Origin: an uncultured beta proteobacterium
GTDB taxonomy: Bacteria > Pseudomonadota > Gammaproteobacteria > Burkholderiales > SG8-41
Length of the DNA: 64,000 bases
Direction of reading: 5' to 3'
NCBI GenBank assembly: GCA_902825845.1
Contig: CADECM010000006.1
Coordinates: 1-64,000 of the forward strand
Part shown: piece by piece, positions 1-64,000 of the stretch
How the letters are laid out: each line of letters begins with the position of its first letter
How positions within the stretch are numbered: the stretch's first letter is position 1
Position numbers and translations under genes: made by a program
Notes under the pieces: model-generated
What the model was told of the DNA's origin: nothing
What the model saw: only the letters and a program-made list of their open reading frames with translations
Database searches by the model: none

Positions 1-1071
1 GTCGGCCAGCCGCTCGAGATCGACAACCACGCCTTGGATATTTCCTGCAGCATCGTCGGCAGCATCACCGACTCGGTGCATGCCCTGGAGTCCCTGTTCA
101 ATGAGTTACTCGACATTTCCAAGCTCGACTCCGGGTCCATCAAGCCGCGGCTGGCCGGATTCGAGATCCAGGATGTGCTCGCGCGGCTGCGCACGGAATT
201 CACGGTGGAAGCCGAAGCCAAGAACATCCGCATGGACATCAGCGCCGACGCGCACGTCGTGCACAGTGACGCGGTGCTGCTGGAACGCATCATTCGCAAC
301 CTGATCAGCAACGCGCTGCGCTATACCCCGGCGGGCACCATCAGCCTCTCGCTGGAACGCCATGATGGGCAACTGCGCATCGCCGTGCGCGACACCGGCA
401 TCGGCATCCCGGAAGAGCACCAGCAGCGCATCTTCGAAGAGTTCTTCCAGGTGGGCAATCCCGGCCGTACCAGCAAGAAGGGCCTGGGCCTGGGGCTGTC
501 AATCGTGCAGCGCATGTGCGAACTGCTGGGCTACACCATGGAACTGGAATCGGCGGCCGGACGCGGATCCACTTTCAGCTTCGATGTGCCGATCGGCGAA
601 CTGGCGCCGCAGGCCGCGGCCGCCGAAGCGCCGGCCCCGCCGTCGCCGAGCGATCTTTCCGGCAGGCTGATCGTGGTGGTGGATGACGAAGAAGCCATCG
701 TCGGCGGCATGAAGGCGCTGCTCGCGGGCTGGGGCGCGCAAGTGATCGGCTCCACCAATGGCGAGGACGTACTCGCCACCGTGCACGAGCTGGGACGTTT
801 GCCCGACTTGCTGATCGTTGACTTCCGCCTCGGCAAACTCGAAAACGGCATCCAGGTCGCGCAGCGACTGCGTGAAGAACTCGATCCGGAGATACCGGCG
901 ATACTGATCTCCGGCAGCATCACGCCCGATCTCGGCGAGCAGGCACGCACGCAGCGTTTTGAGTTTCTGCTCAAGCCCGTGCTGCCCGAGAAACTGCGCG
1001 CGTGCATTTTTAGCGCGCTGGGAAAAGGGGTGGCGGGCGCGCCAGCCCCGCCAGCCGCTGCGCCCGGCTGA
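1..1071 (+). CDS. Hybrid sensor histidine kinase/response regulator, 5' truncated by window edge
   Basis: The reading frame is open from base 1, so the N-terminal sensor and the phospho-accepting His lie upstream of the window. What remains is the end of the dimerisation helices (ending LLDISKLDSG), the ATP-binding domain with N box (RNLISNALRY), G1 box (DTGIGIPEEH) and G2 box (GLGLGLSIV), an Ala/Pro-rich linker, and a C-terminal receiver domain starting at VVVDDEE, with the probable phospho-accepting Asp in IVDFRL and the conserved Lys in LLKP. The protein would phosphorylate itself and pass the phosphate to its own receiver domain, and perhaps onward to a partner not seen here. The input signal is unknown. 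An internal TTG at 34 is not a credible start. Confidence 0.93.
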   Translation, partial: VGQPLEIDNHALDISCSIVGSITDSVHALESLFNELLDISKLDSGSIKPRLAGFEIQDVLARLRTEFTVEAEAKNIRMDISADAHVVHSDAVLLERIIRNLISNALRYTPAGTISLSLERHDGQLRIAVRDTGIGIPEEHQQRIFEEFFQVGNPGRTSKKGLGLGLSIVQRMCELLGYTMELESAAGRGSTFSFDVPIGELAPQAAAAEAPAPPSPSDLSGRLIVVVDDEEAIVGGMKALLAGWGAQVIGSTNGEDVLATVHELGRLPDLLIVDFRLGKLENGIQVAQRLREELDPEIPAILISGSITPDLGEQARTQRFEFLLKPVLPEKLRACIFSALGKGVAGAPAPPAAAPG

Positions 1072-1089
1072 CTGCATTCGCGGCATGCG

Positions 1090-1482
1090 ATGAAGACGCT
1101 TGCGGCCGACGCCATCCTCGTGCTGCACTTCGCCTTCGTGCTGTTTGTGGTGGGTGGACTGGCGCTGATCTGGATCGGCCACGCCGAGGCGTGGCCCTGG
1201 GTGCGCAATTTTCGATTTCGCATGGCGCATCTGGCCGCCATCTTTTTCGTAGCAGGTGAAGCGTTGCTGGGTGTGGTGTGTCCGCTCACCCTGTGGGAAG
1301 ACGCGCTGCGCGGCAACGCCACGGACAAGAGCTTTATCGCGCGCTGGGTGCATCAAATGATGTTTTACAACGCACCTGAATGGGTATTCACCGCGCTGTA
1401 TCTGGCCTTCGCGGCAGTGGTTGCGGCAACCTTCTGGCGCATTCCACCACAACGAAAAACTTCAATAAAAACATATACTTAA
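1090..1482 (+). CDS. DUF2784 family integral membrane protein
   Basis: The predicted 130-residue protein begins MKTLAADAILVLHFAFVLFV and has three to four hydrophobic segments (about residues 8-28, 45-65 and 105-120), with conserved-looking polar residues in VCPLTLWED between them. This layout matches the DUF2784 family, whose function is unknown. It starts 18 bases after the kinase stop codon and could be in the same transcript. Its last codons and stop fall inside a dispersed AT-rich repeat, so the C-terminal TSIKTYT may be repeat-derived rather than ancestral. Confidence 0.8.
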   Translation: MKTLAADAILVLHFAFVLFVVGGLALIWIGHAEAWPWVRNFRFRMAHLAAIFFVAGEALLGVVCPLTLWEDALRGNATDKSFIARWVHQMMFYNAPEWVFTALYLAFAAVVAATFWRIPPQRKTSIKTYT

Positions 1483-1483
1483 G
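1463..1483 (+). repeat. Dispersed AT-rich motif, copy A
   Basis: Core CAATAAAAACATATACTTAA. It supplies the stop codon of the DUF2784 gene on the plus strand (1480-1482) and that of fccB on the minus strand (1479-1481), so two convergent genes end within one copy. Confidence 0.7.
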
Positions 1484-2756
1484 ATAAAGAGTCTGCCCAG
1501 ATATTGCGGGCCCAACCCCACGCATAAGTGCCTTCGAGTTCGCTCGGCTTGTCAGACAAACCACCGGCGCCCTTCACCGGCAACATGGTTTTGTTTGCCG
1601 CGCTGTAGTGGTGCACCGATGCGACGTGAATCACGTTCCTGGAATCCACGAAGCTGTAGCAGGTGTTCATCATCATCGGCCCGGGATTGACCGGCTGTCC
1701 CTTGAGCAGCGCGATCACCGCCGCCGCACACACCTTGGCGTGTTGATTCGCCATGCTGGCCGACTTCGGCATCGCACTGGCCGACAGTGTCGCATCGCCA
1801 AGCACGTGCACGCCCTTGACCGCGGTGGATTCGCACGTCTGCCAGTCCACGCCACACCAACGGTTGTTTGCGGTGACAAGGCCTGCCTCGCGCGCGATCT
1901 GTGCCGCGCGCTGCGGCGGCACCACGTTCAGCACGTCGCCTTTTACATCGTCGAATTGCAGCTTGACCGTCCTGCCCCTGACATCCACATCCGCAATTTC
2001 GCTGTTGGGCCGGTAATCGATCATGCCTTTGTACTGGCTGTTCCACACCGCCTTGAACAGGCGCCCCTTGGACACCACATCCTGATTGCTGTCGAGCGCG
2101 ATGATTTTCGACTTCGGTTTGGCGCGCTTGAAGTAATCCGCAATCAGGCAGATGCGCTCATAGGGTCCCGGCGGGCAGCGGTACGGCGCCAGCGGAATAT
2201 GAAACACGAATACCCCCCCATCGCGCATCGACTCCAGTTGCTTGCGCAGCGCCAGCGTCTGCGGCCCCGCCTTCCACGCATGCAACACCTCGTTTTGCGC
2301 CGCCGTGTTATTTAGCCCCGGAATGGTGTCGTACATGAAATCCACGCTCGGCGACACGATCAGGCGATCGTAGTCAAGCGCGTCACCGCCCGCCAGCCGT
2401 ACCGACTTGGCGACCGGATCGATCGCCACTGCGGTATCACGCAAGACCCTGACGCCGCGCGCGGCAAGTCCGCCGTAGTCACGCGAAATGTCCGCCAACG
2501 TTGTGCTGCCCGACAACACCAGATTGCTGATCGGGCAGGAAATAAAACGGGGTTCGCGTTCGATCACGGTCACATCAATGTCCGGCGCCCACAATTTGAG
2601 GTATTTCGCCGCCGTGCCGCCGCCGATGCCGCCACCGATCACCACCACGCGTCCGGCACTGGCGCCGCCACTGGCGGGCGCCGTGCTGCAACCGGACAGC
2701 GCCGTAGCGCCCGCCGCGGCGCCCCATTGCAGAAACTCACGTCTGGAAAGATTCAT
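1479..2756 (-). CDS. fccB: Flavocytochrome c sulfide dehydrogenase, flavoprotein subunit
   Basis: FAD subunit of sulfide:cytochrome c oxidoreductase, expected to oxidise sulfide and pass electrons to the adjacent cytochrome c. The 425-residue protein starts MNLSRREFLQWGAAAG, a twin-arginine signal, followed by LSGC (Cys23), which looks like a lipobox; it may be a membrane-anchored Tat lipoprotein. The FAD-binding glycine motif is VVVIGGGIGGG (about 37-47). The catalytic disulfide Cys of this family fits Cys74 in ISCPISN, with the partner Cys in MMNTCYSF near the C-terminus, inside the typical FCSD C-terminal domain. The start at 2756 gives the Tat signal; the longer open frame upstream only shadows the cytochrome gene. 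It lies 13 bases downstream of the cytochrome gene. Confidence 0.9.
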   Translation of the reverse strand: MNLSRREFLQWGAAAGATALSGCSTAPASGGASAGRVVVIGGGIGGGTAAKYLKLWAPDIDVTVIEREPRFISCPISNLVLSGSTTLADISRDYGGLAARGVRVLRDTAVAIDPVAKSVRLAGGDALDYDRLIVSPSVDFMYDTIPGLNNTAAQNEVLHAWKAGPQTLALRKQLESMRDGGVFVFHIPLAPYRCPPGPYERICLIADYFKRAKPKSKIIALDSNQDVVSKGRLFKAVWNSQYKGMIDYRPNSEIADVDVRGRTVKLQFDDVKGDVLNVVPPQRAAQIAREAGLVTANNRWCGVDWQTCESTAVKGVHVLGDATLSASAMPKSASMANQHAKVCAAAVIALLKGQPVNPGPMMMNTCYSFVDSRNVIHVASVHHYSAANKTMLPVKGAGGLSDKPSELEGTYAWGWARNIWADSLS

Positions 2757-2769
2757 GGCTCGTCCTGCC

Positions 2770-3081
2770 TCACGGTTTGACCGCGGCAAAGTACGCCGCG
2801 ATCTGTTCAAGTTGCGCGTCGGAATAGCCCTTGGCCTGCTGCGGCATGATGGTGCCCGGACGCTTGCCCGACTTGAAATCCATGAGCAGTTGCAGCAACT
2901 CCCCGCGTCCCCTGCCGGCGAGGCCCGGGGGCACGCCGCCCACGCTGCGCCCGTCGGTACCGTGGCAGGTGGAACAGGTGGCGGCAAGCGCGCGCCCAAA
3001 CGAGGCGTCCTGCGCAGACAGCGGCGTTGCCGCCACGGCCAGCAACGCAGCAGCACACGGGCCAATCCATGGATGTGTCAT
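2770..3081 (-). CDS. fccA: Monohaem cytochrome c, partner subunit of sulfide dehydrogenase
   Basis: A 103-residue exported cytochrome c. An N-terminal signal peptide (cleavage probably after PLSAQ) is followed by one haem-binding site CSTCH (36-40) and a likely axial Met79 in GTIMPQQ. Its size and position directly before fccB fit the electron-accepting subunit of flavocytochrome c sulfide dehydrogenase (FccA/SoxE type). No other sox genes are nearby, so sulfide detoxification or accessory electron supply is more likely than a full Sox pathway. That last point is inference from the window only. Confidence 0.85.
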   Translation of the reverse strand: MTHPWIGPCAAALLAVAATPLSAQDASFGRALAATCSTCHGTDGRSVGGVPPGLAGRGRGELLQLLMDFKSGKRPGTIMPQQAKGYSDAQLEQIAAYFAAVKP

Positions 3082-3217
3082 GTTTTTCTCCGTTGCAACG
3101 GAAAGGTGAGCACCCTAGTATAACAACGCAAAGACGGATACTATCAAGCGTACATTGCGATGGGTTTCAGTGCACGGTTTGTGCGTTTCGCCATATTCGA
3201 AGGTCTCCGCAGTCCCG

Positions 3218-4165
3218 ATGGTTCGTATTCTCGTCATCTGCTATACGCAGACCGGTCAACTTCGGAGAGTCGTGGAATCAATGCTCGCGCCGCTGATGCC
3301 ACGTTCCGACGTGGAGGTCATCTGGCATCAATTGTTGCCGCAGCCTGCGTACCCGTTTCCGTGGCCGTTTTTTTCATTTCTCGATGCCTTTCCCGAGTCG
3401 GTGTATCTCGATCCGCCCGCCGTTGCCGCCGGGAATTTCGATCCCGAAGGCGAATTTGATCTGATCATACTCGCCTATCAGGTGTGGTTTCTCGCACCGT
3501 CGCTGCCGATGACCGGCTTCCTGAAATCACCCGGGGCAAGGGTGCTGCGGGACAAGCGCGTCATCAGCGTCATCGCCTGCCGTAACATGTGGATCACCGC
3601 CCATTGCACTCTGTTGCGGGAGCTTGATCGTTTGGGCGCCCGACTGTCGGACAATGTGGTGCTCACCGACAACGGCCCGCTGTGGTCGACCTTCATCACC
3701 ACGCCCTGGTGGTTGCTGAGCGGCAACCAGGGCCCGCTGTTCAAGGTGTTGCCCAGAGCCGGCGTCAGCGAGCGCGACATTGCCCGGGCGGCGCGCTTCG
3801 GCAGCGCATTGGCCGATGCGTTGCCGCGGATCAAAGCCGGCGACCCCGGCCCTTTCCTCACCGGCCTGGAGGCCGTGCGTGTCAACCCGTTGACCATGCT
3901 GGGCGAGCACATCGGTCACCGCAGTTTCCGCATTTGGGGCCGCCTGGTGCGCCTCGCCGGACGCCCGGGACAGTTTGCGCGCAAGCCGATCCTGTTGATC
4001 TATGCGGTCTTTCTGGTTGGAGCGATCCTGCTGGTATTGCCTGTCACAATGACGGCCGCCGCCATCGCCGCGCGCCTGAGCCGGCGCATCCTGCAGAGGG
4101 CGAAGGCCCTCGAGTTGCCGTCGGGGTCATCCGGCGAACGACTCCCGCGTTATGACCCGGAGTAG
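3218..4165 (+). CDS. DarA-like (dialkylresorcinol condensing enzyme type) flavodoxin-fold protein
   Basis: A 315-residue protein starting MVRILVICYTQTGQL, a flavodoxin-like beta-strand and phosphate-binding loop. Segments such as YPFPWPFFSFLDAFPES and ILAYQVWFLAPSLP fit proteins annotated DarA. A hydrophobic helix (about 268-290, ILLIYAVFLVGAILLVLP) near the C-terminus suggests membrane association. It leads a plus-strand set with a KAS III-like enzyme, a small helical protein and a BtrH-like acyltransferase. DarA/DarB pairs join beta-keto acyl chains into dialkylresorcinols in characterised bacteria; here only the neighbourhood and fold support such chemistry. The start at 3218 was preferred over an in-frame ATG at 3155 because the fold begins there. 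Confidence 0.7.
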   Translation: MVRILVICYTQTGQLRRVVESMLAPLMPRSDVEVIWHQLLPQPAYPFPWPFFSFLDAFPESVYLDPPAVAAGNFDPEGEFDLIILAYQVWFLAPSLPMTGFLKSPGARVLRDKRVISVIACRNMWITAHCTLLRELDRLGARLSDNVVLTDNGPLWSTFITTPWWLLSGNQGPLFKVLPRAGVSERDIARAARFGSALADALPRIKAGDPGPFLTGLEAVRVNPLTMLGEHIGHRSFRIWGRLVRLAGRPGQFARKPILLIYAVFLVGAILLVLPVTMTAAAIAARLSRRILQRAKALELPSGSSGERLPRYDPE

Positions 4166-4205
4166 AATGCCAGCCCCATAAATCAATTGCGCCGCGTTAC
4201 GAACC

Positions 4206-5357
4206 ATGAATGAGGTCTTTATCGTCGACATGGGCAGCTTTCTACCCAATGCCGCGGTCGACAACGACACGATGGAGTCGGTACTGGGCGTGGTGGGCGA
4301 CCGCCCATCGCGCGCGCGCCGCCTCACGCTGCGCAACAACGGCATCCTGCTGCGCCACTACGCCATTGATCCGGCGAGCGGAAAGACGACCCACAGCAAC
4401 GCCGAATTGACGGCGGCCGCCGTGCGCCAGGGACTGCGGCGGGCGGGCTGGCACCTCGGCGACGTCGATGTGCTGGCCTGCGGCACCTCCTCACCCGACC
4501 AGCTCAAACCCGGCCATGCCGCCATGGTTCATGCCGAACTGGGTGACGCGCGCCTGGAAGCAGTTTCCACCGCCGGCGTGTGTTGCGCGGGCATGGCGGC
4601 ACTCAAATACGCCTACCTCATGGTCCGGACCGGCGAGTCCCGCCGCGCGGTGGCAACCGGTTCGGAACTGTGCTCAACTTTCATGGTGGCGCGCAACTTC
4701 TCGGCTGAATCGCCGGACCAGATTGCCAGGGCGGCTGAGCGTCCGGGCCTCGCGTTCGAGAAAGACTTTCTGCGCTGGATGCTGTCGGATGGCGCGGGAT
4801 CGGCGCTGCTGTCGCCGGCACCCAACGACGACCGGTTGTCGCTGCGCATTGAGTGGATCGAGGGTACCTCACTCGCCAACGAACTGCCGGTGTGCATGTA
4901 CACCGGCGCTGTCAAGCTCGCGGATGGCCGCCTGCGCGGCTGGCGCGATGCGGAGAATCCGCAGGCGCTGGTGCGCGAACATTACTTCGCCATCAAACAG
5001 GATGCACGCCTCCTCGACGAGCACATTGCGCGGCTGGCCGCGGCCGATACCATCGGCGTCATCCTGAAAAAGCGCGCGCTGCAGCCGGCACAAATCGATT
5101 GGTTTCTGCCGCACTATTCATCGCACTATTTTCGTCCGGTGCTGGCGGCGGCGCTGGCCGCGGCCGGCGTCGCGATTCCCGAAGATCGCTGGTTTTCCAA
5201 TCTTGCCACCGTTGGCAACGTCGGCGCAGGATCCATCTATCTCATGCTCGATGCGTTATGGCACGGCGGCAAGTTGGCGCGCGGCCAGCGCATTCTGTGC
5301 CTGGTGCCGGAAAGCGCGCGCTTTTCGGTGTACTACATGCTGCTGACCGTGGTGTAA
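4206..5357 (+). CDS. Beta-ketoacyl-ACP synthase III-like condensing enzyme (DarB-like)
   Basis: A 383-residue thiolase-fold enzyme. The nucleophilic Cys is Cys127 in GVCCAGM, the catalytic His is His303 in LPHYSSHYF, and Asn338 in VGNVGAGS completes the KAS III triad, so it should be active. The family condenses an acyl-CoA or acyl-ACP with a second acyl or malonyl unit. It follows the DarA-like gene by 40 bases and precedes the 132-residue gene by 4 bases. The arrangement fits a DarA/DarB-type resorcinol pathway or another specialised lipid; the product cannot be read from sequence alone. Confidence 0.85.
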   Translation: MNEVFIVDMGSFLPNAAVDNDTMESVLGVVGDRPSRARRLTLRNNGILLRHYAIDPASGKTTHSNAELTAAAVRQGLRRAGWHLGDVDVLACGTSSPDQLKPGHAAMVHAELGDARLEAVSTAGVCCAGMAALKYAYLMVRTGESRRAVATGSELCSTFMVARNFSAESPDQIARAAERPGLAFEKDFLRWMLSDGAGSALLSPAPNDDRLSLRIEWIEGTSLANELPVCMYTGAVKLADGRLRGWRDAENPQALVREHYFAIKQDARLLDEHIARLAAADTIGVILKKRALQPAQIDWFLPHYSSHYFRPVLAAALAAAGVAIPEDRWFSNLATVGNVGAGSIYLMLDALWHGGKLARGQRILCLVPESARFSVYYMLLTVV

Positions 5358-5361
5358 GTCG

Positions 5362-5760
5362 ATGCGCATAGAAGACATCCCCCAAGAACCCTCCATCCTC
5401 GACGGGCGCCTGCGTGCCTGCTACGCACGGAACGCCGCGGGCCGCTACGAAGTGGCAACCAGCAAAGGCTGGGAGGTGGAGCGCATCGCCAACCAACTGG
5501 CGGTGGGCGAGGTCAACGCGCATATCGCGTGCGCGCTGGCCGCCGTGCGCGCCGGCAAAGCCAGCGCGCTGGCCTACCACATGGCGCGCGCACACATGGA
5601 CGCGCGGCTGCTGGCGGCGCACAGCGGATTCTGGGTGTGGCAGGTGAAACGCCATATGCAGCCCCGCCATTTTCAACGCCTGGGGGAAAAGGCGTTGCGC
5701 CGTCACGCCGACGCCCTCGGCATTGACCTGGCCACGCTCACCGGCCCAGTGCCCGCGTGA
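5362..5760 (+). CDS. Uncharacterised helical protein in the condensing-enzyme operon
   Basis: A 132-residue protein without a family I recognise. It is Ala/Arg/His-rich and probably all alpha-helical (for example HIACALAAVRAGKASALAY), with no signal peptide or membrane segment. Its stop overlaps the GTG start of the next gene by 4 bases (GTGA), so it is surely translated with its neighbours. A role as a small accessory or scaffold for the KAS III/BtrH-like pair is plausible, but only from position. Confidence 0.75.
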   Translation: MRIEDIPQEPSILDGRLRACYARNAAGRYEVATSKGWEVERIANQLAVGEVNAHIACALAAVRAGKASALAYHMARAHMDARLLAAHSGFWVWQVKRHMQPRHFQRLGEKALRRHADALGIDLATLTGPVPA

Positions 5761-6770
5761 ACAAACCCGCGCGCGAGTTCGAGCACGCGCATTCCGCGCA
5801 CTGCGAGAGCGGCGCATTCACGGCGCTGTTGCGTCACAACGGCCTGCGACTCACGGAATCGCTGGTATTCGGCATCGGCAGCGGACTGTTTTTCCTCTAC
5901 TTCCCGCTGTTGAAAATATATGGTGCGCCGCTGGTGGCGTATCGCGATGCGCCCAATGCCATCATGACCCGCGGCGCGCGGCGTCTGGGCGTGCGTCTGC
6001 ATAAGGCGCGCTTTCGCGACGCGGACCGCGGCATGCGCGCGCTGGACCAGGCGCTCGCGGAGGGCGTGCCCGTGGGCATGCAGACGGGCGTATTCTGGCT
6101 GCCGTACTTTCCGCGCGATATGCGTTTTCAGTTTAACGGCCACCACGTGATCGCCTACGCCAAGGAGGCAGAGGAGTATCTGCTCAGCGATACGGTATTC
6201 GAAGCGGCGGTACGCTGTCACGAAGCCGACCTGCGCCGTGCGCGTTTCTCCAAAGGCCCGCTGGCACCGAAGGGGTTACTCTATCGCATCGTCGGTATCG
6301 ATGGCGAACCTGATCTGGCCGCCGCGGTTCGTGCGGGCCTCAAGACCACCACCTGGCGCATGCTCAAGATTCCCATTCGTTACATGGGCGTGAAAGGCAT
6401 CGGCACGCTGGCTCACGCGCTGGCATCGTGGCCCGCCACACTGCCGGACACCACTGCACGCAGTTGGCTCGCCAACATCATCCGCATGCAGGAAGAGATC
6501 GGCACGGGGGGCGGCGGCTTTCGCTACATGTACGCGGCGTTTCTCGATGAAGCCGCCGACATACTGAAACAACCGGCATTGCACGCCATCTCGGAGCAGT
6601 TCACCGACATCGGCGATCGTTGGCGTGACTTCGCGGTCGCGGGCGCCCAGGTGATACGGGATAACGACGCCTGCGCCGCCGCGTACGCCGCGCTTTCCGC
6701 GCGCATGCTTGACTGCGCCGCTCGCGAACAGCGGGCGTTCGAGGAAATCGGCAAGCTGCTCCACCGTTAA
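5757..6770 (+). CDS. BtrH N-terminal domain/DUF4872 protein, putative ACP-dependent acyltransferase
   Basis: A 337-residue protein whose N-terminal half resembles BtrH, the butirosin enzyme that moves an acyl group from a carrier protein to an amine. BtrH-type proteins have a papain-like Cys-His-Asp arrangement. Candidates here are Cys16 in HSAHCESGA, His129/130 in FNGHHVIAYA and Asp145 in LLSDTVFEA. The C-terminal half matches the DUF4872 portion of such proteins. Start is GTG at 5757, overlapping the previous stop. With an acyl carrier protein and two ketosynthase-like genes in the opposite arm, transfer or cyclisation of an ACP-bound acyl chain is the best guess. Confidence 0.78.
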   Translation: MNKPAREFEHAHSAHCESGAFTALLRHNGLRLTESLVFGIGSGLFFLYFPLLKIYGAPLVAYRDAPNAIMTRGARRLGVRLHKARFRDADRGMRALDQALAEGVPVGMQTGVFWLPYFPRDMRFQFNGHHVIAYAKEAEEYLLSDTVFEAAVRCHEADLRRARFSKGPLAPKGLLYRIVGIDGEPDLAAAVRAGLKTTTWRMLKIPIRYMGVKGIGTLAHALASWPATLPDTTARSWLANIIRMQEEIGTGGGGFRYMYAAFLDEAADILKQPALHAISEQFTDIGDRWRDFAVAGAQVIRDNDACAAAYAALSARMLDCAAREQRAFEEIGKLLHR

Positions 6771-6909
6771 AGGCGCTCTGCCGTACGCTGTCAGCGCAAA
6801 GCAACGGCGCCGACCACTGCCGCGCCACCACGTGTCAGGTGCACAGCGTTGCGCGCGCGAACTGTTAGGCCTTCCGGATTCCAGTGTCGCATCGGGGATC
6901 CAAGAATTA

Positions 6910-6938
6910 TTCAATAAAAACAATAGGTTATAGAGACC
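6910..6938 (+). repeat. Dispersed AT-rich motif, copy B
   Basis: Core TTCAATAAAAACAATAGGTT. It lies in the 297-base gap between the BtrH-like gene and the small membrane peptide. Apart from this copy, nothing else was recognised in 6771-7067. Confidence 0.6.
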
Positions 6939-7067
6939 TATCGCGCACCGGCCTAGCCCGTGGTCTATACCATCCGTTGTATTTTGCAAATGCGCAATGC
7001 GCCGCATCATGCGCCTCATACGCGGAATCATTTGATGACGCGCATCGTAACAACCTGTGGAGGGTAT

Positions 7068-7205
7068 ATGAACACGCTGAACATCCTTTTCACCAGCGGC
7101 AAGCGGGGCGCAACGGCCGCATGTTTCGCCGGCTTTTATTTGATCTCGCTCGGTGCCGTGCTCGGCATGATCGAAGGCACGCAGATGCTATTGGGTCTGA
7201 TCTGA
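7068..7205 (+). CDS. 45-residue single-span membrane peptide next to cydA
   Basis: Starts ATG at 7068 after a strong ribosome-binding site (TGGAGG, 5-10 bases upstream). The peptide begins MNTLNILFTSGKRGATAA and has one hydrophobic helix (about 18-40) ending in MLLGLI. It ends 26 bases before the cytochrome bd subunit I gene. Small single-span subunits such as CydX are known partners of bd oxidases, but this peptide has no clear similarity to CydX and precedes rather than follows the large subunit. A role as an accessory subunit is inference. Confidence 0.55.
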   Translation: MNTLNILFTSGKRGATAACFAGFYLISLGAVLGMIEGTQMLLGLI

Positions 7206-7231
7206 ACGCAACGCAGCCGGGAAATTTAGCC

Positions 7232-8608
7232 ATGGACATCGATCCCATTTTGCTCGCGCGCGTTCAGTTCGGACTGACCGCGTGTATTCATATCGTATTC
7301 CCCAGCCTGCTGATAGGTCTCGCGTCCTACATACTGGTGATGGAAGCGCTGTGGCTGAAAACCCGACGCCCCACCTATCGCGAACAATGGCTATTCTGGC
7401 TGAAGCCGTTTGCCGCGGTGTTTGTGGTCGCGGTGATTACCGGCGCCGTGCTGTCGTTTCAGCTCAATACGTTGTTCAGCGGACTGTATGAAAAAACCGC
7501 CGCGGTACTGGTGCCGATCCGCCGCATCGAGTTTGCCAACGCGTTGTTTGTCCTCGCGGGCTTTTTTGGCATCATGGTATGGGGCTGGCGGCGCTTTGCG
7601 CCACGCGCGCATTTTCTCGCCAGCCTGATTGTGCTGCTGGGCATCATGGTCTCGGTGGTGTGCGTGCTGGCCCGCAATTCATGGCTGCAGACGCCCGCGG
7701 GGTACGCGTTGGTTGACGGCGAAATTCAACTGACCAGCCTGGCGCAGGCCCTGTTCAATCCCTCGCTGCCCTACCGGCTGGCGCACATGGTCGGCGCTGC
7801 CTTGAGCAGCACGGCCTTTGTCATCATGGGCGTGTCGGCAGGCTATCTGCTGCGCGGCCGTCACCGCACATTTGCAAGCCTTGGCCTTCGCGCGGGCCTG
7901 CTGGCAGCAGCGGTATTGGTGCCCCTGCAGATGTTCTCTGGCGATTTGCACGGTCTCAATACCAGGGATTACCAACCCGCCAAACTTGCGGCAATGGAAG
8001 GTTTGTGGGAAACGACCCGCGGCGCACCGCTGGTGCTGTTCGCGTGGCCCGATGTCGAAGCCGGCAAAAACCGCTATTCGGTCGAGATTCCACGCCTGGC
8101 AAGTCTGATCGTCACCCATGACCTTAACGGCAAAATCACCGGCCTCAACGACGTACCCAAGTCCGAGCGCCCCTATGTGCCGATGGTGTTCTACAGTTTT
8201 CGGGTCATGGCGGGATTGGGGTTGTTGATGCTGGCCACGACAATCGCCGGCTTGATCCTGTTGCGCAGAAAGCGCCTCTACGATAGCCGCTGGTTTCTGC
8301 GCCTGGCCTGCTGCACGGCGCCCGCCGGCCTTGCCGCCACCATTGCCGGCTGGTGCGTCACCGAAACCGGCCGTCAGCCCTGGGTCATATACGGTCTGGT
8401 CAAAACAGCGGATATCGTCAACCCGTCGCACGCCGCGCAGAGCGCCGACTTCATCTTCTATGTGGCGATAGCCTACGTCGGCATCCTTGCCGCTTTCGGC
8501 CGCTACCTGCTGGGCGTGCTCCGGCGCGGGCCGGCGGCCACGGACGATGCGCGATTGACTCGCCAGACGACGACGCCCGAGCGGCCTGCCGCATCACGAT
8601 TGACGTGA
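7232..8608 (+). CDS. cydA: Cytochrome bd-type quinol oxidase subunit I (orphan CydA)
   Basis: A 458-residue membrane protein with about nine helices. It keeps His20 (E. coli His19 position), Glu100 (Glu99), His185 (His186), the Q-loop residues Lys251 and Glu256 in QPAKLAAMEG, Met326 (Met393) in FRVMAGLG, and the GW...ETGRQPW signature (373-384). The position of E. coli Glu107 is Leu108 here. It should bind haems and reduce oxygen with quinol electrons, but there is no subunit II (cydB) next to it. Start at 7232 (MDIDPILLARVQFG) begins exactly at the family's first helix. Its last 106 bases overlap the convergent ketosynthase-like gene. Confidence 0.88.
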   Translation: MDIDPILLARVQFGLTACIHIVFPSLLIGLASYILVMEALWLKTRRPTYREQWLFWLKPFAAVFVVAVITGAVLSFQLNTLFSGLYEKTAAVLVPIRRIEFANALFVLAGFFGIMVWGWRRFAPRAHFLASLIVLLGIMVSVVCVLARNSWLQTPAGYALVDGEIQLTSLAQALFNPSLPYRLAHMVGAALSSTAFVIMGVSAGYLLRGRHRTFASLGLRAGLLAAAVLVPLQMFSGDLHGLNTRDYQPAKLAAMEGLWETTRGAPLVLFAWPDVEAGKNRYSVEIPRLASLIVTHDLNGKITGLNDVPKSERPYVPMVFYSFRVMAGLGLLMLATTIAGLILLRRKRLYDSRWFLRLACCTAPAGLAATIAGWCVTETGRQPWVIYGLVKTADIVNPSHAAQSADFIFYVAIAYVGILAAFGRYLLGVLRRGPAATDDARLTRQTTTPERPAASRLT

Positions 8609-9522
8609 ACATAAGTGGAGCCATTTCGATGGTTCCCGGCGACAGTGCCAGCCACGGCAAGTGCCACAGCCGTAGGCAGACATCCGGTAACCCCCTGATA
8701 GTTGCAAAGTGCCGCAAGGGGTAAGCATGCCTGCAACGCCGTCGCCTGCGCCGGTGTCACGCGCAAACCGGGCATGAGCGCGAGCGGCGCGCCGGATTCG
8801 ACGAAGTGGCGGATACTGGCGGCCACGCGCGCCGCCCAGTCGTCATCCGCGATTGATGCGCCTGTTGCGGCAATGACGCGAACGCCGACCACTTCCCCAA
8901 TAGCGTCAGCAGGCATCGTGCCCAAAACCAGCCATGCGCTGCCCTCGCCGATACATCGGTCCGCGCTGGGCGGAAAACGCCGCACGTAGAATTCGCGCGG
9001 TCGCGTGGTTTCGTCTACGCCGCCCAGAAGTGCCATTGTCGAGACACCTGCGGCCATATCGTCGAGCGCCAGCTTAAGCGCATGCTCGAAAGACAGATCA
9101 TGCTGCGATATCGTAACGTTTCGGGATAACAGGCCGAGTTGCTGCGCCACGAAAAACGCGGCCATGTTATTGCCGGATGTTGCAAATTGCGCCGGGGAAG
9201 CCATTTCACCGCTCGGCGGCATGACCTGATAGTAAAGCGCATCGGTACGAGCGACGTCGCCCAGACCCGTGGCAAGGTAAACGGGCGTGGCCGGCGCCAA
9301 TGGTCTATCCCCTTGGCCAACGCACTGGCGGGCGCCCAGAACGGCCAGTTGCACGAAGCGGGATGCGAGCCGCGGCAGCGGGATGTTCAGGGCCTGTGCG
9401 GATTGCCGCAGATCCACGGGACTGGCATCGGCGTTCAACGGCGCCGTTGCGCCAAGCGCCGCCGCCGGCACGGCATTCGGACCAATACCGCCGGCCGCAT
9501 GAATGAAGGCGCTCGCAGGCAC
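8503..9522 (-). CDS. Ketosynthase-like protein lacking the active-site Cys (chain-length-factor-like)
   Basis: A 339-residue thiolase-fold protein, GTG start, one base after the preceding ketosynthase. At the place where ketosynthases carry the nucleophilic Cys it reads SQHDLSFEHAL, with Asp142 aligned to Cys, so it cannot form the acyl-enzyme. Such partners (chain length factors, FabB/F-like heterodimer halves) pair with an active ketosynthase and shape the product. The neighbouring KS is the obvious partner. Its C-terminal 35 codons overlap the 3' end of cydA on the other strand; the terminal residues (SSVAAGPRRSTPSR) are low-complexity and may not be ancestral. Confidence 0.78.
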   Translation of the reverse strand: MPASAFIHAAGGIGPNAVPAAALGATAPLNADASPVDLRQSAQALNIPLPRLASRFVQLAVLGARQCVGQGDRPLAPATPVYLATGLGDVARTDALYYQVMPPSGEMASPAQFATSGNNMAAFFVAQQLGLLSRNVTISQHDLSFEHALKLALDDMAAGVSTMALLGGVDETTRPREFYVRRFPPSADRCIGEGSAWLVLGTMPADAIGEVVGVRVIAATGASIADDDWAARVAASIRHFVESGAPLALMPGLRVTPAQATALQACLPLAALCNYQGVTGCLPTAVALAVAGTVAGNHRNGSTYVHVNRDAAGRSGVVVWRVNRASSVAAGPRRSTPSR

Positions 9523-9523
9523 G

Positions 9524-10693
9524 CTAGGAAAACGCCATCACCAGCGAAGTGTAGTTGCCGCCAAATCCGAAGAAATTCAGCAGGTAAAACCCTTCGGACG
9601 CCGGCAATTGCGTGCGGTTTGGCGCAACGCTGATTTCAGGATCAAGCACGCTGAATCCCGCCGTGGGCGGCACGAAGCCGTGCTGCAGGCAACCGATCAA
9701 TGCCGTCGTTTCAACAGCGCCACACGCCCCCAAAGTATGGCCAAGGAAGCGCTTCAATCCCACGACAGGCGGCAAGGCGTCGCCAAATACGCTGCGCAGG
9801 GCGCTGCCCTCGGCACGGTCGCTGTCGACACTACCGGTGCCGTGAGCCTTGACCGCGACAATGTCAACGGGCCGGGCGCCGGCGCGCGACATCGCCTGTA
9901 ACATGACCTCATGCATCACACGGCCGTCGGGACTGGCGCTGGTCAGGTGATGCGTGTCGCACAAATTGGCCCCGCCGCATATCCTCGCGCCGCGTTGCCC
10001 TTCGGCATGCGCTTCCAGCGCTTCCAGCATAAGGGCCGCAATGCCTTCGCCGATCTGCAATCCCGCGCGATGGCGATCAAACGGGCGGCAACCTTCGGGG
10101 TCGAGCAGCATTAGCGATGCAAAGCCACTCAGGGTAACGGCGCTCAATCCCTCGGCACCCACCACCAGTGCGCGGCGGGCATGGCCACGCTGCAGCATTT
10201 CCGTCGCCACCAAAAGCGCATTGGCGCTGGACGAGCAGCCCGTACTCAGCGTCAAGACGGTGCCGCGCATTTGCAGATGGGCAGCAATCAGATCGCTGCC
10301 CCAGGCCGGCCCGCGCACCTGAAACGGCGCATGCGGCGCATGCGCCTGCCGGGACCGCGAGTACAGTTCGGCGCCGGAAGCGTAAAGGAAGCCGCCGCCA
10401 CCGACAATAAGCGCCGTATCCTCGCCGCGCAAAGCATCGGCTTGCCCATTCCAGCAGGCTAAGAGTTGGTCAATCACGGTCAGCAACTGCGTTGCCGCAC
10501 CCGCCTCTCCCGGCGGCCAAGCGCATGCAGGGTACCCGCTCACCCGCGGCGGATCGGTCTCCGGATAGCCAATGTCCGTAGCCGCGCGCACCGGACAATG
10601 GCCGGCGCGCATGCCTTCGACCATCACCGGAACGCCCGCACCATATGCGGTCAGCGCACCTACCGCCGCAATGCGCGTCGCAGCCGTCACCAT
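9524..10693 (-). CDS. Beta-ketoacyl-ACP synthase, active ketosynthase
   Basis: A 389-residue FabF/KS-alpha-type condensing enzyme. The full catalytic set is present: Cys153 in STGCSSSANAL, His284 in KAHGTGSVDSD and His319 in GHTLGACGAVE. It would extend acyl-ACP chains using the carrier protein encoded 3 bases upstream, probably as a heterodimer with the Cys-less protein downstream. Arrangement ACP-KS-KS' resembles type II polyketide and aryl-polyene clusters more than primary fatty acid synthesis. Confidence 0.88.
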   Translation of the reverse strand: MVTAATRIAAVGALTAYGAGVPVMVEGMRAGHCPVRAATDIGYPETDPPRVSGYPACAWPPGEAGAATQLLTVIDQLLACWNGQADALRGEDTALIVGGGGFLYASGAELYSRSRQAHAPHAPFQVRGPAWGSDLIAAHLQMRGTVLTLSTGCSSSANALLVATEMLQRGHARRALVVGAEGLSAVTLSGFASLMLLDPEGCRPFDRHRAGLQIGEGIAALMLEALEAHAEGQRGARICGGANLCDTHHLTSASPDGRVMHEVMLQAMSRAGARPVDIVAVKAHGTGSVDSDRAEGSALRSVFGDALPPVVGLKRFLGHTLGACGAVETTALIGCLQHGFVPPTAGFSVLDPEISVAPNRTQLPASEGFYLLNFFGFGGNYTSLVMAFS

Positions 10694-10696
10694 GCC

Positions 10697-10975
10697 TCAG
10701 ACGGTCTGCTGCCGGATATACTCGGCGAGACTATTGACGCTGGCCATGACACGGCGAGCGTGATTGCCGTCGCGTATGCGGATGCCGAAACGCTTGCTGA
10801 CCGCAACCGCCGCCTGCAGGGCGTCGAGCGAATCCAGGTCCAGCACGGAGTTCGCGCCCACCAGCACGCCCTGGTCGTCAACGGCCTCGGGCGCCATTTC
10901 GCGCTCACACGCGGCAATGATCACGCGCTTGATCTCCAATCGCAGTTCGTCTTCGTTTTCAGGAATGGGTATCAT
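10697..10975 (-). CDS. Acyl carrier protein
   Basis: A 92-residue acidic four-helix carrier. Ser49 in LDLDSLDALQ is the phosphopantetheine attachment site (DSL motif). The start at 10975 (MIPIPENEDELR) overlaps the permease stop codon in an ATGA arrangement, indicating coupled translation. The sequence around the Ser is unlike housekeeping AcpP (no DELDSLD-x-VELVM continuation), which supports a dedicated carrier for this cluster. Confidence 0.88.
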   Translation of the reverse strand: MIPIPENEDELRLEIKRVIIAACEREMAPEAVDDQGVLVGANSVLDLDSLDALQAAVAVSKRFGIRIRDGNHARRVMASVNSLAEYIRQQTV

Positions 10976-12237
10976 CGCAGGTGAGCACGGGTTGAATAGC
11001 GCCAGAGCGCAATCGCAAAACACATCGCGGCGAACGCCAACAGACGTCCAATGTGGGGCAATAAGTCGGACAGGCCCGCATCCCGCACAAAAAGTTCAAG
11101 GAATCCGTCCAGCGCCCAACCCAGCGGAGAGTACGCGGCGATCATCTGCAATGTCGCCGGCATCAGCATTTTGGGTACCATGATGCCGCCCAGTGCGGCG
11201 AGCAATAGTATCGCAGTTGCGCCAAAGGCCGTTGCCTGTTCCGTGGTCCGGGCGAACAGGGCAACCAACAGGCCAAAACCAATGGCCGCCAGACTGGCGG
11301 CCATTGACAGGACGACGATGCCCGACAACGAATGGCCAAAGCGCAGCGCCTCGCCGCCGAGCAGCGGCAACAGGAATATGCCGACAGCAAAACACAGGGC
11401 CATCTGCAGCAAATTAATCGCGAGATAGGGCAAGACCTTTCCACCCACCACCACGCCAGAAGACACTGGCATGGACTCGAGCCGCAACAAACTGCCCTGA
11501 TCGCGTTCCTTGATGAAGGTGGTGGACAGCGGCACCACCAGCAGAAAGATCGCGAGCAGGCTGTAGGCAGGGACATTTTGCTGCGTTGCGTTCGGCTGCA
11601 ACTGGCGTTGCGACGGCGCGTTTTCCGCCTCGCCCAGCCGCAATCTGCCTTGATGACGCCCGCCGTCGCGGAAAAACGCGGGATCAAACGCGACGCCGGA
11701 TACGGCGGCGTTGATGCGCCGCGCCTCTATCGAGGACAACAGACCCGCCAGCGCCGTGCGTGCCAGTGTCAGATGGTCCGAACGCAGCGTCGGGTCGGCG
11801 ATGAAGGTTACTTCGATGACCGGCTTCGCTGGTGCGGCGCGTGCCGGATCGGCGCCCGCGCCAATCGCCGCCGCATCGAAACGCCGAGTCACGCCGGGCG
11901 GCAACAACAGCGCAAAGCGAACTTTGCCGCCCTTCACCTCATCCCGCAGCTGTTGTTCGGCTGCCGCATAATTGCCCGGCGTGCGATGCTCAACCTTGAA
12001 GTAGGACATCGCTGCCGCGCCGTAACCGATGGCTTGCGCCAGTTGGCCGCGATCGCCGTCGAGTACCGCGAGGCTGAATTGCGGGTCCGAACCCTGGCGC
12101 AGAAAATCCTGCAGCGCAAGGGACATGATGATTACGAAGCCCACCGGCATTACAAACAGGATCGCCAGTCCCTCGCGATCGCGCAGGATCACGCGCAGCT
12201 CCTTGGCGGCGCTGATGAGCAGCTTACGCAGCATCAC
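10972..12237 (-). CDS. ABC-2 type transporter permease
   Basis: A 421-residue permease with one N-terminal helix (about 26-45), a large extracytoplasmic domain (about 50-250), then five to six C-terminal helices, the usual layout of ABC-2 exporters of the YhhJ/DrrB kind. It overlaps the 3' end of the ATPase gene by 14 bases. Placed between the methyltransferase/ATPase and the ACP/KS genes, it probably exports the pathway product or its lipid precursor; substrate is not shown by sequence. Confidence 0.87.
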   Translation of the reverse strand: MMLRKLLISAAKELRVILRDREGLAILFVMPVGFVIIMSLALQDFLRQGSDPQFSLAVLDGDRGQLAQAIGYGAAAMSYFKVEHRTPGNYAAAEQQLRDEVKGGKVRFALLLPPGVTRRFDAAAIGAGADPARAAPAKPVIEVTFIADPTLRSDHLTLARTALAGLLSSIEARRINAAVSGVAFDPAFFRDGGRHQGRLRLGEAENAPSQRQLQPNATQQNVPAYSLLAIFLLVVPLSTTFIKERDQGSLLRLESMPVSSGVVVGGKVLPYLAINLLQMALCFAVGIFLLPLLGGEALRFGHSLSGIVVLSMAASLAAIGFGLLVALFARTTEQATAFGATAILLLAALGGIMVPKMLMPATLQMIAAYSPLGWALDGFLELFVRDAGLSDLLPHIGRLLAFAAMCFAIALWRYSTRAHLR

Positions 12238-13198
12238 GGTTGGCGCCGCCGTCGCGCAGGGCTTTGCCGGTCAGCTGGAAAAACAGCGCCTCCAGATCGC
12301 GATGGCCCATGGTCGCTTCGGTGGCGATCAGGCCATGGCGCCGGCCCAGCGCCAGTGCCGCGGACAGCGTCGCTTCCGGATTTACGGTAACCAATGCAGC
12401 CCGGCAGCCGTCGTGACGCACGTCGGTGACGAAGGGGATCCCGCCCAGCGCGGCAATCAGCGCGGCTGGCGGGTAGACTTCCCAGCCCAGCGTCACCACG
12501 TCCTGCCGCAGCAACTCGCGCAGATCGCCGTGCGCGATCACCCGGCCATCGTCGATCACAGCCACGGTGTTGCATAACTGCTGCACTTCGTCGAGGTAAT
12601 GCGATGTGTAGATTATCGTCATGCCGGCGGCGTTCAGCCGCTTCAACTCGTCCCCCAAGAACCGCCGCGATTGCGCATCGACGCCTGCAGTCGGCTCATC
12701 CAGCACCAACACACTCGGCGAGTGTACAACGCCGATGGCAAGACTGAGCCGGCGTTTGAGGCCACCTGACAGCGTTTCGGCGCGCCGATCCTGCAGCGAC
12801 TGCAAACGCCCCACGGCCAGCGCGGCGTCAACGCCACGACTCAAGGCCGCACCGGCCAGACCTTGCATGGCGCCAAAATAGCGCAGATTTTCCATCACAG
12901 ATAGCGTCGGATAGAAGGCAAGCTCCTGCGGTACCAGTCCGAAAAACGAGCGCGCCGCGCGCGGGGCCAACCAGACGCCATCGGGTGCGCGCAGTCGAAT
13001 CCGCCCCGAGCTTGGCGCAAGTAGCCCGCAGAGAATGGATATCAAGGTTGTCTTGCCGGCGCCATTGGGTCCCAGCAGGGCAAAGAAGTCCCCCTCCGCT
13101 ATGACCAAGTCGACACTGTCCAGCGCGGCGCGGGGTGCGCCGCGATAAGTCTTGCATAGCGCCTCAACCGCTATCCTGGATGACGTGCCCGTACTCAT
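12224..13198 (-). CDS. ABC transporter ATP-binding protein, exporter type
   Basis: A 324-residue ATPase with Walker A GPNGAGKT (43-50), signature LSGGLKRR, Walker B VLVLDEPTAG and switch His in IIYTSHYLDE. A C-terminal extension of about 100 residues after the nucleotide-binding domain is common in DrrA/CcmA-type exporters. It pairs with the overlapping ABC-2 permease and starts 11 bases after the methyltransferase stop codon. Confidence 0.9.
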   Translation of the reverse strand: MSTGTSSRIAVEALCKTYRGAPRAALDSVDLVIAEGDFFALLGPNGAGKTTLISILCGLLAPSSGRIRLRAPDGVWLAPRAARSFFGLVPQELAFYPTLSVMENLRYFGAMQGLAGAALSRGVDAALAVGRLQSLQDRRAETLSGGLKRRLSLAIGVVHSPSVLVLDEPTAGVDAQSRRFLGDELKRLNAAGMTIIYTSHYLDEVQQLCNTVAVIDDGRVIAHGDLRELLRQDVVTLGWEVYPPAALIAALGGIPFVTDVRHDGCRAALVTVNPEATLSAALALGRRHGLIATEATMGHRDLEALFFQLTGKALRDGGANRDAA

Positions 13199-13209
13199 GC
13201 CGCGCGCCG

Positions 13210-14247
13210 CTACACCGGGACCTGCGCTTCGATGATGCTTGCCGATGCCGCCGTCGGGATCAGGTTCAATTTTCCAAATCCGGCGTCTCGCAGCAACGCC
13301 TGGTACTCCTGCACCGTGCGCTCCCTGCCGCCGGTGACCAACATCATTTCGAGGTCGATCAGCTTGCCGGGGTGCGGTTCGTCCCCGCCCGGCAAGACAT
13401 GCTCCACGATCAGCAGGCTTCCGCCGCCGCTCATCGCGGCGCGCACGTTGCGCAGCACGGCAGTAGCCTCGCGGTCCTCCCAGTCATGCAGGACCGACGA
13501 CAGCACATAGATGTCGCCGCCCACTGGGACAGTTTCGAAAAAATCCCCCGCGATGGTCCGGCAGCGGCCGGCCACGCCACGGTGTTGCAACAGTGCATCC
13601 GCGCCGGCAAGCACCTCGGCGCGATCAAACAGGATGCCCCGTGCCTTCGGCGCCTGTTCGAGGATGGTCGCGAGCAGCGCGCCCTGTCCGCCGCCGACAT
13701 CAACGATTTGCGCGGCGGTTGCAAAATCATAGGCGTCGATCACCGCGCCATTCACCTGCGCCGCATAGCCGCTCATCGCCGCATTGAATAGGGAGGCGGA
13801 CCGCGGGTGGTGCGCCAGGTAATCGAAGCAGTTGGGCGAATCGTGACGCAATACTATCGCTGGTGTTCCACTGCGAACGCTGTCAACGATCGCGCCCCAG
13901 GTATTCCAGTGCCAGGCATCGCCCTGAAAGCGCGAGAAGGCGGCAAGATTGCCCGGCATGTCACGGCGCAGCAGCGCCCCCATCGGCGTCTGCACAAACC
14001 CCCGAGGAATCGCCTCGGAAAAAATACCCGCGCTGGCCAGTGCGCGCATAACCCGGTACAGCGACGGGCCATGAGCGCCTGTCGCCTGCGCCAGTTCATC
14101 GACGGAACGCGCGCGCCTCCCCAGCAGATCGGCGATGCCGAGTTCCGCGGCGACATGGATCGCCTGTCCTATCCAATAACCGCAGATCAGGTTCAGCAAC
14201 TGGCCGGCCGGCGAAAAACCCTGTACGGGATCAGCGTCGCGCAGCAC
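13210..14247 (-). CDS. SAM-dependent O-methyltransferase (hydroxyneurosporene methyltransferase type)
   Basis: A 345-residue class I methyltransferase with an N-terminal winged-helix dimerisation domain (about 15-100) and a Rossmann domain carrying the SAM motif VDVGGGQG (182-189). His254 in SVLHDWEDRE is the likely catalytic base of this plant-COMT-like family, which methylates hydroxyls on aromatic or polyene substrates. It starts with GTG 12 bases after the clpA stop and is followed closely by the ABC exporter. It may tailor the product of the ketosynthase cluster. Confidence 0.85.
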   Translation of the reverse strand: MLRDADPVQGFSPAGQLLNLICGYWIGQAIHVAAELGIADLLGRRARSVDELAQATGAHGPSLYRVMRALASAGIFSEAIPRGFVQTPMGALLRRDMPGNLAAFSRFQGDAWHWNTWGAIVDSVRSGTPAIVLRHDSPNCFDYLAHHPRSASLFNAAMSGYAAQVNGAVIDAYDFATAAQIVDVGGGQGALLATILEQAPKARGILFDRAEVLAGADALLQHRGVAGRCRTIAGDFFETVPVGGDIYVLSSVLHDWEDREATAVLRNVRAAMSGGGSLLIVEHVLPGGDEPHPGKLIDLEMMLVTGGRERTVQEYQALLRDAGFGKLNLIPTAASASIIEAQVPV

Positions 14248-14259
14248 GTCGCCAGCAAA

Positions 14260-16527
14260 TCAAACGACGCTGGCTTCCGGATTCTTCTCTTCGGAAAAGA
14301 GCAGTTTGACTTTCTCGTCAGCATCGAGATCGACGGTGACCTTGCCGCCGCTCGCAAGTTTTCCGAACAGCAATTCATCCGCCAGTGCGCTGCGGATGGT
14401 GTCCTGTATCAGCCGCGCCATCGGCCGCGCGCCCATGGCAGGATCGAAGCCCTTTTTCGCAAGATAAGCCTTGAGCGCCGGGGTAAACGTGATTTCGACT
14501 TTCTTCTCGTGCAATTGGTCTTCCAGCTGCATCAGGAACTTGTCGACCACGCGCAGAATGATCTGCTGATCGAGCGCCGCGAACGATATCGTTGCATCCA
14601 GGCGATTGCGGAATTCCGGCGTGAACAGGCGTTTGATCTCCCCCATCTCATCACCCGTCTGTTTGCTCGGCGCAAAACCCATGCTGGTTTTCGACAATTC
14701 GGATGCGCCTGCATTGGTGGTCATGATGATCACCACGTTGCGGAAATCGGCCTTGCGCCCGTTGTTGTCGGTGAGCGTGCCGTGATCCATCACCTGCAGC
14801 AGGATGTTGAAAATATCCGGATGCGCCTTCTCGATTTCGTCGAGCAGCAGCACCGAATACGGCTGCTTGGTGATCGCCTCGGTCAACAAACCGCCCTGAT
14901 CGAAGCCAACGTATCCTGGCGGCGCACCGATCAGTCGCGACACCGCGTGGCGCTCCATGTACTCCGACATATCGAAGCGGATCAACTCCACACCCATCAC
15001 GTACGCCAGCTGCCGCGCCACCTCGGTCTTGCCCACGCCCGTCGGACCCGAAAACAGGAAGCTGCCAATCGGCTTTAATGGATTACCAAGGCCGCTGCGC
15101 GCCATCTTGATCGCTGTCGTCAGCGCATCGATGGCCTTATCCTGACCAAATACGGTGGCCTTCAGATCACGGCCCAGCGTCTTCAGGGAATTGCGGTCGT
15201 CGGTGGACACGGTCTGCGGGGGGATGCGCGTGATCTTTGCCACCACCTCCTCGATTTCGTGCTTGCTGATGACCTTTTTCTGCTTCGACTTCGGCAGGAT
15301 GCGCTGTGCCGCGCCCGCTTCGTCAATCACGTCGATCGCCTTGTCTGGCAGATGGCGGTCATTGATGAAGCGCGCCGACAGCTCCGCCGCGGCGGTCAAC
15401 GCAGCCGCCATGTACTTGACGCCGTGATGCTCCTCGAAACGCGACTTCAGCCCCTTGAGAATTTGCACGGTTTCTTCCACCGACGGTTCCAGCACGTCGA
15501 TCTTCTGGAAGCGCCGCGACAGCGCGTGGTCTTTTTCGAACACACCGCGAAACTCGGTGTAGGTTGTGGCGCCGATGCACTTGAGTTGGCCGTTGGACAG
15601 CGCAGGTTTCAACAGATTGGACGCGTCGAGCGTGCCGCCCGACGCCGCGCCCGCGCCGATCAATGTATGAATTTCATCGATAAACAAAATCGCATGCGGG
15701 TTTTCCTGCAACTGCTTGAGCACCGCCTTAAGCCGCTGCTCGAAATCGCCGCGATACTTGGTGCCCGCCAGCAACGCGCCCATGTCCAGCGCATAAACTG
15801 TGCTTTTCTGCAGGATATCGGGCACGCTGTCCTCGACAATGCGCCGCGCCAGTCCTTCGGCAATGGCCGTTTTGCCCACGCCGGCCTCGCCCACCAGCAG
15901 CGGGTTGTTCTTGCGGCGGCGGCACAGAATCTGGATGGCGCGCTCCAACTCCTTGTCGCGCCCGATCAAGGGATCGATTTTGCCCTGCTGCGCCAGCGCA
16001 TTGAGGTTCAGCGTGTAATTTTCCAGCGCGCCGCCGGCGCCGGGAGATTCCTGCTCGGCCTCGGCTTCGTTATCGGCCTTGGCCGGCGCCGCCTGCGCGG
16101 CCTTGCTGATGCCGTGAGAAATGAAATTCACCACGTCCAGCCGCGTCACGCCCTTCTGGTTCAGGAAAAACACCGCGTGCGAGTCCTTCTCCCCGAAAAT
16201 CGCCACCAGCACATTGGCGCCGGTCACCTCCTTCTTGCCCGAGGACTGCACGTGAAGGATGGCGCGCTGAATCACGCGTTGAAATCCCAGCGTGGGCTGG
16301 GTATCGACTTCATCACCCGTCAGGATCGGGGTATGTTCGGTAACGAAATCCTGAAGCAGTTTGCGCAAATCATCGACATCCACAGCGCAGGCCTTCAGCA
16401 CTTCGGACGCAGACGGATTATCCAGCAGCGCCAACAGCAGATGCTCCACGGTAATGAACTCGTGGCGCTTCTGGCGGGCCTCCATGAAGGCCATATGCAG
16501 GCTGACTTCCAGTTCCTGAGCAATCAT
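14260..16527 (-). CDS. clpA: ATP-dependent Clp protease ATP-binding subunit ClpA
   Basis: A 755-residue AAA+ unfoldase that feeds substrates to ClpP. Domains in order: N-terminal Clp repeat domain (1-140) that binds ClpS, an acidic Ala/Glu linker, D1 with Walker A GEAGVGKTA and Walker B LFIDEIH, D2 with Walker A GPTGVGKTE and Walker B LLLDEIE. Length and order are those of proteobacterial ClpA (E. coli 758). It follows clpS by 60 bases. ClpP is not in the window. Confidence 0.97.
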   Translation of the reverse strand: MIAQELEVSLHMAFMEARQKRHEFITVEHLLLALLDNPSASEVLKACAVDVDDLRKLLQDFVTEHTPILTGDEVDTQPTLGFQRVIQRAILHVQSSGKKEVTGANVLVAIFGEKDSHAVFFLNQKGVTRLDVVNFISHGISKAAQAAPAKADNEAEAEQESPGAGGALENYTLNLNALAQQGKIDPLIGRDKELERAIQILCRRRKNNPLLVGEAGVGKTAIAEGLARRIVEDSVPDILQKSTVYALDMGALLAGTKYRGDFEQRLKAVLKQLQENPHAILFIDEIHTLIGAGAASGGTLDASNLLKPALSNGQLKCIGATTYTEFRGVFEKDHALSRRFQKIDVLEPSVEETVQILKGLKSRFEEHHGVKYMAAALTAAAELSARFINDRHLPDKAIDVIDEAGAAQRILPKSKQKKVISKHEIEEVVAKITRIPPQTVSTDDRNSLKTLGRDLKATVFGQDKAIDALTTAIKMARSGLGNPLKPIGSFLFSGPTGVGKTEVARQLAYVMGVELIRFDMSEYMERHAVSRLIGAPPGYVGFDQGGLLTEAITKQPYSVLLLDEIEKAHPDIFNILLQVMDHGTLTDNNGRKADFRNVVIIMTTNAGASELSKTSMGFAPSKQTGDEMGEIKRLFTPEFRNRLDATISFAALDQQIILRVVDKFLMQLEDQLHEKKVEITFTPALKAYLAKKGFDPAMGARPMARLIQDTIRSALADELLFGKLASGGKVTVDLDADEKVKLLFSEEKNPEASVV

Positions 16528-16587
16528 CGGCGTCCTTTATCGGCTTCTGTTACAGATAAGATACTACGAAATACCGCTTCCACGCTT

Positions 16588-16896
16588 TTAATTTTCTTCC
16601 ATCATGCACTGTAACGGATGTTGATGCTGTTTGGCGTACGCGCGCACCTGGTCCACCTTGGTCGCCGCGACATCCTTCGAGTAGACACCGCATACACCCA
16701 TGCCTTCGCGATGCACTTTCAACATGATCTGCGTTGCCTTCTCGCGCGTCAGGCCGAAAAACTTCTGCAGCACTATCACCACAAAATCCATCGGCGTGTA
16801 ATCGTCGTTGAGGATCATCACTTTGTACATGGGCGGCGGCTTTGTCTTGGCCCGCTTCGCCTCCAGCACCGTGTCTTCACGTTGTTTACCTGCCAT
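16588..16896 (-). CDS. clpS: Clp protease adaptor ClpS
   Basis: A 102-residue adaptor that binds N-degron substrates and delivers them to ClpA. The core reads [16 protein letters not shown], then [17 protein letters not shown] and [14 protein letters not shown], matching the ClpS fold with its disordered N-terminal tail. Start at 16896 ([10 protein letters not shown]) gives the usual length; the frame stays open 14 codons further up but that adds nothing family-like. Confidence 0.96.
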
Positions 16897-17244
16897 AGCG
16901 CCACCCAAATCCGCCCGATTCCACCCGTTTATCCACAACCTTCAGCCACCTGCGCCCGCGGCGCGGAACATAACTGCTTGATGGCGCGAAAAAATCCAAA
17001 GCGCAAGTGCTGTATTTTGGACGGAATCCGGGAAAATTCAAGTACCTTGGCGGGCGCGTCCCTGTCGTTTGCAGGGTCAATTATGGTGTATGCTTTATAT
17101 CCGCTTGCGGCAAAGAGCGATAAGGAAGTATTTCACTTCAGGCGTTAAAGTTTGCGGGTGCGGGTACCATTGCTGTCAGGTTTCATTGCTTTATACCCTC
17201 CCGGTTTTCTGGCCCAGGCCCGCTCATTTGAAGAAGGATGACGC
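16897..17244. promoter_or_regulatory. Divergent clpS/csp intergenic region, likely cold-shock leader
   Basis: 348 bases between clpS (minus) and the cold-shock gene (plus). An AT-rich stretch around 17085-17100 (TATGGTGTATGCTTTATAT) could hold the csp -10 region, which would leave an untranslated leader well over 100 bases, as is usual for cold-shock mRNAs. No -35 match is convincing and no other gene was seen. Confidence 0.4.
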
Positions 17245-17451
17245 ATGGCGACAGGCACTGTGAAGTGGTTTAATGATGCCAAAGGTTACGGATTCATCAC
17301 ACCCGACGACAAAAGCGAAGATTTATTCGCGCACTTTTCTGCCATCCAGATGAACGGATTCAAGACCCTCAAGGAAGGCCAGAAGGTGTCGTTTGAAGTG
17401 ACGCAAGGTCCCAAGGGCAAGCAGGCTTCGAACATTCAGGCAACAAATTAA
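17245..17451 (+). CDS. Cold-shock domain protein (CspA family)
   Basis: A 68-residue single cold-shock domain that binds single-stranded RNA and DNA. RNP1 (KGYGFIT) and RNP2 (LFAHFSAI) are intact, and the N-terminal [17 protein letters not shown] is typical. A ribosome-binding site (GAAGGA) lies 7 bases upstream. It is monocistronic with a long leader, in line with post-transcriptional control by temperature or growth state. Confidence 0.97.
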
Positions 17452-17822
17452 TCCGCCGGCGGCGATGTTGCAATAGTCCGACAGCTGCCCCTCAACCCGC
17501 ACGGCACGGCACTGCCGGACGCGCGCCACCCTTGCGACCATGATTCGCAGCGCGCTGCGCGTTTTTGTCAAGCCGCGGCCGCCGGGTGCGATTCTCCGCC
17601 AGCGCCGGCAGCTCGACGATGCGGCGAGTCATGCATAAGACAATCAATAAATGCGATAATTGCGTCACGCAACCGAAGGGGCATATGCAGTGGGAACAGG
17701 CGTTTTGATCCCGCGCCAAAGTCCACTTTGGAACGCTCCGGCGGGGCAAAGCTCTTGCCGGCCGCCTTTGATCATCATCCGAAACATCCCCTCACACCCT
17801 CGTCCCACGGAGACTCTGCACC
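17452..17822. other. Intergenic region without a recognised gene
   Basis: 371 bases between the cold-shock gene and the 458-residue protein gene. The only open frame on the minus strand (17492-17749) is Arg/Cys-rich and does not look coding. A GATAAT hexamer at 17653-17658 could be a -10 box for the downstream gene but lacks a clear -35. Confidence 0.5.
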
Positions 17823-19199
17823 ATGACCGCAAAACTCGATCTCTTCAAAATCGCCAAGGAAGAACAGGATGGCGATTTGTTCAAATATTTGGACAGCATT
17901 TTCAAACGCTCGAAAATCCAGCCCCGGGGAATCAGCGACGCGGTGATCTGGGAGGGCGGCAGCACCGAGGGGGGCGTCAAACCGGTGGCGCACGCGCTGA
18001 CCGACACCTTTGCCCTGAATGGCACGATCATGGCGCTGGACGTTCTGGGCCTGCCGTTTCTGGGCATTCCGATGATGGCGCAATACCGCCACGACACCAA
18101 ACTGAAACCGCTGGAGTGGTTCGGCAAGATGGACTACACCTGCCTCAAATGGTCGACCGCGGGCGACTTCATGGTGAACGAAGGCGGCAAGAAAGTCGTG
18201 GTCGCGGGCAAATCCGCCAACGCGCCGTTGCGCACCGCCGCCGGCGTGTACTGCAATGTGCGCCCTTACGGCTCGATCACCAGCATTCGTTTCATGCCCG
18301 GCCTGCCCTATTCGCAGGACAACAAAAAATTCGTGGTCGACAAAGCCACCGGCAACATTCACTCCGAAATGAACACGCCGGGTGTGCGCATGGCCTACGC
18401 TGCGCGCCTGTTCCTGAAAATGGTGCACGAGACCGGGCAGATTGGCCGCGTCGCCACCAAGCCGACACAAGCCAAGGAAGACGCGGTCAACGCCGGCATC
18501 ATGCGCTGGCTGTTGCAGGGCACGAAGTTCAAGATGATGCGCCAGTACGCTGTTGATGCCTACGAAGAACACAAGGAAAACGTGGATGCCATTGCCGCGC
18601 TGCTGCCGAAAGACTTCAAGGCCGGCATGGAAAACTGGGGCGGCGAAATCTACGAACACATCTCGGACACCAACTTTGGCCTGCTGCTGCACGACATGAT
18701 GAACCAGCGCGGCTGCGTCGTGTACGCCACCGACCTCGACGGCGACCGCCTGACCGACCTCATGGCCGATGCGCCGGATGTGCTGCGCGCGTGGGGCCAG
18801 CTTGTGCTCAAGCATGTCAAGTCCGACAAGGACATGAAGCAGGTATGGAAGGACATGGGCTTCACCATGACCAACGGCAAGGACATGACCAGCGTGATGT
18901 ACCGAATGGAAGGGGCGCCGATTTACGAACAAACCCTCGGCTCGGCCGATGCCATGCTGCTGCGTTTGCTGGCGGGTGACGAGACCGTAGGCGGCACCAA
19001 AGACCCTTACGATCCGCGCATCCATTTTGTGCTGATCAACGAGGCTTATAAGGCCGCCAACCCCGGCAACAAGCAACTGGCCGACTGGCTGGATGCACAA
19101 CTGGCGACCTTCGACAAAATCTACGCGGGCAAGCGCCCACGCTATCTCGACGGCTATAACAAGCTCAAGGAAACGATCAAGCCCTGGGGCACGAAGTAA
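17823..19199 (+). CDS. Unrecognised 458-residue cytoplasmic protein
   Basis: Starts MTAKLDLFKIAKEEQDGDLF after an SD-like GGAG 9-12 bases upstream. There is no signal peptide or membrane span. It has Gly-rich and charged segments (IWEGGSTEGGVKPVAHAL, YATDLDGDRLTDLM, ENWGGEIYEHISDTNFG), codon use like its neighbours, and a strong terminator 27 bases downstream, so it is a real, probably well expressed, single-gene unit. I do not recognise the family. The DLDGDR segment resembles an acidic metal site but that alone assigns no function. Confidence 0.85.
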   Translation: MTAKLDLFKIAKEEQDGDLFKYLDSIFKRSKIQPRGISDAVIWEGGSTEGGVKPVAHALTDTFALNGTIMALDVLGLPFLGIPMMAQYRHDTKLKPLEWFGKMDYTCLKWSTAGDFMVNEGGKKVVVAGKSANAPLRTAAGVYCNVRPYGSITSIRFMPGLPYSQDNKKFVVDKATGNIHSEMNTPGVRMAYAARLFLKMVHETGQIGRVATKPTQAKEDAVNAGIMRWLLQGTKFKMMRQYAVDAYEEHKENVDAIAALLPKDFKAGMENWGGEIYEHISDTNFGLLLHDMMNQRGCVVYATDLDGDRLTDLMADAPDVLRAWGQLVLKHVKSDKDMKQVWKDMGFTMTNGKDMTSVMYRMEGAPIYEQTLGSADAMLLRLLAGDETVGGTKDPYDPRIHFVLINEAYKAANPGNKQLADWLDAQLATFDKIYAGKRPRYLDGYNKLKETIKPWGTK

Positions 19200-19225
19200 G
19201 CCTGCGGCACGTCGTTGATTGACAG

Positions 19226-19260
19226 CAACGCCCGCCCCGCGCGGGCGTTGTCATTTTGTT
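19226..19260 (+). terminator. Rho-independent terminator after the 458-residue protein gene
   Basis: Perfect 10-bp stem (19226-19235 with 19241-19250, arms CAACGCCCGC and GCGGGCGTTG), 5-base loop, followed by a T-rich run. Confidence 0.85.
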
Positions 19261-19272
19261 GCGGCGGTGCCC

Positions 19273-19806
19273 ATGCTGATCCTGTTTAACAAACCGTACG
19301 GCGTGCTGTGCCAGTTTCGTCCAGTCGCGGGCAAACGCACGCTCAAGGACTTCATCGCACATCCCGGCGTTCATGCCGCCGGCCGCCTCGATGTGGACAG
19401 TGAAGGTCTGCTGGTTCTCACCGACGATGGCCAACAACAGCACCGCATCACCGATCCACGTCATAAACTGCCCAAGACCTATTTCGCGCAAGTGGAAGGC
19501 GTCCCGGATGACGCTGCGCTGAGGCAGCTGCGCAATGGCGTTCACCTGAACGATGGCTTCACGCGCCCAGCCGAGGCCGGTCTCATGGATGCGCCCGCAT
19601 GGCTGTGGCCGCGCGACCCGCCCGTCCGATTTCGCAGGCACATTCCCACCGCCTGGCTGCGCCTGACGTTGCACGAGGGCAAAAACCGCCAGGTGCGGCG
19701 CATGACCGCGGCAGTCGGTCACCCCACGCTGCGCCTCGTTCGCTTCCGTATTGGCCACTGGACGCTGCGGGATTTACCGTCTGGCGCACTGCGGGAATAT
19801 ACGTAA
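19273..19806 (+). CDS. rluE: 23S rRNA pseudouridine synthase (RluE type)
   Basis: A 177-residue RsuA-family pseudouridine synthase. The catalytic Asp40 sits in [13 protein letters not shown], and the C-terminal motif [21 protein letters not shown] is typical of this family. It lacks an N-terminal S4 domain, as in RluE, which modifies U2457 of 23S rRNA in E. coli. Start at 19273 ([10 protein letters not shown]) begins at the first strand of the fold. The stop codon falls in a degenerate copy of the dispersed AT-rich motif. Confidence 0.92.
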
Positions 19807-19832
19807 GTATCTGATATTATTACATTTTTTCC
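19796..19832 (-). repeat. Dispersed AT-rich motif, copy N (degenerate)
   Basis: Read on the minus strand it has AATATCAGATACTTACGTAT, matching the right half of the family consensus and sharing the TTACGTATATT tail with copy C. It contains the rluE stop codon. Confidence 0.4.
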
Positions 19833-19943
19833 ATATGTCATAATGCAGTCAACCAATGTTTCCGTAACTCGTTATTGGACAAGACCGCTTTCACGGTCGG
19901 TCGCTACAGCGACTCTTCAATCAATCTAGTGAGGAATCTAAAA

Positions 19944-20123
19944 ATGAGCAAATTGTTCGCAACGCTTCTGGCTGCTGTTTTTGCTGCTGCGACCGTAACC
20001 CCGGTTATCGCTGCTGACACCAAAGGCGACGCCAAAATGGAAGCCAAGGACGATAGCAAGAAAAAAGACACCAAGAAAAAAGCTGACAAGAAAGCTGAAA
20101 AGAAAGCTGAAGACAAGAAGTAA
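19944..20123 (+). CDS. Small secreted Lys/Asp-rich protein
   Basis: A 59-residue protein with a clear signal peptide (MSKLFATLLAAVFAAATVTP, cleavage probably after VIAA) and a mature part made almost only of Lys, Asp, Glu and Ala, including KKADKKAEKKAEDKK. Ribosome-binding site GAGGAA is 7 bases upstream. A strong terminator follows 20 bases after the stop. The mature peptide should be disordered and highly charged; similar short secreted proteins are often left unannotated and I know no proven role. Confidence 0.75.
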   Translation: MSKLFATLLAAVFAAATVTPVIAADTKGDAKMEAKDDSKKKDTKKKADKKAEKKAEDKK

Positions 20124-20142
20124 TTTTTCGCTTGCGCAGCAC

Positions 20143-20173
20143 AAGGCAGGGTCCGACAGGACCCTGCCTTTTT
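20143..20173 (+). terminator. Rho-independent terminator after the Lys-rich protein gene
   Basis: Perfect 12-bp stem (20143-20154 with 20159-20170, arms AAGGCAGGGTCC and GGACCCTGCCTT), 4-base loop GACA, then a short T run. Confidence 0.9.
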
Positions 20174-20239
20174 CATTTGCGGCGTTGCTGGCGTTACAAT
20201 AGCTCCCTTTTGTAGAACTCCCGCTGAAGCCACCGCCCC

Positions 20240-21379
20240 ATGAGCGCCAAGCAGAAAATCGTCGTCGGCCTGTCCGGCGGCGTTGATTCCTCGGTCGCTG
20301 CCTTGCTGCTGAAACAGCAGGGCTACGACGTCGTGGGCCTGTTCATGAAGAACTGGGAAGACGACGACAGCGACGAACACTGTTCGTCGCGCCAGGACTT
20401 GATCGATGCGGTATCGGTGGCGGACACGATCGGCATCGACATCGAACAGGTGAATTTCTCCGCGGAATACAAAGAACGTGTCTTCAGCGAATTCCTCTCC
20501 GAGTATAAAGCCGGCCGCACGCCCAATCCCGATGTTCTGTGCAATGCCGAGATCAAGTTCAAGGCGTTTCTCGATCATGCGCTGGCGATGGGCGCCGAAC
20601 GCATCGCCACCGGGCACTACGCGCAGGTGCGCGAACGTGACGGCCTGTTCGAATTGCTGCGTGCCGATGATGGCAGCAAGGATCAAAGCTATTTCCTTTA
20701 CCGCCTGAATCAGGCGCAACTCTCCAGAACCGTGTTTCCGCTGGGGCACCTGAACAAGACCACAGTGCGCGACATTGCACGCAAGGCCGGGCTCGCCACG
20801 CACGACAAGAAGGATTCCACCGGCATCTGTTTCATCGGCGAACGGCCGTTCCGTGAATTTCTGAACCGCTACATACCGGCCAATCCCGGCGACATCTGCA
20901 TGATCGACGGCACCACCGTGGGCCGCCACAACGGCCTGATGTTTTACACCCTGGGCCAGCGCCAGGGTCTGGGCATCGGCGGCACGCGCAGCGGCGACGG
21001 CGACGCGTGGTACGTCGCCGAGAAAGACTTGGTGAACAACCGCCTGATCGTGGTGCAGGGTCACGATCATGCACGGCTGTTTACCGACCACCTCACCGCG
21101 GTGAATTTGAGCTGGGTGAGCGGGCGTACGCCGCACACGGGCTGGGTCTACGGCGCGAAAACGCGCTACCGTCAAAAGGATGCGCCGTGCGTCATCGCCG
21201 CCGCCACGCGCTTGAGTTGTGCCGTCGAGTTCGCCGAGCCGCAATGGGCGGTCACACCCGGCCAATCCGTGGTGGTGTATGAAAGCAACGTTTGCCTGGG
21301 CGGCGGCATCATTGAATCCGCCACGCTCACCGATGCGGCCGCCGAGGCAATCCGCCTGCGTCAGCAATCCTGCCCCTAA
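20240..21379 (+). CDS. mnmA: tRNA-specific 2-thiouridylase MnmA
   Basis: A 379-residue PP-loop ATPase that thiolates U34 in tRNA-Glu, -Gln and -Lys. The ATP loop is [11 protein letters not shown] (10-20); Cys101 in [11 protein letters not shown] is the nucleophile and Cys197 in [10 protein letters not shown] the persulfide-carrying partner. Length is standard. It lies 99 bases upstream of the glutaredoxin-DinB selenoprotein gene on the same strand, so a shared transcript is possible, though no functional tie is required. Confidence 0.97.
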
Positions 21380-21478
21380 ACCCTTGCGCCCAACCTGGCC
21401 CGGGTTTTCCGCCGACAAACTTGACTGTTTTTGTCCGGCAAGAGTAGTCTTCTCCCCTCACCCAACCGGAGAAACACC

Positions 21479-22252
21479 ATGAACGCACCCGCTGAAAAAT
21501 TCATTCTCTTCCTGCAGCCGGGGTGAAGCTCCTGCCTCCGAGCGAAAGAGTTTCTTTCGAAAAAGAAGATTGACCACGAAGTTGTTGATGTACTGAACGA
21601 TCCGGGTGGGCGCGAGCGCCTGCTGGCACTCGGGCTGCGCAATGTGCCGGTGGTGTCCAAGGGCAAGAATTACGTATTCGGCCAGAAGCTCGAAGACGTT
21701 GCCGAGTTTGTCGGCCTCGAAGGAACGGGCCACACCCCGCTGCCGCCCGAGCAACTCGTCAAAAAATGGCTGATCGCGCTGCGCGCTGCACAGCGTTACG
21801 TGCGCCAGCTTTCGCCGCAGCAATTGCAGGAAGACGTGATTCCCAATCGTCCGCGCAAGATACGCATCATGAGCCATCACATCTTCCGCATCTGCGAGTC
21901 GTATCTGGACAGCGTGGAAAAAGGCATCGACTACGCGGTGGGCGATGCCAACAAGCCACCGGCGGACGGCACCTGCACGACTGGCGACCAGATTGCCGCT
22001 TACGGCGAAGGCGTGATCGCGCGTCTTGAAAAATGGTGGGCGGGCATGGCCGACAAATCGTTGAAGGCCGACGTGTCCACTTACTACGGCAAGCAACCCA
22101 TGCACGTGGTGTTCGAACGCTCCACCTGGCATTCGGCACAACATGGCCGGCAACTGATCCATGTACTCGAACGTTATGGCATTAAACCCGACCAGCCGCT
22201 CACCGCGGATGATCTGGCGGGCCTGCCGCTGCCGGAACGCCTGTTCGAATAA
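21479..22252 (+). CDS. Selenoprotein candidate: glutaredoxin-like domain with Sec16 fused to DinB-like domain
   Basis: The frame starts at ATG 21479 (SD GGAG 7 bases upstream), meets TGA at 21524-21526 and continues open to 22252, 257 residues if TGA is read as selenocysteine. The N-terminal 80 residues look like a glutaredoxin/thioredoxin fold: strand KFILFLQPG, then U16-S-S-C19 where glutaredoxins have CxxC, helix, and cis-Pro57 in RNVPVVS. Residues 90-257 look like a DinB-type four-helix bundle: MSHHIFRI (His133/134) and WHSAQHGRQL (His218, His222) fit the three-His metal site. DinB proteins include thiol-dependent isomerases and transferases. selA, selB and selC lie within 7 kb, and a SECIS-like hairpin follows the TGA. 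A caller that stops at TGA would report only a fragment starting near 21644. Confidence 0.85.
21524..21559 (+). promoter_or_regulatory. Sec codon TGA and bacterial SECIS-like hairpin of the Grx-DinB gene
   Basis: TGA at 21524-21526. Downstream a perfect 7-bp stem pairs 21543-21549 (CGAAAGA) with 21553-21559 (TCTTTCG); the loop is GTT, its G 24 bases after the TGA. Bacterial SECIS elements are hairpins just after the UGA with a G at the start of the apical loop about 16-37 bases away, which this fits. Confidence 0.7.
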
Positions 22253-22270
22253 ATCGACGGCACTGGACGC

Positions 22271-22300
22271 AAAAAGCCGCGCCTCACCGCGCGGCTTTTT
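22271..22300. terminator. Bidirectional terminator between the two selenoprotein genes
   Basis: Perfect 12-bp stem (22271-22282 with 22289-22300, arms AAAAAGCCGCGC and GCGCGGCTTTTT), 6-base loop. The A run before and T run after it let it work for both convergent genes. Confidence 0.9.
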
Positions 22301-22308
22301 GTTTCGGA

Positions 22309-22345
22309 AAATATACGTAAATTATTGATTTTAAATATTTTTTTA
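22309..22345 (-). repeat. Dispersed AT-rich motif, copy C
   Basis: On the minus strand: ATTTAAAATCAATAATTTAC. It begins at the TAA stop of the UGSC-family gene (22343-22345) and continues downstream of it. Confidence 0.6.
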
Positions 22346-24109
22346 TGCCGACCCCTTTGGCGCCATTTCGGCACGCAAGGCGCTCCAATTGTCCGGCAGC
22401 ACCACCCTGCGACTGGTCGGCACGCCCTGCACGTGGTTGCACACAAAACCCTTCGATTGATTGCGCCCCGCATCGCCCGCCACCACGATGCCGATCCACT
22501 CCGGCTTTTGAAACACCGGTACCAGCCGATCGGGATCCTCCGACAGCGCGTATTCCAGCGGCAGCAAACCCTGCTTCACGTTGTTGGCAATGCGGAACCC
22601 GGTGAGCCCCGCGCCGTAGGCATAGCGCTCCGCATCGCGCGCGCTGATCTTCACGTGTTGGTAAAAATAGTTGCGGATATCGTCCTTGCTCCAGCCATTC
22701 TGCGCAAACACTTTGGCGATCGACGGCCCCAGCATGATCAGCGGATGCCAGTTGGCGTAACACATGCCGATTGCGGTCCAGTAACCGCACGCGCGCTGGC
22801 CAATCACGTCCGCCAACAGCGCTGCGTGTTCGTCGGCGCGCTCGCTTTGCGAATACACCGGCGCGCTGATTGCCACCACGCTCTGCACGGTCACCACATT
22901 GTCGCCCGCTTCAAAACCGCGATCCACGCTGTACGGCTGCCAGCCCAGTTCCGCCACTGCGTCTTCGTTCTCCGCTGCCGCCACCAGAAAACTCTGGCCG
23001 ATACTGCCCTTGTCCGCGCCTTCCGGCCCGTGGGTAAAGCCCGCGATATTACGCAGCAGCAGCCGCAAAAACCGCCCGACGCTGGTGTTGGGCTGGCGCC
23101 CCATGCGCATCACGCCCTGTCCCGCATTGAACCCCAATTCCTTCACGATGGGTCCGCTCAGCACGATCAACGACTCCCAGCCCGGCGTCGAACCGGCATC
23201 CTCGATCTTGTATTCAGGGGCGCATACCGCCTCGACCACCGCCAGCAGTATGGGCATGTATTCGGGACGGCAACCGGCCATGACGCCATTCACCGCAATG
23301 TTCCACACCGTCGCCTCGCGATTGGCCGGCGGCATCACGCCGATTACCTCGTCGGGATCGCGCGCGGTAAATTTCAGAAACCTTGCAATGCGATCCAGCG
23401 TAGGCGGCACCACCGGCATGCCATCCGACCAGCCCATCTCATGAAAATGTTCCTGCACGTCATCGAAACTGCCGCGAAATATCGTGTCACGCGGTTCCGG
23501 CGTCAGTGTTTCGGGTTCGGCTTCAGCGCGCTGAATCGGCCTCGACAGCCCCGCAATCACGCGTGGCAGCAGTTGCGAAATCACCTGTTCGCGTAATTGC
23601 GCCTTGCTCTGCGTCATCGGCACGCCGGGGAATTCCGCGATTGCCATGTCGGGCAAGCCTAATCCCTTGGCCACCACTGCCGCCTGCTTCAGGAATCCGC
23701 TCGAAATCACCGACACCGACGGAACGCCTGCGCGCTCCACCGCCGCACTCGCCCGCAACACGGCGGGCGTGCAGGCGCCTCAAGCCCCTATGCCGGAAAT
23801 GACCGCATCGATTTTATGTTCCTGCAGCAACGATGGCACTTTCGCCACCAGTTCACGCTGATTTGGCCCGTGCAGATTGCCAAAAGTATCGTAAGTGACA
23901 AAACGGATGCCGGGATAGCGACGCGTCAGCTCTTCGCGCAAAATCGGAAACCACTCCTCGCCCCGAAACAGGTAATCCCAGGTTTCGCCGATGACCTTGT
24001 TGCTCAGATCGGCCACGCGCTCGACCGGCGCGCGCGTGGCATAGGCGGGTTTGCCGAGCGGCCACACCACATCGCATGCGGGCTCGCTCGAGTAAGAATG
24101 TTCAGTCAT
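22343..24109 (-). CDS. UGSC-family selenoprotein candidate with U-G-A-C motif
   Basis: Two open frames in the same minus-strand frame (from 24109 and down to 22343) are separated only by TGA at 23782-23780. Read through, they give a 588-residue protein with VISGIGA-U110-G-A-C113-TPAVLRAS. This is the motif of UGSC proteins, a family described from metagenomes whose members carry either Sec or Cys in a redox motif before a helix. The downstream part (about 200-588) has conserved-looking blocks such as GWSDGMPVVPPT, NGVMAGCRPEYMP and GFTHGPEGADKGS. Function is unknown; a redox or thiol-transfer role is inferred from the UxxC motif. Start at 24109 (MTEHSYSS) is the first ATG; no good SD is seen. 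Divergent from selA. Confidence 0.85.
23750..23782 (-). promoter_or_regulatory. Sec codon TGA and bacterial SECIS-like hairpin of the UGSC gene
   Basis: On the minus strand the TGA (23782-23780) is followed by a perfect 7-bp stem, 23769-23763 (CGCCCGC) with 23756-23750 (GCGGGCG), and a 6-base loop CGTGTT whose G lies 19 bases after the TGA. The stem can extend by three pairs past a small bulge. The distance and loop G fit bacterial SECIS rules. Confidence 0.65.
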
Positions 24110-24275
24110 GGTGCATACACGCTTGAAAGTTGCCAATAAGTGACGAATTTGAGCATAGCATGCACCCTGTTCTTTGCGCTAAAATTGCCTTCCCTTTCGA
24201 ACCTGCACTGACACACCTTTCCTCCATGTTCGCGCTGCGCATTCAGGCATTGGCCGTTCCGGAGTCACCACCCGC

Positions 24276-25691
24276 ATGGTGAATCCGGATCAAGCCGCGC
24301 GTCGCGCGCTTCCCTCGGTAGACCGGCTTCTTTCCACGGAAGCGGTATCGGCGCTGATCGGGCAGTTCGGCCGCATGCTGACGGTTGATGTGATTCGCGA
24401 TCTTTTGCAGGCGCAGCGCGACAAACTGGCGCAGGACAACAACCATTTCGCGTTCGACGAAGCCGCGTTTGTTGCCGCCTGCCGCGACGAAGTCGGCAAA
24501 CGCAATCAGCCGTCGTTGCGTCCGGTGTTCAATCTCACCGGTACGGTATTGCACACCAACCTCGGCCGCGCACTGATGCCGCAGTCGGTGGCCGACGCGG
24601 TGATGACCGCGATGACGCGTCCGGTCAATCTCGAATTCGATCTCGGCGGTGGCGCACGCGGCGAACGCGACACCCATGTCGAAAAATGGATCACACGGCT
24701 CGCCGGCGGCGACGGCGCGGTGGTGGTCAACAACAATGCCGCGGCGGTGTACCTTGTGCTCAATACGCTGGGCGCAAAAAGGGAAGTGCTGGTGTCGCGC
24801 GGCGAGCTGATCGAAATCGGCGGCGCATTCCGCATCCCCGACATCATGAAGCGCGCGGGCGTCAAACTGATTGAAGTCGGCGCCACCAACCGCACGCATC
24901 TCAAGGATTTCGCCGAAGCGATCACCCCGCGCACCGCCGCGATCATGAAGGTGCATACCAGCAACTACGCGATTCAGGGCTTCACCTCGGCCGTGCCGGA
25001 GCCCGATCTGGCTCAACTCGCGCACGACCACGGTATGCCGTACATCGTCGACCTCGGCAGTGGCATGCTGGTCAATCTGGAAGACTACGGCCTGCCGCAT
25101 GAACCCACGCCAAAAGAAGCGCTCGCCAATGGCGCCGATCTGGTCACCTTCAGCGGCGACAAATTGCTGGGCGGCCCGCAAGCCGGCCTGATGGTGGGGA
25201 AAAAGGATTTGATCGCGCGCATTCGCAGGAATCCCATGAAGCGCGCGCTGCGCGTGGACAAGATCACGCTGGCCGCGCTCGACGCACTGCTGCGCCTCTA
25301 CACGCATCCTGAAAAACTGCGCGAGGAAGTCACCACCCTGCGCCTGCTGACACGCACACGCGACGACATCCGGGTGCAGGCCGAACGCGTGCTGCCGCAC
25401 CTGCAGGCGGCACTTGGCGAACGCGCTCAGGCCGCAGTCATCGACTGCGGCAGCCAGATTGGCAGCGGCTCGCTGCCGGTGGACTCGTTACCCAGCGCCG
25501 GCATTGCAATCACGCCGGCTGGAAAACGCCGGGGATCCTTTGCGGACAAACTATCGCTCGCGTTCCGCGCGTTGCCGGTGCCGGTGATTGGACATATCCG
25601 CGATGGCGCTTTCATACTCGATCTGCGCTGCCTGGATGCCCGGCACGAAGCGGAGTTCCTGCACCAGTTACCGCAACTACGCTTTTCATAA
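24276..25691 (+). CDS. selA: L-seryl-tRNA(Sec) selenium transferase SelA
   Basis: A 471-residue PLP enzyme that converts Ser-tRNA(Sec) to Sec-tRNA(Sec) with selenophosphate. The N-terminal tRNA-binding domain is followed by the fold-type I PLP core: FNLTGTVLHTNLGRA, VVVNNNAAAV, and Lys296 in FSGDKLLGGPQAG as the Schiff-base lysine (E. coli Lys295). Length is close to E. coli SelA (463). selB follows 33 bases downstream. The 166-base gap to the divergent UGSC gene should hold both promoters; no clear box was found. Confidence 0.97.
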   Translation: MVNPDQAARRALPSVDRLLSTEAVSALIGQFGRMLTVDVIRDLLQAQRDKLAQDNNHFAFDEAAFVAACRDEVGKRNQPSLRPVFNLTGTVLHTNLGRALMPQSVADAVMTAMTRPVNLEFDLGGGARGERDTHVEKWITRLAGGDGAVVVNNNAAAVYLVLNTLGAKREVLVSRGELIEIGGAFRIPDIMKRAGVKLIEVGATNRTHLKDFAEAITPRTAAIMKVHTSNYAIQGFTSAVPEPDLAQLAHDHGMPYIVDLGSGMLVNLEDYGLPHEPTPKEALANGADLVTFSGDKLLGGPQAGLMVGKKDLIARIRRNPMKRALRVDKITLAALDALLRLYTHPEKLREEVTTLRLLTRTRDDIRVQAERVLPHLQAALGERAQAAVIDCGSQIGSGSLPVDSLPSAGIAITPAGKRRGSFADKLSLAFRALPVPVIGHIRDGAFILDLRCLDARHEAEFLHQLPQLRFS

Positions 25692-25695
25692 AGTT

Positions 25696-25720
25696 GTTTA
25701 AAAACAAATACTTACAATAA
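25696..25720 (+). repeat. Dispersed AT-rich motif, copy D
   Basis: Core GTTTAAAAACAAATACTTAC, in the 33-base selA-selB gap, ending just before the selB ATG. It occupies the place where a ribosome-binding site would be, and none is visible. Confidence 0.75.
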
Positions 25721-25724
25721 CACA

Positions 25725-27746
25725 ATGATAGTCGCCACGGCAGGCCATATCGATCACGGCAAAACCCTGTTGGTGAAAACGCTGACCGGCGTCGACACCG
25801 ATCGTCTGCCCGAGGAAAAGGCGCGCGGCATTTCGATCGACCTCGGCTTTGCCTATCTGCCGCTGCCAAACGGCGAGCTGATCGGCTTTGTCGACGTGCC
25901 GGGCCACGAGCGGTTTGTGCGCAACATGCTTGCGGGTGTGTGCGGCATCGATTACGCGCTGCTGGTGGTCGCCGCCGATGACGGCGTGATGCCGCAGACG
26001 CTGGAACACCTGAACATCCTGAATCTGCTGCACATCCAGCGCGGCGCGGTAGTCATCACCAAAGTCGACCGCGTGGACGAAACGCGCGTCAACCAGGTCG
26101 GCGAAAACGTCTCGGCACTGCTCTCGTCCACCCCGTTCGCCAACGCGAAAGTGATGCCGGTTTCTGCCGTCAGCGGCGCCGGCATCAGCGAACTGCGCGA
26201 GATGCTCAAACGTGAAGCCGCCGCGCAGACCTCGCGTACCAGCGCCGACCAGCATTTCCGTTACGCCGCCGACCGCGCCTTCAGCGTGCCGGGCAGCGGC
26301 ACCGTCGTCACCGGAACCGTGTTCAACGGCAAGGTCATTCCCGGCGACCGGCTGGTGATCTCGCCTGCCGGCAATGAGGTGCGCGTGCGCGGCATACAAA
26401 TTCAGGGCAAGGCCGCACAGCAGGCCGTTGCCGGGCAGCGCTGCGCATTGAATCTCACCGGCACCGATCTTGAAGCCGTAAGCCGCGGCGACTGGGTGCT
26501 GGCACCGGCAATTCATCAGCCCACGCAACGTATCGCTGGCCGTGTCAGCGTGCTGGCGAGTGAAACGCAATCGCTCAAACACTGGACGCCGGTGCATTTG
26601 CACCTCGCCACCGCCGATGTCACCGCGCGGCTCGCCATACGCCGCGGCGAAAGCATCGCGCCCGGCGCATCGGCCATTGTGCAATTGCAGCTCGACAAGC
26701 CGATCGGCGCCCTGCATGGCGATCGCTTCATTCTGCGCGACCAGTCCGCCACCCGCACGCTGGGCGGCGGCATCGTGCTCGACCCATTTGTCACCACCCA
26801 GCGCAAGAGTCGCGACGCGCGGGAGGCCGAACTCGCCGCGCTCGAGCAACCGACGCCTCAGGCCACGCTGGACGCGCTGATCAAACTGAATCGTCCAGTG
26901 GATCTGCAACGCTTCGAAACCCTGTTCAATATGCCCGCAGCGCACGCCGCTGCGCTCTATGAAAAGGCAGCGCTGGTACAAATCGGCAAAGACACCCGCA
27001 TCGGCGTGCCACGCGCGCGGCAGCAGCAAATTCTCGACGCAGTGGTGCCGCACCTCTCGGCGTTTCACAAGGCGCAGCCGCAGGCCGCGGGCGAAGAGGC
27101 CGAAACCCTGCGCAAGGCGCTCGCGCCGGAGTTATCCGGCGATGCCTTTGGCACGATGCTGCGCGCGCTGGCCGACACCCGCAAGATCGAAACCAGCGGT
27201 TCCATCGCACGCTTGCCGGCACACAGCACCACAGCCAACACCGCCGACGAAAAAATGTGGCAGTTGGTGCAGCCCGCACTGGAGGCGGCCGGCTTCAATG
27301 CGCCGGTGATCAAAGACCTTGCCGTGCAGCTCAAACTCAAGGATGCCATCGTCAAGGATTTCCTCTATCGCAAGGCCAAAAGCGGCGACGTGATGCGCGT
27401 GCCGCCGGAGCGTTTCTACACCAAAGCCACGCTCGCCAAATTGGCCGCAACTGCGCAAGCCACGGCACAGGCACAGCCCAATGGCGTATTCACCGCCGCC
27501 CAGTATCGCGACTGGACGGGCCTCGGCCGCGGGCTGGCGATTGAAATTCTCGAATTCATGGACACACTGGGCGTCACCCAGCGCATCGGCGACACGCGCA
27601 AGATGCGCAAGGATTTCGTGCCGATACTGGGCGCGGCGGAAATCCCCGCCAAGCCGCTGCTGGCCGCGCCGCGGCCGGCACAGCTGCCGCCGTCCTCGAA
27701 CAAGCCGGCGAACCAGCGCCGTCCGAACAACTACTACCGCAGATAA
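25725..27746 (+). CDS. selB: Selenocysteine-specific elongation factor SelB
   Basis: A 673-residue translation factor that brings Sec-tRNA(Sec) to UGA codons marked by a SECIS hairpin. The GTPase domain has G1 AGHIDHGKT (6-14), G3 DVPGHERFV (57-65) and G4 TKVD (112-115), followed by EF-Tu-like beta-barrel domains. The C-terminal third contains the winged-helix repeats that bind the SECIS (e.g. LKDAIVKDFLYRKAKSGDV). A basic tail (KPANQRRPNNYYRR) makes it somewhat longer than E. coli SelB (614). Translation of the start appears to lack a normal ribosome-binding site. Confidence 0.97.
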   Translation: MIVATAGHIDHGKTLLVKTLTGVDTDRLPEEKARGISIDLGFAYLPLPNGELIGFVDVPGHERFVRNMLAGVCGIDYALLVVAADDGVMPQTLEHLNILNLLHIQRGAVVITKVDRVDETRVNQVGENVSALLSSTPFANAKVMPVSAVSGAGISELREMLKREAAAQTSRTSADQHFRYAADRAFSVPGSGTVVTGTVFNGKVIPGDRLVISPAGNEVRVRGIQIQGKAAQQAVAGQRCALNLTGTDLEAVSRGDWVLAPAIHQPTQRIAGRVSVLASETQSLKHWTPVHLHLATADVTARLAIRRGESIAPGASAIVQLQLDKPIGALHGDRFILRDQSATRTLGGGIVLDPFVTTQRKSRDAREAELAALEQPTPQATLDALIKLNRPVDLQRFETLFNMPAAHAAALYEKAALVQIGKDTRIGVPRARQQQILDAVVPHLSAFHKAQPQAAGEEAETLRKALAPELSGDAFGTMLRALADTRKIETSGSIARLPAHSTTANTADEKMWQLVQPALEAAGFNAPVIKDLAVQLKLKDAIVKDFLYRKAKSGDVMRVPPERFYTKATLAKLAATAQATAQAQPNGVFTAAQYRDWTGLGRGLAIEILEFMDTLGVTQRIGDTRKMRKDFVPILGAAEIPAKPLLAAPRPAQLPPSSNKPANQRRPNNYYRR

Positions 27747-27765
27747 TTTCACAGAGGATTTTGCA

Positions 27766-28671
27766 ATGGCAACCGATTTTGATGTGATTGTGATTGGCGA
27801 AGGTGTCGCCGGACTCACCGCCGCCGGCGAGCTCGCACAAGGCGGCCTCAAGGTGGCGACCATGGAAGCGCAGATTTTTGGCGGGCTGATCCTCAACATC
27901 AATGAACTGGATCCCGCGCCGGCAGGGGCCACCAGCGGCGCCGAGTTCGCCTCGTCACTGGTCGAAGCCGCCGCCAACGCCGGCGTGGAAAGCATCAACG
28001 AGCCGGTCACCGGCCTCGAAGTCGCGGACGGCACGGTCAAGGTTCTGACCGACGGTGGCGCGCGCACGGCTCGCGGCGTTGTCATCGCCTCCGGCGCGCG
28101 CATCAAGCGCCTCGGCATTCCCGGCGAAAGCGAGTTCGAAGGCAAGGGCGTTTCGCAATGCGCGGATTGCGACGGCCCCATGTATCAGAACGAAACCGCC
28201 GTGGTGGTGGGCGGTGGCGATTCAGCCCTGCAGGAAGCCTTGGTGCTCGCGCAGTACTGCAAGGAAGTGCGCCTGGTGCACCGTGGCGCTGCGTTCGACG
28301 CGCAGGCGCATTTTCAGCAGGCGGTCACCGCGCAGCCGAAAATCAAAACCACCTTCAGCGCCGAAGTCACCGCGGTGGGTGGCGGGCAGATGGTGGAGAA
28401 AGTCGCCCTCAAGCATGCCGACGGCCGCAGCGAAGACGTGCCCTGCGCGGGCCTGTTCGCCTACGCAGGACTCGCCGCCAACGCCGAATTCCTGCCGGAC
28501 ACTGTCAAGCGTGACGCCAGCGGCCGCGTCACCGCCAATGACAAGCTGGAGACAGGCCTGCCCGGCGTGTGGGCAGCAGGCGCCGTGCGCAGCGGGTGCG
28601 GGGGTCTCATTGACGACGCGATTGCCGATGGCAAAAAGGCCGCCGCGGAGATCCGCGCGCGTCTGGCGTGA
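27766..28671 (+). CDS. Thioredoxin-reductase-like FAD/NAD(P)H oxidoreductase
   Basis: A 301-residue class II pyridine nucleotide-disulfide oxidoreductase. It has the FAD motif VIVIGEGVAGL (8-18), NAD(P)H-binding GGGDSALQEA, and the redox pair Cys132/Cys135 in QCADCDGPMY, as in thioredoxin reductases (CATC). The FAD-binding GxGxxG carries Glu at its second variable position. It starts 19 bases after selB with an SD (AGAGGA) and ends 75 bases before selC. The position suggests it reduces the selenoproteins of this locus, directly or through a thioredoxin; that is inference. Confidence 0.85.
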   Translation: MATDFDVIVIGEGVAGLTAAGELAQGGLKVATMEAQIFGGLILNINELDPAPAGATSGAEFASSLVEAAANAGVESINEPVTGLEVADGTVKVLTDGGARTARGVVIASGARIKRLGIPGESEFEGKGVSQCADCDGPMYQNETAVVVGGGDSALQEALVLAQYCKEVRLVHRGAAFDAQAHFQQAVTAQPKIKTTFSAEVTAVGGGQMVEKVALKHADGRSEDVPCAGLFAYAGLAANAEFLPDTVKRDASGRVTANDKLETGLPGVWAAGAVRSGCGGLIDDAIADGKKAAAEIRARLA

Positions 28672-28746
28672 TGAATAGTACTGAATGAAACAGGCGGAAC
28701 CGGCGCTAACGAATTACAATTCCGCCTTCAGCAGCAAAGCAGCAAG

Positions 28747-28841
28747 GGAAGGGAATCGCTCCCGGTGGGGCGGCCGGACTTCAAACCCGGTGAGGGCTGT
28801 TATCAGTTCTGTGTGGGTTCGACTCCCACTCTCTTCCGCCA
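28747..28841 (+). tRNA. selC: tRNA-Sec (anticodon UCA)
   Basis: A 95-base tRNA with the features of bacterial tRNA(Sec): 8-bp acceptor stem (GGAAGGGA with TCTCTTCC, one G-U pair), anticodon loop CTTCAAA with anticodon TCA at 28781-28783, a long variable arm, T-arm with GGTTCGACTCC, and encoded GCCA 3' end. Length and the segment CGGACTTCAAACCCG closely parallel E. coli selC. It lies after selA-selB and the reductase gene on the same strand. Confidence 0.97.
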
Positions 28842-28849
28842 CTCATACA

Positions 28850-30058
28850 CTACAGCGTCGGCATATTGACGTCGCCCCCCAGCGTTGCCAGCCCCCAAGT
28901 CGCCGCCTGTGCGTCGAAATTCAGGCTGATATGCGCGGCCAGCGCGTGCGCGTCGCGAAAGATGCGTTCCAGCGGGTAGGTGTTGTAGATGCCGGTGGCG
29001 CCGGTTACGGTGTGCAGCATGTCGACGGCCTCGGTGGCGAGTTGCGCGACGTAGGCTGCGTTGCGCCTGTAGCGCAGTTTGGTTTCGAGGTCGGGCATGA
29101 CGCCGCAGCGCGCCGTCTCCATCGCTTCCAGCGCATCGCTGCGCAGCATCTGCCGCCCGGCGTCGATGCGTGCGCCGGCCGCGCCCACGCGCAACTGCAC
29201 CGTCTGAAAATCACGCATGCGTGAGCCGGTATAGTTGGTGCTGCGTTCCTTCACCATGTCACGGGTGAATTCCAGGGCCGCCATGGCGTTGCCCACGGCT
29301 GTTGACGCGATGCCATGGCCGCCCATCGCCGCCAGCGAGACCCGATACAAGGGGTTCGGATTGGTCCTGGCACCGGGAAAGGTATCGCCACCACGCGCAT
29401 CCAGCATGCACAGCGCGCGATACTCGGGCACAAACACCTCCTTTGCGGTCACCGTCATGCTGCCAGTGGAACGCATGCCCATCACATGCCAGTCGTCGAT
29501 CACGTCGTATTCGGACTTCGGCAACAGGCACATGCGGTAATCGACCGGTTGGTCACCATCGCGAACAATGGCCGCCAGCATGCACCAGTCGGACACGTGC
29601 ACGCCACTGGAGAAATTCCAGCGGCCGCTGAGGACATAGCCACCATCCACCTTGCGCGCGCGCCCCTGCGGAAACGCGATGCCCGCGGCAATCATCACCG
29701 CCGGATCGGCGCCCCACACGTCGGCCTGCGCGCGCTCGTCGTACAACGCAAGCATCCAGTTGTGGATCAGCAGATTGACCACGCACCAGCTGGTTGATGC
29801 GCAGCCGCGCGCCAAAGCCATCGGGATGTCGATATAGGAGATGTAATCATGCTCCATGCCGCCCCAGCGTTTGGGTTGCAGCACGCGTAGTGCGCCCATC
29901 GCCTGCAGGTCGGCCACGGTTTCCGGCAACACCACGCGTTCGGCTTCCGCGCGCGCGGCGCGTGCGCGCAGCGCGGGCACCAGCGCATTCGCATTGTGCA
30001 GCGCTTGCGCGACGCTCACGGCGGCGAAACTGCGCGCATTCGGGTTCGGTCCATTCAT
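28850..30058 (-). CDS. Acyl-CoA dehydrogenase-fold flavoprotein monooxygenase
   Basis: A 402-residue protein of the acyl-CoA dehydrogenase superfamily. Blocks such as GCASTSWCVVNLLIHNW, SGRWNFSSGVHVSDW and GMRSTGSMTVTAKEVFVP match group D flavin monooxygenases (HsaA/HpaB-like oxygenase components) rather than fatty acyl-CoA dehydrogenases; the usual catalytic Glu region is not evident. It would hydroxylate an aromatic or alicyclic substrate using reduced flavin from a separate reductase, which is not in the window. It ends only 8 bases from the convergent selC. Confidence 0.8.
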   Translation of the reverse strand: MNGPNPNARSFAAVSVAQALHNANALVPALRARAARAEAERVVLPETVADLQAMGALRVLQPKRWGGMEHDYISYIDIPMALARGCASTSWCVVNLLIHNWMLALYDERAQADVWGADPAVMIAAGIAFPQGRARKVDGGYVLSGRWNFSSGVHVSDWCMLAAIVRDGDQPVDYRMCLLPKSEYDVIDDWHVMGMRSTGSMTVTAKEVFVPEYRALCMLDARGGDTFPGARTNPNPLYRVSLAAMGGHGIASTAVGNAMAALEFTRDMVKERSTNYTGSRMRDFQTVQLRVGAAGARIDAGRQMLRSDALEAMETARCGVMPDLETKLRYRRNAAYVAQLATEAVDMLHTVTGATGIYNTYPLERIFRDAHALAAHISLNFDAQAATWGLATLGGDVNMPTL

Positions 30059-30132
30059 GGGGTGATTGTGGCTGAAAGCGGCGCGCGCGCACCCTGGTGC
30101 TCGTGCAGCCTGGTGGAAGCGAGTGGATCGGC

Positions 30133-30168
30133 TATAAAATATTAAATAAAATCATACGGTTACATAAC
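30133..30168 (+). repeat. Dispersed AT-rich motif, copy E
   Basis: Core ATTAAATAAAATCATACGGT, in the gap between the flavoprotein start and the 3' end of the next Bug receptor gene. Confidence 0.6.
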
Positions 30169-30199
30169 AGCGCCAACGTCATACGGCGGCAGGAACCGG

Positions 30200-31174
30200 T
30201 CAGTCGATCTTCATGCCGGTGGACGCCACGACCTTGCCCCATTTGACCGTCTCCGCGCGGATGTGCGCGGCGAATTCCTCGCCGCTGCTGCCGACGGGCT
30301 CGAATCCCATCCCCAGCAATTTCTCGCGCATGTCCGGCGCGCGAATGACTTTGACGAACTCGGCATTCAACCGGGTCATGATGTCCGGCGGCGTGCCGGC
30401 AGGCGCCAGCACACCGTTCCACGACGTCACCTCATAGCCCGGCAGACCCGACTCCGTCACCGTGGGCAGTTGCGGCATCCCCAGCGAACGGCGGCCGCTG
30501 GTGACGGCAATGGCGCGCAACTTGCCCGCGTTAATGAACGGCACCACGCCGGCCGGTTCGCCCAGAATCACCGGCGACTCGCCGGTGAGCACGGCCAGTG
30601 ACGCCGCGGCGCCGCCCTTGTACGGCACATGCACTATGTTTATTCCGGCCATGCTCTTGAACAATTCGCCCGCCAGATGGTTGACCGCGCCGTTGCCGCT
30701 GGAGCCATACGAGAGTTGCCCCGGCCGCGCGCGCGCGAGCGCAATCAGATCCTTGATGTTCTTCACCGGCAGCGCGGGATGCACCACGACGACTTGCGGC
30801 ACCTGCGACAGCCATGAAATGGGGGCGAAGTCGCTGCCCTTGAACGGCATTTTCCGGTACAGGCTGGGATTGATCGCATGCGTGCCGGAGTAAGCGAACA
30901 CGATGGTGTAGCCGTCCGCCGGCGCACGCGCTGCGATTTCGGTCCCGATGTTACCCGCAGCACCGGGGCGGTTCTCGATGATGAAGTTGCGGCCGACGAA
31001 CTCCGACAATTTCGGCGCAAGCAATCGCGAGAGCACATCCGCGCCGCCACCCGGGGGCCAGGGAACAATAAAGCGGATAGGCTTCGATGGCCACGGCTGC
31101 GCGGTCGCGCAACTGGCGGCAGTTGCAAGCGCGACGGCAATCGGGCACATGATGCGGCGCGCAAACAATTTCAT
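30200..31174 (-). CDS. Bug/TctC-family tripartite tricarboxylate receptor protein
   Basis: A 324-residue periplasmic binding protein. Signal peptide (MKLFARRIMCPIAVALATAA, cleavage after CATAQ), then PWPSKPIRFIVPWPPGGGAD, the family hallmark that binds carboxylates. Start at 31174 has SD GAGGAG 8 bases upstream. No tctA/tctB permease genes are nearby, as is usual for orphan Bug receptors. It may serve the flavoprotein substrate, but pairing is only by position. Confidence 0.92.
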   Translation of the reverse strand: MKLFARRIMCPIAVALATAASCATAQPWPSKPIRFIVPWPPGGGADVLSRLLAPKLSEFVGRNFIIENRPGAAGNIGTEIAARAPADGYTIVFAYSGTHAINPSLYRKMPFKGSDFAPISWLSQVPQVVVVHPALPVKNIKDLIALARARPGQLSYGSSGNGAVNHLAGELFKSMAGINIVHVPYKGGAAASLAVLTGESPVILGEPAGVVPFINAGKLRAIAVTSGRRSLGMPQLPTVTESGLPGYEVTSWNGVLAPAGTPPDIMTRLNAEFVKVIRAPDMREKLLGMGFEPVGSSGEEFAAHIRAETVKWGKVVASTGMKID

Positions 31175-31451
31175 GAAAATCACTCCTCGCTGTTTAACGA
31201 CGTATGGATGGCTCGACCCCCGGCAGCCGCCTTCTTGACGCGGGATTTTCTGCAGGCATCCTCACGGCTCCGCCACCACGCGATCGGGATTTACGCAGCC
31301 CAGAGAATACCATTCCTTTTCCCTGTGCCGCGATACCGCGCGGCGGCAAGCGGAACGCCACGCACCCGATCGCGATGCGGTGTACAGCGCCCCATACACA
31401 GGACGCAAGGGATCGCTCGTGCCTCCAGCGCGATCCCTGCAACAGGCCGGG

Positions 31452-32423
31452 CTATTGCGGAAGCGTTATGCCCGACGCCTTCACGATATCCCCGTATTTT
31501 TTATACTCGGACTTGAGCAAGGTCGCGAATTCGTCCACGCCCATGTGCATGGGATCCAGCGCCTGCGCCGTCAGGTTGCCCGCAACGCCCGGATCAGCGA
31601 CCGCCTTTTTCAGTTCTGCGTTGAGCTTCTCCACGATGGCCCTCGGCGTGCCTGCCGGCGCAAAGGTCCCCATCCACGAGGTAAATTCGTAACCTTTAAC
31701 GGTTTCACCGATCGTCGGCAGATTGGGATACATGGCGTAGCGTTGTGTAGTCGATACGGCGATCGGACGCAGACGGCCCGATTTGAGATGGGGAAGCAGT
31801 TCCGAAATCGGCGTCAGCATCATTTGCGTTTCGCCGCCGGCCAGCGCAACGCCCGCCGGGCCGCCGCCTTTGTACGGCACATGCGTCAACCTGATGCCCG
31901 CCATGTTGGCGAACAACGTCGTCGCCAGATGTTGCAATGCGCCCACGCCCGCCGTCGCGTAGGCGACATCGTTTGGCCGCGCCTTGGCCAGCGTAATCAA
32001 TTCCTTGATCGAGCGCACCGGCAGCGACGGATGAACCCCCAGTATAAGCACCAGCCGCGCCACGGGTGTTATGCCGGTGAAATCCTTGAGCGCATCGTAC
32101 GGCAGCTTCTTGTACAAATGCGCGCTGGCGATCAGCGTGGTCGAATAGACCATCACGGTGTACCCGTCCGGCGGACTCCTGGCGGCGATTGTGGCGCCGA
32201 TGGTGCCGCTGGCACCCGCCCGGTTATCGATAATAAACTGCTGGTTGAGTTGCTCACCCACTTTGGCATACACCAGACGTCCGACGATGTCTGTAGCCCC
32301 GCCCGGCGCAAACACCACCACCACCCGTACCGGCTTTGACGGATAGGCCTGTGCCCGTACCGTACCACCGCAGGCCAGTAGTGCAATGCCCGTGCACACC
32401 CCCATCATGCGAATCAACTGCAT
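31452..32423 (-). CDS. Bug/TctC-family receptor protein, paralogue 1 flanking the FAH gene
   Basis: A 323-residue exported receptor starting MQLIRMMGVCTGIALLACGG with SD GAGGAG. Mature part begins QAYPSKPVRVVVVFAPGGATD. It resembles the receptor at 33968-34939 over its whole length (shared blocks LPYDALxDFxGITP, HVPYKGGGPA, SLDPMHM/ALDPMHM), indicating recent duplication. The two copies flank the FAH-family hydrolase gene. Confidence 0.93.
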   Translation of the reverse strand: MQLIRMMGVCTGIALLACGGTVRAQAYPSKPVRVVVVFAPGGATDIVGRLVYAKVGEQLNQQFIIDNRAGASGTIGATIAARSPPDGYTVMVYSTTLIASAHLYKKLPYDALKDFTGITPVARLVLILGVHPSLPVRSIKELITLAKARPNDVAYATAGVGALQHLATTLFANMAGIRLTHVPYKGGGPAGVALAGGETQMMLTPISELLPHLKSGRLRPIAVSTTQRYAMYPNLPTIGETVKGYEFTSWMGTFAPAGTPRAIVEKLNAELKKAVADPGVAGNLTAQALDPMHMGVDEFATLLKSEYKKYGDIVKASGITLPQ

Positions 32424-32931
32424 ATCATTTCTCCTCGTCGTATGCGGCAATTGCCGCCGAATTTTTCTGGGCCGCTTACTGCTGTTCGCCAACTCCATGC
32501 AAGTTTGCCATCCTATGCGTATCACATCGCGTGGATCGGAGCACATTGGTGAAATTACTTAACCCTCGGCATAGCCCTGCGCTGCTCATGCCGGACAAAT
32601 ATGAAGAATGAAAATGGCTGTTTCCCATGACGCCGCGGGCGATCGCCGCGCAGCGCTTGCGGCGCAACGCCATCACACCGCGGCGGCGTCCCCCATGCGC
32701 CATGCCGCATCGCGGGGCGCCCTGTCCCCGCGCGGCACCGCCAGGCTGCGCGCATCAGCGGTTCACCGGAACTTTTGCAGAATGCCAACAGCGTGCCGCT
32801 CTATGCCACAATACAGGGGTGCGACAGATTCTCCGGCGTGCGCGCAGAGCCTGCGCGGACATCGGCCAGGCCGGTGCGCGCTGCCGTGGCCGCCCGACCA
32901 TTCCCATTCATAGCCAACCAAAGGAACCACC
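32424..32931. other. Divergent intergenic region, no recognised gene
   Basis: 508 bases between the Bug gene (minus) and the FAH gene (plus). GC-rich open frames on both strands are Arg/Ala/Pro/His-rich and do not resemble proteins. An SD-like AAAGGA precedes the FAH start. No operator or hairpin of note was seen. Confidence 0.5.
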
Positions 32932-33861
32932 ATGAAACTGATGTATTTCAATGATTTCAAGCTGGGTGTCGTCAAAGGCGACAATGTGGTCGATGTCTCC
33001 GCGGTGGTGCAATCGATACCGCATACCGGCCCGCACGATCTCATCAACAACCTGATCGCCGACTTCGACGCCTGGCGCGGCAAGCTGGAAGCAGCGGCCG
33101 CCGCCGGCACCGGCGTGCCGCTCGCCAGCGTGCGCATCCGTCCACCGCTGCTGCGCCCGCAAACCATCGATTGCATGGCGGTCAACTACATGGAGGACGG
33201 CACGCGCGATGCGCCGGCGCCGATCAATGCCTTCCAGAAGCTGCCGAATTCGATCATTGGCAATGGCGACACCATGGTGCTGCCGGACGTGCCCGCGACG
33301 CTGTTCGAAGGCGAAGCTGAAATTGCGCTGATCATCGGCAAACGCGCGACCAACGTCAGCCAGGCCGATGCGATGAAGCATATCTTCGGCTATATGTGCT
33401 TCATCGACGGCTCCGCGCGCGGCCTGCCGCCGCCGGGCAATGTGTTTTTCCAGATGAAGTGCCGCGACACGTTTGCGCCGATTGGCCCGTTCATCGTCAC
33501 CGCGGACGAAATTCCCGATCCGCACAAGCTGCAAATCAAGTTGTGGGTCAACGGCGCGCTCAAGCAGAACTTCAACACCGACGACATGGCGCACAAGATT
33601 CCGCGCTGCATCGAGTGGCTGAGCTCCATCCACACGCTGGAGCCCGGCGACATCATCGCCACCGGCACCAACCATCGCGGCCTGTTCGGCTTGCAGGATG
33701 GCGACAAGGTCGAACTCGAAGTCGAGCGCTGCGGCCGTCTCACCTTCAACATCAAGGACGACCTGAAGCGCACCTGGGACCGCAAGACGCGCCTCGAACG
33801 CGCCGAATTGAAACTGGAGGGCCTGTCGCCACAGCTCAGCGGCAAGTACTCCAAAAAATAA
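32932..33861 (+). CDS. Fumarylacetoacetate hydrolase-family protein
   Basis: A 309-residue enzyme of the FAH superfamily (C-C bond hydrolases, decarboxylases, isomerases acting on keto acids from aromatic catabolism). The metal-binding acidic residues fit LFEGEAEIALIIGK and, further on, FIDGSARG, with the family's ATGTNHRGLFGLQDGD turn near the C-terminus. It lies between two near-duplicate Bug receptors, which suggests use of an imported carboxylate or its derivative. A strong terminator follows. Confidence 0.88.
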   Translation: MKLMYFNDFKLGVVKGDNVVDVSAVVQSIPHTGPHDLINNLIADFDAWRGKLEAAAAAGTGVPLASVRIRPPLLRPQTIDCMAVNYMEDGTRDAPAPINAFQKLPNSIIGNGDTMVLPDVPATLFEGEAEIALIIGKRATNVSQADAMKHIFGYMCFIDGSARGLPPPGNVFFQMKCRDTFAPIGPFIVTADEIPDPHKLQIKLWVNGALKQNFNTDDMAHKIPRCIEWLSSIHTLEPGDIIATGTNHRGLFGLQDGDKVELEVERCGRLTFNIKDDLKRTWDRKTRLERAELKLEGLSPQLSGKYSKK

Positions 33862-33889
33862 TCAATAAAAACAAATAGTTACGTTAATC
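33860..33889 (+). repeat. Dispersed AT-rich motif, copy F
   Basis: Core ATCAATAAAAACAAATAGTT, starting at the FAH stop codon and lying directly before the terminator stem. Confidence 0.75.
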
Positions 33890-33893
33890 ACAC

Positions 33894-33924
33894 GAAGGGG
33901 CGCCACTGGCGCCCCTTCTTTTTT
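33894..33924 (+). terminator. Rho-independent terminator after the FAH gene
   Basis: 11-bp perfect stem (33894-33904 with 33908-33918, arms GAAGGGGCGCC and GGCGCCCCTTC), 3-base loop, then a run of six T. Confidence 0.92.
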
Positions 33925-33967
33925 CAGAACGACTGACGATTAACCCGGACCCGACCAACGCGGCGCG

Positions 33968-34939
33968 CTACTCGATGCGCGCCCCGGATAACCGCACCAC
34001 CTCCTTGTATTTATCGTAGTCGGCTTTGAGCAATTTGGCGAAATCATCGGCACTCATGTGCATGGGGTCGAGCGACTGTGCGTTGAAGTTCTTTACCACG
34101 CCCGGACTGAACACGGCCTTTTTGAGTTCGGCGTTGAGTTTGTCGACGATGGGCCGTGGCGTACCAGCCGGAACGAAACTGCCCATCCATGAGGTAAATT
34201 CGAAGCCCGGCAGCGTTTCCGCGATCGTCGGCAGCTGCGGATACAACGGCACGCGCCTGTCGGACGATACTCCGATCGGACGCACGCGTTTGGAATTCAT
34301 GTGCGGCAGTGCCTCGGCAATCGGCGTCAGCAGCGCCTGCACCTCGCCGGCCGCGGTAGCCGTCGCGGCCGGACCGCCGCCCTTGTAGGGCACGTGCACC
34401 ATGTTGATCCGCGCCATGCTGGCGAACAGGCTGCCCGCCAGATGCTGGTAGGCCCCTATGCCGGCGGAACCGTAACTGATCTCGCCGGGCCGCGCCTTGG
34501 CCAGCGCGACGAACTCCTTGACCGTGCGCACGGGCAGCGACGGATGCACCGACAGCACGCCGACCAGACGTGCCAGCGGCGTAATCCCGATGAAGTCCGT
34601 CAGCGCGTCATACGGCAGCTTCCTGTAAATGTGCGCATTGGCGACCAGCGTCGTCGAATACACCATGACGGTGTAACCGTCGGGCGGGCTCTTCGCTGCC
34701 AGTGCGGCACCAATCGTTCCGCCCGCGCCGGCGCGGTTGTCGATGATGAACTGCTGGCCGAGCTGCTCGCTCACTTTCTGAAATGCAAGTCGTCCCACGA
34801 TATCGGTGGCGCCCGCCGGCGGAAATACCACCACCACGCGCACCGGCCGCGACGGATACGACTGATCCTGCGCCAATGCCAAGCCGCAGGTAATCAGAAC
34901 AATACTCCCCGACAGGGCAATCGACCGCAAAACGCTCAT
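33968..34939 (-). CDS. Bug/TctC-family receptor protein, paralogue 2 flanking the FAH gene
   Basis: A 323-residue exported receptor. Start at 34939 (MSVLRSIALSGSIVLITCG) was chosen because SD GAGGAA lies 6 bases upstream; an ATG two codons earlier has no spacing. Mature part starts near QDQSYPSRPVRVVVVFPPAG. Closest relative in the window is the receptor at 31452-32423. Confidence 0.93.
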   Translation of the reverse strand: MSVLRSIALSGSIVLITCGLALAQDQSYPSRPVRVVVVFPPAGATDIVGRLAFQKVSEQLGQQFIIDNRAGAGGTIGAALAAKSPPDGYTVMVYSTTLVANAHIYRKLPYDALTDFIGITPLARLVGVLSVHPSLPVRTVKEFVALAKARPGEISYGSAGIGAYQHLAGSLFASMARINMVHVPYKGGGPAATATAAGEVQALLTPIAEALPHMNSKRVRPIGVSSDRRVPLYPQLPTIAETLPGFEFTSWMGSFVPAGTPRPIVDKLNAELKKAVFSPGVVKNFNAQSLDPMHMSADDFAKLLKADYDKYKEVVRLSGARIE

Positions 34940-35393
34940 ATTCATTTCCTCACAAATCGTTTGAATGGATCGGCGGAATATCGCCATGGCATTTTAGTGC
35001 GACAACTTGCCATCATCATACGCCCGGTCTGCGCTGGCTCGCACACACTATCGCGCACACGTTCCGCGCAACGCGCGAAGCCCCCCCCCTTGAAACCGCA
35101 ACCATCACGCAGCGAGGAACCCCTCCCATCCCTGTCTTGCCTGTCCCGCACGGCGATCCGGTTGCAACACTCAAGCGCAGCGGCTTGCATCAAACCCGTA
35201 GTGCGCCGCAACAAAATTGCTTGAAGCCCAGGGCTTAGCCATTAAACCGGGAACTTGGCGACAAACCGTACTCGCCGCTCTGTAGGTGGATTTACCTGAG
35301 TATTCGTCCGGGCAGACATTTATGGCGTGCGGGCTATCATGAATTCAAACAGTAACCGATAAATTTCCGCATCCGAGGAGGCATAGAACCGAC
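34940..35393. other. Intergenic region upstream of the dpp-type operon
   Basis: 454 bases with a C-rich run near 35081-35089 and an AT-richer last 100 bases that should hold the importer promoter. SD GAGGAGG sits about 12 bases before the first importer ATG, rather far. No recognisable gene or operator. Confidence 0.45.
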
Positions 35394-36392
35394 ATGCCAG
35401 CACTCCTGGAAGTCGATAATCTTCACACGCAGTTCGACACATCGGCCGGTACTGTGCGTGCGGTTGACGGCATTGCCTACACCGTCGACGAGGGCGAAAC
35501 GGTCGGCATCGTAGGCGAATCGGGTTGCGGCAAATCCGTCGGGGCATTGTCGATTCTGCGCCTGATTCCCGATCCGCCGGGGCGGATCGCGAGCGGCAGT
35601 ATCCGCTTCGACGGTCAGGACCTGCTCGCGCTGAGTGATGCGGACATCCGCGCCGTGCGCGGCGGCCAAATCGCCATGGTGTTTCAGGAACCGATGACCT
35701 CGCTCAACCCGGTGCTCACCATCGGCCAGCAGCTGTGCGAAGGGATGCAACTGCACCTCAAAATCGGTGCGGACGCGGCACAGGCGCGCGCGGTCGAACT
35801 GCTGGACATGGTGGGCATCTCCGAAGCCGCGCGGCGGCTGCAGCAGTACCCCCACCATCTGAGCGGCGGCATGCGCCAGCGTGTGATGATTGCACTGGCG
35901 CTGTCATGCAAGCCGAAGCTGATCATCGCGGATGAGCCGACCACGGCGCTGGATGTAACCATCCAGGCGCAAATCCTCGAATTGATGCGCGACCTCACCC
36001 AACGTTTTGGCGTGGCGCTGATCATCATCACGCACAACCTCGGCGTGGTCGCTCGTTACGCCCAACGCGTCAACGTCATGTACGCCGGCAAGATTGTGGA
36101 AAGCGGCACCGCCACCGATATTTATCACCGCCCGGTTCACCCCTACACGCTGGGGCTGCTGCGCAGCATTCCGCGCATGGACCGGCCCCGCGGCGAACGC
36201 CTGATCCCGATCAACGGCCAGCCGCCCGACCTGACGCAGGAGATCACCGGTTGCGCCTACCGGCCCCGCTGCGGTTTCGCCACCGATCAATGCGCGCGCG
36301 AGACGCCAAAGCTCGAAACGGTGGCCACCGGACATGCCACCGCGTGCTTCGAGAAAGCGCAGCTTGAACGCCTGCTCAAGGTGGCATCATGA
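35394..36392 (+). CDS. dppD: Peptide/nickel-type ABC importer ATPase (DppD-like)
   Basis: A 332-residue ATPase with Walker [10 protein letters not shown] loop [11 protein letters not shown], signature LSGGMRQR, Walker [13 protein letters not shown] and switch His in IITHNLG. The C-terminal oligopeptide-transport region has the Cys pattern [14 protein letters not shown] typical of DppD/OppD, where it can hold an iron-sulfur cluster. First gene of a six-gene operon; its stop overlaps the next start (ATGA). Confidence 0.95.
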
Positions 36393-37411
36393 CGGTGGTT
36401 GCTGAAGCAATGGTGCTGCCCGGCGCGGCGCTGCCGGCGGCCGCGCCGCTGATCGAAGTCAACGATCTCAAGATGCACTTCACGATTGCCGCCGGCATAG
36501 TGCGCAAGCGGGCGGCAACCGTCAAGGCCGTGGACGGCGTGAGTTTTACCATCGCGCGCGGTGAAACCCTGGGCCTGGTGGGCGAATCCGGCTGCGGCAA
36601 GACCACCACCGGGCGCTGCATCCTGCGCCTGGAGAATCCGACATCGGGCTCGATCCTGTTCGAGGGCCAGAACCTGTGTGGCATGGATCGCGGCAGCCTG
36701 AATGAAAAACGCCAGCGCATGCAGGTCATCTTTCAGGACCCGTTCAGTTCGCTCAACCCGCGCATGAAGGTGGGCACGATTATCGGGGAGCCGATGAAGG
36801 TGCATGGCATTCACCCGAATCAGAAGGAACGCGAGGCGCGGGTGGCGGAGCTGCTGTCGGTGTGCGGCCTGAATCCGAAGTTCATGGACCGCTATCCGCA
36901 TGAAATGAGCGGCGGCCAGCGCCAGCGCGTGGGCATCGCGCGCGCACTGGCGCTCAAGCCCGAGTTCATCGTGTGCGACGAAGCGGTGTCCGCGCTTGAC
37001 GTCTCGATCCAGGCGCAGGTGATCAACCTGCTGGAAGACCTGCGCGATCAATTCAACCTTTCCTACCTGTTCATTTCGCATGATCTGAGCGTGGTGCGCC
37101 ATTTGTGCCACCGCGTCGCCGTGATGTACCTCGGGCGGCTGGTGGAAATTGCCGACGCGGACGAATTGTTCAACAACCCATTGCACCCTTACACGCAGGC
37201 GCTACTGGATGCGGTGCCGATTCCCGATCCGGAACTCGAAAAGGGACGGACCCACAAAGCCATGAAGGGCGAAATACCCAGCCCCATCAACCCGCCCGGC
37301 GGCTGCGTTTTTCATCCGCGCTGCCCGCTGGCGGTGGACAGTTGCCAAAAGGAAGTGCCTCAGCTGCGGCAGATGACAGCTGGGCATTGGGTCGCATGCC
37401 CGCGTGTTTAA
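36389..37411 (+). CDS. dppF: Peptide/nickel-type ABC importer ATPase (DppF-like)
   Basis: A 340-residue second ATPase. Walker [10 protein letters not shown], signature MSGGQRQR, Walker [13 protein letters not shown], and a C-terminal [14 protein letters not shown] cluster-type motif. It forms the heterodimer with the preceding ATPase, whose stop codon it overlaps by 4 bases. An N-terminal extension of about 15 residues precedes the domain. Confidence 0.95.
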
Positions 37412-37495
37412 CAACAAGTTTGGCATCCTGCACAGCATCCAGGGAACGCTGATTATCGAGGAGCCCCAGGCAGTCTTATCAAGTGAGGAGGCAAT

Positions 37496-39112
37496 ATGAA
37501 ACTTGCGCGAATCAAGGCAGTATGTGCCGCTGTACTGGGCATTGCGGCGGTCCATACGGCAATACCGGCCGCGGCGCAGACCCCCAAGCGCGGCGGCACC
37601 CTCAATTACGTCGTACCCGCCGAGCCGCCTGGCTACGACGGACACCGCGAGGGCACCTTCGCGATGCTGCAGCCGATCCGCCCCTATTACAGTGTTCTGA
37701 TCCGGGTCGATCCGAATAATCCCTCCACGACCACGGACTTTGTGTGCGATGTGTGCGCGGGCAAGGTGCCGGAGCCGACTGACGACGGCAAGGTTTACAC
37801 CTTCAAGCTACGTGACGACGTGAAGTTTCACACCGGCGAAACGATGACGGCAGACGACGTGGTGGCGTCGTTCAACAAGATAATTTTCCCGCCCAAGGGC
37901 GTGAGGAGCCTGCGCCGCGGCATGTTCAGCATGGTCGAGAGCGTGACCAATCCGGACAAAAGCACCGTGGTATTCAAGCTCAAGTTCGCGACCAACGCCT
38001 TCATTCCCGTGCTCGCGATACCGTTCAACTGGATCTACCAAAAGAAGATTCTGGACAAGGACATCCACTGGTACGAGACGAATATTGGCGGCAGCGGACC
38101 GTTTATCTTCAAGGAACGCCAGGCGGGTGCGTTCATGCGCGGCGACCGTAATCCGAACTACTACCACAAAGGCCAGCCTTATCTCGACGGCATCAGGGCC
38201 ATCTTCGCCACCAAGGAGTCGCTGCGGGTGCAGGCCATTCGCGGGGGCCGCGCGGACATCGAGTTCCGCGGTTTCCCGCCCGCGTCGCGTGACGACCTGG
38301 TCAAGGCCCTCGGCAAAGATGTCACCGTGCAGGAGAGCACCTGGAACTGCCCAATCATGTTCTCGCCCAATCACAAGCGCAAGCCCTTCGACGATGCGCG
38401 TGTGCGCAGAGCGCTGTCACTGGCGGTGGACCGCTGGGGCGGGGCGAAGTACCTCTCCAAGATCGCGCTTGTAAAGACCGTGGCCGGCATAACTTTCCCC
38501 GGCCATGCGCTGTCCCCCAGCGACGAGGAACTCAAGCAGATTGCGGGCTGGTGGCCGGACCTCAAGAAATCCCGGGCGGAGGCGCGCAAGCTGCTCAAGG
38601 AGTCGGGCGCGGACTTGTCCAAGACCTACCTTTTCATTGTCCGCGGCGTCGATCAGCCCTACAAGATCATCGCCACCTGGCTCATCGACCAGTGGAAGCA
38701 GGTCGGGATCAACTTCAAGATGGAAACGCATCCGACAGGGCCGTTCTATGCCATCCAGCGCGGGAGCAAGGAATTTGACGTTTCCACCGACGCCTCGTGC
38801 AATACCATCATCAACCCGCTGGTCGACGTCACCAAGTACCTGTCCGATGACCGTGCCAGCAACAACTACTACCAATACAAAGACCGCGAAGTCGATGCCC
38901 TCTACGACAAGATGCAGCGCCTGACCGATGTCAAGGCGCAGCGCAAGCTGATGTTTGAAATCGCAAAGCTCACGCTGGACACACATGCCAACCAGTTCCC
39001 CGTGCTGTGGTGGAACCGCATCGTCGTCCACCGCTCGTACGTGAAAGGATGGAAGGTCAGCCCCAGTCACTACCTGAACCAGGCGCTCGATAACGTGTGG
39101 CTGGATAAATGA
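37496..39112 (+). CDS. ABC importer substrate-binding protein, family 5
   Basis: A 538-residue periplasmic binding protein of the DppA/OppA/NikA family. Signal peptide MKLARIKAVCAAVLGIAAVH (cleavage near AAAQ), then QTPKRGGTLNYVVPAEPPG. The family block around PEPTDDGKVYTFKLRDDVKF is present. SD GAGGAGG 5-7 bases upstream suggests strong translation, normal for a receptor. Substrate could be a peptide, opine, glutathione or other small molecule; the sequence does not decide. Confidence 0.93.
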   Translation: MKLARIKAVCAAVLGIAAVHTAIPAAAQTPKRGGTLNYVVPAEPPGYDGHREGTFAMLQPIRPYYSVLIRVDPNNPSTTTDFVCDVCAGKVPEPTDDGKVYTFKLRDDVKFHTGETMTADDVVASFNKIIFPPKGVRSLRRGMFSMVESVTNPDKSTVVFKLKFATNAFIPVLAIPFNWIYQKKILDKDIHWYETNIGGSGPFIFKERQAGAFMRGDRNPNYYHKGQPYLDGIRAIFATKESLRVQAIRGGRADIEFRGFPPASRDDLVKALGKDVTVQESTWNCPIMFSPNHKRKPFDDARVRRALSLAVDRWGGAKYLSKIALVKTVAGITFPGHALSPSDEELKQIAGWWPDLKKSRAEARKLLKESGADLSKTYLFIVRGVDQPYKIIATWLIDQWKQVGINFKMETHPTGPFYAIQRGSKEFDVSTDASCNTIINPLVDVTKYLSDDRASNNYYQYKDREVDALYDKMQRLTDVKAQRKLMFEIAKLTLDTHANQFPVLWWNRIVVHRSYVKGWKVSPSHYLNQALDNVWLDK

Positions 39113-39186
39113 TGCGTCGGGAGGATCGGGCACGCGCCAACCGCGTCCGCCTGGCGGACACGGCTGGCGGGCCGCTCGGCTAAATC

Positions 39187-40158
39187 ATGCGCAAATACAT
39201 ACTCAAACGCCTGCTGCTGGTGATCCCGACACTGTTCGGCGCGGCGGCGCTGGTGTTCATCATGCTGCGGCTGATTCCCGGCGACATCTGCGAAATTCGC
39301 ATGTCGGGAGACGGCGGCTATTTCGATCAAAGGGCCCTTGACCAATGCCGCGAGGATTCGGGAACCAACCTGCCGATGATGACGCAGTTCATCAATTTCA
39401 TATGGGGGCTCATGCGTTTCGACTTTGGCACGTCCATGTGGACGGGTCAGCCGGTACTCACGGAAATTGCACTGCGCTTCGAGCTGTCGCTGCAGGTGGC
39501 CATCATGGCCACGATCATCGGGGTCATCATCGCCATCCCGCTCGGCACGATTTCAGCAGTCAAGCAAAATACCTGGATCGATTACGTTGTACGGGCCTTC
39601 AGCATCGCGGGAATCGCCACGCCGTCGTTCTGGCTCGGCATCCTGATCATCCTTGGATTGCTCATGTCCACGCAGTATGTTCTTGGAACCCCGTGGATGC
39701 CGCCCATTACCTACAAGCCGATCTGGGAAGCTCCGCTTTACAATCTCAGCATGCTGATCTGGCCGACGGTGGCCACCGGCTATCGCTACTCGGCGGTGGT
39801 CACGCGCATGACGCGATCGGCCCTGCTCGAGGTGCTGCGCGAGGACTACGTGCGCACCGCGCGCGCCAAAGGCCTGTGGGAAAAGGTCATCATACGCAAG
39901 CATGCCCTCAAAAACGCGCTGTTGCCGGTGGTGACCATCGTCGGCATGGAGTTCGCGTTCCTGATGGGCGGCTTGGCGGTGACCGAGCAGGTGTTCAACC
40001 TGAACGGGGTCGGCAAACTCTTCGTAGACTCGGTACTCAACAACGACTACACCATGACCCAGTCCCTGGTCATGCTGGTGGTGATGATATTCGTGATGGT
40101 GAATTTCCTGGTGGACATCTGCTACGCGTGGATGGATCCGCGCATTCGCTACAGTTGA
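39187..40158 (+). CDS. dppB: ABC importer permease (DppB-like)
   Basis: A 323-residue permease with six helices, starting MRKYILKRLLLVIPTLFG, and the EAA loop AREDYVRTARAKG-type sequence (LREDYVRTARAKGLWEKVI). A periplasmic insert with two Cys (CEIRMSGDGG, DQCREDSG) follows helix 1. It lies 74 bases after the binding-protein gene and 10 before the first DppC. Confidence 0.95.
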   Translation: MRKYILKRLLLVIPTLFGAAALVFIMLRLIPGDICEIRMSGDGGYFDQRALDQCREDSGTNLPMMTQFINFIWGLMRFDFGTSMWTGQPVLTEIALRFELSLQVAIMATIIGVIIAIPLGTISAVKQNTWIDYVVRAFSIAGIATPSFWLGILIILGLLMSTQYVLGTPWMPPITYKPIWEAPLYNLSMLIWPTVATGYRYSAVVTRMTRSALLEVLREDYVRTARAKGLWEKVIIRKHALKNALLPVVTIVGMEFAFLMGGLAVTEQVFNLNGVGKLFVDSVLNNDYTMTQSLVMLVVMIFVMVNFLVDICYAWMDPRIRYS

Positions 40159-40168
40159 GGAGCGTGCC

Positions 40169-41083
40169 ATGAACGAGGAAGCGATTCTTGCAAAGCTGCC
40201 GGGTGCGCAAGCGGTGGCAGACGTTGTCGCGCCCAAACAGTCATTTCTGGCGGCGCTGGGCACGTGGGCGCGCAACCAGCCGGTCGGCGCCGTAAGCGGG
40301 CTCATGGTGATTTTTCTGATTCTGGTCGCGGTGTTTGCGCCACAGATCGCGCCGTTCGACCCGGTGGAAACCAATTATGGCGCAATGACGCAGGCGCCGA
40401 GCGTCCAATACTGGCTCGGCACCGACCAGTTCGGGCGCGATTTGCTGTCGCGCATCATCTGGGGCGCACGCACGGCGCTGTTCATCGGCTTTACCTCCGC
40501 TATTCTGGGCGCGACACTGGGACTGGTGCTGGGCGTGGCAAGCGCCTATTTCAGCGGTTGGGTCGACCTTTTGTTCCAGCGGATCATGGACGTGTTTCTC
40601 GCGTTTCCGCTGATTATCCTGGCGATGGCCGCGGTCGCGGTTTTCGGCACGGGCCCGGACAAGGTGATTCTTGCGATCATGCTGCCGTTTGTCCCGCGCT
40701 GCGCCCGCGTGGTGCGCTCCGGTGCGCTGGCGATTCGCGAGATGCCCTACGTCGATGCGGCGCGCGCACTGGGCTATGGCCACATGCGCATCATTCTGCG
40801 GCACATGGCACCCAACTGCATGGCGCCCTACCTCATCATGTTGACCACCTTCCTCGGTCAGGCGATTCTGATCGAGGCATCGCTGTCCTACCTCGGCATG
40901 GGCGTGCAGGAGCCCACCGCGGCGTGGGGTCTGATGTTGCAGGGCGGCGCGGAAACCTACGCCGAGACCGCGCCATGGATTGCGGTGTTTCCGGGACTGG
41001 CCATCACCCTGGCGGTTTTCGCGTTCAATCTGTTCGGCGATGCCATGCGCGATACGCTGGATCCCAAGCTGCGCTCGCGTTAG
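40169..41083 (+). CDS. dppC: ABC importer permease (DppC-like), copy 1
   Basis: A 304-residue permease with a cytoplasmic N-terminal tail, helix 1 (about 40-62), the conserved YWLGTDQFGRDLLSRI segment and EAA loop REMPYVDAARALGYGHMRI. SD GAGGAGC is 6-10 bases upstream. Pairs with the DppB-like permease. A second, very similar copy follows 209 bases downstream. Confidence 0.95.
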   Translation: MNEEAILAKLPGAQAVADVVAPKQSFLAALGTWARNQPVGAVSGLMVIFLILVAVFAPQIAPFDPVETNYGAMTQAPSVQYWLGTDQFGRDLLSRIIWGARTALFIGFTSAILGATLGLVLGVASAYFSGWVDLLFQRIMDVFLAFPLIILAMAAVAVFGTGPDKVILAIMLPFVPRCARVVRSGALAIREMPYVDAARALGYGHMRIILRHMAPNCMAPYLIMLTTFLGQAILIEASLSYLGMGVQEPTAAWGLMLQGGAETYAETAPWIAVFPGLAITLAVFAFNLFGDAMRDTLDPKLRSR

Positions 41084-41292
41084 CGCGACGCCGTTCGTAA
41101 CACCATAACCTGTCCACTGACGGTGAAAACCAGGCGCGCTCAATGCATTAAATTCAATACAGCCAGTCCGCACCATGCGCCCGCTGGCCGCACGGGTCAT
41201 CCGTGTCGCCCGTGTGCACCCGTCAGGTCGTCATTGCCGTCCGCGTGATTCGCCGCCCACGCGCATACACCCGGAATTAGGGACAATTCCCG

Positions 41293-42204
41293 ATGGAAAG
41301 AGTAATGGCTGAACGCCCTCCCGCCGCCGACGTGGTAGCGCCGCTTGCCGCGGCGAGACGGCCCTTTGTCCGTGCACTGTGGACGTGGGCGCGCAACCAG
41401 CCGCTGGGAGCAGTGAGCGCGTCGGGCGTGATGCTTCTGATCGTCATGGCGGTGTTCGCGCCGCAGTTGGCGCCCTTTGACCCGCTGGAACCTCACTACG
41501 ATACGATGCTTGCGGCGCCCAATGCCGAATACTGGTTCGGCACCGATCAGTTCGGACGCGATGTCCTGTCGCGCATCATCTGGGGGGCGCGCACAGCCCT
41601 CTACGTCGGCTTTACCTGCGCCATTCTGGGTTCGACACTGGGGCTGGTGCTGGGTGTGGCCAGCGCCTACATCGGCGGCTGGTTCGACCTCGTGGTGCAA
41701 CGGATCATCGATGTGTTTCTCGCGTTTCCGCTGATTATCCTGGCGCTGGTCGCGGTCGCGGTGTTCGGCACCGGAACCGACAAAGTGATCATCGCCATTG
41801 CCCTGCCTTTTGTCCCGGAATGCGCCCGTGTGGTGCGCTCCGGCGCGCTGGCCATTCGCGAACTGCCGTACATCGATGCCGCGCGCGCGCTGGGCTTCAG
41901 CAACCTGCGCATTATTCTGCGCCACATGGCGCCCAACTGCATGGCGGCCTACCTCATCATGCTGACGAGCTTTCTGGGCCAGGCCATCCTCACCGAGGCC
42001 TCCCTGTCCTATCTCGGCATGGGCGTGCAGGAGCCCAATGCAGCATGGGGTCTGATGCTGCAGGGCGGCGCGGCGTTATACGCCGAGAGCGCCGTGTGGG
42101 TAGCGGTATTCCCGGGGCTCGCGATCACGCTGGCAGTATTCGCGTTCAACCTGCTCGGCGACGCCTTGCGCGACACGCTGGACCCGAAGCTGCGCTCGCG
42201 TTAA
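41293..42204 (+). CDS. ABC importer permease (DppC-like), copy 2, tandem duplicate
   Basis: A 303-residue near-copy of the preceding permease, same helices and same landmark segments (YWFGTDQFGRDVLSRI, RELPYIDAARALGFSNLRI), with most residues identical after the first 30 and an identical tail DTLDPKLRSR. An ATG four codons inside (41305) is an alternative start. Either copy could pair with the single DppB. Reading frame is intact, so it is not a decayed duplicate. Confidence 0.92.
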   Translation: MERVMAERPPAADVVAPLAAARRPFVRALWTWARNQPLGAVSASGVMLLIVMAVFAPQLAPFDPLEPHYDTMLAAPNAEYWFGTDQFGRDVLSRIIWGARTALYVGFTCAILGSTLGLVLGVASAYIGGWFDLVVQRIIDVFLAFPLIILALVAVAVFGTGTDKVIIAIALPFVPECARVVRSGALAIRELPYIDAARALGFSNLRIILRHMAPNCMAAYLIMLTSFLGQAILTEASLSYLGMGVQEPNAAWGLMLQGGAALYAESAVWVAVFPGLAITLAVFAFNLLGDALRDTLDPKLRSR

Positions 42205-42281
42205 ACACGCATTCGCTTTACAGCTAAAGCCGCGAAACGGCAGTCGACAGGGTGAAGCGTGCAGCCTTGCATGCGGCGCCG

Positions 42282-42519
42282 CTAGTGTCGTGTTGCAGGC
42301 TGTTCGGGACTTAAGGGCACGGCTTACCCACGTCGGTCGTCCCAGCGCAGGCTGGAACCCAGGTTGTTATTTCCAGTGCGCAGCACTGCCAAATTGCGCC
42401 TGCGGCGCAGGTTATCGCCTGGATTCTGGCCTTCGCCAGAATGACGTTCCGGGTTTTGACAGGACCGCGTGCGAAGGTAAGCACCTGAATGTTCCTTCAG
42501 GAATGCAACACTACACTAG
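42282..42519. mobile_element. MITE-like element with 16-bp terminal inverted repeats and internal hairpins
   Basis: Ends CTAGTGTCGTGTTGCA (42282-42297) and TGCAACACTACACTAG (42504-42519) are inverted repeats matching at 15 of 16 positions. Inside lies a run of four hairpins: 42342-42355, 42374-42388, 42395-42409 and 42424-42441. No open reading frame for a transposase is present, so it would be non-autonomous. It ends 9 bases before the modE-type gene and may provide its promoter. No clear target duplication was found. Confidence 0.6.
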
Positions 42520-42528
42520 AATTGCGGC

Positions 42529-42888
42529 ATGGACAGATATCCTGGATTGACCCTGCGCGTGCTGGGGACCGACTTTCCCGCGATGGGGCCGGGCAAGGCG
42601 CGCCTGATTGAACTCATCGACGAGACCGGCTCGATTTCCGCCGCGGCGCGCGCGATGGATATGTCCTATCGCCGGGCGTGGCAACTGGTGGATGCGCTCA
42701 ATCAGAGTTTCACCGAACCGGTGGTGCTCACGGCGATTGGCGGAAAGCGCGGGGGTGGCGCCGCGGTGACCGCCTTCGGCCGCGAAGCGACCAGGGTCTT
42801 TCGTCAGATGGAATCCAAGGCTTCGTCGGCGATTGCGGCCGATCTGCGCAAATACAATCTGCGCCTGCGCAAGTCCTCCCGCCGCTAA
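42529..42888 (+). CDS. ModE-type winged-helix molybdate regulator, DNA-binding domain only
   Basis: A 119-residue protein matching the N-terminal winged-helix domain of ModE: LIELIDETGSISAAARAMDMSYRRAWQLVDALNQ is the helix-turn-helix, followed by GGKRGGGAAVTAFG, the wing. The C-terminal molybdate-binding (Mop/TOBE) domains of E. coli ModE are missing. Stand-alone versions are common. It precedes modABC and presumably regulates them. It starts right after the MITE-like element, with no good SD. Confidence 0.9.
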   Translation: MDRYPGLTLRVLGTDFPAMGPGKARLIELIDETGSISAAARAMDMSYRRAWQLVDALNQSFTEPVVLTAIGGKRGGGAAVTAFGREATRVFRQMESKASSAIAADLRKYNLRLRKSSRR

Positions 42889-42995
42889 GCGCGCCGCGCG
42901 CATGCCTTCGCGGGATGCCTCCCGGCGTGCGCGGCCATCCATCGCTATATTTAATGGAATATAATGACCGCCACGTTGAATCGACCGGAGCGTTC

Positions 42996-43793
42996 ATGAT
43001 GTTTCATCCGCGATATCGCGTGCCGGCACGGCGTTTCACGCGCGGCCTGGCCGCCGTTTTCCTGCTGTTGGGATTGCTGCCGACGGCGCAATCGCAAAAT
43101 TTGACAGTGTTCGCCGCGGCCAGCCTGAAAGATGCGCTGGACGAGGCCGCGGCGCGCTACCAGAAAGACAAGGGCCACGGCGGACGCATCGCCATTGCGT
43201 ATGCGGCAAGTTCGGCGCTGGCGCGCCAGATCGCAAACGGGGCGCCCGCGGATCTGTTCATCGCGGCCGATCTCGATTGGATGGATTACGTGGCGCAGCG
43301 CAATCTGCTGCGGCCCGGCAGCCGTGTCAACCTGCTGCGCAATGAAATCGTGCTGATCGCCCCGGCCGCCAGTACGGTTGCGCTCGAACTCAAGCCGGGC
43401 GCGCCGCTGGTGCAGGCGCTGGGCAGGCAGCGCCTGGCGATGGCCGATCCCGATGCCGTGCCCGCCGGAAAATACGGCAAAACGGCGCTGGAAAAGCTGG
43501 GGTTGTGGGCGCCGGTGGCGAACAAGGTGGCGCGTACCGAGAACGTGCGCGCGGCATTGTTGTTCGTGTCGCGCGGCGAGGCGCCGCTGGGGATTGTCTA
43601 CCGCAGCGACGCGGTCGCGGACAAAAACGTGCGCATCGTGGCTGCATTTCCCGCGCATTCGCACCCGCCGGTCATTTACCCGGCAGCGTTGCTTTCGGGC
43701 GGGAAGAACGCCGAGGCTGCCGCCTTTTTCGACTTTATCCGGTCGCCGGCTGCCGCCGCGATCTTCCGCAGGCATGGCTTCGTGCCATACTGA
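42996..43793 (+). CDS. modA: Molybdate-binding periplasmic protein ModA
   Basis: A 265-residue periplasmic receptor. Signal peptide with GLAAVFLLLGLLPTAQSQ, then NLTVFAAASLKDALDEAAARY, the ModA hallmark with the oxyanion-binding Ser. Further family blocks are YAASSALARQIANGAPADLF and ADPDAVPAGKYGKTAL. Start at 42996 (double Met) was chosen for the signal peptide and the upstream GGAG. The modB start directly follows its stop. Confidence 0.94.
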   Translation: MMFHPRYRVPARRFTRGLAAVFLLLGLLPTAQSQNLTVFAAASLKDALDEAAARYQKDKGHGGRIAIAYAASSALARQIANGAPADLFIAADLDWMDYVAQRNLLRPGSRVNLLRNEIVLIAPAASTVALELKPGAPLVQALGRQRLAMADPDAVPAGKYGKTALEKLGLWAPVANKVARTENVRAALLFVSRGEAPLGIVYRSDAVADKNVRIVAAFPAHSHPPVIYPAALLSGGKNAEAAAFFDFIRSPAAAAIFRRHGFVPY

Positions 43794-44510
43794 ATGCCTA
43801 TGGGAGGATATCTGTCGGCCGACGAATGGGAGGTTCTGCGGCTGAGCCTGAAAATCGCGTTCTGGAGCGTTGCTGGCAGTCTGCCGCCGGCACTGCTGGT
43901 GGCGTACGTGCTGGCGCGGCTGCGCTTTCCCGGCAAAAGCCTGTTTGATGCGCTGGTACATCTGCCGCTGGTGCTGCCGCCGGTGGTGATCGGCTATTTT
44001 CTGCTGCTGCTGCTGGGCCGGCACGGGCCGCTCGGCGCATTCCTCGAGGCCCATTTTGATATCGTGCTGGCGTTTCGCTGGACCGGCGCGGCAGTGGCCT
44101 GCGCGGTGATGGGCTTCCCGCTGATGGTGCGCGCGATACGCCTGTCGCTGGAAAACATCGATGAAAAGCTCGAAGCCGCGGCGCGCACGCTGGGCGCCAA
44201 CCGTGTGCGGGTGCTGGCCACCATCACGCTCCCGCTGGCACTGCCCGGCATCATCACCGGCGTGCTGCTGTCGTTTGCACGCAGTCTCGGGGAATTCGGC
44301 GCAACGATTACCTTTGTGTCGAACATTCCGGGCGAGACGCGCACGCTGCCGCTGGCCATCTACACCTATACCCAGGTGCCCAACGGCGATGCAAACGCGC
44401 TGCGCCTGAGCCTGCTGGCGGTGCTGCTGTCGGTGGCGGCACTGTTTATTTCGGAGGTGCTGGCGCGTCGCGCCACGCGGCGGTTGAAAGGCCGGGATGC
44501 TGAAGGTTGA
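43794..44510 (+). CDS. modB: Molybdate ABC transporter permease ModB
   Basis: A 238-residue permease with five to six helices and the EAA loop EKLEAAARTLGANRVRVLATITLPLALPG. The segment LPLVLPPVVIGYFLLLLLG is typical of ModB. It starts immediately after modA and overlaps modC by 14 bases, so the three are translated as one unit. Confidence 0.95.
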   Translation: MPMGGYLSADEWEVLRLSLKIAFWSVAGSLPPALLVAYVLARLRFPGKSLFDALVHLPLVLPPVVIGYFLLLLLGRHGPLGAFLEAHFDIVLAFRWTGAAVACAVMGFPLMVRAIRLSLENIDEKLEAAARTLGANRVRVLATITLPLALPGIITGVLLSFARSLGEFGATITFVSNIPGETRTLPLAIYTYTQVPNGDANALRLSLLAVLLSVAALFISEVLARRATRRLKGRDAEG

Positions 44511-45591
44511 CATCGCGCACCGTGTCGGCCGCCTGTCACTGGCCATCGCGTTTGAAGCATCGGCGCATGTGACGGCGCTGTTCGGCCGTTCGGGCGCCGG
44601 CAAAACGTCGCTGGTGAATATCATCGCGGGTCTGTTGACGCCCGATGACGGGCATATCGAGATCGACGGCGAGGTGCTGTTTGACCGCGCGCGAGGCATC
44701 AATGTGCCGGCGCACAAACGCCGCATCGGCTATGTGTTTCAGGAAGGGCGGCTGTTTCCGCACCTCACCGTGCAGCGCAATTTGCTCTATGGGCACGATG
44801 CTGCCGCGGCAGCGCATGCGCCGGATCTGGCGCAGCCGCGGCATATTGTCGAACTGCTGGGTCTGGAACCGCTACTCGCGCGTTACCCCGCCGATTTGTC
44901 CGGCGGCGAAAAGCAGCGCGTCGCCATCGGCCGCGCGCTGCTGTCCGATCCGCGGCTGTTGCTGCTGGATGAGCCGCTGGCGGCGCTGGATGCGCAGCGC
45001 AAGGATGAAATTTTGCGCTATCTGCGGCTGCTGCGCGATCGCATGCGCATTCCCATGGTGTATGTGAGCCATGCGGTGGAGGAAGTACTGCAGCTCGCCG
45101 ATCAGGTGGTGCTGCTCGCGGACGGCCAGGTGGTAGCCGCCGGGCCGGTGGAGGCGGTGATGGGGCGGCCGGACCTGCGCGAGCGCGCCGGCATATTCGA
45201 CGGCGGTGTGATCATTGAAGCCCGCGTGCAGGCCATTGACGCGGCCGATGGCGTGGCCACGCTGGCGTTCAACGGCGGCACGCTGACCGTGGGCCGCAGC
45301 GATGTGCAGGCGGGCGAGGCGGTGCGCGTGCGCATACGCGCGCGCGAGGTGTCGCTGGCACTGGAGGCGCCGCGGCACATCAGCATCCAGAATATTTTGC
45401 GCGGCACCGTGCGCGAAATCGATACGTCGCGCGGCGACAGTGTGAGTGTCACAATAGCGGTCGGCGCGGCAACGCTGCGTTCACGCGTGACGCGGCGCGC
45501 CGCACGCGCGCTGGCGCTGGCGCCGGGGATCGATGTGTACGCGCTGATCAAGGCGGTTTCGCTCGAACGGCACGGCGCGCGCGTTGAATAA
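44497..45591 (+). CDS. modC: Molybdate ABC transporter ATPase ModC
   Basis: A 364-residue ATPase. Walker A GRSGAGKTS, Q loop YVFQEGRLFPHL, signature LSGGEKQR, Walker B LLLLDEPLAALD, then a C-terminal Mop/TOBE molybdate-binding domain (about 290-360). The regulatory Mop domain here may compensate for its absence in the ModE-type protein. Confidence 0.95.
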   Translation: MLKVDIAHRVGRLSLAIAFEASAHVTALFGRSGAGKTSLVNIIAGLLTPDDGHIEIDGEVLFDRARGINVPAHKRRIGYVFQEGRLFPHLTVQRNLLYGHDAAAAAHAPDLAQPRHIVELLGLEPLLARYPADLSGGEKQRVAIGRALLSDPRLLLLDEPLAALDAQRKDEILRYLRLLRDRMRIPMVYVSHAVEEVLQLADQVVLLADGQVVAAGPVEAVMGRPDLRERAGIFDGGVIIEARVQAIDAADGVATLAFNGGTLTVGRSDVQAGEAVRVRIRAREVSLALEAPRHISIQNILRGTVREIDTSRGDSVSVTIAVGAATLRSRVTRRAARALALAPGIDVYALIKAVSLERHGARVE

Positions 45592-45593
45592 AC

Positions 45594-45618
45594 TTATTTA
45601 AAAACAAATAGTTAAGAG
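45594..45618 (+). repeat. Dispersed AT-rich motif, copy G
   Basis: Core TTATTTAAAAACAAATAGTT, starting 3 bases after the modC stop codon, in the modC-mobB gap. Confidence 0.75.
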
Positions 45619-45629
45619 ACGGCGTCGGT

Positions 45630-46127
45630 ATGAAAATATTTGGCTTCGCCGGTTACAGCGGCAGCGGCAAGACCACGCTGATCGAGCAATTAATTCCGCT
45701 GCTCACGGCGCGCGGGATCAAGGTGTCGCTGATCAAGCATGCGCATCACACCTTTGATGTCGACACGCCGGGCAAGGATTCGTACCGGCATCGCCACGCG
45801 GGCTGCAGCGAAGTGCTGGTGACCTCATCGCGGCGCTGGGTACTGATGCATGAACTGCGCGGCGCGGCCGAACCGGACCTGAACCAGCAGCTGATGCACT
45901 TGTCGCCGTGCGATCTGGTGCTGGTGGAAGGCTTCAAGCACGAACACATTCCCAAGATCGAGGTCTACCGCGCGGCGGTGGGTGAGCCGCTGCTGCATCC
46001 GCACGATCGCAATATTGTCGCGGTGGCGAGCGACGCGCGGGTGGATACGCCGCTGCCGCAGCTCGATCTGAACCAGCCGCCGCGGATCGCCGATTTCGTG
46101 CTCGGCCATCTGGGCCTTCTCCGGTAA
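45630..46127 (+). CDS. mobB: Molybdopterin-guanine dinucleotide biosynthesis adaptor MobB
   Basis: A 165-residue P-loop GTPase: Walker A GYSGSGKTT (8-16), IKHAHHTFDVDTPGKDS and LVLVEGFKHEHIPKIEVYR are MobB signatures. It assists attachment of a nucleotide to molybdopterin. Placed after modABC, separated only by repeat copy G. Confidence 0.94.
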   Translation: MKIFGFAGYSGSGKTTLIEQLIPLLTARGIKVSLIKHAHHTFDVDTPGKDSYRHRHAGCSEVLVTSSRRWVLMHELRGAAEPDLNQQLMHLSPCDLVLVEGFKHEHIPKIEVYRAAVGEPLLHPHDRNIVAVASDARVDTPLPQLDLNQPPRIADFVLGHLGLLR

Positions 46128-46196
46128 GCACGGCCTGGTTTCGCCTGCGCGCCGGGCGCATGCGCGGCGCACGATGTTACGGCTGAACGCCGGCGC

Positions 46197-47222
46197 TCAA
46201 GCGACACGCACCGCCCGCCCATGCCGGCTGGAGGCCAGCATTGCACTCGCAATGCGTATCATCTGCAATCCGTTTTGCGCGGACATGTGCGTCTGCTCGC
46301 CGTGCGTGAGGGAACGGCCGAAGGCGTCGATCAGGCGCGTGGTATGGGTGATCGGATTGTCGTGGGGATACGGCAGTCGCTCCTGCCGGCCGGCACCCGA
46401 TACCACCACTTCGGGCGTTGCGCTGCCCTCACTGCGGCCCAATGTGCCAAGGCAGGCGATCTTGCCGGCGCTTCCATACAGCACGGCATCATTGTCCGAA
46501 CGCGGCACGACAGCGCCCGATGCCACGTGACCCAGCGCGCCATTGGCGAACTTGAACACACTGACGGTCGCCTCCTCGAACAGGCGTTCGGGCGGATTTT
46601 CATCGGTGATGCAGCGCACCTCGACGATTTCGCTGTCCATCAGGTAACGCAGCAGATCCACCGAGTGCACCGCCTGCGCGACGATGGAGCCGGAGCCGGC
46701 GAGCGCCGCATCGTTGCGCCAGCCCGGCTGATGGGGCCAGTACGGGCGCGTGCCGCCCCTGAAATTCTGCGCCCGCGCCAGCTGTATCTCGCCCAGCACG
46801 CCGGACTGCACTCTGCGGCATGCCTCCTCGTGCGCCGGGTGGTAGCGCTGGCGATAGGCGACATCGAGGCGCACCTTGTTGTCGTCGGCGGCGCGGATCA
46901 TGCGTTCGCCGTCCGCTTCAGTCAGCGCCATCGGCTTGTCGCACAGCACATGTTTGCCCGCGCGCGCGGCGGCCACCGCCTGATCGGCGTGAACAGCATT
47001 GGGACTGGCGATGTACACGGCATCCAGTTCGGGATCGGACAGCATGCGCTGGAGGTTGTCGAAGGCGCGCGGGACGCCATACTTTGCGATAAACGCTTTG
47101 CCCTTTTCCGCGCTGCGCGAATACACCGACAGCAGTTGCGCGTCGGCGGCCTTCGCCAGTGCCGGCACAAAATTGTTCTCCGCAATGTCGCCCAACCCGA
47201 TGATGCCCCAGCGCACGCTCAT
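46197..47222 (-). CDS. Gfo/Idh/MocA-family NAD(P)-dependent oxidoreductase
   Basis: A 341-residue dehydrogenase. N-terminal Rossmann domain with WGIIGLGDIAEN, the family's KHVLCDKPMALTEAD (Lys in DKP is catalytic), and a C-terminal alpha/beta domain with QAVHSVDLLRYL. Substrates in this family are mostly sugars, inositols and related polyols. Convergent with mobB. Confidence 0.93.
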   Translation of the reverse strand: MSVRWGIIGLGDIAENNFVPALAKAADAQLLSVYSRSAEKGKAFIAKYGVPRAFDNLQRMLSDPELDAVYIASPNAVHADQAVAAARAGKHVLCDKPMALTEADGERMIRAADDNKVRLDVAYRQRYHPAHEEACRRVQSGVLGEIQLARAQNFRGGTRPYWPHQPGWRNDAALAGSGSIVAQAVHSVDLLRYLMDSEIVEVRCITDENPPERLFEEATVSVFKFANGALGHVASGAVVPRSDNDAVLYGSAGKIACLGTLGRSEGSATPEVVVSGAGRQERLPYPHDNPITHTTRLIDAFGRSLTHGEQTHMSAQNGLQMIRIASAMLASSRHGRAVRVA

Positions 47223-47261
47223 GATGCCGTCTCCCGTCGTGTTACGGCCCGCAGTGAATTC

Positions 47262-47293
47262 TATAAAATATCATTTAAAAACAAATACTTATG
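47262..47293 (+). repeat. Dispersed AT-rich motif, copy H
   Basis: Core CATTTAAAAACAAATACTTA, preceded by TATAAAATAT as in copy E, between the oxidoreductase start and the 3' end of the next Bug gene. Confidence 0.75.
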
Positions 47294-47297
47294 AAAT

Positions 47298-48251
47298 TCA
47301 CTTTGAGCCAATGCCCGCTGCCTTGATCAGCTTCGACCAGCGGCTGCTGTCGTTCACGGTATAGCGTTTCAGTTCCTGCGGCGTCATGGTCGTTGGCTCC
47401 AGTCCCTGATCGCCAAAGCGCTTCTGGATATCGGCATCCTTCAGCACTTTGGCGGTTTCCGCGTTCAGCCGGTTGATGATCACGGCGGGTGTGCCGGCAG
47501 GCGCGAACAACGCGTACCAGGTCACCAGTTCAAACCCGGGCAAGGTCTCGGCGATCGGTGCGATACCGGGTAATGCCGGCGAGCGTTTGCTGCCGCCCGT
47601 GCCGAGCATTTTCAGGCGTCCGCCCTGCACATGCGCAAGCACGGTGGGGATGCTGCTGAACGCGAGCTGCACGCGGCCCGCGATCAGGTCCGTCATCGAT
47701 GGCGCGGTTCCCTTGTACGGCACATGCAGAATGTCCACGCCCGCCAGCGCCTTGAACAGCTCGCCGCCCAGATGCGGCGAGGTGCCGGTGCCGACCGACG
47801 AAAAATTCAACTGCCCCGGTTTGGCCTTGGCCACGGCGATCAGCTCCTTCACCGAATTTGCGCCGGTTGACGGATGCACCACCAGCACCTGCGGACTCAT
47901 CACCAGCATGGCCACCGGCGCAAAATCCTTGTGCGGATCGTACGGCACCTTGGGCAGGATCAGCGGCGCGAGAAAGGTGCCGCCGCCGGTGCCGAACAGC
48001 AGGTTGTAGCCGTTGGGCGCGGCACGCGCGATCATCTCGCTCGCGATCACGGTTCCGGCGCCGGGGCGGTTATCCACCACCATTTGCTGGCCCAGCAATT
48101 CGGAGAGCTTGGCCGCGACGGCACGCCCCACGAAATCGGTCGGCCCGCCCGGCGGATACGGCACCACCAGACGGATCGGCTTGGACGGGTAGGACTGCGC
48201 GGCCGCCATCGGTGCCACGCCACACAACAGGAGAAATAGCATGCGCTTCAT
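47298..48251 (-). CDS. Bug/TctC-family receptor protein
   Basis: A 317-residue exported receptor starting MKRMLFLLLCGVAPMAAAQS, mature part QSYPSKPIRLVVPYPPGGPTD. It is diverged from the FAH-flanking pair. It is followed at 75 bases by the oxidoreductase on the same strand and might share its substrate. Start at 48251 was chosen for the signal peptide. Confidence 0.93.
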   Translation of the reverse strand: MKRMLFLLLCGVAPMAAAQSYPSKPIRLVVPYPPGGPTDFVGRAVAAKLSELLGQQMVVDNRPGAGTVIASEMIARAAPNGYNLLFGTGGGTFLAPLILPKVPYDPHKDFAPVAMLVMSPQVLVVHPSTGANSVKELIAVAKAKPGQLNFSSVGTGTSPHLGGELFKALAGVDILHVPYKGTAPSMTDLIAGRVQLAFSSIPTVLAHVQGGRLKMLGTGGSKRSPALPGIAPIAETLPGFELVTWYALFAPAGTPAVIINRLNAETAKVLKDADIQKRFGDQGLEPTTMTPQELKRYTVNDSSRWSKLIKAAGIGSK

Positions 48252-48411
48252 CGAAATCCTCGGGGCTGAAATAGAAAGGGCGCTATCGTAACCCCATCGC
48301 AAGAAAAGCGCGCGCTTGCGCCGCGTGATCGCCGCCGCGTCTTGCGCATCGCATCGCAATATGAAATCCTAGCTGGACGCGGTATGCGCGTCTCCAGGGT
48401 ACACGCTCTTC

Positions 48412-49389
48412 ATGCTCTCCTTCGTTGTCCGCCGCCTGGCACAAAGCCTGCTGGCGCTGCTGGTCATGTCCGCGCTGGTGTTCGTCGGCGTTTACGCCAT
48501 CGGCAACCCGGTGGATATCCTCATCAATCCGCAGGCCGATCAAGCGGAAATCGCACGTGTCACCGCGTCACTGGGACTCGACCGGCCGGTGTGGGAGCAA
48601 TACGGGAATTTTGTCACCGCCGCCTTGCGCGGCGACCTCGGCAATTCCTTTGCCGCCAACGTGCCGGCGCTGCAGCTGATTCTGCAGCGCATGCCGGCGA
48701 CCGTCGAACTTGCCCTCGCCGCGATGATCATCGCCATCGTCATCGGTCTGCCACTGGGCCTGTGGGCGGGACTGAAGCCCGATTCCGCCGCCGCCAAGAG
48801 CATCATGGCCGGATCCATCCTCGGCTTTTCGCTGCCGACGTTCTGGGTGGGACTGATGCTGATCATGATTTTTTCGGTATGGCTCGGCTGGCTGCCGTCG
48901 ACCGGGCGCGGCGCCACCGTCGACGTGCTGGGACTGCAACTGAGTCTGTTCACCCGGGACGGTTGGCTGCATCTGCTGATGCCGGCCACCAATCTCGCGC
49001 TGTTCAAATTGTCACTGCTGATACGTCTCACGCGCGCAGGCACGCGCGAGGCCATGCTGCAAGACTATGTGCGCTTTGCGCGCGCCAAGGGCGTTCCCGA
49101 GCGGCGCGTGGTTTCCATCCACGTGCTGAAAAACATCCTGATTCCCATCGTCACCGTGGCGGGGCTGGAATTCGGCTCGCTGATCGCGTTTGCCATCGTC
49201 ACCGAAACCATTTTCGCGTGGCCCGGCATGGGCAAATTGCTGATCGATTCGATCAATGTGCTCGACCGGCCGGTGATCGTCGCTTACCTGATGATCATCG
49301 TATTTCTGTTTATTCTGATCAATCTGGCGGTGGACATTCTGTATACGGCGCTCGATCCGCGGGTGCGCCTGTCGGGTGCGCGCGCATGA
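48412..49389 (+). CDS. Peptide/nickel-type ABC importer permease (DppB-like), second locus
   Basis: A 325-residue permease starting MLSFVVRRLAQSLLALLVMS with the EAA loop LQDYVRFARAKGVPERRVV. Differs clearly from the DppB-like protein at 39187. It overlaps its DppC-like partner by 4 bases (ATGA). No binding protein or ATPase is encoded next to it. Confidence 0.93.
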   Translation: MLSFVVRRLAQSLLALLVMSALVFVGVYAIGNPVDILINPQADQAEIARVTASLGLDRPVWEQYGNFVTAALRGDLGNSFAANVPALQLILQRMPATVELALAAMIIAIVIGLPLGLWAGLKPDSAAAKSIMAGSILGFSLPTFWVGLMLIMIFSVWLGWLPSTGRGATVDVLGLQLSLFTRDGWLHLLMPATNLALFKLSLLIRLTRAGTREAMLQDYVRFARAKGVPERRVVSIHVLKNILIPIVTVAGLEFGSLIAFAIVTETIFAWPGMGKLLIDSINVLDRPVIVAYLMIIVFLFILINLAVDILYTALDPRVRLSGARA

Positions 49390-50276
49390 ACACCGCGGTG
49401 CTGCCGGCATCGTCCCCCTTGCGCGAATTTACCGCCGGCTACGCGCGCAGCGGCATCGCGGTGGCGGCATTCATCGTATTGCTGCTGATTCTGGGCGCGG
49501 CGCTGTGTGCGCCGCTGATCTCGCCGCAGGACCCGTACGACCTGAAGCAACTCGATATCATGGACAGTAAGCTCGCACCCGGCAGCAAGAGCGCCGCCGG
49601 CTGGCCCTACGTGTTCGGCACCGACGATCAGGGACGCGACATGCTGTCTGCGATCTTTTACGGCCTGCGCATCAGTCTCGGGGTCGGCGTTTTCGCCACC
49701 GTGGCGGCGCTGGCCATCGGCGTCATCGTCGGCCTCGTCGCGGCCTACGCCGGCGGCTGGGTCGAAGCCGTCATCATGCGCGTCGTCGATCTGCAACTGT
49801 CGTTCCCATCGATTCTCGTCGCGCTGATCCTGCTTGCCCTGCTGGGACAGGGCGTCGACAAGATCATAATCGCGCTGATCACCGTGCAGTGGGCCTACTA
49901 TGCACGCACTGTGCGCGGCGCGGCGTTGGTGGAAAAACGCCGCGAATACGTCGACGCCGCGGTGTGCCTCGGCTACAGCCCCATGCGCATCGTGCTGCGC
50001 CACATCATGCCCAACGTGCTGCCGCCGCTGATCGTGGTGGCCACGGTGCAGGTCGCGCATGCAATTGCACTCGAAGCAACGCTGTCGTTTCTCGGTCTGG
50101 GCATGCCGATCACCTCGCCCTCACTGGGCCTGCTGATCTCCAACGGCTTTACGCATCTGCTGTCGGGCAAATACTGGATCAGCTTCTTTCCCGGCATCGC
50201 GCTGCTGATCACCATCGTGGCGATCAATCTGGTCGGCGATCAACTGCGGGATGTGCTGAATCCGCGGCTCAAATAA
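49386..50276 (+). CDS. Peptide/nickel-type ABC importer permease (DppC-like), second locus
   Basis: A 296-residue permease with VFGTDDQGRDMLSAIFYG and EAA loop KRREYVDAAVCLGYSPMRI. Start at 49386 overlaps the previous stop. The pair could borrow the DppD/DppF ATPases at 35.4-37.4 kb or ATPases outside the window; neither is shown. Confidence 0.92.
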   Translation: MNTAVLPASSPLREFTAGYARSGIAVAAFIVLLLILGAALCAPLISPQDPYDLKQLDIMDSKLAPGSKSAAGWPYVFGTDDQGRDMLSAIFYGLRISLGVGVFATVAALAIGVIVGLVAAYAGGWVEAVIMRVVDLQLSFPSILVALILLALLGQGVDKIIIALITVQWAYYARTVRGAALVEKRREYVDAAVCLGYSPMRIVLRHIMPNVLPPLIVVATVQVAHAIALEATLSFLGLGMPITSPSLGLLISNGFTHLLSGKYWISFFPGIALLITIVAINLVGDQLRDVLNPRLK

Positions 50277-50296
50277 TGGCTGGGCGCGCGGCGCGC

Positions 50297-50716
50297 TCAG
50301 CCGCCGGACTTGGCGTACAACACCATCTGCGTGCAACGAAACAGCGCGATCGTCCGGCCGCTTTCGCGATGCGTCACCTTCGCATCCCACACCTGCGTGG
50401 TGCGGCCCAGGTGCGCGGCCGTCGCCACGCAATCGAGGTTGCCCTCGCGCGCCGTGCCCAGATGGTTCGACTTCAGTTCGATGGTGGTGTAACCCGAAGC
50501 GCCTTCGGGCAGATTGGCGGCACAGCCGCAGCCGCACGAGGTGTCGGCCAGCGTGACGACCGTACCCGCGTGCAGAAAACCATTGGGCGCGATGTTGAAC
50601 GATTGAATCGCCAGCTCGGCGCGCACTTCGCCCTTGCCGATGTGTTTGATGTCGACGCCGATGTGTCCGGGCAGACGGCCTTCGCCGCGCTGGTTGAATT
50701 CTTGTGGGGTGAGCAT
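50297..50716 (-). CDS. PaaI-type hotdog-fold thioesterase
   Basis: A 139-residue hotdog protein. SFNIAPNGFLHAGTVVTLADTSCGCG holds the typical HAG-x-x-x-x-LAD helix, in which Asp acts in thioester hydrolysis of acyl-CoA. Start at 50716 (MLTPQEFNQRG) has GGAA 6 bases upstream; MHM two codons earlier is possible. It would release CoA from aromatic or short acyl thioesters. Confidence 0.9.
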   Translation of the reverse strand: MLTPQEFNQRGEGRLPGHIGVDIKHIGKGEVRAELAIQSFNIAPNGFLHAGTVVTLADTSCGCGCAANLPEGASGYTTIELKSNHLGTAREGNLDCVATAAHLGRTTQVWDAKVTHRESGRTIALFRCTQMVLYAKSGG

Positions 50717-50786
50717 GTGCATTTCCGTGAGGTTGATCGTCAAATTCCGCCGGTACGTTACCCTATCTTCGGGCACAATGCTTTTG

Positions 50787-50820
50787 AATTATATTCATTT
50801 AAAATCAATAACTTATATTT
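50787..50820 (+). repeat. Dispersed AT-rich motif, copy I
   Basis: Core CATTTAAAATCAATAACTTA, closely matching copy C. It lies in the divergent gap between the thioesterase and the next plus-strand gene. Confidence 0.65.
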
Positions 50821-50988
50821 ATGCGCGGAGCGCGTTCCGCGCGTGCCCGGCATTCTGAAACAACCTGGACGACTCGTATGGCCCATCGCGTTGCGCACAA
50901 ACAGGACACAGCACACAGGGAGCGCCTGTCGCTCTGGCGCATGGCCCCGGTGCCGCCGTTCGACACACAGCAGTCAATCGCATTACCG

Positions 50989-51297
50989 ATGCTGAAGGCC
51001 ATGGTTTTTTCGGCGTTGGCAATGCCGTTACCCTCACGCGCAGCCGAGCCATGGTTCCTCATGGCTCGCCACGGTGAGTGTGCGAACGTGGCGTCACTCA
51101 AACGCAAGGTGCCCGATCTCGGCGGCATCAATGACCCGCAGACCTTTGCCGCGCACATGCGCAGGCATGGACACAAGGTCACGATAAGTCCGATGTCTGT
51201 GCCGAAGGGGAAAGCGTATGAGGTGGCCGTGCCGGAAAAAAGCCTGCACCTGCTGTTTGTCACATCCGAATTGTGCACCAGGACAGTTGAACGGTGA
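50989..51297 (+). CDS. Small exported protein of unknown function
   Basis: A 102-residue protein with a short signal peptide-like start (MLKAMVFSALAMPLPSRAAE) and a mature region with two Cys (Cys34-type in RHGECANV, and SELCTR near the end) that could form a disulfide. I do not recognise the family. A longer open frame extends up to 50821 but its N-terminal part is Arg/His-rich and unconvincing. Moderate confidence that it is a gene. Confidence 0.5.
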   Translation: MLKAMVFSALAMPLPSRAAEPWFLMARHGECANVASLKRKVPDLGGINDPQTFAAHMRRHGHKVTISPMSVPKGKAYEVAVPEKSLHLLFVTSELCTRTVER

Positions 51298-51486
51298 CAG
51301 ATGCCTGTTCAATTGAACCCGCCGGTGCCTTTGCATGCGCCGTGCCATTACCTGTTGAACGACACCCTCGGAAACCCCCTGGCCGCCTCATACCCGGTCA
51401 TTGCACCGTCCTGATTTCCCCTGTATCGGCCGAATGCGGTGTGCCCGCCTGACTGTCGACCCATTAGAACCGAACCAACGACCAAA

Positions 51487-52242
51487 GTGCCCGACACCTT
51501 CCCCGCGATCCTCGCCATCACCGTCATCTTCCTGCTCGCCGGTCTGGTGAAAGGCGTGATCGGCATGGGCCTGCCGACGGTCGCCATGGGCCTGCTGTCG
51601 CTACTGATGCCGCCGGTGCAGGCGGCGGCGCTATTGGTGGTGCCGTCGCTGATCACCAACGTCTGGCAGCTGCTGGCCGGGCCCGCCGTCGCGGCGCTGC
51701 TCAAGCGCTTCGCCGGCATGATGCTGGCGATCGTGCTCGGCACGCTGGCCGGCATCGGCTGGCTCACCGGCAACAATAGTGGCATCGCGAATATCGCCCT
51801 CGGCGCGGTGCTGGCGATTTACGGTGCCGTCGGTCTGCGCGCGCCGCATGGGGTGATTCCGCGGCGTTATGAAGCGCTGCTGTCGCCGGTGATCGGCCTG
51901 CTCACCGGCCTGCTCACCGGCGCCACGGGCATCTTCGTGATACCGGCGGTGCCGTACTTCAATTCGCTCGGTCTGGACCGGGAGGAACTTATCCAGACGC
52001 TCGGCCTGTCGTTTACGGTCTCGACGCTGGCGCTGGCGGCTGGCTTGTTGTCGAGCGGCAAATTTGAGTTGTCGGTGGCAGGCACATCCCTGCTCGCGCT
52101 GCTGCCGGCACTCGGCGGCATGTTCCTCGGACAGCGGCTGCGGGAACGGCTGCAGCCGGCGGTATTTCGCCGCTGGTTTTTTGTGGCGCTGATTGTGCTC
52201 GGCGGTTATATGGTGGCGCGTGCGCTGGGCCGTATCGCCTGA
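51487..52242 (+). CDS. TauE/SafE-family membrane permease
   Basis: A 251-residue integral membrane protein with seven to eight helices and the family's two-fold repeat: GLVKGVIGMGLPTVAMGLL early and GLLTGATGIFVIPAVPYF in the second half. Such permeases move sulfonates, sulfite or other organic anions. The GTG at 51487 places the start just before the first helix; no strong SD is seen. Confidence 0.88.
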   Translation: MPDTFPAILAITVIFLLAGLVKGVIGMGLPTVAMGLLSLLMPPVQAAALLVVPSLITNVWQLLAGPAVAALLKRFAGMMLAIVLGTLAGIGWLTGNNSGIANIALGAVLAIYGAVGLRAPHGVIPRRYEALLSPVIGLLTGLLTGATGIFVIPAVPYFNSLGLDREELIQTLGLSFTVSTLALAAGLLSSGKFELSVAGTSLLALLPALGGMFLGQRLRERLQPAVFRRWFFVALIVLGGYMVARALGRIA

Positions 52243-52271
52243 TGCGGCAAACGTATGGCTGTTGCCGATTT

Positions 52272-52302
52272 AAAAAATATCGTTTAAAAACAGATACTTA
52301 TG
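52272..52302 (+). repeat. Dispersed AT-rich motif, copy J
   Basis: Core CGTTTAAAAACAGATACTTA, preceded by AAAAAATAT, in the gap between two convergent genes. Confidence 0.7.
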
Positions 52303-52330
52303 ATGACATCTGCGCAGGTCACAACGCGCA

Positions 52331-53293
52331 CTACTGCGGCTGAATGCCGACCTGCGCTGCAACCTTCTTATAGCGCGCGCCGTCGCTGACGATGCGCGCG
52401 TTGAACGCCGCTCCTGCTGTTGCAACGGCATCCGCCCCACCGACCACGGCCAGCCGCTCCTTGACGTCCGCGCGCTTCAACACACTGGCCGATGCGTTGT
52501 AGAGCTTGTTGATGATCGGCTGCGGCGTGCCGCGCGGCACAAAGAATCCCACCCAGATCGACGCGTCCACGCCGGGCACGCCCATCTCCTGCGCCGTGGC
52601 ATAGTCGGGCCACTGCGGCGAGCGTTTGGCGGTGGTGATGCCCAGCACCTTGACGCGCTTGGCCTGCAAATGCGGCGTGACGCCGGGCATGCCGGCAATG
52701 GTGAACATCACCTCCCCGGTTGCGACCGCGGCCACCGCCGGCGCGCCGCCTTTGTACGGCACGTGCAGCATCTTGACGCCGGCCGCCGCCGCCAGCCATT
52801 CGCTCGCCATATGATTCACCGAGCCTGTGCCCGGCGAACCAAACGTGACTGCGCCGGGCTTGGCCTGCGCCGCGGCGATCAGCGCCTTGATGCTGCCATG
52901 CGGAGACTGCGCGTTCACCACGATCAGCATCGGCGCATCGCTCAACATGATCACCGGCAGGAACGTCTTTTCGTCATACGGCATGCTTTTGAACATCACC
53001 GGGTTGATGGCAAATTCGCCGGTGTGCGCCGACAGCATGGTGTAACCATCGGGATTGGCCTTCGCCGCGGCAGCGGCGCCGATAAAGCCGTTGGCTCCCG
53101 GGCGGTTATCCACCACGAAATGCCAGCCCATGACCTCGGAAATTTTGTTGGTGACAATGCGCGTTGACGTGTCCACCACGCCGCCCGGCGCGAAGGACAC
53201 CAGCACGCGAATGGATTTGCCCGGATATTCCTGGGCTTGTGCCGATGGCGCAAGCGCGCACGCGAGCATGATGCCCGCCGTTAATGCTTTCAC
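52331..53293 (-). CDS. Bug/TctC-family receptor protein of the UbiD operon
   Basis: A 320-residue exported receptor starting MKALTAGIMLACALAPSAQA, mature part QEYPGKSIRVLVSFAPGGVV. It is the last gene of a minus-strand run with the UbiD-type decarboxylase 15 bases upstream, so it probably binds the carboxylate that this operon degrades. Confidence 0.93.
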   Translation of the reverse strand: MKALTAGIMLACALAPSAQAQEYPGKSIRVLVSFAPGGVVDTSTRIVTNKISEVMGWHFVVDNRPGANGFIGAAAAAKANPDGYTMLSAHTGEFAINPVMFKSMPYDEKTFLPVIMLSDAPMLIVVNAQSPHGSIKALIAAAQAKPGAVTFGSPGTGSVNHMASEWLAAAAGVKMLHVPYKGGAPAVAAVATGEVMFTIAGMPGVTPHLQAKRVKVLGITTAKRSPQWPDYATAQEMGVPGVDASIWVGFFVPRGTPQPIINKLYNASASVLKRADVKERLAVVGGADAVATAGAAFNARIVSDGARYKKVAAQVGIQPQ

Positions 53294-53308
53294 GTTCTCT
53301 CCCTGTCC

Positions 53309-54763
53309 CTATTTGAATAATTCTTTCCACTTCGCCCGCACTTCATCCTGCAGCGCCTTGCTCGCCTCGGCCACTTCCGGGAAAGCCTGCAGGCACTCAT
53401 ACGGGCGGCACGCGTCGATCACCGCTTTTGACGTGAGCGGCGCATCGTAGCGGTAGGCAATCGACATCGGATCGTTCTTGGATCCCATGCCGCGCTTGAT
53501 GATATCGATGTCGCATTCCGGATCGGTGCGCGTGGCCACCGCCCACATCACTTCCTGCAGATTCGCCGGGTCGATATCCTCATCCACCACCACCGAATAG
53601 CGCGACAGGTACGCGCCCACCCCGCACTGGCTCAGAATGTGGCCCGCCTGCCGCGCGTGGCCCGCGTAACGCTGCCTGATCGCCACCACATTGAACATGC
53701 GCGCGCCGCCGATCTCGTGCGCCCACACATTCGCCACATCGGGCACACCGGCCGCTGCCAGCGCATCCAGCAGCAGCGCCGAGCGCATCACCGCCTTGGA
53801 ATAGGAGTAATCGTTGGGCGGCTTGGCCGGCGGGCTGCCGACGATGATCGGCTGGTTGCGGAAGTAGATTTTTTCGATCTTTACCGCCGGCGCGGTGGCG
53901 GCCTTGCCCGGGTAGTAGCCATGAAATTCGCCGAACGGCCCTTCGATGCGCTCGTCGCCGGGATGCGCCCAGCCTTCGAGCACGATTTCGGCGCCGCTGG
54001 GAAACGGCAGACCGGTGAGTTCGCCGCGCACCACTGACACCGGCTCACCGAGTATCGCGCCAATGTAGTTGTACTCGCACATGCCGTACGGCACTTCAAT
54101 GCCGGAAATCAGGTAGCCCAGCGGATCGGCGCCGCACACAATCGCCACTGGAAACGGCTTGCCGGCCTTCATATGCTTGTCGTACTGCTGCGCACCGTGC
54201 TTGCCCGGAATCATGTCGAGCCCCACGGTGTTGCGGTCGTGCATCTGCACGCGGTAGGTGCCGACATTGACCCAATCGCTGTCGAGGTCCTTCGTCACCA
54301 CCATGCAGCCGGTACCGATGTAACGTCCGCCGTCCTTCTCGTGCCACAACGGCGCGGGGAAGGTGTTGAGATCCACCGCGTCGCCCGACTGGATGTTCTC
54401 GAAAATCTCGCCCGTCTCGACGATCTTGGGTTCGAACTTCGGCGCGTCCGTCTGCCAGCCCTTGGGCTTGCCGCGCAGCTTGTGCACCAGACCCGCATGT
54501 GATGTCGCTTCGCCCAGCCGCAACAGGCTGGACAGCCGCGCGGGGCTGGCAGTGCTGCAGGTCAGCACGCGGAATCCCGGTGCATATCCCTTGATGTCGT
54601 CGAACAGCAGCGCCGGCGCGGAATCGATCTTGACGTTGAGTTCGCTGATGGTGCCCAGCTCCAGATTCCAGTCGGCGCCGCGCACGTCTTTCAGTTCGCC
54701 CAGCGCGCGCGCGGTATCGAGCCAGGCACGAAGATCGAGCGGATTGCCGTCTTTTCGCGTCAT
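53309..54763 (-). CDS. UbiD-family prenylated-FMN decarboxylase
   Basis: A 484-residue decarboxylase. The block DERIEGPFGEFHGYY contains the conserved E-x-x-x-R/E acid network of UbiD-type enzymes, and GTYRVQMHDRNTVGLDM and YSYSKAVMR are further family landmarks. These enzymes reversibly decarboxylate aromatic or unsaturated acids and need prenylated FMN from a UbiX partner, which is not in the window. Start at 54763 overlaps the upstream iron-sulfur subunit stop codon by 4 bases. Confidence 0.93.
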   Translation of the reverse strand: MTRKDGNPLDLRAWLDTARALGELKDVRGADWNLELGTISELNVKIDSAPALLFDDIKGYAPGFRVLTCSTASPARLSSLLRLGEATSHAGLVHKLRGKPKGWQTDAPKFEPKIVETGEIFENIQSGDAVDLNTFPAPLWHEKDGGRYIGTGCMVVTKDLDSDWVNVGTYRVQMHDRNTVGLDMIPGKHGAQQYDKHMKAGKPFPVAIVCGADPLGYLISGIEVPYGMCEYNYIGAILGEPVSVVRGELTGLPFPSGAEIVLEGWAHPGDERIEGPFGEFHGYYPGKAATAPAVKIEKIYFRNQPIIVGSPPAKPPNDYSYSKAVMRSALLLDALAAAGVPDVANVWAHEIGGARMFNVVAIRQRYAGHARQAGHILSQCGVGAYLSRYSVVVDEDIDPANLQEVMWAVATRTDPECDIDIIKRGMGSKNDPMSIAYRYDAPLTSKAVIDACRPYECLQAFPEVAEASKALQDEVRAKWKELFK

Positions 54764-55236
54764 GACTTGTCCTGACGCTTTTGCGCAGCCAGTTTCACCG
54801 CCTTGATGATTTCCGGATACGCCGCGCAACGGCACAGATTGCCCGACAGGTAGTGCCGGATGTCGTCCTCCGAAGGATCGGAATGCGCATCCAGCAGCTG
54901 CCGCGTCATCAGGATGAATCCCGGCGTGCAGTAGCCGCACTGAAAGGCGCCGCATTCGATGAATGCTTCCTGCACGGCATCGAGTTCGCCGTTGTTGGAT
55001 TGTTCGATGGTGCGCACCTCCGCGCCATCAGCGAAGGCGGCAAGGTACAGACACGCGGACACCGCCATGCCGTTGACCAGCACCGTGCAGCAGCCGCACA
55101 AGCCCTGCGCGCAGCTCTCGCGCGCGCCGGTCAGGCCGCGCGCCTGCAGCACTTCGACCAGATTCTGGTGCGTGCCGATTTGCGCGGAGACAGGCTCGCC
55201 GTTGAGGGTGAAATGGATGGTGCGGGTGGTCGTCAT
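54760..55236 (-). CDS. Molybdenum hydroxylase, [2Fe-2S] small subunit (CoxS-like)
   Basis: A 158-residue subunit with a plant-ferredoxin-type cluster (CAQGLCGCCTVLVNG and ACLYLA) and a second helical cluster domain (CGYCTPGF and NLCRCAAYPE). It carries electrons from the molybdenum site to FAD. Start at 55236 (MTTTRTIHFTLNGEP) was chosen; the upstream extension lies in an inverted repeat. Overlaps the UbiD gene. Confidence 0.95.
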   Translation of the reverse strand: MTTTRTIHFTLNGEPVSAQIGTHQNLVEVLQARGLTGARESCAQGLCGCCTVLVNGMAVSACLYLAAFADGAEVRTIEQSNNGELDAVQEAFIECGAFQCGYCTPGFILMTRQLLDAHSDPSEDDIRHYLSGNLCRCAAYPEIIKAVKLAAQKRQDKS

Positions 55237-55256
55237 TACGTCAAAACCCTTTTTTG

Positions 55257-55375
55257 CCACAGATTTACGCGGATTTACGCGGATTAAACCCAAACCTCAC
55301 GACAGATGATTGGTCGCACGCATAAGCGCTGGGCCGACCAAAAAAAGAATCCGCGTTCATTTGCGTAAATCTGCG
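55257..55375. repeat. Long imperfect inverted repeat between the small and large subunit genes
   Basis: Left arm 55257-55285 (with tandem TTTACGCGGA) and right arm 55348-55375 are complementary at about 22 of 27 positions across a 62-base loop. It fills most of the gap between the two subunit genes and ends at the large-subunit stop codon. Confidence 0.65.
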
Positions 55376-57664
55376 TCAATTGTCTATAAGCGGCTTGCCC
55401 GCCTTAACCCGCAAGGCACGGTAAACCGCCTCCGCTGTCAGCGGCAGACTCGTCAGCCGCACGCCCACGGCATCGTCAATCGCGTTCGCAATCGCCGGCG
55501 ACACGCCGAAGGTGCCGCTTTCGCCCACGCCCTTGGCGCCGAACGGACCGCTTCGCTGGTTGGCATCGACTGCTTCGTTTTCCATTGCGGGCGGAATATC
55601 GCGGATGCCCGGAATTTTGTAGTCGGCGAGCGAGGCATTGGTGACCTGACCGGCATCGAAATTCATCGCTTCGGTCAGCGTAAATCCGAGTTGCATGATG
55701 GTCGCGCCGGAGATTTGCGTTTCGACGATGGCGGGATTGATCGCCTTGCCCACGTCAACCAGATTCACCAGCCGCGTGACCTTGAACTCGCCGGTTTCGG
55801 TATCGACTTCGACTTCCGCGCCGGTGGCGCCGATCATCCAGAACGGCGTGGCGTCCGTGGTCTGGCCGTTGGCATCGGGCGAGATGTAGGGCGGAATGAA
55901 GCTGCCGACACCGACGATGTTGCCCGCCTGCATGCCGTATTTCTTTTTGAAGATATCGGGAATCGGCGTGGTTTCTGCTGACAGCCCCAATTCACGCGCC
56001 AGGGAAAATAATTTGTCGCGTGCGTCCTCGGCGGCATTCTTCACCGCGTGGCCCATGTGATACGTGGAACGCGAACCCAGCGTCGCCATGTCGTACGGCG
56101 TGACGTCGGTATCGGGGTGCACCACGGTGATTTTTTCCACCGGCACGCCGGTCACCTCGGACACCATCTGCGCCATCGCGGTGTCGGAGCCCTGCCCCAT
56201 GTCCACCGTGCTCGAATACAGATTGCAGCTGCCGTCGGCGTTGATGTTGACGATCGCCATCGAGGTGGTGGGCGAAATGCTCGCCTTGAAGCCGATCGCC
56301 ATGCCGCGGCCGCGGCGCACGGTTTCCGTGCCGCGATCCAGCGGCTGGCTCCACTGCATGCGGGTGGCGAGCCGTTCCAGCACCAGATCCAGCGCCGCAT
56401 CGTGCATCAGCGTGCCGGTGGCCTGCGGGCGGCCTTCGCGCAGCAGATTTTTGCGGCGGATTTCCAGCGGATCGATGTTGATGCCGCGCGCGATCATGTC
56501 GGTGTGGCTCTCGTACGCCCACACCAGTTGCGGAATGCCGAAGCCGCGCAGCGCGCCCGCGGCCGGCAGGTTGGTATACAGCGCGTAGGAATCGATCTTC
56601 ACGTTATCGATCTCGTACGGCCCCGCGGCGGTGAAGCCGGACTTCTGCGTCACGCGCGGGCCGATGTCGGCATAGGCGCCGCCGTTCCACCACACCTCGC
56701 ACTCGCGCGCGGTGATCTTGCCGTCGCGCGTCACGCCGCTCTTGATGCGCAGCGTGGTGGCGTGCTTGGTGATCATGTAAAACTGCTCTTCCATCGTGCA
56801 CGCGAATTTCACCGGACGCCGCGCCAGCATCGCGCACGCCGCGGCCAACGCCTCGGACTTGACGTAGACCTTGGCGCCGAAGCCGCCGCCGAGATACGGC
56901 ACGATCACCCGCACCTTGTTCTCGGGCCAGCCGAACAGGCGCGCGATTTCAATGCGCACGAACGACGGACTCTGCGTCGAACTGTGCAGCGTCAGCGTTC
57001 CCGTTTTGTGTTCCCCCGCGGGAATCGCCACGGTGGCAAACGCCTCCAGCGGCACATGCAGCACCTGCTGCGTGCGGAAGGTGTGTTCGAACACATGGTC
57101 GGCGGCGGCAAATGCCTGCTCCACGTCGCCGCGGCGCAAATGAAAATCCAGCGCGATATTGGTGTCGCGCTTGTCCTTGAGATGCTTGAGGTCCGCAAAC
57201 GTGCCCGCGGGCTTCAGCACCTCGTGCACCACGGCCTTGGAGGTCATGGCTTCGACTTCGTCATACACTGCGGGTAATTCGTCGTACTGGGCCTCGATCA
57301 GACGCGTGGCCGCTTCCGCCACGTGTGCATCGGCCGCCAGCACCACCGCCACCGGCTCGCCGGCGTAATGCACCTTGTCGAGGGCCAGTATCGGCTGGTC
57401 GTGAAACGCAGGACCGTAATACGGCTCGGCGATGACGCGGCGGATGTCCTCACCCGTGTAGACCGCGTGCACACCGGGCAGCGCGCGTGCCGCGCTGACA
57501 TCGATACCGCGGATGCGCGCGTGTGCCAGCGTGCTGCGGTAGACCTTGGCCACCAGCATGCCGGGCACGCTGAGGTTGTGCACGTATTCGGCGCGGCCGG
57601 TGACTTTGGCGCGGGCTTCCAGTCGTGGAATCGAGCGGCCCACTGCTGCCGTGCTGATTGTCAT
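55376..57664 (-). CDS. Molybdenum hydroxylase, molybdopterin-binding large subunit (xanthine dehydrogenase family)
   Basis: A 762-residue catalytic subunit. Landmarks: PYLGGGFGAKVYVKSEALAA, GALRGFGIPQ, DMGQGSDTAMAQ, and GAKGVGESGTFG with the catalytic Glu. It lacks the AYRCSFR loop of true CO dehydrogenase (CoxL), so it is a hydroxylase of an aromatic, N-heteroaromatic or aldehyde substrate. It binds the molybdopterin cofactor that modABC and mobB help supply. Start at 57664. Confidence 0.94.
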   Translation of the reverse strand: MTISTAAVGRSIPRLEARAKVTGRAEYVHNLSVPGMLVAKVYRSTLAHARIRGIDVSAARALPGVHAVYTGEDIRRVIAEPYYGPAFHDQPILALDKVHYAGEPVAVVLAADAHVAEAATRLIEAQYDELPAVYDEVEAMTSKAVVHEVLKPAGTFADLKHLKDKRDTNIALDFHLRRGDVEQAFAAADHVFEHTFRTQQVLHVPLEAFATVAIPAGEHKTGTLTLHSSTQSPSFVRIEIARLFGWPENKVRVIVPYLGGGFGAKVYVKSEALAAACAMLARRPVKFACTMEEQFYMITKHATTLRIKSGVTRDGKITARECEVWWNGGAYADIGPRVTQKSGFTAAGPYEIDNVKIDSYALYTNLPAAGALRGFGIPQLVWAYESHTDMIARGINIDPLEIRRKNLLREGRPQATGTLMHDAALDLVLERLATRMQWSQPLDRGTETVRRGRGMAIGFKASISPTTSMAIVNINADGSCNLYSSTVDMGQGSDTAMAQMVSEVTGVPVEKITVVHPDTDVTPYDMATLGSRSTYHMGHAVKNAAEDARDKLFSLARELGLSAETTPIPDIFKKKYGMQAGNIVGVGSFIPPYISPDANGQTTDATPFWMIGATGAEVEVDTETGEFKVTRLVNLVDVGKAINPAIVETQISGATIMQLGFTLTEAMNFDAGQVTNASLADYKIPGIRDIPPAMENEAVDANQRSGPFGAKGVGESGTFGVSPAIANAIDDAVGVRLTSLPLTAEAVYRALRVKAGKPLIDN

Positions 57665-57693
57665 AAAAAACTCAATAAAATCATATAGTTATG
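57665..57693 (+). repeat. Dispersed AT-rich motif, copy K
   Basis: Core CTCAATAAAATCATATAGTT, between the FAD and molybdenum subunit genes; it holds the FAD-subunit stop codon (57689-57691, minus strand). Confidence 0.7.
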
Positions 57694-58555
57694 TTTTTTC
57701 GATCTGCCGCAGCGCACGTTGCACGTAGACGCGAAGCAGCTCGCGTTTGTAGGCCGAGGAACCGTGGGCATCGGCGGCGAGTTCGACACCCGAGGCCGCG
57801 GCATCGCCGCAGCGCGCGAGCGTGGCGGCATCAAGCGTCGCGCCGCGCAGCACGTCTTCCGCGGCGGTCAGTCGCAGCGGCGTATTGGTTGCCGCGCTCA
57901 CCACGATGCGCGCTGCCGCCACGGTGTCCGCGGTCATCTGCAGCGCTACCGCAATGCCCAGCGTAGGCCAATCGTCCGCGGCACGCGTGGTCACCTTCAG
58001 GTATGCCGCGCGCCAGCCGTCCAGCGGCGGCACCGTGACTTCGCTGATCAGTTCGTTGTCGGCGAGCACGGTTTCAAAATAGCCGCGGTACAGATCCCCC
58101 ACCGCCAGCGTGCGCTCGCCCGCGGGCGACAGCGTGCGCACCTCGGCACCCAGCGCGGTCAGCAGCGGCGGCAGATCCATGTGCGGATCGGCATGCGCCA
58201 GATGTCCGCCCAGCGTAGCGACATTGCGCACGCGCACGTTGGACAGCGTCCTCAAGGTTTGGGTAATCACCGGCGCGGCCCGCTTCACCGCCGCCGACGA
58301 CGCCAGCGACGACAGCGTGGCCATCGCCCCGATGTGCAGGGCGCCTTCGCGGTTAACGCGAACAGCAGCGTAGCGTTTTTCGACGCGCCGCAGACTCACC
58401 AGCCGCGCCGGCTCGAATACGCCGGCCTTCATCATCAGCATCAGCGCGGTGCCGCCGGCAATGGCGCGCACTGGTTCATCGCACGCGGTGCCCGCATCGA
58501 GCAACGCAACGGCCTTGCGCAGCGTGCGCGGCTCGTCCAGTTCAAACGGCGACAT
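57689..58555 (-). CDS. Molybdenum hydroxylase, FAD subunit (CoxM-like)
   Basis: A 288-residue subunit of the three-part enzyme. FAD-binding motifs are VRAIAGGTALMLMMKAG and ATLGGHLAHADPHMDLPP. C-terminal CO-dehydrogenase flavoprotein domain follows (about 180-285). It passes electrons from the iron-sulfur subunit to an external acceptor. The three genes are in the order FAD, Mo, FeS. Confidence 0.94.
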   Translation of the reverse strand: MSPFELDEPRTLRKAVALLDAGTACDEPVRAIAGGTALMLMMKAGVFEPARLVSLRRVEKRYAAVRVNREGALHIGAMATLSSLASSAAVKRAAPVITQTLRTLSNVRVRNVATLGGHLAHADPHMDLPPLLTALGAEVRTLSPAGERTLAVGDLYRGYFETVLADNELISEVTVPPLDGWRAAYLKVTTRAADDWPTLGIAVALQMTADTVAAARIVVSAATNTPLRLTAAEDVLRGATLDAATLARCGDAAASGVELAADAHGSSAYKRELLRVYVQRALRQIEKT

Positions 58556-58682
58556 GGGTTGCGCGCAAGGAAAATGCGCCAGTGATGGTCATGGGATTCG
58601 AAGCTTGTGAAGGCGTCTTACTGTAACGGCAGGTCGATTGAAATGCAATCCGCGCCGTTGGACATGCCGCCGCATCAGCCGC

Positions 58683-58716
58683 AAAAAATCCTCCGCAACC
58701 GCAGGTGGCGGAGGAT
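58683..58716 (-). terminator. Rho-independent terminator after the alpha/beta hydrolase gene
   Basis: On the minus strand a 9-bp perfect stem (58716-58708 with 58696-58688, arms ATCCTCCGC and GCGGAGGAT), 11-base loop, then six T. It implies that the hydrolase is a separate transcript from the downstream molybdenum hydroxylase. Confidence 0.8.
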
Positions 58717-58736
58717 GATGTTGCCGCCGTCAGCGG

Positions 58737-59498
58737 CTAACGGGCAGTCGCCGCCAGCCGATGCGCACGCAGGAAGCTCCGCACCTGGCGCACCACCAGC
58801 GGAATGCGTTCCTTCGGTTCCTTCCACGGAAACAGGCTCACTTCGGCATTGGGCGCGAGCATCGCGGACTCCATCGCGACCGCGTACGGGTGCGCCGGCA
58901 CGTCGTCGGGCAGCACCAGCACCGGCGTCTGGCAGGCGCGCACGAAATCACGTGTCACCGTGAAAACGAAGTCGGGATTGGCGCGATACATTTTGGCGAG
59001 GAACGCATCGACCATCGCCATCGTGATGTCAGGCCGGCCGGCGCACAACTGCGGCGCCCAGCCCTTGATGTTGTTCTGGTAAAACAGGTCAGGCATCTCC
59101 GGCCGGAAGCCGCTGGGCTGCGCCAGCACCGCGGCCACAATGCGCCTGGGCGCGCGCTTGAGCAGATTCCAGATCATCGGCCCGCCGATGCAGAATCCCA
59201 TCACCATGAATTCCTTCACGCCGAGGTGATCCAGCAGGCCGAGCTGGTCGTCGCTGTGCGCATCCCACGGCCGGTCGACCGCCAGCGGGCCCGACGATTC
59301 GCCGCCGTTGGCGTTGCGCAGATCCATGGTGATGCAGCGGTATTCGTTGCTGAATTCCGCGAGTGCGTTGAAGGGTGCGCCGCTGGTGAAGAACGAAATG
59401 GTCGAATTCAGCCCGCCACCGGGAATCAGCAACAACGGGAAGCCGCTGCCAGCCTCTTCATAGCGGATGCGAACGTCGCCATTCTGATAAATCGGCAT
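58737..59498 (-). CDS. Alpha/beta hydrolase with Cys nucleophile motif
   Basis: A 253-residue alpha/beta hydrolase. The nucleophile elbow reads VMGFCIGGPM, so Cys103 takes the place of the usual Ser; a G-F-C-x-G-G elbow is typical of dienelactone hydrolases. The oxyanion loop is LIPGGGLNS; likely acid and base are Asp in LVLPDDVPAHP and a His not placed with certainty. Start at 59498 has SD GGAGAAAC. Possible lactone or enol-lactone hydrolase for the adjoining catabolic genes. Confidence 0.85.
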   Translation of the reverse strand: MPIYQNGDVRIRYEEAGSGFPLLLIPGGGLNSTISFFTSGAPFNALAEFSNEYRCITMDLRNANGGESSGPLAVDRPWDAHSDDQLGLLDHLGVKEFMVMGFCIGGPMIWNLLKRAPRRIVAAVLAQPSGFRPEMPDLFYQNNIKGWAPQLCAGRPDITMAMVDAFLAKMYRANPDFVFTVTRDFVRACQTPVLVLPDDVPAHPYAVAMESAMLAPNAEVSLFPWKEPKERIPLVVRQVRSFLRAHRLAATAR

Positions 59499-59594
59499 GC
59501 CGGTTTCTCCTTGTCGGGGGTGGACCGGCATGGTAGCGCAGGCCCCGTATGGCGTCCATGCGGGGCCCGGACAACGCCGAAAACAGATGCGCGA

Positions 59595-60920
59595 TCAGCG
59601 CCCGCGAAACGATGAGTACGAGCGTTCCGGTTTGCCGCGTGATGCAGCGGGTCCACCCGCGGGCTTATTCCAGCGTCCTGCGGCGCCGGCCGGACGGCCG
59701 CCGAATCCACCCTTGCCGCTCTTGCCATTTTTGCCGCCATTGGCGGGACGACCCGAGGGTTTGTGCGAGCTGCGCTGCGTGACCTTGGGTTCCATACCCG
59801 CCACCACGTGCGGCGCGATGCTGTGACCGGTGTAACGCTCTATCTGCCGCACCTGCCAGCCATCATCGGGCGCCGCAAACGAAATGGCGATGCCGTTGAC
59901 GCCGGCACGGCCGGTGCGGCCAATGCGGTGCACATAGTCCTCAGCTTGCTTCGGCAGATCGTAGTTGATCACATGCGAAATGCTTTTCACATCGATGCCG
60001 CGCGCGGCGACGTCGGTGGCCACCAGCACGCGCACGTTGCCGCTGCGCAGTTTGGCCAGCGTGCGATTGCGCTGCGACTGGTTCATGTCGCCGTGCAGCG
60101 CCGCGGCGGCGTGGCCGTCTTCGTAGAGCTTGCTGGCAAGGCGGTCGGCGCCGCGCTTGGTGGCGGTGAACACAATCGCCTGATCCAGCTCGACGTCGCG
60201 CAGGAAGTGATCGAGCAAGCGGCCTTTGTGGCTGCCGTCATCCACATAATGCAGGCGCTGCTCGATGTTCTCGTGGCGCGCCTTTTGCGCGGCAACTTCG
60301 ATCAGCTTCGGGTTGCGCAGCAGCCGCTTGCCCAGTTGCGCAATGCCGCCGTCGAGCGTGGCGGAAAACAGCAGCGTCTGGCGCGTGGGCGGCGTGGCCG
60401 CGGCGATCATTTCCACCGGTTTGATAAAGCCCATGTCGAGCATGCGATCCGCTTCGTCCAGCACCAGCAGTTCCAGACGCGAGAAATCAACCTTGCCCTG
60501 CTCCATGAAATCAATCAAGCGGCCCGGTGTGGCCACCAGCACGTCGAGCGGGCTGTCGAGCAGCTTGCGCTGCTTCGGATACGGCATGCCGCCGAGCACC
60601 GTACCGGTGCGCATATGGCGCGTGCCCTTGCTGTATTTGAAAACGGCGTCGGTGACCTGAAGTGCGAGTTCACGCGTGGGGGTCAGCACCAGCACGCGCG
60701 GGCCGCGGCCGTTTTTGGCCGGGTTTGCGAGCAAGCGTTGCAAGGCCGGCAACACAAACGCGGCGGTTTTGCCGGTGCCGGTGGGGGCCGACACCATCAG
60801 GTCATGGCCGGCGATGGCTTCAGGAATGGCCTGCGCCTGCACGGCGGTCGGTTCGGTGTAACCCGCAACAGTCACCGCTTGTGCGATGGCGGGATTAAGA
60901 TTGAGTGAAGCAAATGTCAT
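59595..60920 (-). CDS. rhlE: DEAD-box RNA helicase (RhlE type)
   Basis: A 441-residue helicase with Q motif, Walker A APTGTGKT, PTRELALQV, DEAD box VLDEADRMLDMGF, SAT motif and HRIGRTGR. The C-terminal tail (about 375-441) is basic, Gly/Lys/Arg-rich and ends RSYSSFRGR, a likely RNA-binding tail. Closest to RhlE; involved in ribosome assembly or RNA turnover. Confidence 0.94.
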   Translation of the reverse strand: MTFASLNLNPAIAQAVTVAGYTEPTAVQAQAIPEAIAGHDLMVSAPTGTGKTAAFVLPALQRLLANPAKNGRGPRVLVLTPTRELALQVTDAVFKYSKGTRHMRTGTVLGGMPYPKQRKLLDSPLDVLVATPGRLIDFMEQGKVDFSRLELLVLDEADRMLDMGFIKPVEMIAAATPPTRQTLLFSATLDGGIAQLGKRLLRNPKLIEVAAQKARHENIEQRLHYVDDGSHKGRLLDHFLRDVELDQAIVFTATKRGADRLASKLYEDGHAAAALHGDMNQSQRNRTLAKLRSGNVRVLVATDVAARGIDVKSISHVINYDLPKQAEDYVHRIGRTGRAGVNGIAISFAAPDDGWQVRQIERYTGHSIAPHVVAGMEPKVTQRSSHKPSGRPANGGKNGKSGKGGFGGRPAGAAGRWNKPAGGPAASRGKPERSYSSFRGR

Positions 60921-60950
60921 TGTGTTCTTTCAATAAACAAACGTACAGCA

Positions 60951-60969
60951 GACCGCCAACCTGGCGGTC
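60951..60969. promoter_or_regulatory. Perfect palindrome in the rhlE leader
   Basis: GACCGCCA and TGGCGGTC, 8-bp perfect arms with a 3-base spacer, 31 bases upstream of the rhlE start. Could be an operator or an RNA hairpin in the leader; no T run follows, so a terminator is less likely. Confidence 0.4.
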
Positions 60970-61251
60970 ACAATAAGCGCGGACAATTATGGATACGGCT
61001 GTCGCCGAAGGTTCGGCAAACAAGCGAGCACGGTCAGCGCACGGGTATCGTCGCTAACCGTGGCAGTAACAGCGGCTCGATAAGAGGAAGCTGAAACAAA
61101 TGGTCAGGGACAGATGCAACTCAGCAACCGCGGAAATCACTACAAAACGGCTGCGAGGTGCGCGGATGATACAGGTAAGCGGCTGAAATTGCTTGTATTT
61201 CGGATCGGCGCGTCCAATGCCCCGGGTTACGTCGGGCCAATTCTGATTACG

Positions 61252-61287
61252 TTTCAAATATATACATACAATCATATACTTACACAG
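61252..61287 (+). repeat. Dispersed AT-rich motif, copy L (diverged)
   Basis: Core ACATACAATCATATACTTAC, upstream of the AlkD-like gene. Matches the right half of the consensus well. Confidence 0.45.
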
Positions 61288-61442
61288 ACGGGACGACACC
61301 GACCTTGGCCTTCATGGTGCACTTGCAACTGGAATCCACCCCACGCCGCACAGGTGATTTTCAATATCTTCAAACCGGCTGCAGTAGACCGGCCGCCCAC
61401 CGGAAGAGAATCGAGGTGAATCCAGAGCGCAATAAACCCGCC

Positions 61443-62195
61443 ATGAGCGGACGGGATCAGGAAAGGTACACCGCAGAAACCGTCCAGCAATGCCTGCGGC
61501 GACTGGCAGACCCGAAGCGCGCGGCCGCTTCAGCCCGGTTTTTCAAGACCGGTCGCGGCCAGTATGGCGAGGGCGACCAGTTTCTCGGCATCCGTGTGCC
61601 GGCACAACGCAAGGTCGCCCGCGCCTTTCGCGATCTTGCACTCGATGACGTCACACGGCTGCTTGCGTCGCCGGTGCATGAAGACCGCTTCACCGCGCTG
61701 GAAATTCTGGTGGCACAGTACGAGACAGGGAACGCTGCGCAACGCGATCGCGTGTACCGCATTTACCTTCGACACACGAACCGCATCAACAACTGGGATC
61801 TGGTGGATACCTCGGCCCGATACATCGTCGGCGAGCACTTGCGCCACCGCCCGCGGCAACCCGTCTACCGCCTGGCGCGTTCCAGCAATCTTTGGGAGCG
61901 GCGTATCGCCATGATTTCGACGCACGCGTGGATCGCCAGAGGCGACACGGCCGATGCCTACGCCATCGCGTCGTTACTGCTTCAAGACAAACACGATTTG
62001 ATCCACAAGGCAGTCGGCTGGATGTTGCGCGAAGCGGGGCGCCATTCGCGCGGCACCTTGCTCGCGTTTCTGCAGCGGCACTACGCGCACGTGCCGCGCA
62101 CCGCGTTGCGTTATGCCATTGAACATTTGCCGGCCACCGAGCGCAAAAAAATTCTTGCCGGGAGGTTTCCCGGCCGAAGACACGAAAGTATATAA
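61443..62195 (+). CDS. AlkD-like DNA alkylation repair protein
   Basis: A 250-residue helical-repeat (HEAT-like) protein. FKTGRGQYGEGDQFLGIRVPAQRKVAR and NRINNWDLVDTSARYIVGEHL match AlkD-type glycosylases that remove bulky alkylated bases without base flipping, the WDLVD region being the active site. Start at 61443 (MSGRDQERYTAETV) fits the family length; the frame stays open upstream. The stop codon is in repeat copy M. Confidence 0.9.
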   Translation: MSGRDQERYTAETVQQCLRRLADPKRAAASARFFKTGRGQYGEGDQFLGIRVPAQRKVARAFRDLALDDVTRLLASPVHEDRFTALEILVAQYETGNAAQRDRVYRIYLRHTNRINNWDLVDTSARYIVGEHLRHRPRQPVYRLARSSNLWERRIAMISTHAWIARGDTADAYAIASLLLQDKHDLIHKAVGWMLREAGRHSRGTLLAFLQRHYAHVPRTALRYAIEHLPATERKKILAGRFPGRRHESI

Positions 62196-62223
62196 CTATT
62201 TGATTTTATTGATTTATTTTTGG
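62188..62223 (-). repeat. Dispersed AT-rich motif, copy M
   Basis: Minus-strand core ATCAATAAAATCAAATAGTT. It contains the AlkD-like gene's stop codon (62193-62195) and lies 127 bases before typA. Confidence 0.7.
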
Positions 62224-62349
62224 TGTCGCTCGAAGCCACGGCGCCACCGTTCCGGCATGCCAGCACGACATTCAGAATTACGCTGAAAATTCAAAGTATT
62301 GCAACCCCCGCATGCTACAATCGCGCCCTTTTTTCGAGCTTGGAAGTTT

Positions 62350-64000
<1,651 letters not shown>

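Follow-up and report, generated by a model that had tools for sequence, protein, structure and literature searches.

A block of 11 kb in the genome of an uncultured beta proteobacterium (SG8-41) is a gene cassette of a known type, comprising genes for dialkylresorcinol synthesis and for the joining of the resorcinol to an aryl-polyene, as in the pigments arcuflavin and flexirubin. It lies in the window, the 64,000 nt stretch of DNA analysed here (contig CADECM010000006.1, positions 1-64,000; assembly GCA_902825845.1), and the assembly consists of 207 contigs with an estimated completeness of 100% and contamination of 2.68%. The locus very probably covers one half of an arcuflavin/flexirubin-type pathway, the half for dialkylresorcinol formation and coupling, with such a pigment as the predicted product. 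The block is divided into a plus-strand and a minus-strand arm, and its genes and flanks are as follows.

2770-3081, minus: cytochrome c gene, left flank
3130..14259: inserted block, ~11.1 kb long, with the cytochrome c gene and clpA on either side; left edge approximate
3218-4165, plus: darA, dialkylresorcinol aromatase-like, flavodoxin-like fold with C-terminal helices
4206-5357, plus: darB, StlD/DarB-family ketosynthase/cyclase (NF005293, 534 bits, cut-off 450)
5362-5760, plus: DarG-family protein of 132 aa, Azoarcus darD by position (NF053536, 139 bits, cut-off 70)
5757-6770, plus: darH (Azoarcus darE), BtrH_N/DUF4872, BtrH-related acyltransferase (NF053550, DarH_acyl, 423 bits, cut-off 300)
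7232-8608, plus: orphan, diverged cydA, cytochrome bd subunit I (PF01654, 437 bits)
8503-9522, minus: darK-like, ketosynthase-related, lacking the active-site Cys (PF00109, 22 bits)
9524-10693, minus: darJ-like ketosynthase (PF00109 and PF02801)
10697-10975, minus: darC-like acyl carrier protein with a DSL motif (NF006617, 49 bits, under the cut-off of 70)
10972-12237, minus: darI-like ABC-2 permease (PF12698, 105 bits)
12224-13198, minus: darF-like ABC ATPase (PF00005, 94 bits; drrA, 208 bits, under the cut-off)
13210-14247, minus: methyltransferase (TIGR02716, 47 bits, far under the cut-off)
14260-16527, minus: clpA, right flank

The ten genes named in the initial annotation are all present, and to them must be added the orphan cydA between the arms, which it had left out. 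The same annotation had described many junctions as overlapping by 1-14 bases; this is the case for three, those between the DarG and DarH genes (4 bases), the permease and carrier protein genes (4 bases) and the ATPase and permease genes (14 bases), the remaining junctions within the arms being gaps of 1-40 bases. The likely start of darC is the ATG at 10975, its open frame extending to 11023.

A match to an already characterised pathway had been named as evidence against the initial proposal, and such a match exists: by annotation and order, the gene set is that of the arcuflavin dialkylresorcinol cluster of Azoarcus BH72. There, azo0283-0293 comprise darK, darJ (ketosynthase), darC (acyl carrier protein), darI (permease), darH/darG (PilT, PHD), darF (ATPase), darE (BtrH-like), darD, darB and darA (Schoner et al. 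2014, Table 1, PMC3949708). The window has counterparts of darA, darB, darD, darE, darF, darI, darC, darJ and darK, identified by annotation and order. The names used here follow NCBIfam; its DarG is equivalent to Azoarcus darD and its DarH to Azoarcus darE, as judged from position and annotation. In both organisms the polyene genes lie elsewhere in the genome, unlinked to the dar genes; in Azoarcus the two arc loci are physically unlinked and the dar genes fall under separate locus numbers (PMC3949708). By contrast with Azoarcus, the second half of the window's cluster is inverted, cydA lies between the arms, a methyltransferase gene occupies the outer end, the PilT/PHD pair is lacking and no XanB2-type chorismatase was detected in the genome. 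The flexirubin clusters of Chitinophaga and its relatives (PMC3992019) likewise combine darA-darB-DarG-DarH with an ABC pair, acyl carrier protein and ketosynthase in most loci; these differ in being co-linear, and their DarA and DarH proteins are 28-45% identical to those of the window. The locus thus belongs to a known type of pathway, with its genes rearranged.

That the two arms constitute one locus, as originally suggested, is borne out both by related loci and by the insertion site. Among 80 loci with DarH collected for neighbourhood comparison, all of which had DarG (80/80), DarA and DarB were present at 55; these two together with the ABC pair were found at 53, so that both arms are represented, and at 50 the acyl carrier protein and ketosynthase were found as well, the ABC pair, carrier protein and ketosynthase being united in one locus in the window and in Azoarcus also. 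Gene order is co-linear in most DarH loci, and a tail-to-tail layout like that of the window was found in three (L010, from a Betaproteobacteria metagenome-assembled genome, L011 and L061). In all seven congeners read, the site is empty, and the cytochrome c and flavoprotein genes that flank the block in the window come immediately after clpA; the left flank resembles these genomes up to near 3129, and the right flank as far as the stop codon of clpA. The edges of the block fall within 3082-3217 and 14248-14262. The empty site in seven congeners implies that the ~11.1 kb forms a single presence/absence unit, and its gain is the likelier reading given the sporadic distribution. Synteny and the single insertion rule out the arms being unrelated neighbours. 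Base composition gave no signal of foreign origin, the GC content of the block (63.4%) being uninformative against ~62% in its surroundings. Several congeners have a GC-rich hairpin and T-run 3' of clpA; these are missing from the window, where no terminator-like site was found between clpA and the methyltransferase gene, and read-through from clpA into the minus-strand arm is therefore possible. A scan for consensus promoters found nothing.

The adjacent darA and darB would supply the resorcinol. The chemistry of their products is known from homologues expressed in heterologous hosts, in which the two alone suffice for dialkylresorcinol formation (PMC3949708, PMC3992019): DarB would condense two thioesters derived from fatty acids into a cyclohexane-1,3-dione, which DarA would oxidise to the dialkylresorcinol. 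The DarB ketosynthase retains, as had been noted, an intact Cys-His-Asn set (Cys126/127, His303 and Asn338), and scores 465 bits against the stricter resorcinol_DarB exception model, short of its cut-off of 550. DarA had no Pfam or NCBIfam matches in profile searches, and is 28-60% identical to the product of the gene preceding darB in 32 loci. Its AlphaFold model (pLDDT 91) has a flavodoxin-like N-terminal part, with PnpB, WrbA and other FMN proteins as the best meaningful fold matches; matches to membrane receptors were dismissed as helical-bundle artefacts. A sequence search with the DarA profile gave a weak match to a flavoprotein (E 0.0004). A flavin role for DarA, suggested by the modelled fold, is reasonable because conversion of the cyclohexanedione to the resorcinol is a two-electron oxidation.

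Adjoining darB are the genes for DarG and the BtrH-like DarH, both of which exceed their NCBIfam cut-offs. DarH has the Cys-His-Asp triad and the predicted two-domain fold of BtrH/CtaG-like acyltransferases: Cys16, His129 and Asp145 are invariant in an alignment of 37 homologues, and in whole-fold comparison its predicted structure (pLDDT 92) matches AziU2-U3, CtaG and CcbD (E 6e-10 to 1e-6), the predicted fold being alike over most of its length to these BtrH relatives of solved structure. Searching PDB sequences with the DarH profile returned chance helical matches only. The triad of CtaG (C11, H128, D144) occurs in the same order and with similar spacing, and the variants in CtaG structure entries are C11A, H128A and D144N; the title of the CcbD entry names a PCP domain. 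AziU2-U3, CtaG and CcbD use carrier-protein thioesters. DarH differs from them in being 10-20% identical in sequence, and in its expected acceptor, a phenol hydroxyl, and acyl group, a polyene. Family, triad, fold and co-occurrence together support DarH as the proposed enzyme coupling polyene to resorcinol: the polyene would be loaded onto Cys16 and then moved to a resorcinol hydroxyl, giving an ester. For flexirubin, the ligase-like FlxW was earlier proposed to carry out the coupling step (PMC3992019). The Azoarcus mutants on record are in arcK and arcT, none being in the dar genes, and this was counted against the preferred explanation.

An alternative is that the product of the locus is a dialkylresorcinol in free form, like that of Pseudomonas chlororaphis, which DarF/DarI would export uncoupled while the polyene cluster on contig C14 makes a separate pigment. 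The sufficiency of DarA and DarB in heterologous hosts is compatible with this, as is the location of the dar locus and the polyene cluster on different contigs; however, it is very unlikely given the distribution of DarH, which among the genomes sampled occurs in exactly those with a canonical DarB, all of which have a polyene ketosynthase. In a sample of 250 genomes of the same order, with counts uncorrected for relatedness, DarH exceeded its cut-off in six, and DarB exceeded its own in exactly those six. The polyene ketosynthase was present in 74 of the 250, including all six with DarH (chance 0.0006, ignoring relatedness), and twelve genomes with weaker DarB relatives had no DarH above the cut-off. 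DarB was also found in every one of 24 further DarH genomes searched (above the cut-off in 23, and split over two contigs in one). At 25 of the 80 DarH loci, DarA and DarB were not nearby and DarG and DarH were paired (L016, L018, L028 and L033, for instance); that DarG and DarH act apart from DarB was ruled out, DarB being encoded elsewhere in 21/21 such genomes searched. A distant DarH relative was observed in genome G152 as two pieces (L096 and L097; 61 and 33 bits) of one 539-codon open frame; this genome has a polyene ketosynthase, but the search for DarB, at the threshold applied, gave no match in it. The free dialkylresorcinol also fits poorly with a DarH whose fold and triad are those of carrier-protein acyltransferases, and with the L010 locus, where polyene genes surround the dar cassette, those on its two sides being homologues of arcM and arcK; in the genome studied here, 40 bases separate these two genes on C14.

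The polyene to be coupled would be provided by this second cluster.

C14:3514-16687: aryl-polyene cluster (L006) of the same genome

Its polyene ketosynthase (C14:11845-13029) scores 575 bits against NF006618 (cut-off 407). The cluster also encodes an acyl carrier protein, AMP-ligase, FabZ-like dehydratase, ketoreductase, acyltransferase, a further ketosynthase and ketosynthase-like protein, two methyltransferases, LolA, an MMPL-type exporter, polysaccharide deacetylase and MipA. The LolA matches the flexirubin LolA2 family under its cut-off, and a 157-aa protein with no Pfam match is ArcI-like by position only. By homology, the AMP-ligase, carrier protein, ketosynthase, ketosynthase-like protein, ketoreductase, dehydratase, methyltransferases, LolA and MMPL exporter would together produce a carrier-bound aryl-polyene.

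The minus-strand arm would contribute further functions to the coupled pathway. DarJ keeps a Cys-His-His set (Cys153, His284, His319) and has 7f28 and 6qsp as its best solved-structure matches; the active-site Cys is missing from DarK in all five homologues aligned, and this protein is possibly chain-length-factor-like. With DarC, they would form a carrier protein and a ketosynthase/chain-length-factor-like pair that probably lengthens an acyl chain or passes it on, which is the weakest step of the scheme. DarF/DarI may export an intermediate or the product, and the product of 13210-14247, probably an O-methyltransferase, may methylate one or the other; L010 has a homologue of it in the corresponding position (442 bits).

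As a plausible ketosynthase/chain-length-factor/carrier protein set, judged by sequence, DarC, DarJ and DarK could instead build the chain of a stand-alone lipid, with primary metabolism supplying the reducing steps. The initial annotation had noted that ketoreductase, dehydratase and AMP-ligase are absent, which holds for the locus; in the genome, all three are on C14 in a dedicated polyene cluster, and activation, reduction and dehydration need not fall to primary metabolism as had been supposed. With that cluster present and the gene set matching the arcuflavin dar cluster, a stand-alone lipid is extremely improbable. The outline proposed initially still stands as the predicted pathway: a single route to a resorcinol/polyene lipid, in which a BtrH-type enzyme would transfer the acyl group from a carrier protein and an ABC transporter would handle export.

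Neither a XanB2-type chorismatase nor an aromatic ammonia-lyase was detected in the genome, and the lack of either source for the aryl starter was also counted against the coupled pigment. The search for the XanB2/ArcB-type chorismatase (PF21168), which would provide the 3-hydroxybenzoate starter of arcuflavin proper, found none in the genome and was positive in 5/9 DarH genomes; that for the aromatic ammonia-lyase (PF00221), which would provide the 4-coumarate starter of flexirubin proper, found none in the genome and was positive in control genomes. C. pinensis, by contrast, uses a tyrosine ammonia-lyase for its flexirubin starter (PMC3992019). It is tentatively suggested, as something that may well not be so, that the aryl head comes from a third route, yielding neither XanB2-derived hydroxybenzoate nor ammonia-lyase-derived coumarate, which would add a pigment not yet described to the arcuflavin/flexirubin class.

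The cydA gene is inside the block but probably not a member of the pathway. Its 3' end overlaps the darK-like gene on the opposite strand by 106 bases, and no cydB adjoins it at the locus; cydB is adjacent in 11/11 of the nearest CydA homologues checked, and the genome's only cydB lies beside a second cydA on contig C97. Relative to seven aligned homologues, the conserved FFLEAGFLG reads LFVLAGFFG and TNW reads TLF, with the likely haem ligands kept. Its position within the inserted block without an adjoining cydB, and the combination of changed conserved sites with retention of the probable haem ligands, would suit a role in this version of the pathway, for instance as a membrane oxidase in resorcinol or polyene maturation; such a role is very unlikely, however, as none of the other dar loci examined has a cydA, the tail-to-tail L010, L011 and L061 included. 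Directly upstream of cydA, a 45-codon frame (7068-7205) encodes a small hydrophobic protein.

Elsewhere in the window, judging from translations only, two adjoining long genes (24276-27746) resemble selA and selB of the selenocysteine machinery, and five genes resemble Bug/TctC-type solute receptors (30200-31183, 31452-32546, 33968-34987, 47298-48359 and 52331-53293).

With DarH in six of the 250 sampled genomes of its order, the locus would otherwise be one more sporadic case. Its significance is that the dialkylresorcinol-coupling genes are found or missing as one cassette at one defined site, and that DarH is given a testable role, in ester formation in both flexirubin and arcuflavin pigments.
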